The position numbers were made by a program, and so were the translations under genes. Shown here in pieces: positions 1-64,000 of a DNA stretch of 64,000 nt. The stretch's first letter is position 1; each line of letters opens with the position of its first letter. A model generated the notes under the pieces. The model saw nothing but the letters and a program-made list of their open reading frames with translations, did not search any database and was not told where the DNA came from. The stretch spans positions 1 to 64,000 of the forward strand of contig JAAYVR010000043.1 of NCBI GenBank assembly GCA_012517065.1, read 5' to 3'. This DNA is from Verrucomicrobiota bacterium (lineage in GTDB: Bacteria > Verrucomicrobiota > Verrucomicrobiia > Limisphaerales > J093).

Positions 1-43
1 ATGTTACCGTGGGAGGGGTGAAAAGGGTTGAGGAAACCATTCG

Positions 44-462
44 TTGACTCAAAAAGGGTGTTACCGAGCGATGGACACCAAAATGAGTCAACTGACACGT
101 CAGGAACTGCTGGCCAAGCGGCGGGAGTCCCGCATTTGCGGGACGCGGGCCGGCAAGGAACACAAGAGCAAAATCCTATCACCGAACTGGTTGAACTGTT
201 CGGCTATCACCGCAAGGCGGCGATTCGGGCGCTGCGATCGCGGCGGGTGGTGGGCGCGCCTTATGTGCGTGGTCGGCCGAAGGAATACGATCCGGACAAG
301 TTGCTGGTGCCGCTGAAGGCGATCTGGCTGGCGGCTCTTCAACCCTGCGGGCTGCGGCTCAAAGCCTGTTTACCGGACTGGGTGGCGGCCTACGAGCAGG
401 TCATCGCCGGCTGGACGCCGATGTACGGCGGGCACGGATCGGATAAACCGAAGGAGCCCTAG
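44..462 (+). pseudogene. Truncated, frameshifted transposase N-terminus (integrase-type DDE transposase)
   Basis: Frame 2 reads MSQLTRQELLAKRRES...RAGKEHKSKIL; frame 1 continues [23 protein letters not shown]...YVRGRPKEYDPDKLLVPLKAIWLAALQPCGLRLKACLPDW. Frameshift near 170-185; no catalytic domain follows. Confidence 0.55.
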
Positions 463-605
463 AAACGGGAGCGAGGGAGGGCGGAGGGCCAGGGGCGTAC
501 CGCCTTCCTTCGTTTCCAAATTGAGGGTCAATTGGGGTAACACGATTTTTGAGTCAGCCGGAGCACTTCCCGGCCTCTCTCACGGTAACACCCATTTTTA
601 AGTCA
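46..605. mobile_element. Decayed, internally deleted IS remnant bounded by inverted repeats
   Basis: Left end gactcaaaaagggtgttaccg (46-66); inverted versions ggtaacacgatttttgagtc (536-555) and cggtaacacccatttttaagtca (583-605). Encloses a transposase N-terminal fragment. Confidence 0.6.
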
Positions 606-682
606 CGACGTCCATTAACAAGAATAGGCGAGGATCAGGGATACTTCTGGACAATTTCGAGCAAATGACTTACAAGGTCACA

Positions 683-1020
683 GTGCAGTGAGCGGTAACA
701 GCCGAAAGGCAATGGAGACCACGTACTTCGACCGGGTTATTTTTCATATCAATTTCGTGCAGTGAGCGGTAAAAGCCGAAAGGCAATGGAGACGACCCGG
801 CGCAACCAGCAACAGGCAAGTATGGTGTTGTGTGCAGTGAGCGGTAAAAGCCGAAAGGCAATGGAGACAGACAGCAGCCGAAGAGCTGTTCGAGATGGTG
901 GACGTGCAGTGAGCGGTAAAAGCCGAAAGGCAATGCAGACAAACCTTGGATCTGCTGGCGGTATTGTTTCAACTGTTGCGCCAGTGCAGTGATCGGTAAC
1001 AGCCAAAAGACAACGGAGAC
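683..1020. CRISPR. Small CRISPR array: five 37-bp repeats, four spacers (37, 38, 35, 43 bp)
   Basis: Consensus GTGCAGTGAGCGGTAAAAGCCGAAAGGCAATGGAGAC at 683-719, 757-793, 832-868, 904-940, 984-1020. Internal GCC-GAAA-GGC hairpin. Last repeat most degenerate. Spacers all differ. Confidence 0.85.
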
Positions 1021-1090
1021 CGCTGAGGCGATGTAGTAGCGTTGCTGTTGTAAAAGCAACCGTCAGTGATTAAAGCCGATGTGTCGCAGA

Positions 1091-1125
1091 GCGAAAGCGG
1101 GCCAGCTTACAACTGGCCCGTTCGC
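1091..1125 (+). terminator. Rho-independent terminator-like hairpin
   Basis: gcgaaagcGGGCCAGcttacaaCTGGCCCgttcgcatttt: strong stem followed by T-rich tail. Confidence 0.5.
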
Positions 1126-1159
1126 ATTTTCAGGGGGAATTACTGAGACACTGCACACG

Positions 1160-1450
1160 TCACGAGCCGTTGTCTTGGGCTGGTCGTAGGCATATCGGTG
1201 CGGTCGGCAAACAAAGAAACTTTCGCAACTTGGCTGGCTTGGCTTCGGGCCGACGACTACCCGGCAAAGGCTTTCCCGCCGCAATTCGTTCCCGGTCGGC
1301 AGCCGCGTCCCACGCCCGGATGACACTGTCCAGTGCCTTGGCGCGGGCTTGGAGCGACTCGTTCATAGGTTTCGCTGCCAGTTCAACTGCCACTTGGTAG
1401 GCAAGGTTTCGCAGGTGCCGAGCTTCTCTCTGAATTGCGTTTGGTCGTCA
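1160..1450 (-). pseudogene. Possible degraded coding fragment of unknown function
   Basis: Frame reads ...NAIQREARHLRNLAYQVAVELAAKPMNESLQARAKALDSVIRAWDAAADRERIAAGKPLPGSRRPEAKP; amphipathic and coding-like, no clear start. Confidence 0.25.
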
Positions 1451-2017
1451 CATACATGCCAACATACCGATTGTCCTGAATGCTGCAACTCGCGCCAGAC
1501 CTGAAGGCAGGGTTCCCGCCTCATCATACACTGCCCCGGGTCCCTCTGGGGGTGCCGGGGTGGTGCCACCGGGTGGTTTGCGTCGCAAAAGAGATTCCTT
1601 GGGCGTGAAGCAAAGGGCCAGCCTGGGGCGGGTTCGCTGACCAAACGCCATTCTATGCAGGGTCTGGGCGCCAACGGCTGGCCGGTATGGTGACATGGTT
1701 CGAGCATCGTTCACTCGCCAAACAGGCTTCCTGTGGGGTCCTTGCCAAGAAGAAGGGGTATTCTAGCGGGCGGTGTGACTCGGTGGCGTGTCCAGCGCGG
1801 ACGGTGTCCGGTGGCAACGCCAAGCTCCAATTGCTGGCTGTCACCGGCGGACAGCGACGCCGGTTGCACGCGCAGGTTGCTCGGAGTGCGGACAGGCCAG
1901 AAAAAGCCTTTGGGAACGCCAAAAGGTGGACAGAAGGTGGACAGACAACTTTTTTCTAGCGCGTCATCGACAAACAGTCAGAGGCAGGAAATCCTTGTTG
2001 ATAAGCAGCTTGGAGCA

Positions 2018-2094
2018 TGGCGCACCCATCAGGAGTTGAACCTGAAACCTTCTGATCCGTAGTCAGATGCTCTATCCAATTGAGCTATGGGTGC
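2018..2094 (-). tRNA. tRNA-Arg(ACG)
   Basis: Minus strand GCACCCATAGCTCAATTGGATAGAGCATCTGACTACGGATCAGAAGGTTTCAGGTTCAACTCCTGATGGGTGCGCCA: acceptor GCACCCA/TGGGTGC, loop CTACGGA (anticodon ACG), GTTCAA T-loop, encoded CCA. Confidence 0.95.
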
Positions 2095-2207
2095 GTCCCA
2101 GAATCGCGAGCGAGAATTTAATCCCTGCCACGCCCAACATCAAGTCGTTTGTTGGTGTTTCAGGTTTGCCCAGCCGCCGACTCGGAATAAACTCCGTGCA
2201 GGTTGAT

Positions 2208-3500
2208 ATGACTTTACGCGAAGAAATGACGTTGCTCGCCCGGCAAGCCAAGTCCGCGTCGCGTCAGCTCGCCAAACTGACCTGCGAAGAGAAGAACGCT
2301 TGTCTTATGGCGATGGCCGACGCCCTGGAAAGAAAATCCGCTGTCATCCAGCAGGCGAATCAAGCCGACCTCGAAGCTGCCAAGAATGCCGGTCTGTCGC
2401 CAGCAATGCTGGATCGCCTCGCCCTCGACAACCGCCGTGTCTCAGCAATGGCGCGCGGCCTTCGTGAAGTAGCGGCGTTGCCCGACCCGGTGGGGCGCGT
2501 TCTCGACGAGCGGGTGCGGCCAAACGGGCTTCGCCTGCGCAAGGTGTCCACACCAATTGGCGTGATCGTGATCATCTATGAATCGCGGCCAAACGTCACG
2601 GCAGATGCCGCAGCCCTGTGCTTCAAGTCCGGCAACGCAGTGATTCTTCGCGGCGGAAAAGAGGCGTTGCGGTCGAACCTTGCCATTGCAGCGGCGATGA
2701 CCAAAGCGGCTCTTGCGGTGCTGCCGAAATTCCCGGTGCACGCAATCCAGTTGGTTCCGAGAACGGAACGCGAGGCAATACCGGAGCTGCTCAGTTTGAC
2801 CCAGTACATTGATTTGTGCATGCCGCGTGGAGGAGAGGGTTTGATTCGAGCCGTTGCGGAGTGCTCGAAGGTTCCGGTCATAAAGCATTACAAGGGCGTT
2901 TGCCATGTATTTGTTGACCGGGACGCCGACCTCGAGATGGCAGCGACAATCGTTTTGAACGCAAAGCTCCAACGCCCTGCGGTCTGTAATGCCATGGAAA
3001 CACTGCTTGTCGATAGGCCAATCGCCGGAGTTTTTCTGCCGCCGATTGCGCGGCGGCTTGCGGAGAAGAATGTGCTTTTCTACGCCGACGCCGAGTCGCT
3101 TGCTCTGCTTTCGGAAGCGAGGGATCAGCACGGCAACCCTTTCAGATTGCAGCCCGCGACCGAGCAGTCGTGGTCAACCGAGTACAACGATTACGTGCTG
3201 AACGTCCGGATTGTTGATGGCGTTGCAGAAGCCATCGACCACATCAACCATTACGGCTCGGCGCACTCGGATGCAATCGTTACGCGAGACGAGGCGCGTG
3301 CCATGCAGTTTCTCAACGAAGTCGATTCTGCGGCGGTGTATTGGAATGCTTCGACACGGTTCACTGACGGCGGCGAATTCGGCATGGGCGCCGAGATAGG
3401 CATTAGCACGGACAAGGTCGGCGCTCGCGGTCCAATGGGTCTCGAAGAGCTCACAAGCTACAAGTGGATCGGAATCGGGTCGGGACAGGTCCGCACATGA
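2208..3500 (+). CDS. proA: Glutamate-5-semialdehyde dehydrogenase
   Basis: IYESRPNVTADAAALCFKSGNAVILRGGKEA and QRPAVCNAMETLLVD motifs. Start moved to ATG 2208 because the track ORF start overlaps the tRNA. Confidence 0.93.
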   Translation: MTLREEMTLLARQAKSASRQLAKLTCEEKNACLMAMADALERKSAVIQQANQADLEAAKNAGLSPAMLDRLALDNRRVSAMARGLREVAALPDPVGRVLDERVRPNGLRLRKVSTPIGVIVIIYESRPNVTADAAALCFKSGNAVILRGGKEALRSNLAIAAAMTKAALAVLPKFPVHAIQLVPRTEREAIPELLSLTQYIDLCMPRGGEGLIRAVAECSKVPVIKHYKGVCHVFVDRDADLEMAATIVLNAKLQRPAVCNAMETLLVDRPIAGVFLPPIARRLAEKNVLFYADAESLALLSEARDQHGNPFRLQPATEQSWSTEYNDYVLNVRIVDGVAEAIDHINHYGSAHSDAIVTRDEARAMQFLNEVDSAAVYWNASTRFTDGGEFGMGAEIGISTDKVGARGPMGLEELTSYKWIGIGSGQVRT

Positions 3501-3566
3501 CTTGGTGCGAGAAAGGCCGGACAGCATGCCGCAAACAATTGGTTCATTTCGGACCTTTCCCCAGAG

Positions 3567-4970
3567 ATGAGTCAATCGCCCAAAGACCACCCGGAGTTCC
3601 AGCAGGCACGCTACGACGATGTCCGCGTAACAGCTCCGGAAGTTGCAGGCTTTGTCAGGGATCGGCTCCCGCCGGGCGGGTTGTTTGCAGGACAAACATG
3701 GTTGACTGCGCTTGGCCCGTTCAAGATCGACCCTGGATTTGCGGCTGAACTGGAACATTTCGGGAGAATCCTGCTTCAGTTCAACCGCGCCGTTAACCTG
3801 TTGTACCGGCAAAGCGCAGCCGGAAAACAACCGGGCTGGATCGCACACTGGCTCGACATTGGCAAACCGGCAGAGCTGGTCGCGCTGCAACGCGACGCTG
3901 CGTTCAAAAACGACATTCCGCGTGTAATCCGTCCGGACATTATTCTCGCAGAAGACGGATGGTACATCACCGAACTCGATGCCGTGCCGGGCGGCATGGG
4001 GCTGACCGCGTGGCTCAACATGACCTACTCGGAATTACCCGGTGCATCCGAATCGCCAGGAGTGATTGGCGGCGCAACCGGCATGGTGCAGGGGTTCCAC
4101 AGCATTTTCCCTCAAACGCAATGCATACACATCGTTGTTTCAGAAGAAGCTGCAATGTACAAACCTGAGATGGAATGGCTGGCCGCTCAGGTCAACGCAA
4201 ATGCCGCGGCCGAAATCTGTCACGTGCGGAGCGCGGCGCATCAGGACTTTCAGCCCGGCGATGCCCTGTACAGGTTTTTCGAGCTTTTTGACCTTCCAAA
4301 CGTGCCAAACGCCCGCGCGATCTTTGATTTGGCGCGATCAAGGCGCATTTTCCTCACCCCCCCGCCGAAACCGTTATTCGAGGAAAAAATGCTGTTCGCG
4401 CTGCTTTGGAATCGGAATTTGCGGGATTTCTGGCGGCAGGAACTGGGCAACCGGTTTTTTAGCCGGCTGATTGAGCATGTGCCATGCACGTGGGTTGTGG
4501 ACCCCACACCGCTCCCGCCCCACGCCGCAATTCCAAATCTGAACATCACCGACTGGAATCAACTGGAAAGTCTTTCGCAACGTGAGAGGGAACTTGTTCT
4601 CAAGGTGTCGGGGTTCAGCCCTCTTGCATGGGGCGCGCGAAGCGTCTCGCTGGGCAGCGACATGTCGAGACACGATTGGTCAGCCGCAGTCACGAAGGCG
4701 CTCGAGAGCTTTTCAAGGTCGCCTTACGTGCTTCAGCGCTACCACAAACCCCGCATTGTCCAAATGGAGTGGTTTGACTTTGACAAGGGTTCTGTGATTA
4801 AGCTCGATGGACGCGCGCGTCTTTGCCCGTACTACTTCGTGACAGGGGAAGGCGACAACGCCCGAGCAGTCTTGTCAGGCGTGCTGGCCACGGTGTGCCC
4901 GGCCGACAAGAAGATCGTGCATGGCATGAGCGACGCGGTTTTGGCACCGGTTGCGGTCCGAGATGATTGA
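3567..4970 (+). CDS. Conserved protein of unknown function, possibly ATP-grasp-like
   Basis: 467-aa ORF, YITELDAVPGGMGLTAWLNMTYSELPG; stop overlaps the downstream start (ATGATTGA). Confidence 0.6.
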   Translation: MSQSPKDHPEFQQARYDDVRVTAPEVAGFVRDRLPPGGLFAGQTWLTALGPFKIDPGFAAELEHFGRILLQFNRAVNLLYRQSAAGKQPGWIAHWLDIGKPAELVALQRDAAFKNDIPRVIRPDIILAEDGWYITELDAVPGGMGLTAWLNMTYSELPGASESPGVIGGATGMVQGFHSIFPQTQCIHIVVSEEAAMYKPEMEWLAAQVNANAAAEICHVRSAAHQDFQPGDALYRFFELFDLPNVPNARAIFDLARSRRIFLTPPPKPLFEEKMLFALLWNRNLRDFWRQELGNRFFSRLIEHVPCTWVVDPTPLPPHAAIPNLNITDWNQLESLSQRERELVLKVSGFSPLAWGARSVSLGSDMSRHDWSAAVTKALESFSRSPYVLQRYHKPRIVQMEWFDFDKGSVIKLDGRARLCPYYFVTGEGDNARAVLSGVLATVCPADKKIVHGMSDAVLAPVAVRDD

Positions 4971-5598
4971 GTACCTGCTAATGGCTTTGGGTTCGCTGTT
5001 CGCGATCGTTGACCCGATCGCCGCGGTGCCGGCATTTCTTGCGATGACGCCGCACAACTCCCCACAGGAACGCGTCCGAATGGCCCGGCTGGCATCGGCC
5101 GTTACCGCCGGTGTCCTGATCGTTTTTGCGTGGCTCGGGAACCAGTTGTTCAGAGTGCTCGGCGTCACAATCCATGCGTTCAAGCTTGCCGGCAGCATTG
5201 TTCTGCTGATGGTTGCACTCGACATGTTGCGCGCGCAGAGGTCGCGTGTGCAGGAGACAGAGGAAGAAACAGGCGCCGCCGCAGAAAAAGAGGACATTGC
5301 AATAACGCCTCTGGCCGTTCCGATGCTGGCCGGTCCCGGGGCAATTACAACAGCCATACTCCTCAGGCACCAAGCAACGGGGTCGATCGGTAAACAAATT
5401 TGCTTGTTCCTTGCCATCCTTGCCGTGAGCGCCGCGAGTTACGCGATCCTTCGGGTTTCAGCCCACGGCGCGCGTTGGCTGGGGCCGATCACGTTGCGCC
5501 TGACAACAAGGATCATGGGGCTGTTGTTGGCGGCCATCGCGATGCAATTCGCGCTGGATGCGATCAAAGCCGCATGGACGCTGACGTCGGGGAATTGA
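4963..5598 (+). CDS. MarC family integral membrane protein
   Basis: MIEYLLMALGSLFAIVDPIAAVPAFLAMTP, multiple TM segments, second-half PMLAGPGAITTAILL motif. Confidence 0.85.
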   Translation: MIEYLLMALGSLFAIVDPIAAVPAFLAMTPHNSPQERVRMARLASAVTAGVLIVFAWLGNQLFRVLGVTIHAFKLAGSIVLLMVALDMLRAQRSRVQETEEETGAAAEKEDIAITPLAVPMLAGPGAITTAILLRHQATGSIGKQICLFLAILAVSAASYAILRVSAHGARWLGPITLRLTTRIMGLLLAAIAMQFALDAIKAAWTLTSGN

Positions 5599-5608
5599 AC
5601 GGGTTCGG

Positions 5609-7447
5609 TCAGCAGGCGCGCTTTGCATTGCAAGCTTTAAGGGCGCGTCTCACGGCCCAGCCGGATTTTTCCAGCGCCGCGCGCGCCGTTGCTTCATCCA
5701 CGCCTGACAATTCTGTGACAATTCGCGTCGCGCGATCGCGCAGTTTTGCGTTTGCCGGGTTGACATCAACCATGAGGTTGCTGATGACCTTGCCGAGTCG
5801 CACCATCGCAAGTGTGGAAATAATGTTGAGGATGAGCTTGGTCGCAGTGCCGGCTTTCAATCGGGTCGAGCCCGTGAGGATTTCAGGCCCTACCTCGGGA
5901 TCGATCACAAGGTCCGGCCGTGTGGTGCGATCGAACCTGAGCCGGGGGTTGAAACAAATGAGTATTGTAGCTGCGCCTGCGCGGCGAGCTGCGTGCAACG
6001 CGCCCCAGACAAACGGTGTGCGCCCGCTGGCTGCTATGCCGATGACAACGTCTTTGTCAGTAACACCTCTGAACCTGACAGCTTCAGCACCAGCAAATGC
6101 GTCGTCTTCGGCACCTTCGACCGATGACCATATGGCGCGCTGCCCCCCTGCCATGATTGCCTGCACCATGTCGGGTGGCACGGAAAAGGTCGGCGGGCAT
6201 TCGCTTGCGTCCAAAACACCCAATCGACCACTTGTGCCAGCACCGAAATAGAACAATCTGCCGCCACGTTTGAGGGCATCAGCGACCATCGTGACTGCAC
6301 GCGCGATGCTGCGGCGTTTCTTCAAAAGAGCGGCTGGTATTCGGGCGTCTTCGTCAAGCATGAGCCGGACGGCTGCTTCGGTGCTCAGCTTGTCGAGCTG
6401 CATTGACCTTGGGTTGCGTTGTTCTGTTGGCGAAGGGCCGGTTGCGGTGGGGAGCGGACATATTATCTCCGATGAAACGCGGCTCTGGATTGGGTGTGGC
6501 GAGTTGGTGGAAGACGTGGGTTCCGTTGCCAGTTTCAAAGCTTTCGCCACTGCGCCCCATGCGCCCTCTCGTTGCAGTTGGCGGGCGCGTGCACCCGGCC
6601 ACTTCTTTTTCAAAATGTTCGCGACGCGCCGGGCGAACTGTGGCTGGTTCTTCAAGACGCCTCCGACGAAGACGAACTCGACCGGTTGACCGTGCTTTGA
6701 CAATCGCCGTGCGCAAGCCGCGGCGGTTTCGGCCAGACGCATTGATGCACGGCACAAAACCTGCCGAGCAATCGCGTCATCAGCGGCTGCGGCAGCGAAC
6801 ACTTCCGTTGCGAGCGCGGCAACATCAGGTTTTGACGCCTTGTGAATCCACCCGATGAGGTCCTCTGGCCCGTTCAACATCAGCGCTCGAAGATAAGCCT
6901 GCCCCAATCGGGGCCACTGACCTGTCCTGTCGTACTGCTGCACAACGCAGCGCATGGCATCCATGGCGATGTCATACCCGCTACCCTGATCGCCCAACAG
7001 ATGTCCCCAGCCGCCTACTTTTGCAGTTTGCCCGCGCGGATTGAGGCCGTATGAACAAGACCCAGTACCACTGATAAGAATCACGCGCGTCACAGGTCTT
7101 TCGGATCGGCTGTTCACGGCCGCTTCCAGCGCGGTCTCGAGGTCATTGCCGACCCAGCATGGCACATTTGGCCATGCAACGGCTGCGGCGGATGCGATCC
7201 TGCGACGGTCATCGGCCGAGCGGACGCCTGCCATCCCAATGCCAACTGCAGCCGGTTCGGGGCATTTGGCCGCGAGCTGTTTGAAATGCGCGACGAGTTG
7301 GTCGTCGGCGAGCAAACGGGCATTGGCGGCAGAACCTTCGATTCTTTCGACAAGGTTGCCCGAGCTGTCGGCAACCAGTGCGATCGTTCGTGTGCCCCCG
7401 CATTCAATGCCGAGGACGAGGTATTCGTGGTTGGTCAACCTCTGCAT
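5609..7447 (-). CDS. Bifunctional BadF/BadG-type amino-sugar kinase - N-acetylmuramic acid 6-phosphate etherase fusion
   Basis: N-terminal kinase LGIECGGTRTIALVADSSGN...ILISGTGSCSYG...GGWGHLLGDQGSGYDI; C-terminal MurQ FGAGTSGRLGVLDASECPPTF, EGAEDD, IAASGRTPF. Confidence 0.9.
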   Translation of the reverse strand: MQRLTNHEYLVLGIECGGTRTIALVADSSGNLVERIEGSAANARLLADDQLVAHFKQLAAKCPEPAAVGIGMAGVRSADDRRRIASAAAVAWPNVPCWVGNDLETALEAAVNSRSERPVTRVILISGTGSCSYGLNPRGQTAKVGGWGHLLGDQGSGYDIAMDAMRCVVQQYDRTGQWPRLGQAYLRALMLNGPEDLIGWIHKASKPDVAALATEVFAAAAADDAIARQVLCRASMRLAETAAACARRLSKHGQPVEFVFVGGVLKNQPQFARRVANILKKKWPGARARQLQREGAWGAVAKALKLATEPTSSTNSPHPIQSRVSSEIICPLPTATGPSPTEQRNPRSMQLDKLSTEAAVRLMLDEDARIPAALLKKRRSIARAVTMVADALKRGGRLFYFGAGTSGRLGVLDASECPPTFSVPPDMVQAIMAGGQRAIWSSVEGAEDDAFAGAEAVRFRGVTDKDVVIGIAASGRTPFVWGALHAARRAGAATILICFNPRLRFDRTTRPDLVIDPEVGPEILTGSTRLKAGTATKLILNIISTLAMVRLGKVISNLMVDVNPANAKLRDRATRIVTELSGVDEATARAALEKSGWAVRRALKACNAKRAC

Positions 7448-7514
7448 GAGCCAGAGTATTCTCTGTCGGAAGCGTTATTTGCAAGCTGCGTTGGTGTCTA
7501 TTAGCATTGTGGGC

Positions 7515-8885
7515 ATGCTTGGCGACACCATTGCCGCGATATCAACGCCACTGGGCGAAGGCGGGCTGGCGGTCGTGAGGATTTCCGGGCCGCAGGCGCT
7601 TGCAGTGGCGGACCGTTGCTTTGAACCGATTGGCAAAGCATCGACAATCCCGTCGCGCGCACACAGTCACACCGTTCACTTCGGCCGGGTTGTCTTGAAC
7701 GACCGGGTTGTTGACCAGGTATTGCTTGCTGTATTTCGCGCGCCTCGCTCTTTCACGTGCGAGGACACAGTCGAGATTTCATGCCACGGTGGCCCTCTGC
7801 CGGCCAAGCTCGTTCTGGATGCGGTTCTGGCGGCAGGAGCGCGCCTTGCTGAGCCCGGCGAGTTCACACGACGCGCTTTTGTCAACGGGCGCTTGGACCT
7901 CGCGCAAGCCGAGGCTGTGGCCGACATAATTCATTCCAAGACAGAGCTTGCTTTGGCCGTGGCCAATGAACAGTTGGCAGGCCGCCTCTCGAGGAGAATA
8001 GACCAGCTCAGAAATGACCTTGTAAATGCGATGTCGCACATCGAGGCGCACATCGATTTTCCCGACGAAGATATCGCCCCCGAAACACGTGAAGAGCTTC
8101 TGGTTCGCATCGGACGCGCCATCGAAAGCATGCGTGATTTGCTTCGCACGGCGGCGGAGGGCAAGGTTCTGCGGCACGGTGTCAGGGCCGCGATTATCGG
8201 CCGACCAAACGTCGGCAAGTCCAGCCTGCTGAACAGGCTCCTCGGCCACGACAGGGCAATCATATCGCCCGTTCCGGGCACAACCCGCGACACCATCACA
8301 GAAACCGCCAACATTCGAGGATTGCCTGTGACACTGATCGACACGGCCGGCCTCAGGCAAACCGCCGATTCGATAGAAAGCGAAGGTGTACAGCGCAGCC
8401 GGGCTGCCGCAAGCAGCGCCGACTTTATTCTGCAGGTATTGGATTCGTCACAGCCGCTGACACCCGAAGACGAACTTTACCTTGCCGAGTTTGCCGATCG
8501 CAAACGCGTCCTTGTCTTCAACAAGTCCGATTTGCCAGCACAGCTCAAAACTGCCCCTCCCACCAGCGCGCCCTGTGTCTGCGTTTCGTGTTTGACCGGC
8601 GAAGGCATCGAGCAGCTCAAAGATGCAATCAAAGACGTGATTTGGGCGGGCAGTAATTCCGCTGCTGTGACCGAAATCATGATAAACTCGCGCCATGAAT
8701 CTGCACTCAAGCGCGCCATCGAGGCTGCCTCAAATGCGGCGGAGAGCTTGCGCCATGACATCGGTATCGAGCTGACAGCAATGGACCTGCGCATTGCAAT
8801 AGACGCACTTGGTGAGGTTGTCGGCAAAAACTTCACCGACGATCTGTTGGATGCGATCTTTTCGCAGTTCTGCATCGGGAAATAG
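7515..8885 (+). CDS. mnmE: tRNA uridine-5-carboxymethylaminomethyl(34) synthesis GTPase MnmE
   Basis: MLGDTIAAISTPLGEGGLAVVRISG, GRPNVGKSSLLN, DTAGLR, C-terminal FCIGK. Start set to ATG 7515. Confidence 0.95.
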   Translation: MLGDTIAAISTPLGEGGLAVVRISGPQALAVADRCFEPIGKASTIPSRAHSHTVHFGRVVLNDRVVDQVLLAVFRAPRSFTCEDTVEISCHGGPLPAKLVLDAVLAAGARLAEPGEFTRRAFVNGRLDLAQAEAVADIIHSKTELALAVANEQLAGRLSRRIDQLRNDLVNAMSHIEAHIDFPDEDIAPETREELLVRIGRAIESMRDLLRTAAEGKVLRHGVRAAIIGRPNVGKSSLLNRLLGHDRAIISPVPGTTRDTITETANIRGLPVTLIDTAGLRQTADSIESEGVQRSRAAASSADFILQVLDSSQPLTPEDELYLAEFADRKRVLVFNKSDLPAQLKTAPPTSAPCVCVSCLTGEGIEQLKDAIKDVIWAGSNSAAVTEIMINSRHESALKRAIEAASNAAESLRHDIGIELTAMDLRIAIDALGEVVGKNFTDDLLDAIFSQFCIGK

Positions 8886-9205
8886 GCCTTGCCTGAACTC
8901 TGACAGCGACGGGTTGTCCCATGCATCGTGCGATATCGCGCCCGCGGCCGCCGGAGTACCATTTTTGGACTGAAGACCACACTGCCAACATTGTTTTCTG
9001 CGCGTGCATCAGCATTTGTCACCACCTTCATCACCACCTTTGTAGAAACCACTGGAAACAGAGTGTGGCCGCCAAACCGCGCGGGTCGCCTCTGGCAAGC
9101 TTGTGCTGCCGACAAGCGCTACGACGATCGTCGCAACAGAGGTATCAACGAAAGCATCGACAATATTGACGACAAAGGCAGCGCAATTGCAGGTGATGGA
9201 TGGCG

Positions 9206-9345
9206 CTAGCCCCGAAATCTCACCGCTCACCCCCTCGGATTCGCCCGTGCCTTCACTCCGGTGAGATTTCCGGGGCCCGCATATTCCTTGGTTGCTTGAA
9301 GACACCCGTTTCGCAGACTGCTCAGGGTATGAAATATGCGGGCTA
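9206..9345. repeat. TA-flanked two-module palindromic element (family T), copy T1
   Basis: cTAGCCCCGAAATCTCACCG...CGGTGAGATTTCCGGGGCCCGCATATTCC...GAAATATGCGGGCTAg. Confidence 0.75.
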
Positions 9346-9467
9346 GCCCGCCAATCGGAATCGACAGAGAAGGAATGACGATTCAAGTGCGTCATGGTTG
9401 GTTGGATGGTGAGGTTTCCGGAAGCCCGCATATCTGCAATTGACTGGATTGGCCGGGGCGGGGCAAT

Positions 9468-10661
9468 GTGAAGCCCATGAAAACTTTTGCATTTGCAGTG
9501 GTCATTTGCGGTTTTTGCGTTTTGCAAACAAGTCTGGCTGCTCAGACCGGTCCAAGGTTTTACGGTGACCCTCCCGATGATCATCATCCTTGGGCTGTGC
9601 ACGATGGAAACCGGCCTCAACCAATCACGGTAACACCCGGAACTTTCAGCTCTCAAGAGCGGCCTGGCAAACCGCCCTCCGACGCCATCATACTTTTCGA
9701 TGGCACAGACCTGTCAAAGTGGGAGACTTCTAAAGGCCAACCTGCAAAGTGGCTTGTGAAAGACGGCTACATGGAAGCTGTTCCCGGCACGGGCGAAATT
9801 AGGACAAAAGAGAAGTTTGGCGATTGCCAGTTGCACATAGAATGGGCTGCACCAGCAACTCCCAAAGGCGAAGGCCAAGGGCGTGGCAACAGCGGCGTTT
9901 TCCTGATGGGAATGCTGGAAATTCAGGTGCTCGACTCATACCACAACGTCACATACGCAGACGGACACGCCGGCGCGTACTACGGCGTGAACCCGCCCAT
10001 GGCACTGCCACTCCGGCCGCCCGGAGAGTTTCAAGTCTATGACATTGTCTTCCGGCGCCCGATTTACAAGGACGGCAAGCCGCTGGACCCCGGCTACGTG
10101 ACAGTTTTCATGAACGGTGTCTTGGTGCAGGATCACACGATGATCGAAGGTCCTGGTGGGCACATGGGCCGATCTCGCCCCGGGCCGTTCCCCGCAAAAG
10201 GCCCGTTGAGCCTGCAAGACCATGGGGATCCTGTCCGTTTTCGCAATATTTGGTACAGAGAACTCCCGCCCAGGCCCGCTGAAGGTGGAACCGACGGCTG
10301 GCTCTCGACTGAAGCCACCATGGCCAAACGAAAGGAGATCGCCGCCGCAATCCGCAAAGATGCTGAACAGCTTATCAGCCCGGATAACCCGTTGCCGGGA
10401 ATGCTCCGGCTCATGGAGTCCCTGGTTTACGAGAAAGATGAGACCGCCATGCAAAAATCGGAGCGCATGGCCGCCGAGTACGTGGAAGGATTGAAGAGGC
10501 TGGCGCCCGACAAGCTCGCCGGCAAGCGAGACGAAGTCCGCAACGTCTCTGAAGTGTTCAAGTACCTGACAAGGCACGGCATCTTGCCCGCGACTTTCGG
10601 CCCAAAGAATGCCATCGAACAATTGATAAAGGATCAGGGTTGGGACAAGAAGAGACAATAG
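9468..10661 (+). CDS. DUF1080 (3-keto-disaccharide hydrolase-like) secreted protein
   Basis: Signal peptide, then IILFDGTDLSKWETSKG...GNSGVFLMGMLEIQVLDSY...PLSLQDHGDPVRFRNIWYREL. Confidence 0.88.
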   Translation: MKPMKTFAFAVVICGFCVLQTSLAAQTGPRFYGDPPDDHHPWAVHDGNRPQPITVTPGTFSSQERPGKPPSDAIILFDGTDLSKWETSKGQPAKWLVKDGYMEAVPGTGEIRTKEKFGDCQLHIEWAAPATPKGEGQGRGNSGVFLMGMLEIQVLDSYHNVTYADGHAGAYYGVNPPMALPLRPPGEFQVYDIVFRRPIYKDGKPLDPGYVTVFMNGVLVQDHTMIEGPGGHMGRSRPGPFPAKGPLSLQDHGDPVRFRNIWYRELPPRPAEGGTDGWLSTEATMAKRKEIAAAIRKDAEQLISPDNPLPGMLRLMESLVYEKDETAMQKSERMAAEYVEGLKRLAPDKLAGKRDEVRNVSEVFKYLTRHGILPATFGPKNAIEQLIKDQGWDKKRQ

Positions 10662-10795
10662 AACCCGCCGAACTGGAAATCAGTTCAGGCCGTTGGTTTT
10701 GGATGCCAGCAATACGAGGGCCACAGGCCGGCCCATAGCAAAGTGTCCCGAAAACCAAACGCGGCTGAGCTTTGCTGACAGCCTGCCCGGCGAGG

Positions 10796-11524
10796 TTACC
10801 ATCCCACGCCGCCGTTGGAATCGGCCGCACGCCACAGGTAAAGTGCGGCCGTTGTTCTGTAAGGCGCCCAAGCCGCGCCGACACGCGCAAGTTGTTTGGG
10901 CGAGGGAAGAATGTGTTTCCGAAAAGCCACCGCAAAGCCGCGCCGCACGCCCAAATCGTGCACTGGCAATACGTCCGGCCTGCCAAGATTGAATATCAGG
11001 AACATCTCAGCAGTCCACCGGCCCACTCCCTTGAACAGCGTCAGACGCGAAATTATCTCCGCATCGGAAAGCTTGGCGCACTCGCTCAGTGACGGCACAT
11101 TCCCGGACACGGCTTGCTCGGCAATGCCAATAATATAGGAGCATTTGACACCGGAAATCCCCGCTTTTCTGAGCGTAGCCGGCCCTGCAGACAAAACTTC
11201 CGCAGGCGACGGGAACTCTTGTCCCGGGAACAGCGCACGGAATCTGTGCAAAATCACATTCGCAACCCGCCCACTCAACTGCTGAAAGATCACGGCATGC
11301 ACGAGCGCTTGGAAAGGCGGCAAGTGACGCGGCTTCAATTCGAGCGGGCCAATCCGCTGGACAAGAGCACGAAATGCTGGCTCAACAGCCGCCAGCCGAG
11401 TCGCGCTTTCTTCGTTGACCGGGGAAACTTTGCCCATGTGTTTTGTCACGATTTCATTCATTTCCGTTTTTCGGATCACGGTGGCAACGGCATGCCCCAC
11501 CTTCTGTGAAAGCCCGCATGACAA
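10796..11524 (-). CDS. DNA-3-methyladenine glycosylase II (AlkA-like, HhH-GPD)
   Basis: IFQQLSGRVANVI, ISGVKCSYI, LFKGVGRWTAEMFLIFNLGRPDVLPVHDLG. True start may be the internal MNEIVTKH. Confidence 0.88.
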   Translation of the reverse strand: MSCGLSQKVGHAVATVIRKTEMNEIVTKHMGKVSPVNEESATRLAAVEPAFRALVQRIGPLELKPRHLPPFQALVHAVIFQQLSGRVANVILHRFRALFPGQEFPSPAEVLSAGPATLRKAGISGVKCSYIIGIAEQAVSGNVPSLSECAKLSDAEIISRLTLFKGVGRWTAEMFLIFNLGRPDVLPVHDLGVRRGFAVAFRKHILPSPKQLARVGAAWAPYRTTAALYLWRAADSNGGVGW

Positions 11525-11740
11525 ACAGCGAGCCTGTCACTCTGTCTTGAGTCGTGTTTGGATGAGCATGCATGGCAGATGGCACGCGCTGGATGAGTTC
11601 ACTTGCCACGGCATTGTTTGCCCGGGACCGAGGCGGGCGGGGAGCAGCCAGGTTTTGGCAAGGCGAACAATTCACCGGGAACGGTGAGTATCGGTTGAGA
11701 ATTATGGCACCACATGCACGGCCGGTCTGAGGCGTCCTCG

Positions 11741-12754
11741 CTAATTGCTTTTCTTGCGGTCGCAAAGCAGTCCATCGACCGGCGCATAGTCGTCTATCAA
11801 GACCGGAAACTCGCGAAAGTTCTGCGGCGGGTCTGATCTGAATGTTGTCACTCGCTGAATGAAACCTGGCAGCCGTACCCGGCCGTTTCGGACCAGTTTG
11901 GATGCGCGAGCACGGAGTTCCTCAGCGGTCATTTCTTCATCGGTTCGGGTCGCAAGCAAGACCACGTTAAGGCTGTCGCGAGCCGGGAAAAGATATGTCC
12001 GCGGATAAACGGCTCTCATGGTCTGGTATATCGCGCCAACGAGGTCAGCCTGCCATCCACCGAGTGTGCCCATGCAGTTGAAGGCAACAACGCCATTGGT
12101 TGTGAGCCGTCCTTTGACCAACTCGAAGAATTCCTTGGTCGCAAGATGGTATGGCAATGCCGAGCCGTACCGGCTCTGCACATAGGCGTCAACAATCACA
12201 ACATCATATTCATTCTGGCTTCTTCGGAGAAAAACTCGGCCGTCTTCGATGTGCACTCGCTGGCGGGGTGATTCTTCGAACTTGAAATACTCCCGCGCAA
12301 CCCTGAAAACCACGGGGTCAATCTCGACTGTCTCGACTGCAACGTCCGGGTGGTAATGGGCGTAAGACCTTTGCACGCTGCCGCCGCCAAGCCCGATCAT
12401 TAACACCGCCTTGATATTCGTGTTCCAGAGCCACGGCGCGTGAAAGTACTCAGTGTACTCAAAATGCCCGGACAACGGATTCGCCAGCGACATCCTCGTT
12501 TCGCGTGAATCATCGAAACTGAGCGTCCGAAGCCCCATGTGATCGATCACCCTGATATGATGATAAGCCGACGTCGTTTCATAAACCACTTTGCCAGGTA
12601 GCGGCTGTGCACCTAGCGCGGCCGCAAACACGCTGAAAATGCAAGCAGTGACGATTGCTCCGGGGCTTGCGCTGGCTTTGAATGCCGCGCCTGCAAATCC
12701 CAGCCACCGGTTCGGGCGCTTCGAGCTGGCTTTGCCTGAACACTTGTTTCTCAT
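11741..12754 (-). CDS. Spermidine synthase-like methyltransferase-fold protein
   Basis: VVYETTSAYHHIRVID...VLMIGLGGGSVQRSYAHYHPDVAVETVEIDPVVFRVAREYF...VVIVDAY. Confidence 0.82.
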   Translation of the reverse strand: MRNKCSGKASSKRPNRWLGFAGAAFKASASPGAIVTACIFSVFAAALGAQPLPGKVVYETTSAYHHIRVIDHMGLRTLSFDDSRETRMSLANPLSGHFEYTEYFHAPWLWNTNIKAVLMIGLGGGSVQRSYAHYHPDVAVETVEIDPVVFRVAREYFKFEESPRQRVHIEDGRVFLRRSQNEYDVVIVDAYVQSRYGSALPYHLATKEFFELVKGRLTTNGVVAFNCMGTLGGWQADLVGAIYQTMRAVYPRTYLFPARDSLNVVLLATRTDEEMTAEELRARASKLVRNGRVRLPGFIQRVTTFRSDPPQNFREFPVLIDDYAPVDGLLCDRKKSN

Positions 12755-13389
12755 TCTCTGGTAACAGGTTTGCTACCGAACCGGCGATCAAGCACCGCGC
12801 TCAACGCGCCGGTCAGAGCTGTTAAGCCACCCATGAGCCGGAAAATGTCAGTCAATCTCATGACATCGATCAAAATGTAACCCGCTACGAACACTCCGGC
12901 AATACTGCCCAGAGTGCCTGCAGCAATGACGGCTCCGCTCGATCGCCCCACACGGTCCACACGCGAAGTCAACCACCGAATCAGGAACGGTGGCAACATG
13001 GCCAGCACAATACAGGGGAAAAGGAACACACACATGCTCCCCAACGCGGGATCGAGCTTCTGCCACAGGGGCGGAATCGCGCGGTCGGTTGGATGCCGTC
13101 CGATGATTGCCTCGATGATCGGCGGCGAAACGTTCGGCACCGCAAAGGTGAAAACGCCGGCCACAACAAGAAGCAGCCCGAGAATGCCAAGCCGACCGTG
13201 TCTGTCAGCCAATGCGCCGCCGACATAGTAACCGCAGGCAAGAGCAAGCATGACCACCCCTATTTGGCTGACCCAGACATAAAACGACCCCCCAAAATCC
13301 TTGGCAAGGTACCGGGCGCCAATAATCTCAAGCACGAGGATTATAAACCCGCCCAATGCAGCCAGAATTGACGCTGCAAGGCTACGCAT
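12751..13389 (-). CDS. Membrane protein, equivalent of the TM half of fused membrane/spermidine-synthase proteins
   Basis: About six hydrophobic segments (ALGGFIILVLEIIGARYLAKDFGGSFYVWVSQIGVVMLALACGYYVGGALADRHGR); 4-bp overlap with the downstream synthase-like gene. Confidence 0.75.
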   Translation of the reverse strand: MRSLAASILAALGGFIILVLEIIGARYLAKDFGGSFYVWVSQIGVVMLALACGYYVGGALADRHGRLGILGLLLVVAGVFTFAVPNVSPPIIEAIIGRHPTDRAIPPLWQKLDPALGSMCVFLFPCIVLAMLPPFLIRWLTSRVDRVGRSSGAVIAAGTLGSIAGVFVAGYILIDVMRLTDIFRLMGGLTALTGALSAVLDRRFGSKPVTRE

Positions 13390-13529
13390 GTAACGACTCT
13401 ATTTGCCAGTCGCTCCAGAGTCAAAGAGAACGCAACTTGGCCATCGTTGCATCCGACGTCTCGCCCCTCCGAGCCCGCACAGTTCGCAGCCCGCCTTAGC
13501 AGGAACCAAAGTTGCCTCACAGCCGCTGA

Positions 13530-14032
13530 TCCAGCTCATGCGCCCCCTCATGAAGGCTGTCGGCCACGCCGAGCTGCGAAACATCTGCTGCGACTCCGTC
13601 GCAAGGAAAAGCGCTTTGATCCCAATGGTTTCTCACCCGCTGGCGCGGATGCAGTGGGCGTTGGTAGGCACGAAGGGCTCGGAGTCCGGCAGCTTGCTGC
13701 CGCTTTGTTTTTGTGCGCAAACAGCGTGCCTGGAACCAGATCGGCATGGCGTACAAAACAATGTGTCTGTCCCCATATCAGCATCCGAGGGCTTCCTCCA
13801 CAGACTTCGGCAGCCGCGGACTGGAACAATGGGCAGTTTACGGGCCACGCCGCAATCCGGGGACAAAACCCAAATATCGAGCCTGTCACCTTATTTGGGT
13901 CCACACCCAGACAACGAGCCTGTCACTTTATCAAACTCACTCCCACAGTCCGTGCCTTTGTGACCGCCTTACTGGTGGCAACAGAAGCAGATACGGATGA
14001 ATTGACCAAACTCGCAGCCTGAAAACCTTGGC
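13530..14032 (+). repeat. Family G repeat block, copy G1
   Basis: Contains cggcagcttgctgccgc, aatgtgtctgtccccatatcagcatccgagg, ttcctccacagacttcgg, acgagcctgtcacctta; inverted near-copy at 53865-54440. Confidence 0.7.
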
Positions 14033-14156
14033 GGATATGAAGGGCTTTTGAATATAGTGATACACCCCTGCACAGCCAACCAGGGCGGATGTCTTCAAGA
14101 GATCAAGCAATATGCAAACGCGGAAGTCTAACCGGGCTAAAGGAATGTGTGAATCT

Positions 14157-14290
14157 TAGCCCGGAAATCTCACCGGAATGAAGTTTTGGGTGCCTTGGCA
14201 TGGTCAGGCGGTGATATTTCCGGGGCCCGCATTTTCCTTGATTTCTTGAAGACACCCGTTTCGCAGACTGCTCAGGGTATAAAATATGCG
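14157..14290. repeat. Family T palindromic element, copy T2 (first module inverted relative to T4)
   Basis: TAGCCCGGAAATCTCACCGGAATGAAGTTTTGGGTGCC...GGTGATATTTCCGGGGCCCGCATTTTCCTTG...AAAATATGCG. Confidence 0.75.
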
Positions 14291-14334
14291 ACAAAGGGTT
14301 GGCCGGGGAGATTTCCGGGCTGGACGGTGCCCCG

Positions 14335-15204
14335 CTAGAAATCAAGCAGATGGAGAGCGTCGGGGATGGTTCCTTCTTTTGTAACACGCTTGGGGGGAGG
14401 TTCTTGCAAGACAAGGTATTCCTTCCTGGCTTGGACTGGAAACTCGAGTCGGTAAGGACGACAGTTGCGTATGACCGCCATTGCTTGCTTGGCGCCCTTG
14501 TACAGTTTCGCCCGTGTTTCCTCGAACGGATAAAGCAAGGCCGATTCGCGGGCGATGCCCTTTTTAACGGCCACCTTTATGCACGCTTTACCGAAAAACT
14601 TTTCGGCTTCGCGACAGGTCGCTTCGTCACCCGTTACCAGTATTGGCGGAACACCGAAATGCCCGGCCACTATGGCACATTGGGCAAGTTCGCCGGACTC
14701 GACTCCGTTGTACCAGTATCGGTTTTCGGTTGCGGACGACTGGGTATGGTGCAGCACGCCGTCCGGGGTTCCCATCATCGCATGAAACCCAAGAAACACG
14801 ACCCCTGCATAACTCCCATCCAAGAGCGGGAAAACCTGTGGTCGTGGCAGGCCCGTGATGTACTTGGCGCCAGGCACCATTAGTTCCGGCAGGACAGCTT
14901 GGTTCCCATGGCCGTCGAGCACGACGATTTCCGTTGCGCCGCCGGCGCGAAGCCCGCGCACGACCGCCGCGAGATCGCCCATGAAAAACTCGCGGGCTTG
15001 TCTTGCTTCCGGGGTGTTGGTTTCGCGCGTCTGAGCGAATTTGTACACGCCGCTGATGCCTTCAAGATCGGTGACGATGTAGATTTTCTTATGCGCTGCA
15101 GCCGCATCAAACGTGGCAAGGCTCACGAGGCAGAATACGGACAACAAGCCTCTCACGAAAGATGGAGGAAGATGATTGGCAGCATGAGGTTCACGGCGCA
15201 GCAT
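14335..15204 (-). CDS. M55 family D-aminopeptidase (DppA-like), exported
   Basis: KIYIVTDLEGISGVYKF...VVLDGHGNQAVLPE...GVVFLGFHAMMGTPDGVLHHT; N-terminal signal peptide. Confidence 0.85.
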   Translation of the reverse strand: MLRREPHAANHLPPSFVRGLLSVFCLVSLATFDAAAAHKKIYIVTDLEGISGVYKFAQTRETNTPEARQAREFFMGDLAAVVRGLRAGGATEIVVLDGHGNQAVLPELMVPGAKYITGLPRPQVFPLLDGSYAGVVFLGFHAMMGTPDGVLHHTQSSATENRYWYNGVESGELAQCAIVAGHFGVPPILVTGDEATCREAEKFFGKACIKVAVKKGIARESALLYPFEETRAKLYKGAKQAMAVIRNCRPYRLEFPVQARKEYLVLQEPPPKRVTKEGTIPDALHLLDF

Positions 15205-15303
15205 TCTTTGGGATGGGCAGTTCATAGATGTATGGTTCTGCGCTGAGAAACGCGTCGTCAAGGCCGAAGAAGTCCTCAGAACAGTGTTTGATCTTCCCGG
15301 GGC

Positions 15304-16578
15304 TCAGAGCAGCAGAGAGACAATCCCGCCTGCAAGGATGACCGCGGCAGCAAGAAGAGTGCGGTTTTTCAAATCTGTTGTGGCAAGAACTGCGACCATG
15401 CCTGATTTGAGCAGGGTATTGGCCAGAACGGCGACTGTGATGCCGCAAACAGCCACTTGCGGTTCGATGGTCGATTTCGCCTGGCTCGCAAGAGAGAGCG
15501 TGATTGCGTCAACGTCAGTCAGACCTGCCAAAGCTGCCACAATGTACAGGCCTTGTTGTGGGAGGTTCTTTTCAACCTGCTTAACAACCAGCAACACAAC
15601 TGCAAAAAGCAATGCAAACTTGATTGCTGAGGTTAAGCTGAACGGGTTCTTCAGTGGCACCTCGCCGGTCACAGAACCGGTTTGAATGGCGCCCAGCGAT
15701 CTCCGATAGAACACCATGGAACAACCCAAGCAAATCAGACCCATGACAACCATCGGCACAATCACCGCCCCGAGCATCACAGGGTTCACCACCGCGACTT
15801 CGACAATCACACGGGCAAACATAATGGTCCATGAAAGGAGCAAGCCCGTCGCGAGTGCGTCGGCCATGTTGCCGCCACCCTTTCCCTCGTGGCTGCGCCG
15901 GGCAAAAGTGAGTGACACGGCCGTGGACGATACCAATCCACCAAACAATCCAATGAGAGGAATTCCGCGGTGTGTTCCAAGCCACCGTGACGCCAAATAG
16001 CCGATCAGAGAAAGACTGGCGATCAGGATCACCAGCCACCACATCTTGTAAGGGTTTAGAGCACCCCATGGATCAACAGTTTTGTCGGGCAGCACGGGCA
16101 GCACAATGAAAGTTGCAATGAGCAGTTTCAGCCCGGCGTAGAGGTCGTCTTTGCCGAGCTTGCCGACCAACCCGTGCAATGGTTCCTTGTAAGCGAGCAC
16201 TGCGGAAGTTGCAATGCCAAGGGCCACAGCGGCGCTCTGGTACCCGTAAAGTGTGGCCCCTCCGAGCAAATACACCACCAGCGCGGCGATCTCAGTCGTG
16301 AGACCGTGTGCCTGTTGATCTGACCGGGTGTGCACGAGGTAACCAGCCAATACAGTTGCTGAAACGCACAGCGCCCCCGCAGCAAAAAGCCAATGGGACT
16401 GGACGCGGTTTGACAGCCATGCAGCGAGCGCACCGGCTTCGGCAAACAGAATGAATGTGCGAAGCCCGCCGATGCCTTTCGAGTTCTCGTCAGCGGCGCT
16501 TTTCTCGCGCTCGATACCCACGAGCGCACCAATAAACAGCGCCACTGCGAAATCCAAGAATGGAATGTCCGAGTTCAA
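15304..16578 (-). CDS. MgtC/SapB family membrane protein with DUF4010
   Basis: FLDFAVALFIGALVGIEREKS...GIGGLRTFILFAEAGALAAW; about 12 hydrophobic segments. Confidence 0.85.
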   Translation of the reverse strand: MNSDIPFLDFAVALFIGALVGIEREKSAADENSKGIGGLRTFILFAEAGALAAWLSNRVQSHWLFAAGALCVSATVLAGYLVHTRSDQQAHGLTTEIAALVVYLLGGATLYGYQSAAVALGIATSAVLAYKEPLHGLVGKLGKDDLYAGLKLLIATFIVLPVLPDKTVDPWGALNPYKMWWLVILIASLSLIGYLASRWLGTHRGIPLIGLFGGLVSSTAVSLTFARRSHEGKGGGNMADALATGLLLSWTIMFARVIVEVAVVNPVMLGAVIVPMVVMGLICLGCSMVFYRRSLGAIQTGSVTGEVPLKNPFSLTSAIKFALLFAVVLLVVKQVEKNLPQQGLYIVAALAGLTDVDAITLSLASQAKSTIEPQVAVCGITVAVLANTLLKSGMVAVLATTDLKNRTLLAAAVILAGGIVSLLL

Positions 16579-16679
16579 GTCGCCGTCCGCCCCACAACAG
16601 GGTGTTCAAAAAAACAGGATGCCCAGTTGGTTTTGGCTCTGCAAACCCAAACTGACCTCAGCAAAAAGCGGTCGTAGTG

Positions 16680-16893
16680 CGGCAGCTTGGAGCCGCTCTG
16701 TTCCTATGCGCAAACAACGTGCCTTGAACCATATCGGCATGACGTAGAAAACAACGTGTCTGTCCCCATATCGGCATCCGAGGGGTTCCTCCACAGACTT
16801 CGGAAACAGCGGATTGGAACAACGGACAATTCGCGAGCCACGCCGCAATCAGGCGACAAAACCCAAACAACGAGCCTGTCACCCTATTCCGTA
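16680..16893 (+). repeat. Family G repeat block, copy G2 (partial)
   Basis: atgcgcaaacaacgtgccttgaaccatatcggcatgacgtagaaaacaacgtgtctgtccccatatc...gacaaaacccaaacaacgagcctgtcaccctatt; near-identical to 21134-21345. Confidence 0.75.
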
Positions 16894-17040
16894 GTTAAGC
16901 CGTTGGTAATAGGGCTGAGTCTTGGTAAACGGTATCAGCCCAAATTCCGGTTCGAGGGCTTCCGTGCGGGGGATCAGGAAGTCTGAGCCTAAGCAGCCTG
17001 CGAGGCAGGTGTCTTGACAGGGTCACCAAACATCAGGGTC

Positions 17041-17106
17041 CGGAAATCTCACCGGCATGAAGCTTAGGGTTGCTCTTGCTGGTGAGCCAGTGAGATTTCC
17101 GGCTAG
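17041..17106. repeat. Family T palindrome, copy T3 (single module)
   Basis: cGGAAATCTCACCGGCATGAAGC...GCCAGTGAGATTTCCGGCTAG. Confidence 0.7.
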
Positions 17107-17115
17107 CGAGTCAAT

Positions 17116-20100
17116 TCATGGCGAAATGACACGGAAGAACCGTGCTCCGCCAGTAGCTTCAGTTGTGTAAGGGCTCGTCGCTCCCGCAACGTCTTCCCAT
17201 GGCCCTGTGACGCTGGGAGCCGACTGCAGTTTTTGGCCTGCTGCCGACGGCGACCAGCCGACGGTCACAGTTGTGCCCGCACGGCTAATTGTCATTGTTG
17301 GCTTGGCCGCAGCTTCCAACATCAAGTACCCAACAAGGTCCACCCTAAGCCCAGTTGGATTAGGGGTCGCGGGCGCATTGCCCACGATGAAGTCCAATGT
17401 GTTCGTTCCAGCAACCAAGCCGGTGGTGATCGTGAACGGCGTCAGGGCGCTGAAACCGGGGCAAGTAATACCCGTGCTCACTCCGTTAACGAGTATGTCA
17501 TCCCCGGAATTGTCAACTGCCCATCCGCCAACCAGCTTCACCTTCGATATGTCATAGCCGGTCAAGTCAAACGTGGTGCGATACACATACCTGCCTTCGT
17601 AATTGCCCTGTGTCGGGTCCACAGTTTGATACTGTGCTGCCGACGGGCCAATCCATCTTGACTTGGGACCATTGAGCAACCATGTGCCAGACACGATCGG
17701 CCAGACGTTCGTAATCGCATAAGCCTCTGGCCCGGGGAAGAACGGATCCGCGCTCTCGACCAGAACGTAATGAGGATCAACCGCGCCATCGGGCAACAGC
17801 GAACCATTGTTAGCAACACCCGTCCCGTAAATACCCGGAATGGGCCGCATGTTAACATTCAGTATCGCAACCGCACTGACGGCGTCCCCCCATTGGTTGC
17901 TAACTTTGACCGAGTAATTGCCAGAATCTGCCGTCGTCAGGTTCGATAGAACCAGGGTCGATTCTGTCTGTCCGGGCAAATCCACGCCGTTCTTCATCCA
18001 CTGGTAGGACAGTGGCAATGTGCCGGTTGCAGCGACTGTGAACGTGAACGTGTCGCCCTCAGCAGCCTCACCGCCGCGCGGGTTGGCTGCAATCGCAGGC
18101 GGTATCCCCGGCAGCGTGCGAGCGCTGGTTTGAGTAAACTCAACTCGCAAAGCGGTCGGACCCGCAGTGTCGTTGTTCACTGTAAAGTCAATGGTGTTCA
18201 GACCCTGCACAAACGGCGCATCAGCGCTCGTTATTGTGAACCCTGTCCACGCCGCGAAGCTCGTGCTCGCCGGAACGTTGACGGTTGTGCCATTGACAGA
18301 AACCACCGTTCCCCAGTTGTCCGATGCCCAGCGTCCCACTATCAGAACCGTGTTTGTGTCGCGACCCGAAAGATCGAACGTCGTGCGATATACGTAAGAA
18401 CCACCCGCGATGTCCGCATCACCTGCAGTCGCGCGCGGGCCAATCCACTTCGACGTGCTCGTGTTCAACAACCATGTCCCATCAATCGGCCAGCCTTCGT
18501 TGCACACCAAAGCATTGGTTGATTGACTGTCAGGATTGGCCAACAAGGTCCAAAACGGATCAATGGTCCCGGCAGAAAGCGGTACACCTGCCTCATCAAC
18601 GCCAGTGTTGTGCAAGCTCACAATTGCTTCAAGCAACGACAACCGCGCAACACTGCTTGTCACCGACCCGGACTCGTTTGACACCTCAACAGTGTAATCG
18701 CCCTCGTTCAGCAGCCGCACAGCCGGTATCGAAAACGTCCGGTCAGTAGCTCCCTCGATTTTTTCACCATTGAAAAACCACTGATACTTCAGCGGCAAGC
18801 TGCCCACGGCGCCAACCGTGAAGCTCGCAGGCTGCCCAAGGTACACGGTCAGAGATTTGGGTTGGCTTGTTATGACCGGTTTTGTTCCTGGAACCACAGG
18901 CACCACAGCAACATTGTCGATCAATGCCGTGCAGTCGCCACCTTGAGGGCTGCTCTTGATAAACGACAGCGTCAACTCAGGCGACGTCGCCACGAAAACG
19001 TCGCTGGAGACTTCATAGTACGGGTTGCCACCGGTAACCGGCACAACATTGTGTGGAGCCACAACCGTTGTCTCGCCAACTCGCACCTCAATGCCGGGAA
19101 TCGTAACCGTCGTGCGCGCGTTCTCGTAGTAATGCACATAATACTCGGCGCCCACGGTGAAACCTCCAACCGACTGGCTCATTGCCCCGTCAGCCTGCAT
19201 GAACGCAACCTGCTTGCCATGTGGAATTGTGCCGTTGTCGCCAAACGGGCTTTGCCCATTGCTCACCGGATTGATCCCATGTCCACCCAGCGATGCCCAG
19301 CCGGTGATCGGGAAGTTGCCGCTCACGTAACCCGGCCAAACGTCGAACACGTCTGCCTCAAAGCTTGCGTTCTCCATTGGCAAACCAACAACAACCTGTG
19401 CAACCTGACTGGTCACTGAACCAGCAGAGTTTGAAACAATCACGTCGTAGGCCCCAGCCACCGCGCTCGACGCCGAGCTGATTTCGTAAGTGTCGCTGGT
19501 TGCGCCCGCTATGTTCGAGCCGTTCAACCTCCATTGATAAGTGGGCGATGGCACGCCGCTGGCCACTACTGCCAGTTTCACCGGCACACCTGCCGACACA
19601 ATCATGCCCTTTGGCTGCGCATTGATCACCGGCGCGACATTCCGTGACGTGGCTTCACGATTGCTGAAGCCGTAAACATGGAAACTAACGTTCGCAGGCA
19701 CCAGCGGCGCAAATTTCATCGTCGCCGTTCCGCTTTCGTCCGCCGTGTAACGGTACGAGATCATGATGCCACCGTCGTTCCAGTAAGCGTCCTGGTTCAG
19801 CGTGAGATAATCGCCGTTGAAATCAAACGTGGCCCACCGCGCCGTCACCGCCGGGTTTTCCCAACCTACAGAGTAAATGGTCATCACGTACTCCATTCCC
19901 GGGGTCAAACCCATGACCTTGATGCTCTGGTACTGCCCGGCCGGAACATTGCCGCCGTACACGAAATCAGTCGCTATAACTGAACTGCCGTCGCCAGCCC
20001 CGGTCAGATTGTTCATATCCCCATTGTAAACGTTTCCAAGGTATGTCGTCGTGAATTTGTCCGTGACAGACGGCGCGCCGCCGGCAATACCTTTGAAAGT

Positions 20101-20814
20101 CACGCCGTTCACCACTGCATCGGCACCGCTGCCGAAGTTGTACGCATGAGTATAAAAGTACTGCGAATCAACTCCGGAATCGCCGTCACCGCTCCATTGA
20201 GCAATCACCCACTTGCCACTGCTTGGCGCAATCCTGAAATCGTCAACCAGTAAAGTGTGGTCACCCGTCGCGTCGTTCACAATGGACAGCTTTTGCGATG
20301 CGGCCGTGGCCTGAAACTCGAACGCGACGGTCCAATACTGGTTTGACCCCGTCACCGCCGCAGTCGATAGGCCTTCAGCTCCAAAGTCCCAGAAAAACAC
20401 CGACACATCATCGAGGTAAACCTTCACATTCGGTGTCTGTCCGCCGCGCGCATTCGCGCGGAATGTCACCTTGTACCGGGTCCCCACGGTTAACCCGCTG
20501 ATTGTGGTACTGAGTGTGGAAGGAACCGCCGGATCCTCGGAATTGGACTGAATGAAGGCGACGTTGTTACCGTCCGGCACAGCGCCGTTGTCGGCAAACG
20601 GGCTTCCCTCGGCCGGATTCAATCCAACATGCGCTTCGGGCACACCAGTCCACCCGGTAATTGGCCCATTCAAGCTGATGTATCCGGGCCACACAGCAAA
20701 CGTGTCAGCTTCAAAGCTCGGGTTTGGAATAGTTTGCGCAAAGGCTGCGAAACTTGATGCAGCAATAACCGATAGTAACCATCGCCTCGGCAATCGAACG
20801 GAGTCTCTCTTCAT
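17116..20814 (-). CDS. Large secreted modular protein with Ig-like domains and internally duplicated modules
   Basis: Signal peptide; two NPSFEAD-type modules (PSFEADTFAVWPGYISLNGPITGW / ASFEADVFDVWPGYVSGNFPITGW), three Ig-like domains (QPKGMIV..YQWRLNG; QPKSLTV..YQWFFNG; NPRGGEA..YQWMKNG), two YRTTFDL(S/T)G modules, C-terminal LQSAPSVTGPWEDVAGATSPYT..FFRV. Confidence 0.85.
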   Translation of the reverse strand: MKRDSVRLPRRWLLSVIAASSFAAFAQTIPNPSFEADTFAVWPGYISLNGPITGWTGVPEAHVGLNPAEGSPFADNGAVPDGNNVAFIQSNSEDPAVPSTLSTTISGLTVGTRYKVTFRANARGGQTPNVKVYLDDVSVFFWDFGAEGLSTAAVTGSNQYWTVAFEFQATAASQKLSIVNDATGDHTLLVDDFRIAPSSGKWVIAQWSGDGDSGVDSQYFYTHAYNFGSGADAVVNGVTFKGIAGGAPSVTDKFTTTYLGNVYNGDMNNLTGAGDGSSVIATDFVYGGNVPAGQYQSIKVMGLTPGMEYVMTIYSVGWENPAVTARWATFDFNGDYLTLNQDAYWNDGGIMISYRYTADESGTATMKFAPLVPANVSFHVYGFSNREATSRNVAPVINAQPKGMIVSAGVPVKLAVVASGVPSPTYQWRLNGSNIAGATSDTYEISSASSAVAGAYDVIVSNSAGSVTSQVAQVVVGLPMENASFEADVFDVWPGYVSGNFPITGWASLGGHGINPVSNGQSPFGDNGTIPHGKQVAFMQADGAMSQSVGGFTVGAEYYVHYYENARTTVTIPGIEVRVGETTVVAPHNVVPVTGGNPYYEVSSDVFVATSPELTLSFIKSSPQGGDCTALIDNVAVVPVVPGTKPVITSQPKSLTVYLGQPASFTVGAVGSLPLKYQWFFNGEKIEGATDRTFSIPAVRLLNEGDYTVEVSNESGSVTSSVARLSLLEAIVSLHNTGVDEAGVPLSAGTIDPFWTLLANPDSQSTNALVCNEGWPIDGTWLLNTSTSKWIGPRATAGDADIAGGSYVYRTTFDLSGRDTNTVLIVGRWASDNWGTVVSVNGTTVNVPASTSFAAWTGFTITSADAPFVQGLNTIDFTVNNDTAGPTALRVEFTQTSARTLPGIPPAIAANPRGGEAAEGDTFTFTVAATGTLPLSYQWMKNGVDLPGQTESTLVLSNLTTADSGNYSVKVSNQWGDAVSAVAILNVNMRPIPGIYGTGVANNGSLLPDGAVDPHYVLVESADPFFPGPEAYAITNVWPIVSGTWLLNGPKSRWIGPSAAQYQTVDPTQGNYEGRYVYRTTFDLTGYDISKVKLVGGWAVDNSGDDILVNGVSTGITCPGFSALTPFTITTGLVAGTNTLDFIVGNAPATPNPTGLRVDLVGYLMLEAAAKPTMTISRAGTTVTVGWSPSAAGQKLQSAPSVTGPWEDVAGATSPYTTEATGGARFFRVISP

Positions 20815-20954
20815 AAGTTTATGCCAATTCTGTCCTTGTTCTGTCCTTGGGTTGTCATTCGCACTTGCAGTGTCAGGTCATCGCTTGGGACTGTCAACAA
20901 GAGAAATCGCCAATGTTCAGCCCATATTGCCTGGGTATTCCCCAGCCCGGCGCA

Positions 20955-21345
20955 GCCGTAACCAGAGTCGCCAGACGGGCAACGCCCCGGCTCTTGCACC
21001 CCCCTGTGGCTATCGGCCACCCCGGGCTGCGAAATGTGCCCTGCGGCTCCATCGCAAGGAAGAGCCCGCTGATCCCAATGGTTTCTCACGCGCTGCCGTC
21101 GATGCAGTGAGCATTGGTAGGCGCGAAGCGCTTGGAGTGCGGCAGCTTGCTGCCGCTTTCTTTCTATGCGCAAACAACGTGCCTTGAACCATATCGGCAT
21201 GACGTAGAAAACAACGTGTCTGTCCCCATATCAGCACCGAGGGGTTCCTCCACAGACTTCGGCAACAGCGGATTGGAACAACGGACAATTCGCGGGCCAC
21301 GCCGCAATCAGGCGACAAAACCCAAACAACGAGCCTGTCACCCTA
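20955..21345 (+). repeat. Family G repeat block, copy G3
   Basis: atcccaatggtttctcacgcgctgccgtcgatgcagtgagc...gcggcagcttgctgccgctttc...acaacgtgtctgtccccatatcagcaccgaggggttcctccacagacttcgg...caacgagcctgtcaccctatt. Confidence 0.75.
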
Positions 21346-21597
21346 TTTGCGTCTTTGTTCGATTTGCGTCAGCGGGGGGCGGCATGTACTGAGTCCATTC
21401 CTTTGCCGGAGCATTTGGTTGCCAACGGAGGAAGCGGTCCCGGAGCGGCCACACCTTAGCGATGCGAACAAGACGCCCAGAGAGACGACCACCAGTCGGA
21501 CTTTATGGCACCGCATGCCTGTTGGGTCCGAAGTGGAGCCTCGCTAACCATTATATCGCCAAATGCAGGACATGTCTGAGGCAGAGCTCGGCCAACC

Positions 21598-21737
21598 CTA
21601 GCCCGGAAATCTCACCGCTTGACCAGCCCAAGACACCCAAAGCTTCATTCCCGTGAGATACCCGGGCCCCGCATATTCCTTGATTGCTTGAAGACACCCG
21701 TTTCGCAGACTGCTTAGGGTATGAAATATGCGGGCTA
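21598..21737. repeat. Family T palindromic element, copy T4
   Basis: CTAGCCCGGAAATCTCACCGCTTGACCAGCCCAAGACACCCAAAGCTTCATTCCCGTGAGATACCCGGGCCCCGCATATTCC...GGTATGAAATATGCGGGCTA. Confidence 0.8.
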
Positions 21738-22256
21738 ATGCTTTGGTACGGAAATCACCACAAACCAAGCGTCAGCGTAGTTGTCCTTGTCATCCCCAGC
21801 CAGCACGGCCAGCTCTCCCTTCTCGAGGGCTTGGACAGACTGGCGAACCGTTTTGGTCCACCTGCCCTCGCCGAAAAGCTTGATCTGGAGCGTGGAGTCG
21901 TCGATTCGCTTCAACTCAATCTCACATTTCGAGCTCAATTTGAGCCGCTTTTCATCGTCCTGACCGGCAATAACAACCTTTTGCTCGTGGATGAGGAAAT
22001 AGTTCTTCCACTTGAATACACGCGCAAGCTTGTTCTTGAACTGTGGCTCGAGCGGCTTGTATTTGGAACCGGAGGGCGGGGCACCATCAGTGCCCCACAC
22101 CAATTGCACTTGCATGTGCAGGTCGCCCGCCATGCAAACCGGCAACGCGTGAAGGAAAACCGTAATAAGCACTGCCAACGCGCTCACCCGGAAAAACCAA
22201 GAAGCGCGCCCGCGCAAGCCAACGATTGAACCGAACTTGTTACTGGCGGTTATCAT
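21735..22256 (-). CDS. Small exported protein of unknown function
   Basis: Signal-like FFRVSALAVLITVFLHALPVCMA then DLHMQVQLVWGTDGAPPSGSKYKPLEPQF; stop TAG overlaps the end of T4. Confidence 0.55.
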   Translation of the reverse strand: MITASNKFGSIVGLRGRASWFFRVSALAVLITVFLHALPVCMAGDLHMQVQLVWGTDGAPPSGSKYKPLEPQFKNKLARVFKWKNYFLIHEQKVVIAGQDDEKRLKLSSKCEIELKRIDDSTLQIKLFGEGRWTKTVRQSVQALEKGELAVLAGDDKDNYADAWFVVISVPKH

Positions 22257-22457
22257 TTGGGTTTCTGCGCCGCTATCTTGGACATTCTGCAAAACCATCG
22301 CAAATTTTCTCATTGTTCAACAATCTTGTCTTCAGCAGCTTCAGACTTCGTCGGCGAGGATCTCTCTCCAGCACAGCAAGCCGTGACACAACTGCATCCA
22401 CGCAACGTGCCCTGTCCCCTCACGCAAGTCATTCGGTTGCAACTACGCCGCACTGCG

Positions 22458-22925
22458 TCAATGCGTATTGACCCAAACAACTGTCATTCCCTCCGCTTCA
22501 GATCGAAAGGTGATGGACCCGACGTCGCTGAGCGGGCTCTCAATTTCTGCCCCGGCAACCCAGGGCTGCTGACGGGACTGACGCAAGATTGGCAGGACAA
22601 GAAACAACGCCAACGCAGCAACAATCCCCGCCGGCGCAAACCAACGCAGCACCAAACCCACCCAAGGACGATCCAATACCGCCTGTCTGGCAGTCTCAGT
22701 CGCGCGAATGGCGCGTTCGATCTTCGACCAGTAAAACTCCCGTGACTCGGGAACCGGACGTTCGAGTTCGCCGCGCACAAGAGCGCTCTTCGTCCACCGC
22801 AACTCGGCAACAAGCGCCCGCGCATCAGCGTCCTGGGCGATCAGGCGCTCGACAGATTCGGCCTCTGACCCCGCCAGTTCACCGTCCAACCACGCTTGAA
22901 TCTTGATGACATCTTCCTGTTTCAT
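22458..22925 (-). CDS. Anti-sigma factor-like membrane protein
   Basis: IQAWLDGELAGSEAESVERLIAQDADARALVAEL plus a single TM; overlaps the upstream ECF sigma gene by 4 bp. Confidence 0.7.
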   Translation of the reverse strand: MKQEDVIKIQAWLDGELAGSEAESVERLIAQDADARALVAELRWTKSALVRGELERPVPESREFYWSKIERAIRATETARQAVLDRPWVGLVLRWFAPAGIVAALALFLVLPILRQSRQQPWVAGAEIESPLSDVGSITFRSEAEGMTVVWVNTH

Positions 22926-23524
22926 TGTTGACGCTCCTGCTGCAGGTCAGCCAACAACGCCGCAAGCCGCCGCCTTGCATAAAAGAGGCGCGACATCACG
23001 GTGCCGATTGAACACCCCATTCTTTTTGCGATTTCTTTATACTCAAGGCCTTCAAATTCATGCAGTACCAAGACCGTTCTGTGGGCGTGTGTGAGCTTGC
23101 CCATGGCATCGTCTATCCGACGGCGCAGCTCTTCCTGCGTCAGCCCCTCGGTCGGGTCTATGGTTACTATTGGCATTTGACGCTCGACGCCGCCGGTTTC
23201 TTCATCAAGTTGTTCAATTGAAAGCGAAACCGGGTGTTTCTGCTTCCTCAGATGGTCCAGACAGAGGTTGATCACAATGCGAGTCATCCATGTCAGGAAA
23301 CTCGACCCGCCTTTGAACTGCCCCAGCTTCTGCCACGCCTTAACCCAGGCCTCCTGCGAAAGGTCGATCGCTTCTTCCTCGTTTCTGACCATGCTAAACG
23401 CCCGAGCGTACAACTTGTCCCGGTGCCGAGCCACGAGCTCCTCAAAAGCTGCCATGTCACCCTGCTTGGCTGCCCGAACAAGGGAATCGTCATCTCTCGC
23501 CGCGTAATCGTCTTTCTGGGGCAT
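22922..23524 (-). CDS. ECF (RpoE-like) RNA polymerase sigma factor
   Basis: FEELVARHRDKLYARAFSMVRNEEEAIDLSQEAWVKAWQKLGQF...LRKQK; LVLHEFEGLEYKEIAKRMGCSIGTVMSRLFYARRRL. Confidence 0.92.
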   Translation of the reverse strand: MPQKDDYAARDDDSLVRAAKQGDMAAFEELVARHRDKLYARAFSMVRNEEEAIDLSQEAWVKAWQKLGQFKGGSSFLTWMTRIVINLCLDHLRKQKHPVSLSIEQLDEETGGVERQMPIVTIDPTEGLTQEELRRRIDDAMGKLTHAHRTVLVLHEFEGLEYKEIAKRMGCSIGTVMSRLFYARRRLAALLADLQQERQQ

Positions 23525-23618
23525 TATAGCCGACTATTGACTGTTGATCGGGTCGTTCTGGAACAAATTCGCGCATCGCGTCCGGAAGCCTCTCGCACCT
23601 CAAAAGCCCTGCACGCCT

Positions 23619-23690
23619 CTAACCCGGAAATCCCACCGCCTGACCAGACCAAGACACCCAAAGCTTCATTCTGGTAAAATCCCCGAACTA
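23619..23690. repeat. Family T palindrome, copy T5 (single module, overlaps hisB stop)
   Basis: ctAACCCGGAAATCCCACCGCCTGACCAGACCAAGACACCCAAAGCTTCATTCTGGTAAAATCCCCGAACTA. Confidence 0.65.
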
Positions 23691-24356
23691 AAGCTTGCCC
23701 TTCGTGCTCGGCAGCCGCCGTCCCAGCCGTTTGTCTCGCTGACACGCAGAATCAACCGCCCGCGCAAATGCCTTGAAAATCGCTTCCACAACATGATGCG
23801 GCTCCTGGCCGTACAACAACTCAACATGCAATGCACACCGCGCCTCATTCGCAAACGCCTGAAAAAACTCCCGCGCAAGCCCAAACCTGAATGCAGACGA
23901 AGCGTCCTGCGTCCGCTCCAACCGGCATACCTTGAATGGCAATTCGTCCATGCCACGCCAGATCAAACAAGGACGGCCGCTGAAGTCCACCACGCACCGA
24001 ACAAGGCACTCGTCCATTGGCACATATGCCTCCGCAGTGAACGGGTTCCCGGGATGAAACCCGGCGCCATACCTGCGTATCCCTCGCTTCTCACCCAATG
24101 CCATGGCCATCGCCTGCCCAAGAACAAGACCGCAATCCTCAACAGTGTGATGCGCATCCACTTCGATATCGCCTTCGCATTCGAGTTCAAGGTCAACCAT
24201 CGCGTGCTTGGCCCACAGTTGAAGCATGTGATCCAGAAACGGCACCCCAGTGACCACCGAAGCTCGACCGTGACCGTCAATGGTCAGTCGAGCCTTGATC
24301 CGTGTTTCAGATGTCACCCTCTCAATTCTGGCGCGCCGCGGTTTCATCGACATCAA
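23688..24356 (-). CDS. hisB: Imidazoleglycerol-phosphate dehydratase
   Basis: TGVPFLDHMLQLWAKH, DAHHTVEDCGLVLGQA, HVELLYGQEPHHVVEAIFKAFARA, C-terminal PSTKGKL. Confidence 0.94.
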   Translation of the reverse strand: MMSMKPRRARIERVTSETRIKARLTIDGHGRASVVTGVPFLDHMLQLWAKHAMVDLELECEGDIEVDAHHTVEDCGLVLGQAMAMALGEKRGIRRYGAGFHPGNPFTAEAYVPMDECLVRCVVDFSGRPCLIWRGMDELPFKVCRLERTQDASSAFRFGLAREFFQAFANEARCALHVELLYGQEPHHVVEAIFKAFARAVDSACQRDKRLGRRLPSTKGKL

Positions 24357-24405
24357 TTAGAGCTTTGCTCGGCCAGCGTGGCAATCTACAACCCGCCGGC
24401 ACATT

Positions 24406-25335
24406 TCATTGATTGATCCCCGCCAGATATCGCTCGGCGTCAATCGCCGCCATACAACCCATCCCAGCAGCCGTCACCGCCTGGCGATATTCATGGTCCG
24501 AGCAATCGCCAGCCACAAAAACACCCCGCACGCTCGTTTCCGAGCCTCGTTTTCGGACAATGTAACCGTTGGAGTCCATTTCTACTTTCCCCGCAAATAC
24601 TCCGGTGTTCGGCACATGCCCAATCGCGATAAACACACCCGCGCACTCGAGGTCAGTCTCGGCGCCGCTTTTCACGTTTCTAAGCCGCACTCCGGTCACC
24701 TTCCCAAGATCAACATCCTTGATCTCGATGACCACCGAATCCCACACCGGTTTGATCTTGGGATGCTCGAGTGCCCGCCTGGCCATGATCTTCGATGCCC
24801 GAAGTTCATTCCGCCTGTGCACAAGATAGACAACAGACCCAAACCGGGTCAGATAAAGAGCTTCTTCGCAGGCCGAGTCGCCTCCACCCACAACAACCAA
24901 CGGTTTGTTCCGAAAAACTGGCAGCGCCCCGTCACAGGTGGCGCAATATGTCACCCCTTTCGCCTCGAGCTTCTTTTCACTTTCAAGCCCCAGATGCCTG
25001 TGGCTGGCGCCGCTGGCGATTATTATTGTCTGAGTCTGAATGCTTTCCCCATCAACAACAACCGTGTAAGGCTGCCGATCCAACTCGACTGCTTCCGCAG
25101 TGCCAAACTTGATCCGGGCACCGAACTTCTCTGCCTGCGCCTGCAGTCGATTCATTAGTTCGAACCCATTTATGCCTTCCGGAAACCCAGGAAAATTCTC
25201 GACCGTGCCCGTGGTCGTTAGCAATCCGCCGGGCATCAGTCCCGTAACAACCAACGGACTCAAATTCGCCCGAGCACAATAGATCGCCGCCGTTAACCCG
25301 GCGCATCCAGCCCCAATAATAACAACTTTCTCCAT
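24406..25335 (-). CDS. trxB: Thioredoxin reductase
   Basis: VVIIGAGCAGLTAAIYCARANL, CATCDGALPVFRNKPLVVVGGGDSACEEALYLT, GVFVAGDCSDHEYRQAVTAAGMGCMAA. Start at MEKVV. Confidence 0.93.
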   Translation of the reverse strand: MEKVVIIGAGCAGLTAAIYCARANLSPLVVTGLMPGGLLTTTGTVENFPGFPEGINGFELMNRLQAQAEKFGARIKFGTAEAVELDRQPYTVVVDGESIQTQTIIIASGASHRHLGLESEKKLEAKGVTYCATCDGALPVFRNKPLVVVGGGDSACEEALYLTRFGSVVYLVHRRNELRASKIMARRALEHPKIKPVWDSVVIEIKDVDLGKVTGVRLRNVKSGAETDLECAGVFIAIGHVPNTGVFAGKVEMDSNGYIVRKRGSETSVRGVFVAGDCSDHEYRQAVTAAGMGCMAAIDAERYLAGINQ

Positions 25336-25518
25336 AGCCGCTCCGACAATAGAAGCGGTCTCGCCCGCTGACAAGCCCAAGACTTCCACCCCGGAAACCT
25401 CGCCTGCCAACTCCTCGAATTCACACGTTCCTATGGCCCGGTGAGACCCATGAACCAACGAAACCGTTCATGCGTTTTTGGCTTTCAAAACCTAACCTGC
25501 GCGCTATCCTGCCAAGCG

Positions 25519-25995
25519 ATGATTCACGTTGGGATCGGATACGACGTTCACAAGCTGGTTCAGGGGCGAAAGCTCATTCTCGGAGGCGTCGATTTGCACT
25601 ATTCGAAAGGCCTCGAAGGGCATTCGGACGCCGACGCGCTAATGCATGCGGTTTGTGATGCAATCCTTGGCGCCCTTGGCGAGGGCGACATCGGCCACTT
25701 TTTCCCAAACACCGATCCCCGCTGGCACAATGCACCAAGTCGGCTGTTCCTTCAGGAAGCCGCACGCATGGTTCGATTGCGCGGCGGCCAGATCATCAAC
25801 GTGGACAGCACTGTCATCGCCCAGGAACCCAGAATCGCCCCGCACATCCATGCCATGAAAGCCTCCATAGCACACGCCCTTGATGTCAACCAAGCCCGAA
25901 TCTCCATCAAGGCCACAACAAACGAAGGGCTGGGGTTCATTGGCCGTGGCGAGGGAATAGCTGCATTGGCAGTCGCCAGCGTGAATCTGCCCTGA
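25519..25995 (+). CDS. ispF: 2-C-methyl-D-erythritol 2,4-cyclodiphosphate synthase
   Basis: [24 protein letters not shown]...[36 protein letters not shown]. Confidence 0.95.
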
Positions 25996-26029
25996 ACAGC
26001 AAACCACATGTTTTCGCTCCAAGTTCGAG

Positions 26030-26308
26030 ATGTCAGCTAAGGCCGAAATCGCATGGAAAAGTCGTGAAGCCGACGGCACCAGCCGCCAGGTCTATGCCCA
26101 CAGGATTGGTGGTGAGTGGATTTTCTACCAGCGGCAAAAACGGTTTGAACGCTGGCAAAGAATCCAATACCCAAGTCTGGATGACTGGCTTTGCTTGCTC
26201 GACGGCATACAACGTCGTGTCCAGCGCCGACTGCTCCCACCCGAAATTGAAACCCGGGCAAAAAGACGCATCACAGAACTGTTCCCCAACGCTCCCATAG
26301 ACCATTAG
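26030..26308 (+). CDS. Small conserved-looking protein of unknown function
   Basis: 92-aa ORF just after ispF, compact charged/aromatic composition. Confidence 0.5.
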   Translation: MSAKAEIAWKSREADGTSRQVYAHRIGGEWIFYQRQKRFERWQRIQYPSLDDWLCLLDGIQRRVQRRLLPPEIETRAKRRITELFPNAPIDH

Positions 26309-26406
26309 CCCTCACATTTCGCGCGCAATGTAATCTCCAAAGCAGGTGCATTCTTAGAATTCACGAGACATGCCGGGTTCGGGAAAGACGCGCTCGACCA
26401 AAAGCA

Positions 26407-26477
26407 CTAGCCCAAAATCCCGCCGCTTGACCAGACCAAGACACACAGAGTTTCATTGTGGTGATATTTCCGGGCTA
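26407..26477. repeat. Family T palindrome, copy T6 (single module)
   Basis: CTAGCCCAAAATCCCGCCGCTTGACCAGACCAAGACACACAGAGTTTCATTGTGGTGATATTTCCGGGCTA. Confidence 0.7.
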
Positions 26478-26554
26478 ACACTTGCCAAAGTTAGTCTGCA
26501 ATTTGCTAATAACCAGCCTTGACTAAACTGGCCGTTACTACCAAAGTACGTGCT

Positions 26555-26830
26555 ATGCAAAACCCATTGCTAAACTTAACAGTACAACAACTGGAACGCG
26601 CCTTGCAAATTAGGCAGCAAATCGAATCGTTGCAGTCTGAACTCGACGCTTTGCTGGGTAGCCCGGCCAAAGCCTTGCCTGCCAAAGCTGCTCCAAAACT
26701 AAAAGCGGCTGCTCCTGCCCCCGCGCAAAAGAAGACATGGAAACTTAGCCCAGCGGCAAGAGCCAAGCTGGCGGCGCTCGCCAGAGCGCGCTGGCGCAAA
26801 GCCAAGGCAGAGGGCAAGACCCACCTGTAA
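26555..26830 (+). CDS. Small Lys/Ala-rich protein, putative nucleic-acid-binding C-terminus
   Basis: Coiled-coil-like NLTVQQLERALQIRQQIESLQSELDALLG, KAxPKxKAAAPAP linker, KLSPAARAKLAALARARWRKAKAEGK tail. Confidence 0.55.
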   Translation: MQNPLLNLTVQQLERALQIRQQIESLQSELDALLGSPAKALPAKAAPKLKAAAPAPAQKKTWKLSPAARAKLAALARARWRKAKAEGKTHL

Positions 26831-26857
26831 AGGTCTCAGTTGTTGGCAGTCCCAAGA

Positions 26858-26907
26858 AAGGCGCGCTGGTCCTTTCAACAAGCGCGGGAAAGGGTCCAGC
26901 GCGCCTT
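26858..26907. terminator. Strong hairpin, probably a bidirectional terminator between convergent genes
   Basis: AAGGCGCGCTGGtCCTTTCaacaagcgcgGGAAAGGgtCCAGCGCGCCTTcgtttt, between a + strand gene ending 26830 and glnA (-) ending 26992. Confidence 0.75.
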
Positions 26908-26991
26908 CGTTTTCTGCTCGCACACCTGCATCAAGACTCCAGTAAGAGTGCGTCCCAGAGTATTGCAGGTCCCTCTGAGGCGAACCATCGC

Positions 26992-28401
26992 TTAACAATC
27001 ATAGTACATGTGGAATTCCCATGGGTGCGGTCGCAAACGCACTGCGTCGTGTTCCCGCCGCTTGAGTTCAATCCATTGAGCTATCACGTCCGCAGTAAAC
27101 ACATCGCCCCGCAACAGGAATTCGTGGTCTTTTTCAAGACAATCGCACGCTTCGGCAAGGCTGCCGGGCATGCAGGGAACCTGCTTGAGCTCCTCGGGAG
27201 GCAATTCGTAAATGTTCTTGTCCAAAGGCTCGCCTGGCTCGATCCGGTTTTGAATGCCGTCAAGCCCTGCCATTAGCATCGCAGTGCAGGCAAGGTATGG
27301 GTTAGCTGCCGGATCCGGCGGACGGTATTCGAGGCGTTTCGCCTTTGGGCTGGGAGAGTACGTTGGGATTCGAATTGCAGCCGATCGGTTGCGCATGCTG
27401 TACGCGAGATTCACCGGCGCTTCATAGCCAGGCGTAAGGCGCTTGTAGCTGTTGACCGTGGGGTTTGTGAACGCTGCGATCGCGCGCGCGTGCTTCAGAA
27501 TCCCACCAATATAATACAACGCAAGTTCGCTCAGTCCCGCATACTTGGTGCCTGCAAACAACGGCTTGCCTTTCTTCCAAAGCGATTGATGCGTATGCAT
27601 CCCTGAACCGTTGTCACCGAACAATGGCTTGGGCATGAATGTTACCGTCTTCCCGTAGCGCCGCGCCACGTTCTTTACGATGTACTTGTACAGCATCATG
27701 TCATCGCCTATCTCAACAAGGGAATTGAACCGCAGATCGATCTCTGCCTGCCCGGCGGTCGCCACTTCATGATGCTCCTTTTCCACGTGCAACCCACAAT
27801 CGCGCATGACGTTGATCATTTCATTCCTGACATCTGCCAGCGTATCTGCAGGCGGCACAGGGAAATAACCCTCTTTGTGGCGAATCTTGTGACCAAGGTT
27901 CGGCCCTTCCTCACGGCCAGTGTTCCAAATTCCTTCGACTGAATCCAGATAGTAGTAGCTGCTCCGGGCATCGGCTCCATAACGCACATCGTCAAAAATG
28001 AAAAACTCGGCTTCAGGCCCAAAATATGCCGTGTCCGCAATTCCAGTGCTCTTCAGATAAGCTTCAGCCTTTCTGGCAATGTTTCTCGGATCGCGGCTGT
28101 ATGGCTCCCGCGTAATTGGGTCAACTGCATCAGCTACCACACTTAATGTCGGCACTTTGGGAAACGGATCGACGATTGCCGTCCTCGAATCAATCAACAG
28201 AATCATGTCGCTGGCTTCGATGCCCTTCCAACCACGAATCGAAGACCCGTCAAATCCCAAACCCGAGTCGAAAACCTCCTCGTTAAGCTCTGCAATTGGT
28301 ACGCAGAAATGCTGCCATGTCCCGAGCAGGTCACAGAACTTGATGTCAACCAGCTCGATGTTCTTGCTCTTGCAGAATTCCATTACTTCTTTAGGTGTCA
28401 T
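26992..28401 (-). CDS. glnA: Glutamine synthetase type I
   Basis: [72 protein letters not shown]. Confidence 0.96.
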
Positions 28402-28456
28402 ATTCAGTCCTCTGGTCTCTTATGGTATTTGTTTGATTTCAGGTTTGTTGTTTTCA

Positions 28457-30245
<1,789 letters not shown>

Positions 30246-30264
30246 ATTTTTCTCATAATGTGGG

Positions 30265-31479
30265 TCAGAAAATGTAGCTGGCTCCGAGACCAATCAGAAC
30301 CTGGTCGCGCTTCAACTCTCCATCTTTGTCGAAAACCGCCTCAGAGCAACGGTCGTACCTTATCTCAGGACGAACGTGGAGTTTCCTGAACGGCTTTATG
30401 TTGACGGTCAATGTCGTGCTGGTAAGGGTGGCATTACCAGCAGAGTCGAACCCGGTCCGGCTCGAGCCGTCGTCAATGAAATGATCCGCGCGAAGTGCAA
30501 CCTGGACCTTTTCACTGAAATCGTATGTCGCCCACAATCCCATCCCAATCCACTCTGCTGTACCATCAACCAACGAGGCATTGTCCTCGATTCCATAGTC
30601 GCCTTGCACGTACAAGCCGACTCTTTTGCCAATCTTCTGAGCCAGAATGATCTCTGCGCCTCTTCGCCAGTCCGAGTTGTTGGAATCCTGCTCCGGACCG
30701 CCATAGCCGAGGAGTGCAATCGTGGTGCTGTCATTTAGTGTGACACCAACCTTGCCGCAGTAAGACAAGCTGCGGTTATTGTCATCAACCCTGTCCCAGC
30801 CATTAAAAACAGCTATCGTGGTTTCAATTCTCTCGCTCCACTTATAGCTGGCCGCTCCGCCTAGTTGGGTTGCATTTTCAGCGTACAAGAACTGGTTCCC
30901 TACGCTCCAGTTCGGGTTCTGCGTTTCCTCAATTACTTCGACGCCCATCAGCGTCACCATTTTGCCAACGGCTAACTTCAGCCCTCGGCCAACGGGCGCA
31001 TTGATGTTGATGTACGCCTGCTCAAGGTCAAACGGAGTGTCTGAATCCCCCAAACCCGCAGCATGAATCACCTTGGCATCTTCCCCTGCAATCAGGTCAA
31101 CCCTGAACCCGCCGTCCCACTTGCTTGCGTTGTAGGCCACCGGCTGCTCCAATGCCAGTTTAACCTTGTTCAGGCTGAACTCGTCGTTCTTCCTCACAAA
31201 CGCATTGGCCAACGGCTCTGACTGATTGAAGTTGTGGAAAAACGACGCTGACACAAAACCGCTGACGCTTGTTTGTTGCAAGAATTGCAGCACGCCAGAG
31301 CCCGTCGTAGCACTGTGTTCAGATCCAACGCCAGGTTGTTCAACTGGTTTCCCGGCATCAGTAGAGCTTTCCGCTCCTGCACCTGTTTCTGAACCAAGCA
31401 CCATCAGCCCCGCTGCAACGGCCGTCGCGCGCAGGCCGTACCATCCCGCTGAACATTTCATGCTGAAACTACTCATCAA
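30265..31479 (-). CDS. Outer-membrane porin-like beta-barrel protein
   Basis: Signal peptide; alternating barrel strands; LEQAYININAPVGRGLKLAVGKMVTLMGVEVIE; C-terminal LIGLGASYIF. Confidence 0.8.
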   Translation of the reverse strand: MMSSFSMKCSAGWYGLRATAVAAGLMVLGSETGAGAESSTDAGKPVEQPGVGSEHSATTGSGVLQFLQQTSVSGFVSASFFHNFNQSEPLANAFVRKNDEFSLNKVKLALEQPVAYNASKWDGGFRVDLIAGEDAKVIHAAGLGDSDTPFDLEQAYININAPVGRGLKLAVGKMVTLMGVEVIEETQNPNWSVGNQFLYAENATQLGGAASYKWSERIETTIAVFNGWDRVDDNNRSLSYCGKVGVTLNDSTTIALLGYGGPEQDSNNSDWRRGAEIILAQKIGKRVGLYVQGDYGIEDNASLVDGTAEWIGMGLWATYDFSEKVQVALRADHFIDDGSSRTGFDSAGNATLTSTTLTVNIKPFRKLHVRPEIRYDRCSEAVFDKDGELKRDQVLIGLGASYIF

Positions 31480-31785
31480 CGGGCAACTCAGTAGGCAGGT
31501 GGCATGCCAAATGTATCAGACCTGACACGGCTTCACTTGTAAAGCCCACGTCCACAACCAGTTCTGCAAATAGAAACCATTCAATCTGGCTCACGGACCG
31601 CAATGCTCGCCCTTGGGCGTCTTACAAAAATGTCGGAACAGGAAGTCCAAAATGACAAACTTGAAGTGATTCGCCGGACCTTGGGGAAAACTCGCCGGGC
31701 ATCGCCGCACCGCATGCATGGCCGCTTGTGCGCATGGGATTTCTGCGCGCTTGAAATTGGATACTGACATCATCATCGTTAGGCC

Positions 31786-32904
31786 ATGTCCGTCACCCCA
31801 GCAGGTGCGAGTGCGGAACAGTTTCGGGGCAGTTTGGTGAAGGTTTTGTTCTTCCAACACGCAGCAAATGAATTCATGTCGCAACTGGCGCAAGAGCTAG
31901 GCGCGGCAGGTATCACTGCTGCTCTTGTCTTCTTCTCGGGAACACCTGATTTGGGTCATGACGTCAAACCGACTGCGCAATCGCACTTTCTCCCGATGAA
32001 AAGCCGTCTCAATCCAGCCGCTGTCTTGCGCCTGAGACGTCTGATCGACCGGTTTCGACCCAATATCATCTATTGCAGCACGGCACTGGTGTGCTTTAAC
32101 TCGATAATTGCTCAGCTCCCGAGGAAATCTTCCAAGCTTGTCTTTTACAGAGGCGCTATCAGAAGACCAAACTGGATAAGTCCATCTGACCTCCTGATCT
32201 TTAGAAGTGGTTGGGTTGACGTGTTTCATTGTGCCTGCTCCGCAGTAGCGGACAGCTTGTGCAAGACAGGCGTAACCCGGGATAAGTTATCTGTTTTTCC
32301 CCCTATTGGATACTCGCTCTCGCAATTCGCCACAAAACCATTGCCCCCAAACCTCGAAAAACGAAGCGCGCGCCATCGAATCGGCGCCGTTGCAAATTAC
32401 CGTAAGATCAAGGGCCTGGAGTATCTGGTCGATGCAATGGGATTGTTGACCAGCCGGGGTCTGGATGTGGAGCTCGTCATAGTAGGCGAGGACAAGAGTC
32501 ATACTCTGACTCGATATGTCAGCAAATCACCGGCCGCATCACGCATCTTGCTGGCCGGCCCAGTTGTCCCTGCATGGCCACTAATGAAGACATTCGATTG
32601 CCTCGCCGTGCCCTCAATTAGCGAAGGCCTGAACAAGACCGTAATTGAAGCATTCGCTTGCGACGTCCCGGTCGTCGCAACAAACGTTGGCGGTATCCCT
32701 GACGCCGTCATTCACGGCATGAACGGCCTGCTTGTCCAACCTGGAAACCCCGTTCAACTCGCCCATGCAATTGAAAAGGTCCTCACAGACATGCAGCTCG
32801 CCGCCAAGTTTAAGGTCGAAGGCAAACGCACGTTTCTCGAGAAATACGAGGCTTCAGTTGTCTCCTCAAAATATGTGGAACTCTTTAGGTTGATGACAAC
32901 CTGA
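31786..32904 (+). CDS. Glycosyltransferase family 4-type (GT-B)
   Basis: IGAVANYRKIKGLEYLVDAM...VELVIVGED...PSISEGLNKTVIEAFACDVPVVATNVGGIPDAVIHGMNGLLVQPGNP. Confidence 0.88.
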   Translation: MSVTPAGASAEQFRGSLVKVLFFQHAANEFMSQLAQELGAAGITAALVFFSGTPDLGHDVKPTAQSHFLPMKSRLNPAAVLRLRRLIDRFRPNIIYCSTALVCFNSIIAQLPRKSSKLVFYRGAIRRPNWISPSDLLIFRSGWVDVFHCACSAVADSLCKTGVTRDKLSVFPPIGYSLSQFATKPLPPNLEKRSARHRIGAVANYRKIKGLEYLVDAMGLLTSRGLDVELVIVGEDKSHTLTRYVSKSPAASRILLAGPVVPAWPLMKTFDCLAVPSISEGLNKTVIEAFACDVPVVATNVGGIPDAVIHGMNGLLVQPGNPVQLAHAIEKVLTDMQLAAKFKVEGKRTFLEKYEASVVSSKYVELFRLMTT

Positions 32905-32979
32905 ACGAAATCAAGCAAGTTCCACACCTGCGATTTCCGCTAGACATGTTGCTGGTTCTTCACATCGGGGCCGGCTGTC

Positions 32980-35364
32980 TCACACGCGATTTGCCCCGGG
33001 CCACAGCTTGATTAGATCAATCAGAATCCGCTTTGCTTCTTCCATGTTGGCATCCACAGCGGGTGCCTTGCCTTCCTCCTCTTCCTCATCACCTGCGGTT
33101 GCGGTGGGCGGGGTCTCCTGCTCAGTCTTTCCTTCAACAGTGGACGGAACCTCGTTGGTTGTCCCCACAGCCGGCGGAAGACCCGGCTGATTTACCAGTT
33201 TAAGCGTTATCTCATAGACTTTCTCATTCGATCCTGGCCGCGCCTTGCGCTCTGCATTTCTGGCCTTGGAACGCGCCTCAGCTTCCTCCTTTTCCTTGAT
33301 CCGCTTTTCCTCGTTGAGAGAAACGCTGTTTTCAGCCTGGACTTTCCGATACAATTCTATGTCTTCGCGCACGTAGGCAAACTCGGGGTCTTTTGCCTGG
33401 CGCCCTTCTGACCGCCGCCGCAATTCATCAACTATTGGCGCTATTCTGTTCAGTTTCTCGAACTTTGCTGGCGAAATGGTATCCCATGCCAACGCGTACT
33501 CCTGAGCCGATTCGCCCACATCAAGATAGTTGGCAACCGACGGCAACACGATGTCCGGCGTCACACCCCGCAACTGAGTCGATTCGCCGTTTGCCCGGTA
33601 AAATTTTCTGATCGTGACCTTCAGCGCGCCGGGATTGTAACTGCGCGGAAACCTTGCAAACCTGTTCAATTCATAAATTGTCTGAACAGTCCCTTTCCCG
33701 TGTGTGGATTTGTCGCCGACAATCAAGGCGCGACCGTAATCCTGCAATGCTGCAGCCAGAATCTCCGAAGCCGAAGCACTGAACCGGCTTGTCAGGACGA
33801 TCAGTGGGCCTTCGTAAGAAACGGTAGGATCACGATCGAATTCCACGACTATGTCTCCGTCAGCATCCTTGACCTGCACTATTGGGCCTTCTCGTATGAA
33901 TAGCCCCGTCAACTTGATCGCTTCCTCCAAAGACCCCCCACCGTTCCGCCGCAAATCCAACACTATCCCGCGGACGTTCTCGGCGATCAGTTTCTTCAGC
34001 AGTTGCTGCACATCGGCGGTGGTGCTTTTCGGAGTTGAACGGTCGCTTGCACTGGCCAAATCAGGTTTCTTGGGGCTTCCAATTTCAAAAGTTGCGTAGA
34101 ATGACGGCAAATCAATCACCCCCAACCTGATCGTCTTGCCACCCTCTTCAGGGACATCGATGATTTTCGCCTTGGCCTCTTGGTCCTCGAGCTTGATCTC
34201 GTCCCTGATCAACGTCAGCGTCCTTCGTTCAGAAGGATCTGTGGCGTCTGCGGGAATGATGGTGAGCGTGACCTCTGTCCCTTTCGGCCCGCGAATCAGT
34301 TCCACAATCTTCGTGAGTTTCCAGCCAACGACATCGACCGGGTCGCCGCCTTTTTGTTGAACAGCAATGATTCTGTCGTTCGGTTTGAGCTTTTTGCTTC
34401 TTGCCGCAGGACCGCCGGGTGTCAGGCTCTCAATTTTGCAGTAGTCGTCGTCCATCCGCAGCAATGCCCCTATCCCAAACAGGGAAAGTTTCATGTTGAT
34501 CGCAAAATTCTCCAACTGCGCTTTGCCCATGTAATCCGAGTGCGGATCATACGCTTGGGCCAGCGCCGTCAGGAAAAGCTGCAACACATCTTCGTGATCC
34601 AGCTCGCCCCAGCTCTTGATCAGGCGCTTATAACGGGCACTGAGCGTCTTGAGAATCTCGTCGGATTTCTTCTTGTTAAGTTTTTCCTGCAAATACTCGT
34701 AACGCAGGTGCTGTTGCCACAAGGCTCTGGCTTCCTCAAGATCGGCTGGAAAATCAGCATGTTTCCGGTTGGGGCTGTAAGTCTCGTCGGTCTTGAACTC
34801 GAACTGATTTGTTATCAAAAGCCCGGCAACCAGTGCCACACGCTGGTCAACACGCTCGATAAACCGCGAAAAAATCTCGTTTGCCACCGACGTGTCACCA
34901 ACACGCAGCACCATGTCTGCCAATGAAGACCTGTATTGCTCGAATTCCTTCAAGTCCGTCTTCAGAAAATGCATGTGAAGCGGGTCCAACAGGTCAAAGT
35001 AACGACGGAAAAAGCGGGCTGACATTTCTGCATCGAGCGCCCTCCTCAAATAATGCGAATTTGTCAAAACACGGGCCGTCAAAGCCACAACCATCCCGTC
35101 ATTCGGCCCCGGAGTCAGCGGCTTGACCTGCGAGTACTTCGAGGTAACGGCAGCAAGTTCTTCAACCGGATTCGTGACCGCAACACCCGCACCTTCTGCT
35201 CGAACTTGGTTTGTCGGACTCGAACCAGAGTTGTCCGGAACGGACTCGGCTGTCCGCACCTTCACCAGACAGACCAGTCCAGCCACCAAAGCAACTGCGA
35301 TTCCAGCGCCCACAAGGCGCTTCATCCGTATCACCGATTCCCCATTTCCAATAGCTTTCATCAC
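32980..35364 (-). CDS. Tail-specific (carboxy-terminal processing) S41 protease with PDZ domain
   Basis: YDPHSDYMGKAQLENF, SLTPGGPAARSKKLKPNDRIIAV, VRGIVLDLRRNGGGSLEEAIKLTGLFI, SRFSASASEILAAALQDYGRALIVGDKSTHGKGTVQ. Confidence 0.92.
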   Translation of the reverse strand: MMKAIGNGESVIRMKRLVGAGIAVALVAGLVCLVKVRTAESVPDNSGSSPTNQVRAEGAGVAVTNPVEELAAVTSKYSQVKPLTPGPNDGMVVALTARVLTNSHYLRRALDAEMSARFFRRYFDLLDPLHMHFLKTDLKEFEQYRSSLADMVLRVGDTSVANEIFSRFIERVDQRVALVAGLLITNQFEFKTDETYSPNRKHADFPADLEEARALWQQHLRYEYLQEKLNKKKSDEILKTLSARYKRLIKSWGELDHEDVLQLFLTALAQAYDPHSDYMGKAQLENFAINMKLSLFGIGALLRMDDDYCKIESLTPGGPAARSKKLKPNDRIIAVQQKGGDPVDVVGWKLTKIVELIRGPKGTEVTLTIIPADATDPSERRTLTLIRDEIKLEDQEAKAKIIDVPEEGGKTIRLGVIDLPSFYATFEIGSPKKPDLASASDRSTPKSTTADVQQLLKKLIAENVRGIVLDLRRNGGGSLEEAIKLTGLFIREGPIVQVKDADGDIVVEFDRDPTVSYEGPLIVLTSRFSASASEILAAALQDYGRALIVGDKSTHGKGTVQTIYELNRFARFPRSYNPGALKVTIRKFYRANGESTQLRGVTPDIVLPSVANYLDVGESAQEYALAWDTISPAKFEKLNRIAPIVDELRRRSEGRQAKDPEFAYVREDIELYRKVQAENSVSLNEEKRIKEKEEAEARSKARNAERKARPGSNEKVYEITLKLVNQPGLPPAVGTTNEVPSTVEGKTEQETPPTATAGDEEEEEGKAPAVDANMEEAKRILIDLIKLWPGANRV

Positions 35365-35417
35365 CGAGCCGTTCGCTTACGACACATCAACATAAACGAA
35401 TCCTGCCGCCGGGCAAC

Positions 35418-36788
35418 TCAGTTTAGCGGCACACCACGCCGAATGTACGTCGGCGTGTCCAAATCCTCCCCCCGGTATAGCGTCGGTTCGCTCCTCGCAA
35501 AACGGCCCTTCGACACAACTTCCAGCGGCAGCATGCCCTGCCTCAGCTTCGCCTGCTTCTGTCGTCTCCTCACCGCTCCAGTGCCCGCTTGCTGTGCCAA
35601 CAACTGCTGAGCCTGCTCGGGCGACAGTTTCGGAGGCGGCGGCACGAATCGCGACGCAGGCCGCACAGTTTCGTTCCCCTCTTTCAGCGTCAACCCATTG
35701 CGCCCGCCTTCAATTGGAAACTCTGAAACCAACGGCGATTCAGCCGAAGCCTGGTCTTTTCCTTCCTCTGCCGCGGCCGGATCGGACGTGCTTCGGCGAG
35801 TCACAATCAACGTCATTGCAAGCCGCCCAGTGCAACTCGGATCAATCGCAGCGCCCATCACAACCTGGCTGTTCTCACAAGCGCGGTTGATCTGTTCCAT
35901 CACATGTTTCACCTCGCGCAAGGTCAGGTCGGGGCCCCCAACCAAACTCGCCAACACAGCTTCAGCCTCCGCCAGCAAATTCCCCCCATCCAAGAACGGA
36001 CTCGAAAACAGCTTCTGCACAACCTCCCGACTGCGGTGCTCACCCGCCGCAGACGCGGAAGCAAACGAGCTCTCCGCCTGCCGCCCCCGTACCACACGAC
36101 ACAAATCCGCAAAATTCACGTTGATCAAACCCTCCTGGGTCACCAAACGCGACAATCCACGCACACCTTCGGCCAAATGATCGTTCGCCACCCTGAACGT
36201 GTCCAGCAGCGTCGTGGTGTCATCAAGCAGCCCCGCAATCTTTTGATTCGGCAGGCATATAACCGCATCGGCAGCACACTTCAATTGTCTCAGCGACTGC
36301 TGCGCCTGTTGACTTCTGCGTTGTCCTTCGAAATCAAACGGCAGCGCCGCAACCCCAACCACAAGCGCTCCACAGTCGCGCGCAGCCCTTGCCAACACGG
36401 GCGCAGCCCCAGACCCGGTTCCCCCGCCAAGGCCCGTCACCAAGATCACCAAATCTTGATCCTTCGCCAGTTCTCGCAATGCTTCGACATCCGCTTCTGC
36501 AGCCGCCCGGCCAACGTCGGGATCACCGCCAGCCCCAAGCCCACGCGTAATGCCTCCGCCGAACAACACCTTCGGTTCAACTGCGCATTGGGCCAGTTGC
36601 CGAGCGTCAGTGTGCGCCACAGCAAAAGTAAGACCCGTTAGCCCGCTCTGGACCATGTGCGCGACCGCCTGCAATCCGGCTCCGCCAAGCCCGACAACGC
36701 GTATGACCGGCGCTCTGCGCACCGGAGGCAGTCCCACTGCAATGTTCTCAGCCTCAGTCATAGTTAGCTCTCCATGATCCTTATTCAC
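35418..36788 (-). CDS. ftsZ: Cell division protein FtsZ (divergent)
   Basis: GLGGGTGSGAAPVLARAAR tubulin signature, GITRGLGAGGDPDVGRAAAE, T7 region EGLINVNFADL, C-terminal peptide DLDTPTYIRRG. Confidence 0.92.
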   Translation of the reverse strand: MNKDHGELTMTEAENIAVGLPPVRRAPVIRVVGLGGAGLQAVAHMVQSGLTGLTFAVAHTDARQLAQCAVEPKVLFGGGITRGLGAGGDPDVGRAAAEADVEALRELAKDQDLVILVTGLGGGTGSGAAPVLARAARDCGALVVGVAALPFDFEGQRRSQQAQQSLRQLKCAADAVICLPNQKIAGLLDDTTTLLDTFRVANDHLAEGVRGLSRLVTQEGLINVNFADLCRVVRGRQAESSFASASAAGEHRSREVVQKLFSSPFLDGGNLLAEAEAVLASLVGGPDLTLREVKHVMEQINRACENSQVVMGAAIDPSCTGRLAMTLIVTRRSTSDPAAAEEGKDQASAESPLVSEFPIEGGRNGLTLKEGNETVRPASRFVPPPPKLSPEQAQQLLAQQAGTGAVRRRQKQAKLRQGMLPLEVVSKGRFARSEPTLYRGEDLDTPTYIRRGVPLN

Positions 36789-36799
36789 CCATGCGCCGT

Positions 36800-38026
36800 T
36801 TACGCACCTTGCAACATCCGACTCAGCGTGCTCTTAAGCCGCGTCTGCCAACCACCCCGCGCAACCCGTTTCTCGACCTGAAAAGACCCAAATTTCACCA
36901 GCCCAATCCCCGTCGCAAACTCAGGTTGGTCAAGCGTCGATACAAGGCCCGAAATCGATTTGGTCCGACCAACTGACACAGGAAGACCAAACACCTGCTC
37001 CGCCAACCTCGAGACGTTTGGAACCCTGGCTCCCCCGCCACACAACCGAACGCCCGCCCGCAGGTAATCTATCAACCCAACCGTTTCGAGGTCCTCAGCC
37101 ACAATCTGTAATGTTTCCTCGATTCTAAGCGACATTATCCTTCTGAGGTGCTCGACATTGATTGACCGCTCAGGCAAACCAACGTCGTTCGATATCGCAA
37201 TCGTCTGCCCTTTGTCCCCGGGGCCAACCACCGCTGATCCATGCTCGATTTTGAGTGCTTCCGCCCGGCCCATCGAGGTCTTGAGCCCGTAAGCCAAATC
37301 GTTTGTCACATGATCACCCCCGACAGCCAGCACACCCGTGTGTTTGATTATCCCGTTCACATATGCCACGTAATTCGTCACACCCGCCCCCAGATCAATC
37401 ACAAGCACGCCCAGTTCTTTCTCCTCCGGTGTGAGCACCGCCAGCGATGACGCGATCCCGGTGAAAACAATGTCTTCAACATCCAATTGCAAGCTCTTCA
37501 CCGCGCGGATGGGATTCTGCAGACGATTGGTCACCCCGTGAACCACATGCACATCAACTTCAATCTGCGCCCCCAGCATCCCCACCGGCTGAAGCACCCC
37601 CTCCTGCCCATCCACAATGAAATGGTGCCTGATAACATGTATCACGTGATTCTCCGCGGGAATGTTTATCGCACGAGCGTTCTTAACCACGTCTTGAACG
37701 TCATCAGCAGTAATCTCTCTGTCCGCCGAAGGTATCGCATGGCGACCGCGATTGTTGAATCCCCGGATGTGTCCGCCCGTCACCCCAAGATACACACTCC
37801 TGATCTCCACATCCGCCATCTGCTCGGCCTCGGCTATCGCAGCGCGTATGTCCTCAACCGCCGCACCGGTATCCACTATCTCGCCTTTCCGGACACCGCG
37901 CGATTTTGCCTGGCCAACGCCTGTTATCCGCAGGTTGCCCTCCTGACCAAGCTCGCCAACCACAGCACATACTTTTGAAGTGCCTATCTCGAGCCCAACT
38001 ATGATCTTGTTGCTCTTGTCAAACAT
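36800..38026 (-). CDS. ftsA: Cell division protein FtsA
   Basis: IIVGLEIGTSKVCAVVGEL, VLVIDLGAGVTNYVAYVNG, AGVRLCGGGARVPNVSRLAEQVF. Confidence 0.94.
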   Translation of the reverse strand: MFDKSNKIIVGLEIGTSKVCAVVGELGQEGNLRITGVGQAKSRGVRKGEIVDTGAAVEDIRAAIAEAEQMADVEIRSVYLGVTGGHIRGFNNRGRHAIPSADREITADDVQDVVKNARAINIPAENHVIHVIRHHFIVDGQEGVLQPVGMLGAQIEVDVHVVHGVTNRLQNPIRAVKSLQLDVEDIVFTGIASSLAVLTPEEKELGVLVIDLGAGVTNYVAYVNGIIKHTGVLAVGGDHVTNDLAYGLKTSMGRAEALKIEHGSAVVGPGDKGQTIAISNDVGLPERSINVEHLRRIMSLRIEETLQIVAEDLETVGLIDYLRAGVRLCGGGARVPNVSRLAEQVFGLPVSVGRTKSISGLVSTLDQPEFATGIGLVKFGSFQVEKRVARGGWQTRLKSTLSRMLQGA

Positions 38027-38978
38027 GCTTGTTAGGTCTCCCCGAGTGTTTTGCCGGTCGCGCCCGGGTCGGAAGCGAATTGCTCACTTCAACCCACCGC
38101 AACGGACAGTTGTTTGTGATCGACAAGTCCAAACTTGAAATTGTCTTGCCCGCACGCATGCACGCGTCCCGCACCAGAGCCCAGCGGCGCACCTGCTCCT
38201 CAAGCCCCGTGTGCGACAGTATTACAATCGCCCCTTCATCAGTCATCACGCTCATTAGGCCGGGCGTCGAAACGTCAATCACACGCACTTCAACTTCTCG
38301 CGCCATCTCACAACGCCCAAAGCACCCCAATAACCGCAACGCAGACTCGACCGACGCAGACTCGACTTTTCTACCCGGACACAAATCACGCTGTGCCACG
38401 CCACGAATCAACGGAAGCATCTCAAGCGTCTGAAGGAAATCAGCCGGCACTTCACCCGCACGCGGCGCCGGCATCACAACACCCATCTCGTCAAGATAAT
38501 ATGTCGCCGGCGTAAAACCGCCTTCGCTCCGTACCGCAAGGGTCTGAACCCGCGCAACCGGTTCCCGCTCAACAATCCGCACCCGCAACAAATGTGGCAA
38601 AACACGCTCCACAGAAGCCGATCTGACCTGCGGCACCAACTCGAGGTCACGCCTTACACGAGGCAGGTCGATCGCCAAAAGGTTCATCCCCTCGCGAATC
38701 CCAACCCACTTCCGCACCTGCTCCGCAGTCACCCAGTTGCCGTCAATGGTGATCTCGACCGTTTTCAAGGCAAACAACCCGGCATCCAAAACCTTCTGCC
38801 TCCCCCATGACCACCCATACGACACCCCAGCCACAATGCCAAACGTGATCAACGCAACAATCAAAGCCCAAATCACAAGCCTGCGACGCTCGCGTCGAAC
38901 CGGCTCGGACCGGCTTCGCACCTCGAGCACCTCGGACCGCTCGAAACGCTTTTTACGGCTCGATTTCGCAAACCACAT
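38019..38978 (-). CDS. ftsQ: Cell division protein FtsQ (POTRA)
   Basis: TM then LKTVEITIDGNWVTAEQVRKWVGIREGMNLLAIDLPRVRRDLELVPQVRSASVERVLPHLLRVRIVEREPVA. Confidence 0.88.
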   Translation of the reverse strand: MWFAKSSRKKRFERSEVLEVRSRSEPVRRERRRLVIWALIVALITFGIVAGVSYGWSWGRQKVLDAGLFALKTVEITIDGNWVTAEQVRKWVGIREGMNLLAIDLPRVRRDLELVPQVRSASVERVLPHLLRVRIVEREPVARVQTLAVRSEGGFTPATYYLDEMGVVMPAPRAGEVPADFLQTLEMLPLIRGVAQRDLCPGRKVESASVESALRLLGCFGRCEMAREVEVRVIDVSTPGLMSVMTDEGAIVILSHTGLEEQVRRWALVRDACMRAGKTISSLDLSITNNCPLRWVEVSNSLPTRARPAKHSGRPNKHV

Positions 38979-39001
38979 CGGTCATCCAATCCACTGAAAC
39001 G

Positions 39002-39970
39002 TCAACCTCGCACTGTCACGGCTCGCTTCAAAGCAAGCTCCACCATCCGCTGACACAACGCCCCAAAGGAATAGCCAGCCGCCCCAGCCGCTTTCGGCAG
39101 CAAACTCAATTCAGTCATCCCCGGCAACGTGTTCACCTCCAATACAACCGGATCGCCGTTGGACCGAACCATCACATCCACCCGCGCATAGTCCCGCGCC
39201 CCAACCGCACGAAATGCCGCCAGAGCAGCTTCCTGAACCCGCGAAGTCGTCGCCCCATCAAACCGGCCCGGAAGGTAGTACTCGGTCGCCCCCTTGGTGT
39301 ACTTGTGTTCGTAATCAAGTACACCATCCCTCGGACAAACCTCGATCACCGGCAACGCTTTGTCCTCGAGAATCCCCACAGTCGCTTCCCGGCCCACAAT
39401 GCGTTCTTCCATCAAAACTTCGGTGTCATACTCCAAAGCCCGTTCTATCGCCGGACGCAACTGAGAGATCTCGTTGACCATCTCCAACCCAACACTCGAC
39501 CCCTGCCTTGCGGGTTTGATCACAACCGGCAGCCGCCAGCCCTCAGGTAATTTTTCAATGGCCTCCTCCAAAACAACAAAAGGCGCCGTCGGCACACCCG
39601 CTTCCAAGAACTTTTTCTTCGCCAAAATCTTGTCGAACGCAATCCTGCTGGCTTCGGGACCAGACCCTGTGTACGGCACACCAAGCTTGTCCAACTCGGC
39701 TTGCACAGTGCCGTCTTCGCCATACGTCCCATGCAAAGCAAGAAAAACCACTTCCGTCCCATCCGGCAAACTCCATCCCGGCCCATTCCGAGGGTCCAAT
39801 TCTGTGACATGGTGCCCAAGCAAACGCAACGCGCCCGCAACTGCGCGCCCCGACCGGATCGATATTTCACGCTCGGCCGATGGCCCGCCCAACATCACAG
39901 TTATCCGCCAAGGTTTCCTTGTCCCTTCCACAACTGCACCTTTGCCCAACGATAAACTCCCAAGGCTCAT
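39002..39970 (-). CDS. ddl: D-alanine--D-alanine ligase
   Basis: MLGGPSAEREISIRSG, LHGTYGEDGTVQAELD, EVNTLPGMTELSLLPKAA. Start chosen downstream of the murB stop. Confidence 0.94.
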   Translation of the reverse strand: MSLGSLSLGKGAVVEGTRKPWRITVMLGGPSAEREISIRSGRAVAGALRLLGHHVTELDPRNGPGWSLPDGTEVVFLALHGTYGEDGTVQAELDKLGVPYTGSGPEASRIAFDKILAKKKFLEAGVPTAPFVVLEEAIEKLPEGWRLPVVIKPARQGSSVGLEMVNEISQLRPAIERALEYDTEVLMEERIVGREATVGILEDKALPVIEVCPRDGVLDYEHKYTKGATEYYLPGRFDGATTSRVQEAALAAFRAVGARDYARVDVMVRSNGDPVVLEVNTLPGMTELSLLPKAAGAAGYSFGALCQRMVELALKRAVTVRG

Positions 39971-40013
39971 CTCGTTGCAAACCCGCTCAACCAATTCCGT
40001 TTCTCCCAAATCA

Positions 40014-41000
40014 CTAGGCGTCTTCGCCCACAATCTCAATCTCAGTTTCCAATTCAACTCCCAAGGTTTCCTTCACCTTCTCGCGCACTCGGTCGATCAA
40101 CTCGATCATCTCAGCCGCACTCGCGCCACCTTCGTTAATCAGGAAATTCGCGTGCACTACCGACACCGCAGCCTTGCCCACCTTGAACCCCTTCAGCCCG
40201 GCACGATCAATCAGCCATCCTGCCGCCCCCGCCGAAGTGTTCTTGAACACACACCCCGCACTCCATTCCCTCGGCTGCATGGCCAAACGACGACGACGCA
40301 TTTCCTCCATTCGCTCGCGAATCGCTGCACACGTGTCCACCACACCCTTGAACACCGCCCCCAAAACAACCTTGTCCTTGAAAAACTCGCAGCCCCTGTA
40401 CTGCGCGCCAAATTCCTCCGCAGCCCCTTCCCGAACAGTCCCATCCTTTTCCATGTATTTCGCTCGCTGCAGCACACCAAAAGTGCTCCCTCCAAATGCG
40501 CCTGCGTTCATCCGCAGTGCGCCACCCACTGTCCCCGGAATCCCATCCATGAACTCGAACCCGCTCACCCCCGCATCGCAAGCCGCCCTCGCCACAAACC
40601 TCAACGCAGCCCCGCTTCCACACAGAACAGTTGTGCCCTCAACTGCCACTCTGCAAAAAGCGGGCCCACGCAACGCCATCACCACACCCCGAATCCCGCC
40701 ATCCCGCACCAAAAGGTTCGAGCCATGCCCAATCACAAGCAACGGCAAACCACGCGCCACACAACACCGCACTATGACGCCAACATCCTCTTCGGTCCCC
40801 GGTTCAACATACCAGTCCGCCGTACCACCAACACGCAACGTCGTCAAACGCGACATCGGTTCGTTCGCCCGCACCACGCTCCAGGCAGACAAACCCGCAC
40901 TTTCAAAAGGCGACGCCACCCGCTTTGCCGCTCCCGCCAAATGAGCGCCCGCGACTCCGTCTGCACCGCCGGAGCCGCCGCAATCACGATGGCTTGCCAT
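40014..41000 (-). CDS. murB: UDP-N-acetylenolpyruvoylglucosamine reductase
   Basis: LTTLRVGGTADWYVEP, GHGSNLLVRDGGIRGVV, GIPGTVGGALRMNAGAFG, SAGCVFKN, HANFLINEGGA. Confidence 0.93.
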   Translation of the reverse strand: MASHRDCGGSGGADGVAGAHLAGAAKRVASPFESAGLSAWSVVRANEPMSRLTTLRVGGTADWYVEPGTEEDVGVIVRCCVARGLPLLVIGHGSNLLVRDGGIRGVVMALRGPAFCRVAVEGTTVLCGSGAALRFVARAACDAGVSGFEFMDGIPGTVGGALRMNAGAFGGSTFGVLQRAKYMEKDGTVREGAAEEFGAQYRGCEFFKDKVVLGAVFKGVVDTCAAIRERMEEMRRRRLAMQPREWSAGCVFKNTSAGAAGWLIDRAGLKGFKVGKAAVSVVHANFLINEGGASAAEMIELIDRVREKVKETLGVELETEIEIVGEDA

Positions 41001-41019
41001 GATATGCAATTGTCCCACG

Positions 41020-42210
41020 TCAACAGCTTCGCCCATTCGCACCCAAAACAGCAGCTTCAGAATCACAAGGCGCCCTCGAACTAATCACGCTCGAACCCTC
41101 GCCGACTCGCCCCGCCAAACCCGCGAGCGCATCGGCAATCCGCTCAGCCGCATATTTCACGTGCCACTTGCCCAGCGCTTGCCCCATCATTTCCAGCCGC
41201 CGCCGGTCGCGCAGCAAATCCAGCACAAGTTTCGCGACAGTTTCAGGTGTGGCATCACTCTGTCGAAGCACACACGCCGCATCCGATTGTTCAAAAGCAC
41301 GCGCATTGTGGTATTGATGATCATCCGCAGCGTACGGAAAAGGAATCAGTATCGCTGGCAACCGCACCGCAGCTTGCTCTGCAAGCGACGAAGCACCGGC
41401 TCGCGTCACAGCAAGAGTCGCCGCCCCCAAAACAATCCACATCTCACGGAAAAATGCTTCAACCACAGCCCGCACGCCGTGCTTCTCGTACGCCCGGCGC
41501 ATCAAGTCTGCGTCGTGCGCCCCTGTCAAATGCACGTACTGAAGTTCCGGCGCCTCAGCCGCAAGCATTCCAACCGTCTTCTCCATCAGCCCATTCAACG
41601 GGCGTGCGCCCTGGCTGCCCCCCATCACAAGCAACACAGGCAATTGCGCGTCCAGCCCAAGTGCCTGGCAACACCTGTCCCTGTCCAAGCGCTCAAACTC
41701 ACCACGCACAGGCATCCCAGAGACACAAACCCGCCTGTTCTTCAAACGCCTCCCCGCTTCGGGAAAATACACAAACACTTCCCGGGCAAATCTCGAGAAC
41801 CATCTGTTAGCCCGGCCAGGCACCGCGTTCGCCTCGTGCAGAAACACAGGAATACCCATCAGCCGCGCACAAACAACCGCCGGCGCAGACGCGAACCCGC
41901 CCATCGCAAGGACCGCACACGGACGTCGCCTACGAAAAAGGCCCGCACATACGCGAACAGATTTGCACAACGCCCAAACAGATCTGCCAACGCCCCGCCC
42001 TGAAAACGGTAAAACCGGCAAACGCACCACTTCAACGCCAGGTACCCATCCCGTACCAATTTCATCCACGGCCTTCGACGATACCAGCAATTGCGCCTCC
42101 ACTCCCCTTTCCTTCAGCGCACGCGCAACGGCTACTCCGGGGAAAAGATGCCCGCCTGTCCCCCCGCAGGCTATGGCCGCCAACGGACTGCCGCGTTCGC
42201 GTTCCATCAC
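41020..42210 (-). CDS. murG: UDP-N-acetylglucosamine--lipid I transferase MurG
   Basis: ACGGTGGHLFPGVAVARAL, LAMGGFASAPAVVCAR, FLHEANAVPGRANRW, TRAGASSLAEQAA. Confidence 0.95.
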   Translation of the reverse strand: MMERERGSPLAAIACGGTGGHLFPGVAVARALKERGVEAQLLVSSKAVDEIGTGWVPGVEVVRLPVLPFSGRGVGRSVWALCKSVRVCAGLFRRRRPCAVLAMGGFASAPAVVCARLMGIPVFLHEANAVPGRANRWFSRFAREVFVYFPEAGRRLKNRRVCVSGMPVRGEFERLDRDRCCQALGLDAQLPVLLVMGGSQGARPLNGLMEKTVGMLAAEAPELQYVHLTGAHDADLMRRAYEKHGVRAVVEAFFREMWIVLGAATLAVTRAGASSLAEQAAVRLPAILIPFPYAADDHQYHNARAFEQSDAACVLRQSDATPETVAKLVLDLLRDRRRLEMMGQALGKWHVKYAAERIADALAGLAGRVGEGSSVISSRAPCDSEAAVLGANGRSC

Positions 42211-42216
42211 ATCAAT

Positions 42217-43329
42217 TCATGCCGTGGCCGTTTCTTCGGATTCTGCCAGTCCTACTTGAACAATAGCGCCGGGTGAACCAGCCAATGCAATGCTCACCAA
42301 CACGCCCGTGCACAAAAGCATCATCGCCAGATTCGACCCGCCGTAGCTTATAAAAGGCAGTGCCAACCCCTTGTTCGGCGCCGCGCCAGATACAACCATC
42401 AGATTAATCAGCGCCTGAAGCCCAATTAGAAAGCTTATCCCGGTGCCCAACAGCATCCCAAACGCGTCCGGCGCACGCCACGACGCGACTATCCCGCTCA
42501 GAAAAAACGCAAGAAACAACCCCACCACAACAACCGACCCAACAAAACCAAATTCCTCCGCTATGATCGCAAAAATGAAATCCGTCTGATGCTCCGGCAA
42601 CAGCGCTTTCTCACGGCTCTGGTTAAGCCCCACACCCAGTAATGACCCGCGATTCAGCGCCTCCCTCGCCCGCCATGCCTGGTACCCTACCCCGTCACGC
42701 GTCTCTTCAAGATGCAGCCATGAGTAAATCCGATCGCTCCTCACCGGGTTCACCGCTAGCATTGCACCCAAAACTGCCCCCCCTATAACCGCCGGTATCA
42801 CCACGTACCCCCACCGCACACCAGCCACCAAAAGCATCACCATGGTCACACAACCCAAAAGTATTGCCGTCCCCCAATCCGGTTCTCGAAACACCAAAAC
42901 CAGCACAGGCGCCGCTATCAAACCCGGATATAGCAAACCCCGCCGAAAGGTCCGCATCAGACTTTGACAGTGCGCACAGTAATGCGCCAGCACAAGCACA
43001 AGCGCCAGTTTCGCAAAATCCGATGGCTGAAACTGAATGCCCCCGAACCTGAACCACCGCCGCGCCCCGTGCACCTCAACTCCCACAACCAACACGGCCG
43101 CCAAAAGCACCAGAGCAAGCAGGTAAAAAACCACCGATACGTATCTCAGCCTCCTGTAACCCACCACAACCATCGCCACCGCCCCCACCATCCCAAGACC
43201 ACCCGCAACCAGTTGCCGCGACAGGAACCGCATGCTCGCATGCGGCGGACTCACACTGTAAAGCATCACCAAACCAAGCGAGAGCAGTGCCAGCACCGCA
43301 ATAATCATAACTGTCGCAACCCGTTTCAT
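42217..43329 (-). CDS. ftsW: SEDS peptidoglycan polymerase FtsW
   Basis: VEVHGARRWFRFGGIQFQPSDFAKLALVL, LLPEHQTDFIFAIIAEEFGFVG, LPFISYGGSNLAMMLLCTGVL. Confidence 0.94.
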   Translation of the reverse strand: MKRVATVMIIAVLALLSLGLVMLYSVSPPHASMRFLSRQLVAGGLGMVGAVAMVVVGYRRLRYVSVVFYLLALVLLAAVLVVGVEVHGARRWFRFGGIQFQPSDFAKLALVLVLAHYCAHCQSLMRTFRRGLLYPGLIAAPVLVLVFREPDWGTAILLGCVTMVMLLVAGVRWGYVVIPAVIGGAVLGAMLAVNPVRSDRIYSWLHLEETRDGVGYQAWRAREALNRGSLLGVGLNQSREKALLPEHQTDFIFAIIAEEFGFVGSVVVVGLFLAFFLSGIVASWRAPDAFGMLLGTGISFLIGLQALINLMVVSGAAPNKGLALPFISYGGSNLAMMLLCTGVLVSIALAGSPGAIVQVGLAESEETATA

Positions 43330-43478
43330 CGCGCTTTGGCAATACTCTCAACCGCACCGCACCGGCCCGACCCGTTCCACACCATCACCCCGCCGCACGC
43401 CAGCACTTCGCACACCAGCTACACCCCACCCGTCGCCGCCAAATCACATGGCAAACAAGGTCAACGCCGTGCGCCCAA

Positions 43479-44297
43479 TCATTGGCCCGGAGGCAAAACC
43501 AATGAGCCAGTGCCGCTCCCAGTCTTGGTCTCTGTCGTCCCTTTGGTGGCTGTTGTCCCTTCTCCACTGCGCGCCCCGGGAATTCTCAGTTTCTGACCAA
43601 CAACAATCTTATCAGACTTCAAGTTGTTCGCCGTGCGTATGTCTGAAACAGTAACGCCATACCGCTTCGCTATCTTGGTTAGGTTCTCACCGCCCTTAAC
43701 CACATGCACAAGACCGCCTTCGGTTCCAGTTTGTAATTCCACGCCCTCGGCCGTTTTCTGACCGGGTTCAGGTGCCGGAATTTGCACCTTCTGCCCAACC
43801 TTGAGCTTCCGCGGATCAAGCCCCGGATTCGCTTTCATAAAAGCCGTAAGCGTCACTCCGTGCTCCTTGGCGATGTTAAACGGCACATCGCCTGGTTTCA
43901 CGATATACTCCGTCGGCCCGCCAGGAGCAGGCTGCAAGGTCGGTTGTGGCTCTGTCACACTCGGCTGCTGTTGTGTCTGCTGCGGCTGAGTCTGCTGCAC
44001 CAAGCCGGTCGCGCCCTGCCACTGCGCCGTCGCCGTATCGACAACGCTGGTTTGGCCTGCCTGCGGTGTCTGCTGGCCAACCGTACCCAGATCGTAGGAC
44101 GGCGGCTTCGCGAGGTTAGTGTCCGCACCGCCGCCAGCCAATGGCGGCCCGCTGCTCGGGCGTTTGCACCCCTGCAACAGCAGCCCCGCCAAAAACACGC
44201 TGTGTATCGCAAACATCGTTATGACCGTCAGCCGGAAGTTCGCCCTCCGATTGGCTTGTTGTCCGCTGAGTGTCGTTATGGGTGACATTGTACTCAT
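43479..44297 (-). CDS. LysM-domain envelope protein (two LysM repeats), Q/P-rich linker
   Basis: EYIVKPGDVPFNIAKEHGVTLTAFMKANPGLDPRKLKVGQKVQIP; VHVVKGGENLTKIAKRYGVTVSDIRTANNLKSDKIVVGQKLRIP; N-terminal hydrophobic segment with Cys. Confidence 0.88.
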   Translation of the reverse strand: MSTMSPITTLSGQQANRRANFRLTVITMFAIHSVFLAGLLLQGCKRPSSGPPLAGGGADTNLAKPPSYDLGTVGQQTPQAGQTSVVDTATAQWQGATGLVQQTQPQQTQQQPSVTEPQPTLQPAPGGPTEYIVKPGDVPFNIAKEHGVTLTAFMKANPGLDPRKLKVGQKVQIPAPEPGQKTAEGVELQTGTEGGLVHVVKGGENLTKIAKRYGVTVSDIRTANNLKSDKIVVGQKLRIPGARSGEGTTATKGTTETKTGSGTGSLVLPPGQ

Positions 44298-44812
44298 TTT
44301 ATGCCTCGCTCTCTAAACTCTCTAAGCTCTCTAAACTCAATATGCGTGGGACACTGCTCAATAATTCCTTTGCTGCCGATAACTTCCCGCGCAGCAGTCC
44401 GGCGCAAAATATCAACTCCAGTTCCGCGCAACCGATCAACCAACGAAAAAACGCGCATCGCACCTGCCTTTCCGGTGGTACCAACGCCATCGTCGGAATC
44501 AACACCCACCGCAGCTTGCGTGGTCGCCAGCCCCAACACCACGCTTTCCCATTGGTGGTTCGGAAGCATTGCAGAATCACAACGGGCCACACACCTCAGT
44601 CTCCGGCGCATCGGGCCCGCGCCTTCGTCACAACACAGTTTCCTATCACCAACATCCCCACAGCGCAAGACGCAAAACAACCCACGCTCACGGCGATCAT
44701 GCCCCGGCGCCAACTCAATGCGGATGTCCACCCGACTCGGCACTTGACCCCGCACAGCACACAAGCTTTCAACCACATTGTCCAGACGCCGTGTTCTCAT
44801 CCAGGTTCCCAC
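44294..44812 (-). CDS. Uncharacterised 172-aa protein in the dcw cluster between mraY and the LysM gene
   Basis: 16 bp from mraY end; stop overlaps the LysM start (ATGA at 44294-44297), indicating translational coupling. Confidence 0.65.
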   Translation of the reverse strand: MGTWMRTRRLDNVVESLCAVRGQVPSRVDIRIELAPGHDRRERGLFCVLRCGDVGDRKLCCDEGAGPMRRRLRCVARCDSAMLPNHQWESVVLGLATTQAAVGVDSDDGVGTTGKAGAMRVFSLVDRLRGTGVDILRRTAAREVIGSKGIIEQCPTHIEFRELREFRERGIK

Positions 44813-44827
44813 ATATAGCAGCCGTTC

Positions 44828-45991
44828 TCACCGCATCTTGAGCGTCGCCAGCGCCACTACAGCACACAAAATGCTCAAAATGTAAAAACGAATCACCACT
44901 TTCGACTCATACCAGCCCTTCTTCTCGAAGTGATGATGTATCGGCGCCCTCAAAAAAATCCTCTTGTCCGTCTTGAGGTATTTCCTGCTGTACTTGGCCG
45001 AGAGCACCTGCAGAATCACTGAAACCGCCTCCAACACAAACACCCCACCGGCAATGAACAGCGCAAACGGTTGCTGTATCAGTACAGCTATTATCCCCAA
45101 CAAACCGCCCAACGCCAGTGACCCCGTGTCCCCCATGAATACCTGCGCAGGATGACAGTTGAACCACAGAAACCCCAACGACGCCCCAAACACCGCTCCG
45201 CACAGCACCGTCAGTTCCCCGGCCCCGGCTACGTACGGCACCTGCAGATAGGCCGCAAACCGCGCATGCCCCGCTATGTACGTCAATACTAGGAAAGCCA
45301 TCACCACAATCGCCGTGCACCCAATCGCCAACCCGTCCAACCCGTCCGTCAAATTCACCGCATTTGAACTCCCAACTATCGTGAATACCGTCAAAGCAAT
45401 CCCCAAAACCGCCCCGCCGCATGTCACCGGGTATTTCCAAAACGGCAGTACAACCTCCGTCACAAGTTTCCGCATGTGCAAATCGTTATACAGATAAAAC
45501 GCCACAAACAGCGCCAGCAAGAATTGAACAGACAGCTTCACTTTCGCGTTAATGCCCTTGTTGGACTGGTGCGCTATCTTGACATAGTCATCAACAAACC
45601 CAACCAGCGCAAGAACCAGCAACGCCAACAAACTCAGCACCGTCAACTGATTCCACTGCGCCCACAGCAACGCCGACAGATCAATCGCCACCACTATCAA
45701 CAGCCCGCCCATCGTCGGCGTGCCCCGCTTATCAACTATCCGCGCCTTCAGATCGCCCGCTTCCTCGGCGGCGTCCTTGTAGTTCTGCCCCATGCATAAC
45801 CGTTTCAACCACGCAATCACCGCCGGCCCAAACCACAAACTCAAGAGCAACGCCGTCAATGCCCCGCCCGCTGTCCGAAACGTGATGTACCGAAATACAC
45901 GCAACGGCGACAGTAAATCCCCCAGCTCGGTCCCCGCCGTTTCTTCCAACAAAAACTGACTCAAATAGTAAAACACCTCGCAGCTTCTCAA
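44828..45991 (-). CDS. mraY: Phospho-N-acetylmuramoyl-pentapeptide-transferase
   Basis: KRGTPTMGGLLIV, FVDDYVKI, SSNAVNLTDGLDGLAIG, FLRAPIHHHFEKKGW. Confidence 0.95.
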   Translation of the reverse strand: MRSCEVFYYLSQFLLEETAGTELGDLLSPLRVFRYITFRTAGGALTALLLSLWFGPAVIAWLKRLCMGQNYKDAAEEAGDLKARIVDKRGTPTMGGLLIVVAIDLSALLWAQWNQLTVLSLLALLVLALVGFVDDYVKIAHQSNKGINAKVKLSVQFLLALFVAFYLYNDLHMRKLVTEVVLPFWKYPVTCGGAVLGIALTVFTIVGSSNAVNLTDGLDGLAIGCTAIVVMAFLVLTYIAGHARFAAYLQVPYVAGAGELTVLCGAVFGASLGFLWFNCHPAQVFMGDTGSLALGGLLGIIAVLIQQPFALFIAGGVFVLEAVSVILQVLSAKYSRKYLKTDKRIFLRAPIHHHFEKKGWYESKVVIRFYILSILCAVVALATLKMR

Positions 45992-47496
45992 CGCTTGGTT
46001 CCAACGCCAGCCAACTCACCGCCAGCACTCAGCTTGGCATCACTGCGCAAGCATCCACACTCGCCATCCCGATCACCCCCGGCACAATCGCTGTCTCCCG
46101 CCCCTTCCCATCGCAGCCGCACAGCCTCAACAATGTCTTCCATCCTCATCACCCGCGACGCTTTCACAAGCACCAAATCCCCATCCCGCACAAAATCACA
46201 CAACGCACCCGCCGCCGCACCCTTGTCATCAAACTCCAAAACCTCAACCGGCCCCGCACGACGCGCCGCTTCCCCATATACACGCGCCCATCGTCCCACA
46301 GCTAAAATGTGCGAAACCCCAGCGCTCACAGCATAACCGCCCACCTCAGCATGCAACGCTTCGCTCTTCGAACCTTGCTCGCACATCTCGCCCAGCACCG
46401 CAATCCGACGCCCCTTGCATGGAAGTTCCTTCAAAGTGTCGAGCGCCGCACGCATCGAATCCGCATTCGCGTTGTAAGTGTCGTCCAACACACGAACACC
46501 CCCAAACCTCAGCATCTGCATGCGGTGCGCCGCCGCCCCGCACAATAACAACCCCGACACGATTTCGTCCCGGCTCAACCCAAGTCTGGCTCCGACGGCA
46601 ACCGCCAGAGCCGCATTCACGGCCTGGTGCTTCCCAAGCAACCGGAGCTTGTACTTCCCCTCGTACTCGCGCACCGGCGCAAGAATCGCAAACTCGGTCC
46701 CTTCGTCGCCGACCACTGCCGACAGCAGCCGCCATTCAGCCGATACACCACAGCCAACGCGCACAACCGGCACGCGCGCCCGGCCAATCACACGCTCGAT
46801 CCCCGGCGCGTCAGAGTTCACAACAAGAACGCCACCTCCATCCACATGCTCACCTATCACACCTTCCTCGTCCAACACACCGTCCAGATCGCCGAAAAAC
46901 TCAAGGTGCTCCCGTCCTATCCCAGTCAACACACCCACAGTCGGCCGAATCATCTCCAACAAAGGCGCCAGCTCGCCCGGATGGTTCGTCCCCGCCTCAA
47001 CCACCGCCGCTTCATGCGCCCCCTCAAGCCCAAGCAACGTAAGCGGCACCCCAATCTCGTTGTTGTAACTCGCCTCACTAAACAAGGTCCGAAACCGCGC
47101 CGCCAATACGCTCGCAATAAGGTTCTTCGTTGTGGTCTTCCCATTTGACCCAACCACCGCAACCACCGGAATAGCAAAGGCACGCCGGTGCCACGACGCC
47201 ATATCCCCAAGCGCACGGCGAGTGTCTTCCACGCGCACGACGCAACAATCACGTGTCTCGCTGATGCCTGCGCCGGATTCAACCACCACCCCCACCGCAC
47301 CGCGTTGCACCGCCTCAGCAACAAACCGGTGCCCGTCGTGCCTCTCACCCCTAATTGCCACAAACAGGTCACCGGCCTGCACATGGCGCGAGTCAATCAC
47401 AATCCGCCGGACAATCGCGCGCGCATCGCCGCGCATCACTTGCCCGCCGCAGCTCGTCGCCAGTTCGTGTATCGGCCTCGGTTCCATCTTCCACAA
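45988..47496 (-). CDS. murF: UDP-N-acetylmuramoyl-tripeptide--D-Ala-D-Ala ligase
   Basis: VVAVVGSNGKTTTKNLIASVL, AGTNHPGELAPLLEMI, REHLEFFGDLDGV, LDDTYNANADSM. Confidence 0.94.
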   Translation of the reverse strand: MWKMEPRPIHELATSCGGQVMRGDARAIVRRIVIDSRHVQAGDLFVAIRGERHDGHRFVAEAVQRGAVGVVVESGAGISETRDCCVVRVEDTRRALGDMASWHRRAFAIPVVAVVGSNGKTTTKNLIASVLAARFRTLFSEASYNNEIGVPLTLLGLEGAHEAAVVEAGTNHPGELAPLLEMIRPTVGVLTGIGREHLEFFGDLDGVLDEEGVIGEHVDGGGVLVVNSDAPGIERVIGRARVPVVRVGCGVSAEWRLLSAVVGDEGTEFAILAPVREYEGKYKLRLLGKHQAVNAALAVAVGARLGLSRDEIVSGLLLCGAAAHRMQMLRFGGVRVLDDTYNANADSMRAALDTLKELPCKGRRIAVLGEMCEQGSKSEALHAEVGGYAVSAGVSHILAVGRWARVYGEAARRAGPVEVLEFDDKGAAAGALCDFVRDGDLVLVKASRVMRMEDIVEAVRLRWEGAGDSDCAGGDRDGECGCLRSDAKLSAGGELAGVGTKR

Positions 47497-47500
47497 ACAA

Positions 47501-49033
47501 TCAGCGATTTATAAGCTCAAGCTCGTTGCGATACCCAGCGCGCTCAAGGTCTTCAGCCATTTCAAGGCTTTCTCGAACGTAAACCCTGTCGTCAAACGGC
47601 ACAATGGCATGATTGACCTTCTGACAGGTCAGATGCCCCTTTCCGGCTATCAGGATCGTGTCGCCTCGCTTCGCCATGTTCATCGCCTTTGCAATCGCCG
47701 CCCGCCGGTCGCACTCGATCTCAAATCCCCCCGCCTTGATGCGCCGCATCCCGCTCACCACTTCGGACGCAATTGCTTCAGGCGACTCACAACACGGATT
47801 GTCCGCGGTCACTATCGCATGGTCCACCAATCGCGCTGCCACTTCGCCCAGCTCCACACGCTCGTCATGTGTGTGGTCCACCCCAGCCCCGAACACCAAT
47901 AACAGCCGACCGCGCCCTGTCTGCCTCAAAACGGCAAGCGCCTTGCTCAACCCGGTCTTCCTCCGCGCTGAATCCACGAAAACCCTGAACGGCTGCCCAC
48001 AATCAACAGCCTCCAAATGGCCGGGAACAGCCGTCATATCCTCCAACGCATCACGCAAAGCACACAACGGCACATCAAGAGCAACCGCAACACCAACCGC
48101 ACCGACCAACACCCGAAGATCGTCACGATGCAGTATCGGCACCGCCACCGAAATCAACCCACCGGGCACTTTCAATCGCAGCCGCGCACCATCGCTGTGA
48201 AGCCAGCATTCCTGCACATGCACAGCCGCCGCCGGACTCGTCCCACAAGTCACTACTCGATTTGCACGGACCGACCTGCCACAGGCCGCTGCCATTGCGT
48301 CGTCATAGTCACAAACAACCGCTGTAAACCGTTTCTGGCCGTCCTTGGGCGCCAGCCCCAAAACACACGACTCGGACGTTCCACCGCGCTGTGTTCCGAC
48401 GCCATCCGCCTGTCCCATCCCATGCACAAACGCCGCAATGTCGCATCGCGTCGTGACCGAGTTTTGCGCCACAACGTTCCATGGCCGAACCTCCACCACG
48501 CATGCAGCACAACCACTCCGCACCATCCCAACCATCAGCCTCTGTGCATCCACCGCCTCCGGCACAACACCGAACTTCGGGATCGCCCTTTCACCATATT
48601 CATCAACTATGCTTCCAACCAGTCCACTCTCGATCCCCGCGTTCTGTAACAGTCGTCTGACAAGATAAGCAGCGCTGCTCCGAGCCTCGCCACCCGTCAC
48701 CCCAATCACCGTCAATTGTCTCTCGGGATGCCCATAGAAAATCTCCGCCGCCCGAGCCATGGCCATCCGGGAATCCCTAACGCGCACCGCAACAACCCTC
48801 GGCGGACGAAACAGCGGCCGTTCATACACAATGGCCACCGCGCCCTGCTCAAGCGCAGTGGTGATGTGATTGTGACCGTCACCAGCCGAGCCCGAAAAAG
48901 CGAAAAATGCAGACCCCCTCCTCACTTTCCTCACGTCATATTGCAAATCTGCCACCGGAACATCCAATGCGCCCCCAAAAGTCCGCGCAGGTGTTCCGTC
49001 CAAGATTTCTCTGAGTGATATCTGCGTTCTCAT
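47501..49033 (-). CDS. MurE-family Mur ligase homologue with eroded catalytic motifs (putative pseudoenzyme)
   Basis: 510 codons open from ATG 49033, 10 bp from the ftsI end and 4 bp from the murF start; scaffold retained (RVRDSRMAMARAAEIFYGHPERQLTVIGVTG, LVFGAGVDHTHDERVELGEVAARLVDHAIVTADNP, FDDR) but Walker A reads GGEARSS. Confidence 0.85.
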   Translation of the reverse strand: MRTQISLREILDGTPARTFGGALDVPVADLQYDVRKVRRGSAFFAFSGSAGDGHNHITTALEQGAVAIVYERPLFRPPRVVAVRVRDSRMAMARAAEIFYGHPERQLTVIGVTGGEARSSAAYLVRRLLQNAGIESGLVGSIVDEYGERAIPKFGVVPEAVDAQRLMVGMVRSGCAACVVEVRPWNVVAQNSVTTRCDIAAFVHGMGQADGVGTQRGGTSESCVLGLAPKDGQKRFTAVVCDYDDAMAAACGRSVRANRVVTCGTSPAAAVHVQECWLHSDGARLRLKVPGGLISVAVPILHRDDLRVLVGAVGVAVALDVPLCALRDALEDMTAVPGHLEAVDCGQPFRVFVDSARRKTGLSKALAVLRQTGRGRLLLVFGAGVDHTHDERVELGEVAARLVDHAIVTADNPCCESPEAIASEVVSGMRRIKAGGFEIECDRRAAIAKAMNMAKRGDTILIAGKGHLTCQKVNHAIVPFDDRVYVRESLEMAEDLERAGYRNELELINR

Positions 49034-49043
49034 TTGGTTTTCC

Positions 49044-50948
49044 TTATTGCCTGGAAACCTTAGGCGCCGGTTCCACGCGCACCCGCGCAGCCAGCGCAGG
49101 TGTCTGCCCCGTGCCCGGCACGTCCGATGGTTTGTCAGGCGGCAAATGCAAATAGGCCGCGATCCGCTCCGCGATCGCCTTGAAAACAGGCGCCGCAACC
49201 GTCCCGCCCATGTAACCAACGCGGCGATCAGGCTCATCAATCCCAACCACAATGCATACAGCAGGACGATCCGCCGGGAAAAATCCTATGAACGACGCGT
49301 AGTACTTCCCCGACTTGTACGTGCCATCCACAAACTTCTGCGCAGTGCCCGTCTTCCCCGCAACCGTGTACGACTCCATTTCAGCCGCCGATGCAGTCCC
49401 CTCGCGACTCACCGCCTTCTTCAAAGCACGAACCATCTCACGGCATACACGTTCGCTCGCAACACGCCTCACAGCACTGGCCGGGTACTGCACAATCACC
49501 CGCCCACCCGAATCCTCGAGCCGGTCAATCAACCTCGGACTCATCAGCGTCCCACCATTCGCAATAGCTGACATCGCCATTACCATCTGAAGCGGTGTCG
49601 CACTCACTTCCTGTCCTATCGGCACCCGCGTTATCGACAGCTTGCTCCATTGGTTTGTCGGCCGAATAACGCCCGCTGCCTCGGTCGGCAACGGTATCCC
49701 GGTGCGCTGCCCAAAACCAAAATTCCGCACCACCTGATAAAGCCGACCCGGCCCCAAACGGACCGCAGCCTTTGCCGTCCCTATGTTCGAGGATTTGCAA
49801 ATGACTTTTTCGTAAGGCAGTACACCGTAGGGATGCACATCGTGAAGCCACGCACCCCCATACCACCACCGGCCATTCTCACAATCCACCGTGTCCTCCA
49901 AAGTCAGTATCCCTTCCTCAAGACAGGTCGTTATCGTGACTATCTTGAAGGTTGACCCTGGCTCGGTTAAGTCCGATATCGCACGGTTCCGCCAGCCCTC
50001 CACCCCGGACGCAGGCGAGTTGGGATCAAAAGTCGGCGCACTCGCCATCGCAAGAATGTCCCCCGTAAACGGCCGGACCGCGATCGCACACACCCCCGCA
50101 GGCGAGTACTTCTTCATCGCAGCAGCAAGTTCGTCCTCAACAATCGCCTGAATAGTCGCGTCCACCGTCAAAACAACGTTCAGCCCCTCCTTGGGTTCAA
50201 CCCCGCCCCCAGCCACCGCCCAGCCATGCACCCCAGCCAACGCCCTGTCGCACGTCAACTCAATCCCAGTAAGCCCCCTGTCCTCGAACACAGGCCCGTA
50301 ATCCGTGTTCGTTTCCGCCGACGACACATACCCCAAAACATGCGCCGCAAGCGTCCCGCTCGGATAGTGCCGAAGGTAATCGTCGCTGCCAAAAACTGAC
50401 CGGTACCGAAGAGCATCCCACGCAAGTTTCTGGCTCGCCCGAATCCGCCGCCCAGGTGACTTCATCTCCAGCCGAGCCATTGCCTGCGTCACCTGCTGCC
50501 ACGTGTCAATCGGCACTTTCCGCTTCAAAACTACATAGCTGTTCGTAATCAAACGCCCGTCAACCGCATTCGTCCGAACCCGCGGCGATATAAGAGACAA
50601 CAAATCCGACTCCTTCATCTGCAAAAGAGGCGCCAGACTCTTCGCAATCGCCACATGCTGCGTGAAAATCAACGAAGGATCCGCACACACCATCTTGGTC
50701 GGCACGCTCATCGCCAAAACCGTCCCCCGGCAATCCAGAATCGCGCCTCGACGACCCGGCCTCGCTGTGCGGCTTGAAACAGTGCTGCGCTCGGACACCG
50801 GCCCGTCATCAGAAAAATGAAGCTGCAGATGCGCAAGCCATCCCACCAGCCCAACAAACGCCAGTGTCACTGCAGAGGCCATCACAGCCATCCGCCGATA
50901 TGGAACAACACTCAGCATCAAACCTTTTCCCAAATTGCCGCCGTCCAC
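49044..50948 (-). CDS. ftsI: Peptidoglycan transpeptidase FtsI (PBP3)
   Basis: EPGSTFKIVT (SxxK), KSSNIGTAK (SxN), AGKTGTAQKF (KTG). Confidence 0.95.
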   Translation of the reverse strand: MDGGNLGKGLMLSVVPYRRMAVMASAVTLAFVGLVGWLAHLQLHFSDDGPVSERSTVSSRTARPGRRGAILDCRGTVLAMSVPTKMVCADPSLIFTQHVAIAKSLAPLLQMKESDLLSLISPRVRTNAVDGRLITNSYVVLKRKVPIDTWQQVTQAMARLEMKSPGRRIRASQKLAWDALRYRSVFGSDDYLRHYPSGTLAAHVLGYVSSAETNTDYGPVFEDRGLTGIELTCDRALAGVHGWAVAGGGVEPKEGLNVVLTVDATIQAIVEDELAAAMKKYSPAGVCAIAVRPFTGDILAMASAPTFDPNSPASGVEGWRNRAISDLTEPGSTFKIVTITTCLEEGILTLEDTVDCENGRWWYGGAWLHDVHPYGVLPYEKVICKSSNIGTAKAAVRLGPGRLYQVVRNFGFGQRTGIPLPTEAAGVIRPTNQWSKLSITRVPIGQEVSATPLQMVMAMSAIANGGTLMSPRLIDRLEDSGGRVIVQYPASAVRRVASERVCREMVRALKKAVSREGTASAAEMESYTVAGKTGTAQKFVDGTYKSGKYYASFIGFFPADRPAVCIVVGIDEPDRRVGYMGGTVAAPVFKAIAERIAAYLHLPPDKPSDVPGTGQTPALAARVRVEPAPKVSRQ

Positions 50949-50957
50949 TCGATCATG

Positions 50958-51359
50958 TCATTCCACCCCGCCGCGCAAACCCCTGCTCGCAACAGCCCCG
51001 CCAAGCCCGCCAGCCAAACCGCCACCAACATCCCCCACAACCCGACTCACACCACCCGCGTCCACAACAGACAACACCTGTTCCGGCGCAATCAAACCGA
51101 GCTGCCACTTCTGAATCGCCGATTGCAACGCCCGCGGCGACCGCAATTCCTCCAGCACTTGATCAAGTTGCTGATTCTGTTTCCTGACCCACTCGAGGTG
51201 CGCTGATCGCCTGTGCAGCTCGCGGCTCAATTGAGCGTTGCGATTCCGATGCCAAACATACCCAAGCCCGGAAAAACACAGAAAACCGCATGCCCAAACC
51301 GCCATACAAAACGGCCCAAGCCGCACAATCCCGCTCCGGCTTTTCCGATTCGTCGCCAT
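50958..51359 (-). CDS. FtsL-like small membrane/coiled-coil protein
   Basis: Position between rsmH and ftsI; single TM then coiled coil RELHRRSAHLEWVRKQNQQLDQVLEELRSPRALQ; Gly-rich tail. Confidence 0.7.
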   Translation of the reverse strand: MATNRKSRSGIVRLGPFCMAVWACGFLCFSGLGYVWHRNRNAQLSRELHRRSAHLEWVRKQNQQLDQVLEELRSPRALQSAIQKWQLGLIAPEQVLSVVDAGGVSRVVGDVGGGLAGGLGGAVASRGLRGGVE

Positions 51360-51371
51360 ACTCTCACTCGC

Positions 51372-52325
51372 TCACAGCTTCTCCAAAACACGCAAACGCG
51401 CGCTGCGCGCACGCGCATTCTCGGCCACTTCGGCTTCAGAAGGTGCAATCGCCTTCCCGGTCACCCACACCGCCAACGGCGCCCTCGGACGCCTCAACTC
51501 CGGCACGTCCACCTCGCCCTCAACTTCATAGTCTCGAACCAGCGCCCGGCCAAACTCACGTACCACCCTCTCTTCGCCAGAATGAAAACAGATCACAGCC
51601 AAACGCCCGCCCGACCGCAGCACCCGCCACGCACTCACAAGCCCGCGCCTCAACACACCTTCCTCGTCATTCACCCGCATCCTCAACGCCTGAAACACAC
51701 GCGTCGCCGGATGCGTGGACGCCCCCCGGCGCGGCACCAAACGCTCGATCAATTCTGCCAGCTCGGTCGTTCGCTCGATCCGCTTGTGCCGCCGAGCCCT
51801 GACAATCCCGCGCGCAATCAGCCTCGCCCGGCGTTCCCCGCCAAGCTCCCTGAACAGCCTCTCAAGCTCCCGCGCATCAAGCTCGTTTACAAGGTCACAC
51901 GCCGTAAGCCCCTGCGACCGGTCAAACCGCATGTCCAATGGCCCATCCAGTTGAAAGCTGAACCCGCGCTCAGCACTATCAAGCTGGTAACTGCTTACCC
52001 CAAGGTCCAGCAACACGCCGTCCACACTCCCCTCGGGTACCCAGTCCGCCACGTCTGCGAAGTTGCCAACACGCAATTCAACACGGTCCCCGAACTCAGC
52101 CAGTCGCACCCGGGCGGCCGCGACAGCTTCCGCGTCCCGATCTATGCCAAACAACCGCGCTGCAGGCGCACCAGCACGCAAAACCGCCGCCGCATGTCCG
52201 CCACCCCCAACCGTCCCATCGACATAGAACCCCCCAGACCGCGGCTCCAGCACAGCCACAACTTCATGCTCCAAAACCGGCTTGTGAAAAAAGCAAGGCA
52301 CATGCACTTCGCGCTGCTGCAACAC
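51372..52325 (-). CDS. rsmH: 16S rRNA (cytosine1402-N4)-methyltransferase
   Basis: HKPVLEHEVVAVLEPRSGGFYVDGTVGGGGHAAAVL, DGVLLDLGVSSYQLDSAERGFSFQLDGPLDMRFD, ICFHSGEERVVREF. Confidence 0.95.
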   Translation of the reverse strand: MLQQREVHVPCFFHKPVLEHEVVAVLEPRSGGFYVDGTVGGGGHAAAVLRAGAPAARLFGIDRDAEAVAAARVRLAEFGDRVELRVGNFADVADWVPEGSVDGVLLDLGVSSYQLDSAERGFSFQLDGPLDMRFDRSQGLTACDLVNELDARELERLFRELGGERRARLIARGIVRARRHKRIERTTELAELIERLVPRRGASTHPATRVFQALRMRVNDEEGVLRRGLVSAWRVLRSGGRLAVICFHSGEERVVREFGRALVRDYEVEGEVDVPELRRPRAPLAVWVTGKAIAPSEAEVAENARARSARLRVLEKL

Positions 52326-52945
52326 TACGCGCTGCTGCGCATCGCCGTCTGCCCATTCAATCGCGACAAAAACCGCCTGAAAATTGAACCCGCGCCGTGC
52401 TCAGTCGCCGTGCCCTGCACACCAACACGGTCACCCGACCGCTTCGCTTGCACGATCTCAATGTCAGCGTCACTAAGATCGTTCCGAACCACCCTCACCG
52501 CCGTCAGACAAAGTTCACCCTGCGCAAGCGGGCCAGCAGATCGACGACGACGACGCCACAAACCGCCCGACACAATTTCCCAAATCCGAGCCGTGCCCCG
52601 CGCAGCCACAGCAGCTCGTACCTCGCCGCGCGTTTCACCGCTGGTTTGTTTCTCCGGCAATTTGAACGCCGGTTTGCCAGCCAGCGACACACCCGGCTTC
52701 GGCGCCTCAACCGCGTCCGAAGGCGCAACTCCAAACAGCGGCAACTCGCATTGATTTGCAATTCGCACCGCTGTTGTGCTATGCTCATCACTGCACTGTG
52801 CAGTCGAACCCGCCGCGGGCGCGTTCGATGCCGATTTGCCAAAAACGGGCAGGAATCCGGGCTCGACGGTCTTAAACCGACGCGGCCGGCGACTGAACCC
52901 AACAAATGTCTGGTTCGCGACCAACAGTTGATATGGCTTCGTCAT
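52325..52945 (-). CDS. Uncharacterised protein between mraZ and rsmH
   Basis: 206 aa from MTKPYQLLVANQTFVGFSRRPRRFK; C-terminal LCLTAVRVVRNDLSDADIEIVQAK; tightly packed between mraZ and rsmH. Confidence 0.65.
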   Translation of the reverse strand: MTKPYQLLVANQTFVGFSRRPRRFKTVEPGFLPVFGKSASNAPAAGSTAQCSDEHSTTAVRIANQCELPLFGVAPSDAVEAPKPGVSLAGKPAFKLPEKQTSGETRGEVRAAVAARGTARIWEIVSGGLWRRRRRSAGPLAQGELCLTAVRVVRNDLSDADIEIVQAKRSGDRVGVQGTATEHGAGSIFRRFLSRLNGQTAMRSSA

Positions 52946-52947
52946 GG

Positions 52948-53418
52948 TTAAATGAGCGCAAGCGCTTCCTGCTCTCTGGCATTGTCCTGCTCCTCTACCG
53001 CCTTGTAATGGTCCGGATTCCAAATCTGAAACCGATCCAGCATCCCAACCAAAACTGCTTTCCGCGTAATCCCGGCCGCTTCCGCAAGCCACTGCGGCAG
53101 ACAAATCCTGCCAGCACTGTCCAGCTTAACAGAATCGGATTTCCGCGTTATCACGCGGCGCAGCGTCTCGGCTCGCAGGTCCGAAAACGCAAGATCGTTG
53201 ATCTTCTTTTCGAGCGCTGCCAGCACCGGCGGCGGCAAAGCCAGCAGACACGGATGCTCCTGCCCCTTTGGCTGCCAGAGAACCAGAAGGAATTCAAACT
53301 CCGGCTGGTCCACTGGCGGCCGCCACTTGGCAGGAATCTGTACTCGCCGTTTATCATCGACCAAGTGCTCATAAACAGCGTAGTACCTCGTGCCAGATAC
53401 TGCTTTTTCTTCAGCCAT
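52948..53418 (-). CDS. mraZ: Division/cell wall cluster transcriptional repressor MraZ
   Basis: YEHLVDDKRRVQIPAKWR..., KLDSAGRICLPQWLAEAAGITRKAVLVGMLDRFQIWNPD. Confidence 0.9.
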   Translation of the reverse strand: MAEEKAVSGTRYYAVYEHLVDDKRRVQIPAKWRPPVDQPEFEFLLVLWQPKGQEHPCLLALPPPVLAALEKKINDLAFSDLRAETLRRVITRKSDSVKLDSAGRICLPQWLAEAAGITRKAVLVGMLDRFQIWNPDHYKAVEEQDNAREQEALALI

Positions 53419-53715
53419 GTTGCCCGACGCAAAGTGGTGAATAAGCCTGCATGTTCACCCATTGCGCCACACACTGCTACACGATCCCCCACATCACCCC
53501 CTAAAGTCAACTGTTTTTTGCAACCACATCCGCCACCATCCCAGCCGGGCTTTCGCCATCCTAATCCCCTTGTCATAAGTGCCTGACAGTAGCCCCCAAC
53601 TGGCCCGAACCATCAATCGCAACACGCCCCTCCCCAAACAACCGCCAGACCAGCTCCACCCCAATGCGCCCCACCGCTGCGTGGCATCAGTCCAAAGCAC
53701 GCTGCGAAACACTCC

Positions 53716-53790
53716 AGCCCGCAAACCTCGCCTGCCAACCCCTCGGATCCACCGATCCCTTCACCCCGGTGAGATTTCCCGGCCCGCATG
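53716..53790. repeat. Family T palindrome, copy T8 (diverged)
   Basis: AGCCCGCAAACCTCGCCTGCC...CTTCACCCCGGTGAGATTTCCCGGCCCGCATGTTTCG. Confidence 0.6.
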
Positions 53791-53864
53791 TTTCGTAGCA
53801 CTGTGATGACATCCGCTTCACACAGCATTCAGGCCCTATCATTTATTGAAGAGTCCCTCATATT

Positions 53865-54440
53865 CGCGAAGGTTTTCAGGCTGCGAGTTTGGTCAATTTC
53901 TCCGCATCTGCTTCTGTTGCCACGAGCAAGGCCGTCACAATGGTACGGCCTGTGGGAGTGAGTCAGACAAAGTGACAGGCTCGTTGTCTGGGTGTGGCCC
54001 CAAATAGAGGGACAGGCTCGTTGTTTGGGTTTTGTCCCCGGATTGCCGCGTGGCCCTCAAACTACCCATTGTTCGAGTCCGCGGCTGCCGAAGTCTGTGG
54101 AGGAACCCCTCGGATGCCGATATGGGGACAGACACGTTGTTTGGGTTTCCACCCCCGTTATGGCATGGCGCGCCAATTGTCCATGGCTCCAATCCGCTGC
54201 TGGGTAAGCCTGGGCAGAACCCCTGCCCACGTGGATATGGGGACAGACACGTTGTTTGTGCATGAAAACAAAGCGGCAGCAAGCTGCCGCACTCCAAACG
54301 CTTCGCGGCCACCACCGCCCACTGCATCCGCGGCAGCGCGTGAGAAACCATTGGGATCAGAGCGCTTTTCCTCGCGACGGAGTCGCAGCAGGTATTTCGC
54401 AGCCCGGCGTGGCCGAGAGCCCTGGTCAGGAGGCGCAGGA
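53865..54440 (-). repeat. Family G repeat block, copy G4 (inverted relative to G1-G3, central segment duplicated)
   Basis: aaggttttcaggctgcgagtttggtcaatt...gtgacaggctcgttgtctggg...ggatgccgatatggggacagacacgttgtttggg...gatatggggacagacacgttgtttg...gcggcagcaagctgccgcac...gagaaaccattgggatcagagcgcttttcctcgcgacggagtcgc. Confidence 0.75.
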
Positions 54441-54648
54441 GCCGGGGCAAGGCACGTCAGGCCCTTTGATTCCGGCTACGCCGGGCTGCGAAATATGCTG
54501 GTTACGACCCGTTTCAATCACGCAAACCCAGCGCCCGAACTCTAACCGATTGGGGGTGCAGTAATTTCCTGCCTGCCACCATATCCCGGCACTTGAACAT
54601 TGAACTGTTGGGGGATGGCAACTACGTGTCTGTCCCCTTTTACCCCTT

Positions 54649-56175
54649 TTATCTGAACCTGCAGGGGTCCATGCCCAGCTTCCTAAGCTTGTAAGCGAGT
54701 ATCCGGGGCGTGGTCTGCAATACGCGGGCAGCAGCAGTAATGTTACCGCCGGCAGCACGCAGGGCTTCGGTGATCAGTTTCTTCTCAAGATTTGAAACCT
54801 GGGCTGCAAGACTGTTGTCCGATCCAGCCGACTCATTCTCGAGTGCTTGGAGCGCGGGCGGGAGATGCTGCACGTCGATTGTTTCGCTGTTGCAGATCAG
54901 CACAGCCCTTTCAACTGCGTTTTCCAATTCGCGGACGTTGCCCGGCCATGAGTATGCAAGGAGCCTGCGGCGTGCCTCGGCCGAAAAGACTTTTGCGCGG
55001 GAGCGTTGTCGTTTGGTGTACAACTGCAGAAAATGCTCTGCCAGCGGCATGATGTCTGAGCGCCGACGCCTGAGCGGCGGCACATAAATTGGAAACACGT
55101 TCAGCCGGTAGAACAGGTCTTCCCGAAACCTGCCGTTGGCAACCATGACAGCAAGATCGCGATGTGTGGCGGCGACGACTCTCACATTCACTTTGATGAG
55201 CTGCGTGTCGCCCACCCTTTCGAACTCCTGCTCCTGCAATACGCGGAGAAGCTTGACCTGAATTGCTGGCGGGACATCACCAACTTCGTCAAGGAAAAGA
55301 GTGCCGCCATTGGCCACTTCAAATCGCCCCTTGCGGTCTCGCACTGCGCCTGTGTACGCGCCGCGCACGTGGCCGAACAACTCGCTTTCGACCAAAGCCT
55401 CTGGCAACGCTGCGCAGTTGACTCTCACAAACGGTCCTTGGGCGCGGTCGCTGTTGTAGTGGATCGCCTGTGCAACCAGTTCCTTGCCCGTACCAGTCTC
55501 GCCGCAAATCAGAACCGTTGCATTTGTGGGAGCAACCTGAACTATCTGCTGATAGACCTCGCGCATCTCATGCGAGTTGCCCACCATGTTTGCGGGTCGG
55601 AACCGTTCACCAAGATCGCCCCGCAACCGGCGGTTTTCCTCGGCCAGCCGTTCTTGTTCTTCAAGCGCGGCGCGCCTGAGTTTCACGGCCTGGGCGATCA
55701 TCGACGCGACAATGCACAGCAATCGAAGGTCGTTCTGCAGTTCGGCCTCGGGTTTGGTTGGGGTGTCAACGCTCAAAGCGCCCACAACCTCATGGTCGAT
55801 CTTGATTGGAACGCACAGAAATGCAGTATCAGGGCTTTTCCCGCGTCCCGTGCGATCCAGAAGCAAAGGCGATTCGCTCTTGCGCGGCACAATAACAGGT
55901 TCGCCAGTCTCGATCACCCGGCCGGTCACGCCTTCGCCCAACTGATATTTCGCGCGGCGAGACTGACCGTCAGACAATCCGTGGGCGGCTTCGATCAGTA
56001 TTTGCCCGGTATCACGATGAAGGAGTGTCAAGGTGCCGTAATTCATCCCCATGTGGCGTGCCAACGCCTCAAGCACGGGCTGGACCACTTCGCGCATGTC
56101 CAGACTTTCGTCCAGCCGTCTGCTAACCTCGTACAGCAACAGCAGTTCGCGAGCTGTGGTTTCGGATTCGTTCAT
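54649..56175 (-). CDS. Sigma-54-dependent transcriptional activator, NifA-like (GAF-AAA+-Fis HTH)
   Basis: N-terminal GAF; GETGTGKELVAQAIHYNSDRAQGPFVRVNCAALPEALVESELFGHVRGAYTGA; GGTLFLDEVGDVPPAIQVKLLRVLQEQEFERVG; SWPGNVRELENAVERAV. Confidence 0.93.
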   Translation of the reverse strand: MNESETTARELLLLYEVSRRLDESLDMREVVQPVLEALARHMGMNYGTLTLLHRDTGQILIEAAHGLSDGQSRRAKYQLGEGVTGRVIETGEPVIVPRKSESPLLLDRTGRGKSPDTAFLCVPIKIDHEVVGALSVDTPTKPEAELQNDLRLLCIVASMIAQAVKLRRAALEEQERLAEENRRLRGDLGERFRPANMVGNSHEMREVYQQIVQVAPTNATVLICGETGTGKELVAQAIHYNSDRAQGPFVRVNCAALPEALVESELFGHVRGAYTGAVRDRKGRFEVANGGTLFLDEVGDVPPAIQVKLLRVLQEQEFERVGDTQLIKVNVRVVAATHRDLAVMVANGRFREDLFYRLNVFPIYVPPLRRRRSDIMPLAEHFLQLYTKRQRSRAKVFSAEARRRLLAYSWPGNVRELENAVERAVLICNSETIDVQHLPPALQALENESAGSDNSLAAQVSNLEKKLITEALRAAGGNITAAARVLQTTPRILAYKLRKLGMDPCRFR

Positions 56176-56191
56176 TGTTCCAATCGACCTG

Positions 56192-59100
56192 TCAACCTTT
56201 CCCGCCAGAGTTCTGCGAGGCGCCGACAGCGTAAATCTCCTGGAGCGATCTCACAGTGCAGGATTGGCCGCGCATCTGGCGCAGCGCACGAATTGCCGCT
56301 TTGGCGCCAGCAACAGTCGTGATCATGGGCACGTTCAATTGAACAGCCTCGGCACGAATCCCAACTTCATCCAATCGCGCTCGCGCCCCGCTGGGCGTAT
56401 TGATTATGAGCGAGACACGCTTCTCGCGCATCAGGTCAAGAATGTCAGGTTTCTTGTTCGCATGGATTTTCCCGAGCAGCATGACGTTTTCAACCCCAGC
56501 AGCCCTGAGGGCTTCGGCCGTGCCTTGCGTGCAGGCCAGTCGATACCCAAGTTCGTTCAGGTCCCACCCGATTTCTCCCGCCCAGTTCTTGTCACGGTCT
56601 GCGAGGCTGAGAAACACAAGCCCTTCAGTCGGCAATGCGGTGCCTGCGGCGATCTGGCTTTTCCAGTAAGCTTCCTCGAATGTTTCTCCCAACCCCATGA
56701 CTTCGCCTGTCGATTTCATTTCCGGCCCAAGGATCGGGTCAACACCATGAAACCTGTTGAACGGCAGCACGGCTTCTTTGACCGCGTACCATGACAGTCT
56801 CGGCGGACGTTCCCCAAGCCCGAAACCGGCCAACGCCATGCCGACCATGATCCGCGCAGCAAACCGCGCCAGTGGAACCGCCGTGGCTTTGCTCACATAA
56901 GGCACGGTGCGCGAAGCCCGCGGATTGATTTCAAGGACATAAACCTCGTTGTCCCTGATCGCCAGTTGCACGTTCATCAATCCCTTCACGTTTAATGCGA
57001 GTGCCATGCGCCTGCAAACGAACTCGATTCTGCGTTGTGTCGCGGGATGCAACGTGTGCGGCGGAATGCAACATGCGCTGTCGCCAGAATGAATCCCCGC
57101 CTCCTCCACGTGCTCCATTATCCCGCCGATATAGACCGTTTGCCCGTCGCAAAGCAGGTCCACATCAACCTCGGTCGCCCTGTCAAGGAAACGGTCCACA
57201 AGAACCGGGAAACCGGGACTGGCATGAAATGCAGCCTGGATAAAAGGCCGCGCTTCATGCGACGTGTGCGCAACCATCATTGCACGCCCACCCAGCACAT
57301 ACGAGGGCCGAATCATTACCGGGTATCCAACCCGCTCAGCAACTGCCAAGGCTTCCTCGACCGTCCGGGCTGTTCCACTGTCCGGCTGTCTCACCCCCAG
57401 CGTGTCAAGCAGCTTCCGCGTTTCCTCGCGGTCTTCGGCGCGATTGATATCTTCGGGATCAGTGCCGAGAATGGGCACACCGGCTCGTTTCAACGGCAAC
57501 GCGAGGTTGAGCGGTGTCTGGCCGCCGACCTGAACAACCACGCCAATCGGTTTCTCGAAGTCACAAATGTTCAGCAAATCCTCCAGAGTCAACGGCTCGA
57601 AATACAGCTTGTCTGACGTGTCGTAGTCGGTGCTGACTGTTTCGGGGTTGCTGTTGACCATGACGGTTTCGTAGCCGAGTTCGCGCAGTTCTTGCACAAC
57701 GTGAACACAGCAGTAATCAAATTCGATCCCTTGACCAATGCGGTTTGGGCCGCCCCCAACAACAATGATTGTCGGGCGCTCCGAGCGGCGAGCTTCCTGA
57801 ACCGTCCCGCAATAGGTCGAGTAGTAATATGGTGTCACCGCCTCGAACTCACCCGCGCACGTATCCACAAGCCTGAACACCGGCCGCACGTTCAACTCCT
57901 GGCGCAAGCGGCGAACCTCAGATTCATCACACGATCTGAGCGCGGCGATCTGCCGGTCTGAAAAACCTGATTTCTTCGCCTTCCACAGCAATTGAGCGCT
58001 CAGCGGCCGGCCAGCCGGAAACGCAGCAATTTCACGCTCGATTTCAACAATCTGAGCTATGTTGTCAACAAACCACGGATCAATTTGAGTTCGTTCTGCT
58101 ATCGCCTCCACCGACATGCCCCGCTTGAGAGCGCATTTGATCGCAAAAATCCTGTCCTGCGCTGGCGCCGCGAGCGTTTCCTCGATCAGGTCTGCCGGAA
58201 CGCGCTGTTCCGCTTTCAGGTCCAGACCGTCCACTCCAATTTCGAGTCCACGCAACGCCTTCTGGAGTGCCTCGCGGAAATTCCCGCCTATGGCCATTGT
58301 CTCCCCGACGGATTTCATACTGACGCCAAGTCTGGGATTGGCGCCGGGGAATTTCTCAAAGGCGAATCTGGGAATCTTTACCACGCAATAATCCAACGCT
58401 GGCTCAAAACTCGCAGGTGTTTGTTTCGTTATGTCGTTCCTCAGTTCATCAAGCGTGTAACCAACGGCGAGTTTCGCTGCGATCTTGGCGATGGGAAACC
58501 CTGTCGCTTTGCTTGCCAAAGCCGAACTGCGCGACACGCGCGGGTTCATTTCAATCACCACCTGGCGCCCCGTCTTTGGATGAACCGCGAACTGTACGTT
58601 TGAACCGCCAGTCTCGACCCCCACAGCCCGCAACACGCGAATTGCCGCATCCCGCATAACCTGGTACTCGGCGTCACTCAACGTTTGCACAGGCGCAACA
58701 GTGATGCTGTCGCCGGTGTGAACACCCATGGGATCGACATTCTCAATCGAACACACGATAACCGCGTTGTCGTGCCGGTCTCGCATCACCTCCAGTTCGT
58801 ATTCCTTCCAACCAAGCACCGACTCCTCGATCAAAACACTGTGCCTGATGCTGGCAGCAAGCCCGTCGGCAACTATCTCCCGCAACTCGTCCACGTTGTG
58901 AGCCGTGCCACCGCCAGTTCCGCCAAGCGTGTAGCTCGGGCGAATAATCACAGGGTAACACAGTCTCTCTGCAACGCGCTCCGCCTCAACAACGCTGGTC
59001 ACCAGCTCGCTCCGCAAACATGACAACCCGGCGCCTTCCATTGCCTTCTTGAACTCCGCGCGGTCCTCAGCTCGCCGAATCACGTCGGCCTTCGCTCCGA

Positions 59101-59479
59101 TCAACTCGCAGCCGTAACGGTCTAGCACACCGCTTTCTGCAAGTTCCATGGCGGTGTTTAACCCCGTTTGCCCGCCCAACGTCGGGAGCAATGCGTCAGG
59201 CCTCTCTTTTCGTATGATCGTCTCAACGATCTCAGGGGTAATTGGTTCTATGTAGGTCCGATCCGCGACGCGCGGGTCGGTCATGATTGTGGCCGGATTG
59301 GAATTGACGAGGACGACCCGATACCCTTCCTCGCGCAAAGCCTTGCAAGCCTGTGAACCCGAATAGTCAAACTCGCACGCTTGCCCGATAACAATCGGTC
59401 CTGATCCAATCAGCAGCACGCTTTTAATGTCAGTACGCTTTGGCATGTGCTCTTTCGCGCTCCTGTCAGGCTGACGCAA
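56192..59479 (-). CDS. carB: Carbamoyl-phosphate synthase large subunit
   Basis: [49 protein letters not shown]; duplicated ATP-grasp halves; 1095 aa. Confidence 0.97.
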
Positions 59480-59490
59480 ACATGTTGATC

Positions 59491-60654
59491 TTAGTTTGAC
59501 ATCAGCGAGATGAAACGGCGGAAATGCGGCGCAGCATCGTGCGGTCCCGGTGCCGCTTCGGGATGATATTGCACTGAGAACACCGGCTTGTGCCTGTGTT
59601 GCATTCCTTCTGATGTGCCGTCATTCAGGTTGATGTGCGTGGTTTCGATCTCCGGAGGCAAAGACTCGATGTCCACCGCGAATCCATGGTTCTGCGAAGT
59701 GATTTCCACGCATCCCGTTCTGCGATCCAGCACAGGCTGGTTGGCACCGCGGTGGCCAAATTTCAGCTTGAAAGTCCGCCCGCCAAAAGCCAGACCAAGC
59801 AATTGATGCCCGAAACAGATGCCAAACGTCGGCAGCCCAGTCTCCACAATCTTCCGAATGTTTCCTGCAACCGCACCCATGCCCGCCGGGTCCCCGGGCC
59901 CGTTCGATATGAAAAAGCCGTCCGGCTGCAAATGCAGAATCTCTTCAGCCGGAGTGTATATCGGAAACACCGTCAGCTCACATCCAAGCCGCGCCAGAAT
60001 GCGCAACTGATTGAACTTCAACCCGCAGTCAAGCACGGCTACCCGGAAGCGGCGCCCACCAGCAGGCTCAACCGGCAAAACAGCGTCCCATGACCCCGTG
60101 CCCTCGGCCGATGCCGGTGAGAATGGCGCTATTGCCGCGTACGGTCCCGGCCACTTGTACAACGCAGGCGAGGTCACCTCGCTCGCAATGTCCCGCCCAA
60201 TGAATCCGGGCCACGCCCGTGCCTTTTCAACAAGCCGCTGCGGATCAAGGTCAACTGTCGAAACCACGCAGCGCATTGCGCCACGCGACCGAATGTGCAG
60301 CGTTATCGCCCGTGTATCGACGTTGTGGACGCCGACAGTGCCGTGCGCCTGCAAAAACTCCCGCAACGAACCCTGCGCACGCCAATTGCTGTGAATTCGA
60401 CTGCATTCGCCTATCAGTAATGCCGCCGGCCGGACAGCCCCCGACTCTGCATCCTGAGGATGAACACCGTAGTTCCCAACAAGCGGGTAGGTCAACGTGA
60501 CGATTTGCTGATGATACGAAGGATCAGTCAGAATCTCCTGATAGCCGGTCATCGAGGTGTTGAACACAATCTCGCCAAAAGCTTCCCCATCGCCGGTAAA
60601 CGATTCCCCTTCAAAGAACCGCCCATCTTCCAATGCTACAATAGCGCGCTTCAT
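59491..60654 (-). CDS. carA: Carbamoyl-phosphate synthase small subunit
   Basis: [51 protein letters not shown]. Confidence 0.96.
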
Positions 60655-60668
60655 GTCAGACAAAACTC

Positions 60669-62150
60669 TCACGGCAACAACGTGTGCCCCATGAGGTAAC
60701 GGTCACACTCGCGTGCTGCCCCGCGACCTTCGTTAATGGCCCATACGACCAGGCTCTGTCCACGCCTGCAATCGCCGGCGGCAAATACTCCTTTCACGCT
60801 CGTCGTGAACTTGCCGTGCTCGGCCCGGATGTTTCCCCTGGCATCACGCTGAACCCCCAACTGCTCAAGCAAATATGTCTCAGGCCCGACAAATCCCATA
60901 GCCAGCAGAACAAGTTGAGCGGGCAGGAGCTTTTCTGTGCCGGGAACTTCAACAGGTTTCATTCGGCCCGACGACTCGCGCTGCCAATTGACCTCGACGG
61001 TTGCCACGCTTTCGACATTGCCTTCCGCATCGCCCACGAACTTCTTCGCGGTCGTAAGATAAATTCGCGGGTCGTTTCCGAATTTCTCTGCGGCTTCTTC
61101 CTGCCCGTAATCCACACGGTGCACCCTCGGCCATTCCGGCCATGGATTGTCCACGCCGCGGGCAATCGGCGGCTTCGGAAGAATCTCGATCTGCACGACA
61201 CTTCGGCATCCCTGCCGCAGCGCCGTTCCCACACAGTCGGTTCCAGTATCGCCGCCGCCAATTATCACCACGTCTTTGCCCGCAGCGCTTATTGATGCCT
61301 CCGCAGCCTGACCCCTCAACAAAGCCCGTGTGCTCGCCGACAGATACTCAACCGCAAAGTGTATCCCTCGCAAATCCCTGCCATCCACTTTGAGATCCCT
61401 CGGTTGTGTGGCACCCACACACAAAACAATCGCATCAAAATCTTTCAGTAGGTCTCTCCCGGAAATCTCAGCGCCGACGTTGACGTTCGTCTTGAACGTC
61501 ACTCCCTCGGCGGCCATCAATTCAATTCGCCTTTGTACAATATCCTTGCCGAGTTTCATGTTCGGGATTCCGTACGTCAGCAGGCCGCCTATGCGGTCTT
61601 CTCTCTCGAACACGGTAACAAGGTGGCCCGCGTGGTTCAATTGCGCCGCCGCAGCCAAGCCTGCAGGACCGGACCCGACAATTGCAACACGTTTTCCGCT
61701 GCGGAATTTTGGGGGCGCTGGCTTCACCCAGCCCCGTTCCCATGCAGCGTCGATAATGGCACATTCGATGTTCTTGATGGTGACCGGCGGAGAGTGGATT
61801 CCGAGCACGCACGAGCCCTCACACGGCGCAGGGCAAACGCGGCCGGTGAATTCGGGAAAGTTGTTTGTCTTGTGCAACCGGTCAAGCGCTTCGCGCCAAA
61901 GCCCGCGGTAAACCAAATCGTTCCACTCCGGAATAAGATTCCAAATCGGGCAGCCGCACGCCATCCCCTTCAGCATAATCCCCGCATGACAAAAAGGCGT
62001 CCCGCAATCCATGCACCGTGCGGCCTGCTCACGCAGGCCCGCCTCCGGCATGGGCAGATGAAACTCGTCCCAATCGCCCACACGTTCTGCCGGCGGCCGA
62101 TCCCGTGGCGTCTGCCGCTCGTATTCTATGAAACCTGTTGGTTTGCCCAT
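60669..62150 (-). CDS. gltD: Glutamate synthase small subunit
   Basis: [14 protein letters not shown]...[64 protein letters not shown]. Confidence 0.95.
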
Positions 62151-62290
62151 TGGAACAAACTGCTCTTTTAAAGCCTCTCAGGCGGACATCTCGACTGCGT
62201 CTCTGCGTTCCGTTTTCACTTCATTTGCACCCTTCATGATCAGCGTTTGCATTGTGGCCACTTTGATCCATGCTTCACCATTAGGCTCTC

Positions 62291-64000
62291 TCAGCCACCC
62301 CCTATCCGGGCAAGGTCACGCGCATTTTCCACAAATGCAGCCATCACCGCTTCTTCGCCATCCAGCCCCCTTTCTCTGACCCTTTTCATTGAACATAAAG
62401 CGCGCTTGTAATCGTTGGGTATGACTTTCACAACCAAACCAACCGACCTGTCCCAACATTCAAGCAGCCCATAAGCGCGCCTGCTCCCGGTCCATTGCGC
62501 ATGCTGCTCTATCATTTTCCGCACAAATTCGATTTCCTCTTCCTCTTCCAACTTCTCAAGGTTGACGGTCTGGCGATTGCATCTTGTTTCAAAGCCGCCG
62601 TCTTCATCCACAACGTAAGCGATTCCACCAGTCATCCCCGCGGCAAAATTGCGGCCGGTCCTGCCCAACACTACCACCCTGCCACCGGTCATGTATTCGC
62701 AGCCGTGATCGCCAACAGCCTCAACAACGGCATGAACACCACTGTTGCGCACGCAAAACCTTTCCCCAGCCATGCCATGTATGTAGGCTTCGCCGCTTGT
62801 CCCACCATAAAAAGCAACGTTGCCAATAATGATGTTCTCTTCCGGCCGGAGAATCGAACCTTTCGGCGGGCAAACGATTATCCTTCCGCCACTCAGCCCC
62901 TTTCCGACGTAATCGTTGGCATCGCCCTCCAGAATCAATGTCATTCCCTTCGGGATGAATGCCCCGAAACTTTGGCCGGCAGAACCCTTGAATCGGAGCC
63001 GAATGGTGTCGTCCGGCAACCCTCCTGCACCCCAGCGACGCGTAACTTCGCCTCCCACAAGCGTGCCGACAGCCCGATTGACATTGCGGATTGCCAGTGT
63101 GGCCCGAACGGGCTCGCCACGCTCGATGGCCGGCTCGCATAGCTTGATCAAAATCCGCTTGTCCATCGACTTGTCTATCCCGTGATCCTGGGGAATCTGG
63201 CAATAGCGGCCGATCTCCGGCCCAACATCCGGCTGGTACAGAATATTCGACAGATCAAGTCCTTTGGCTTTCCAGTGCTGGATTGCGCGTCTCGCCTCCA
63301 GACGATCAACCCTGCCAACCATCTCATTGAAACGCCTGAAACCCATCTGCGCCATTATCTCGCGGACCTCCTGAGCAATGAACCTCATGAAGTTCACCAC
63401 GTACTCGGGTTTCCCGGTGAAAAACTTGCGGAGTTCCGGGTCCTGTGTCGCCACCCCGACCGGGCATGTGTTCAGGTGGCAAACACGCATCATGACACAC
63501 CCGAGCGCAATCAACGGCCCCGTCGCAAAACCAAACTCCTCCGCACCCAACAACGCAGCAATAACAACGTCTCTCCCAGTGAGCAGCTTGCCGTCGGTCT
63601 CCACCACAATCCGGCTCCGCAGATTGTTCAGCAGCAGTGTCTGATGCGTTTCAGCAAGGCCAAGCTCCCACGGCAAACCAGCGTGTTTGATGCTGGTTTG
63701 AGGCGATGCGCCAGTGCCGCCATCGTAGCCGCTTATCAGAACAACGTCCGCATGTGCCTTGGCAACCCCCGCAGCCACCGTGCCAACCCCAACCTCTGAC
63801 ACAAGCTTAACGCTAATTCGAGCATTCGGATTCGCGTTCTTGAGATCGTAAATGAGCTCGGCCAAATCCTCGATCGAGTATATGTCATGATGCGGCGGCG
63901 GCGAAATCAATCCCACCCCCGGCGTGGAATACCGCACCCGCGCTATCCATGGATAAACTTTCTGACCGGGCAACTGGCCTCCTTCACCAGGTTTGGCGCC
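62291..64000 (-). CDS. gltB: Glutamate synthase large subunit (C-terminal part; runs off the right edge)
   Basis: [47 protein letters not shown]...[21 protein letters not shown] open at the window edge. Confidence 0.95.

Follow-up and report, generated by a model that had tools for sequence, protein, structure and literature searches.

The window, a 64,000-nucleotide stretch of DNA from a member of the Limisphaerales, carries at the murE position of its dcw cluster a full-length MurE homologue without the catalytic motifs, here designated MurE*. Its open frame, purifying selection, and lost catalytic residues make MurE* a well-supported pseudoenzyme, as judged from sequence. It is probably retained as such in a cell that obtains UDP-MurNAc-tripeptide by having Mpl load a preformed tripeptide, with MurF acting next; a scaffold role for MurE* is likely.

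The MurE* ORF is on the minus strand, from an ATG at 49033 to a stop at 47503-47501, and its neighbors are closely packed around it: it begins 10 bp after ftsI and ends 4 bp before murF, so that the intact 510-codon ORF between these genes described in the initial annotation is confirmed. Pfam matches cover the N-terminal (Mur_ligase) and C-terminal (Mur_ligase_C) domains, with no match to the Mur_ligase_M ATPase domain (PF08245), whereas the adjoining MurF has all three. Against the NCBIfam murE model TIGR01085 the score is 267.1 bits, marginally above the cut-off of 257.3, and MurE* is below the cut-off of each NCBIfam MurE equivalog model listed. The motif replacements in the initial annotation, GVTGGEARSS among them, were correct on re-reading: the lysine of the Walker A motif GTNGKT(T/S) is missing from what is now GGEARSS, and the diamino-acid pocket has DNPC for DNPR (Arg lost) and GKGHL for GKGHE (Glu lost). 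By alignment, neither the carbamylated-Lys segment nor the DHLDYH block is found. Of the residues invariant in 30 intact MurE sequences from the same order, MurE* retains 17 of 20 in the N domain, 27 of 68 in the middle domain, and 43 of 62 in the C domain; together with the TIGR01085 score and the domain matches, this bears out the description of a full-length MurE scaffold with eroded catalysis. Compared to a MurE ligase such as that of Verrucomicrobium spinosum (PMC3681970), MurE* is alike in locus position, length, predicted fold, N domain, and the DR, GKGH, and PFDDR elements of the C domain, but is without the P-loop Lys, TTPEA, EVSSHAL, DHLDYH, the carbamylated-Lys segment, DYAHT, the DNPR Arg, and the GKGHE Glu.

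Table 1. Features of the dcw cluster in the window, in order of position.
Feature	Position	Strand	Evidence
ddl	39002..40057	-	
murB alone, without a MurC part	40014..41066	-	
murG	41020..42210	-	
ftsW	42217..43329	-	
Gene for the LysM protein of the order's dcw cluster	43479..44297	-	
Gap of ~530 bp between mraY and the LysM gene; murD slot in intact relatives	44298..44827	.	
mraY, intact	44828..45991	-	
murF, intact	45988..47496	-	GSNGKTTTKN P-loop; TIGR01143, 375 bits
MurE*, full-length MurE homologue without catalytic motifs (candidate pseudoenzyme)	47501..49033	-	Motifs, profiles, dN/dS, predicted fold
Former P-loop, GVTGTNGKTT to GVTGGEARSS	48674..48703	-	Sequence, alignment
ftsI	49044..50948	-	
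ftsL, rsmH, mraZ (head of the dcw cluster)	50958..53418	-	

Comparison of MurE* with its counterpart in a congener (G001) gave dS 0.24, dN 0.055, and dN/dS 0.231 (bootstrap 95% CI 0.158-0.332), with neutrality rejected at a binomial p = 6e-15, which argues against chance or random decay. The murF value for the same pair is 0.162 (0.114-0.226), an interval that overlaps that of MurE*. The initial suggestion that an open frame with eroded motifs is not simple pseudogenisation is thus upheld by the dN/dS against G001: a MurE scaffold with eroded catalysis, a frame apparently under selection, and no second MurE in the assembly point to a pseudoenzyme instead.

AlphaFold predicts all three domains of a Mur ligase fold for MurE* (pLDDT 83, pTM 0.85), with low-confidence segments at residues 188-192 and 205-223, where the DHLDYH and carbamylated-Lys segments used to be. 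The underlying alignment included 17 homologues, 11 eroded and six intact MurE, and since the intact sequences favor a MurE-like result the model suggests compatibility with the MurE fold rather than giving independent proof of it. The best PDB match by fold is plastid PAP11 (8r6s_Q, TM 0.83), with MurE structures next at up to 0.80; by sequence the closest is also PAP11, and then MurE. PAP11 (8r6s, 8w9z; AtMurE of Arabidopsis), a subunit of the plastid-encoded RNA polymerase, is like MurE* a MurE homologue persisting in a structural context, but it is eukaryotic, is part of an RNA polymerase complex, and retains a P-loop in the plant sequence that was aligned, while MurE* remains at its native position in a bacterial operon.

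Eroded MurE genes with open frames were aligned from ten related genomes (G001, G003, G005, G008, G009, G012, G013, G019, G045, and G069), and another is found in record JAQGOX010000137 (L213), for a set of 12 with MurE*. The P-loop Lys is present in none of these, each DHLDYH residue in at most one, the carbamylated Lys in one, and the DNPR Arg and GKGHE Glu in two each; the DR, GKG, and most of the PFDDR residues are in all 12. Mean retention of the residues invariant in the 30 intact sequences is 0.73, 0.37, and 0.68 for the N, middle, and C domains, respectively. Catalysis thus appears to have been selectively lost and the shell kept, which is the pattern of a pseudoenzyme. In every eroded copy examined but one (G011) the full-length frame is open, across deep divergences. 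The frameshifted G011 gene was set aside as proof of pseudogenisation, because breaks in mpl and further genes of that genome suggest assembly error. In G002 and G010, murE is deleted entirely. The initial annotation would have been contradicted if relatives had a canonical murE and this strain alone carried frameshifts. That is not the case: in relatives the gene is eroded but open, deleted, or intact, matching their MurC/MurD state. A different form is found in G029, which has MurC and MurD: its MurE (L186, frame from 5188) is gapped in frame by 83 residues within the central domain, either an assembly collapse or an early lesion.

The dcw clusters of the window and its relatives are otherwise complete. 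No MurD remnant is recognizable in the three minus-strand frames of the gap between mraY and the LysM gene. At the murB position, intact relatives mostly have a MurC-MurB fusion of ~800 aa, with murC and murB as separate genes in a few; the MurC part has therefore been lost from the window. A replacement ligase within the cluster was considered and rejected, the conserved extra ORFs being, upstream of mraZ, genes resembling QueA and RibD, together with one resembling SIMPL/DUF541, all named from reading the sequences rather than by family search. The last of these, identified by eye, lies between ftsI and murF, adjoining murF, in genomes without an intact murE (L088, L098, L100, L104, and L086; 239-284 aa). 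The FtsZ of the window (35418-36788, minus strand) has GGGTGSG where GGGTGTG is the usual tubulin signature, and its C-terminal tail is extended.

Elsewhere in the window genome, a draft of 298 contigs estimated as 95.4% complete, the only recognizable Mur ATPase domains are those of MurF, Mpl, and FolC (the last assigned by reading the sequence), with no further one above cut-off. A second canonical MurE, or another Mur ligase, was looked for and rejected as an explanation, none being found in the assembly; MurC, MurD, and glutamate racemase (MurI) are likewise absent from it. Decay had at first been thought specific to the gene at the murE position, a view that cannot be kept with murC, murD, and murI missing altogether: MurE erosion is instead a single stage in a reduction of the whole pathway that has recurred many times within the order. 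The Mpl gene (on C65) scores 457 bits against an equivalog cut-off of 389 (TIGR01081), has a GTHGKTTT P-loop and the Mpl-specific motif AFFDKRSK (defined in PMC3060825), and can be aligned to the Psychrobacter Mpl structure (3hn7). A dipeptide epimerase homologue is also present, and the mDAP epimerase DapF is kept in nearly all of the genomes examined.

MurC could be scored in all but two (too incomplete) of 78 relatives from this order, called Pedosphaerales, which we take to be the Limisphaerales of GTDB; most of the genomes are fragmented drafts. It is present in 27 and absent from 49. Intact MurE is found in 27/27 MurC-bearing genomes vs. 5/49 without MurC, MurD in 27/27 vs. 14/49, and MurI in 20/27 vs. 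1/49. Mpl is above cut-off in 71 of the 78; three MurC-less genomes have no strong match, all of them incomplete (75-89%). Every MurC-bearing genome also has MurD and MurE (including the gapped MurE of G029); G038 and G053 have lost only MurC, with murB alone in a cluster running on to ftsZ and with MurD and MurE intact; and G004, G007, and G052 have an intact MurE, with MurC and MurD gone. This places the loss of MurC first. In several genomes without MurC and MurE the active-site blocks of MurD are altered and its C-terminal domain is strongly conserved; in others, such as G033, the MurD motifs are nearly intact. Short ORFs between mraY and the LysM gene in G037 (L099), G004 (L075), and G012 (L082) resemble MurD at its extreme C-terminus alone (FTPC...LLEA), murD being otherwise lost in these genomes; those of G037 and G004 are ~160 aa long.

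When eight dcw proteins were concatenated for a tree, with G038 and G053 counted as MurC-bearing, 8-9 changes in the MurC label were required, at least seven of them forced by well-supported branches, which rejects one single loss. The changes are multiple events, between whose directions, loss or gain, the tree alone does not distinguish; MurC loss is polyphyletic. Sampled genomes of the same class outside the order keep MurC, in several families as lower-scoring MurC-MurB fusions, with one apparent exception (G154). This genome (genus g75; one contig, nominally 100% complete) yields just one MurC-like match (8e-87), in contrast to the full MurC of its congeners, and its assembly is possibly error-rich. 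For the order as a whole, the balance of evidence tips somewhat toward a history in which MurC was repeatedly dropped, then MurD and MurE (and MurI), with the tripeptide step carried out only by Mpl, using peptide from a hidden synthase or from neighbors, and with the leftover MurE and MurD now non-catalytic structural proteins.

On the explanation we hold to be probable, the stem peptide would no longer be built residue by residue via MurC, MurD, and MurE, and MurE would be dispensable as an enzyme because the stepwise route is no longer used. Mpl would attach preformed L-Ala-gamma-D-Glu-mDAP to UDP-MurNAc, yielding UDP-MurNAc-tripeptide, the substrate of MurF, which would then add D-Ala-D-Ala. 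MurC would be the first to go as Mpl took over, with MurD and MurE then decaying or being deleted, and MurF, MraY, MurG, MurB, and Ddl staying throughout. MurE* would be unable to bind ATP or to ligate diaminopimelate, and is apparently still selected. Since Mpl and MurF are kept, with MurB, MraY, MurG, and Ddl, the path from UDP-MurNAc and tripeptide through Mpl and MurF is complete on paper. Counting against this explanation, the analysis traced no source of the tripeptide, and net growth cannot be sustained by recycling by itself; the lack of clear AmpG and LdcA in the window's family and the three MurC-less genomes without a strong Mpl match also weigh against it. The joining of L-Ala-gamma-D-Glu-mDAP to UDP-MurNAc is the established reaction of Mpl (PMC3060825; PMC6448482). 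Its covering for MurC is a plausible first step, after which longer peptides would make MurD and MurE redundant; multicopy E. coli Mpl complements a murC temperature-sensitive mutant (PMC3060825). The Mpl of this genome is a full member of its family (TIGR01081; PMC3060825), signature motif included, but known Mpl is a dispensable recycling enzyme working beside MurC-MurE, and here it is the sole recognized enzyme remaining that could make UDP-MurNAc-tripeptide. We infer flux through it, and likewise the tripeptide origins and the scaffold role considered below.

Two proposals for the source of the tripeptide are versions of the Mpl-route explanation, with which their probabilities overlap. 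MurC-less lineages could, as stem-peptide auxotrophs, be importing muropeptides from other bacteria for Mpl and MurF, a possibility we put a little short of even. An evolving dependency of this kind would fit the repeated, stepwise character of the losses, the loss of glutamate racemase also counts in its favor, and AmpG-like permeases (11/49 MurC-less vs. 0/27 MurC-bearing genomes) and LdcA (13/49 vs. 2/27) are distributed in the expected direction; but the AmpG association is not significant once corrected for relatedness, the LdcA counts are uncorrected for it, neither protein was clearly found in the window's own family, and dependency would be needed in large-genome bacteria of many families. 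Tannerella forsythia, a MurNAc auxotroph (PMC5790795), is a precedent in having lost early cytoplasmic peptidoglycan genes and salvaging from outside, but its losses are the sugar steps MurA/MurB, whereas here the peptide steps MurC, MurD, and MurE are lost and MurB is kept, and salvage is hypothetical. About equally conceivable, if slightly less so, is an unrecognized non-Mur ligase system, ancestral in the order, that makes L-Ala-gamma-D-Glu-mDAP, for example by epimerizing L-Ala-L-Glu with a YcjG-like enzyme and joining the product to mDAP; MurC, MurD, and MurE would then have been redundant, which would explain their polyphyletic loss. The dipeptide epimerase homologue, found in the window genome, is in 40/49 MurC-less vs. 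15/27 MurC-bearing genomes, and DapF is kept where MurI is lost. Against this, the epimerase association is not significant once corrected for relatedness, five MurC-less genomes (G037, G046, G069, G070, and G076) have neither MurI nor a strong epimerase match, and no ligase was found: a replacement gene beside mpl was rejected, with no conserved ligase-like neighbor in 20 loci, as was the epimerase as a marker of an anabolic route, being enriched rather than exclusive and having no conserved neighbors. LdcA (Peptidase_S66) was seen near the epimerase gene in two genomes (G063:C91, ~26300-28250; G068:C134, ~5650-10690).

Other explanations would do without a role for MurE*. With MurC and MurD gone, MurE could have been left without a substrate and be decaying slowly, functionless, its frame merely not yet broken. 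Erosion does track MurC/MurD loss, relatives span intact, eroded, and deleted murE, and the dN/dS of MurE* is somewhat above that of murF, with overlapping intervals; but the strength of purifying selection, the full-length frames kept across deep divergences in all eroded copies examined but that of G011, and the keeping of fold residues as catalytic ones were lost make this unlikely. That ordinary MurC, MurD, and MurE are hidden in the unassembled 5% of a draft genome, or are too diverged to detect, is very improbable: the dcw cluster is contiguous across the gaps, nothing else in this genome scores above cut-off for a Mur ATPase domain, and the loss is common to dozens of independent assemblies, many >90% complete, in a class that otherwise almost always has MurC.

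On the preferred reading of MurE* as a retained pseudoenzyme, it could be a structural partner of the neighboring MurF/MurG/MraY machinery, a sensor, or nothing. The first is most likely. Association among Mur enzymes is known, MurG acting as scaffold, and in Bordetella MurE-MurF interacts with oligomeric MurG (PMC6420597); PAP11 is an example of a MurE recruited to a structural role. Any such scaffold is not indispensable, since G002 and G010 have dispensed with murE outright. The altered MurD shells and the MurD C-terminus ORFs support, but do not prove, the idea that Mur shells are kept as components of a complex.

Textbooks treat MurC, MurD, and MurE as essential, and the enzymes are targets of antibiotics; Verrucomicrobium spinosum, a relative, cannot do without them (PMC12283558). 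No earlier report of their loss in this order was found in the searchable literature, a scope that leaves out most subscription journals and all bioRxiv preprints. The genomes of the order present graded stages in the collapse of one pathway (intact, MurC lost, eroded, deleted), and in MurE* a bacterial MurE would have become a pseudoenzyme. Because Mpl and MurF are kept, the recurrent losses suggest either that a tripeptide synthase awaits discovery or that stem peptides are cross-fed; cross-feeding would help to account for the difficulty of culturing these mostly uncultured bacteria.
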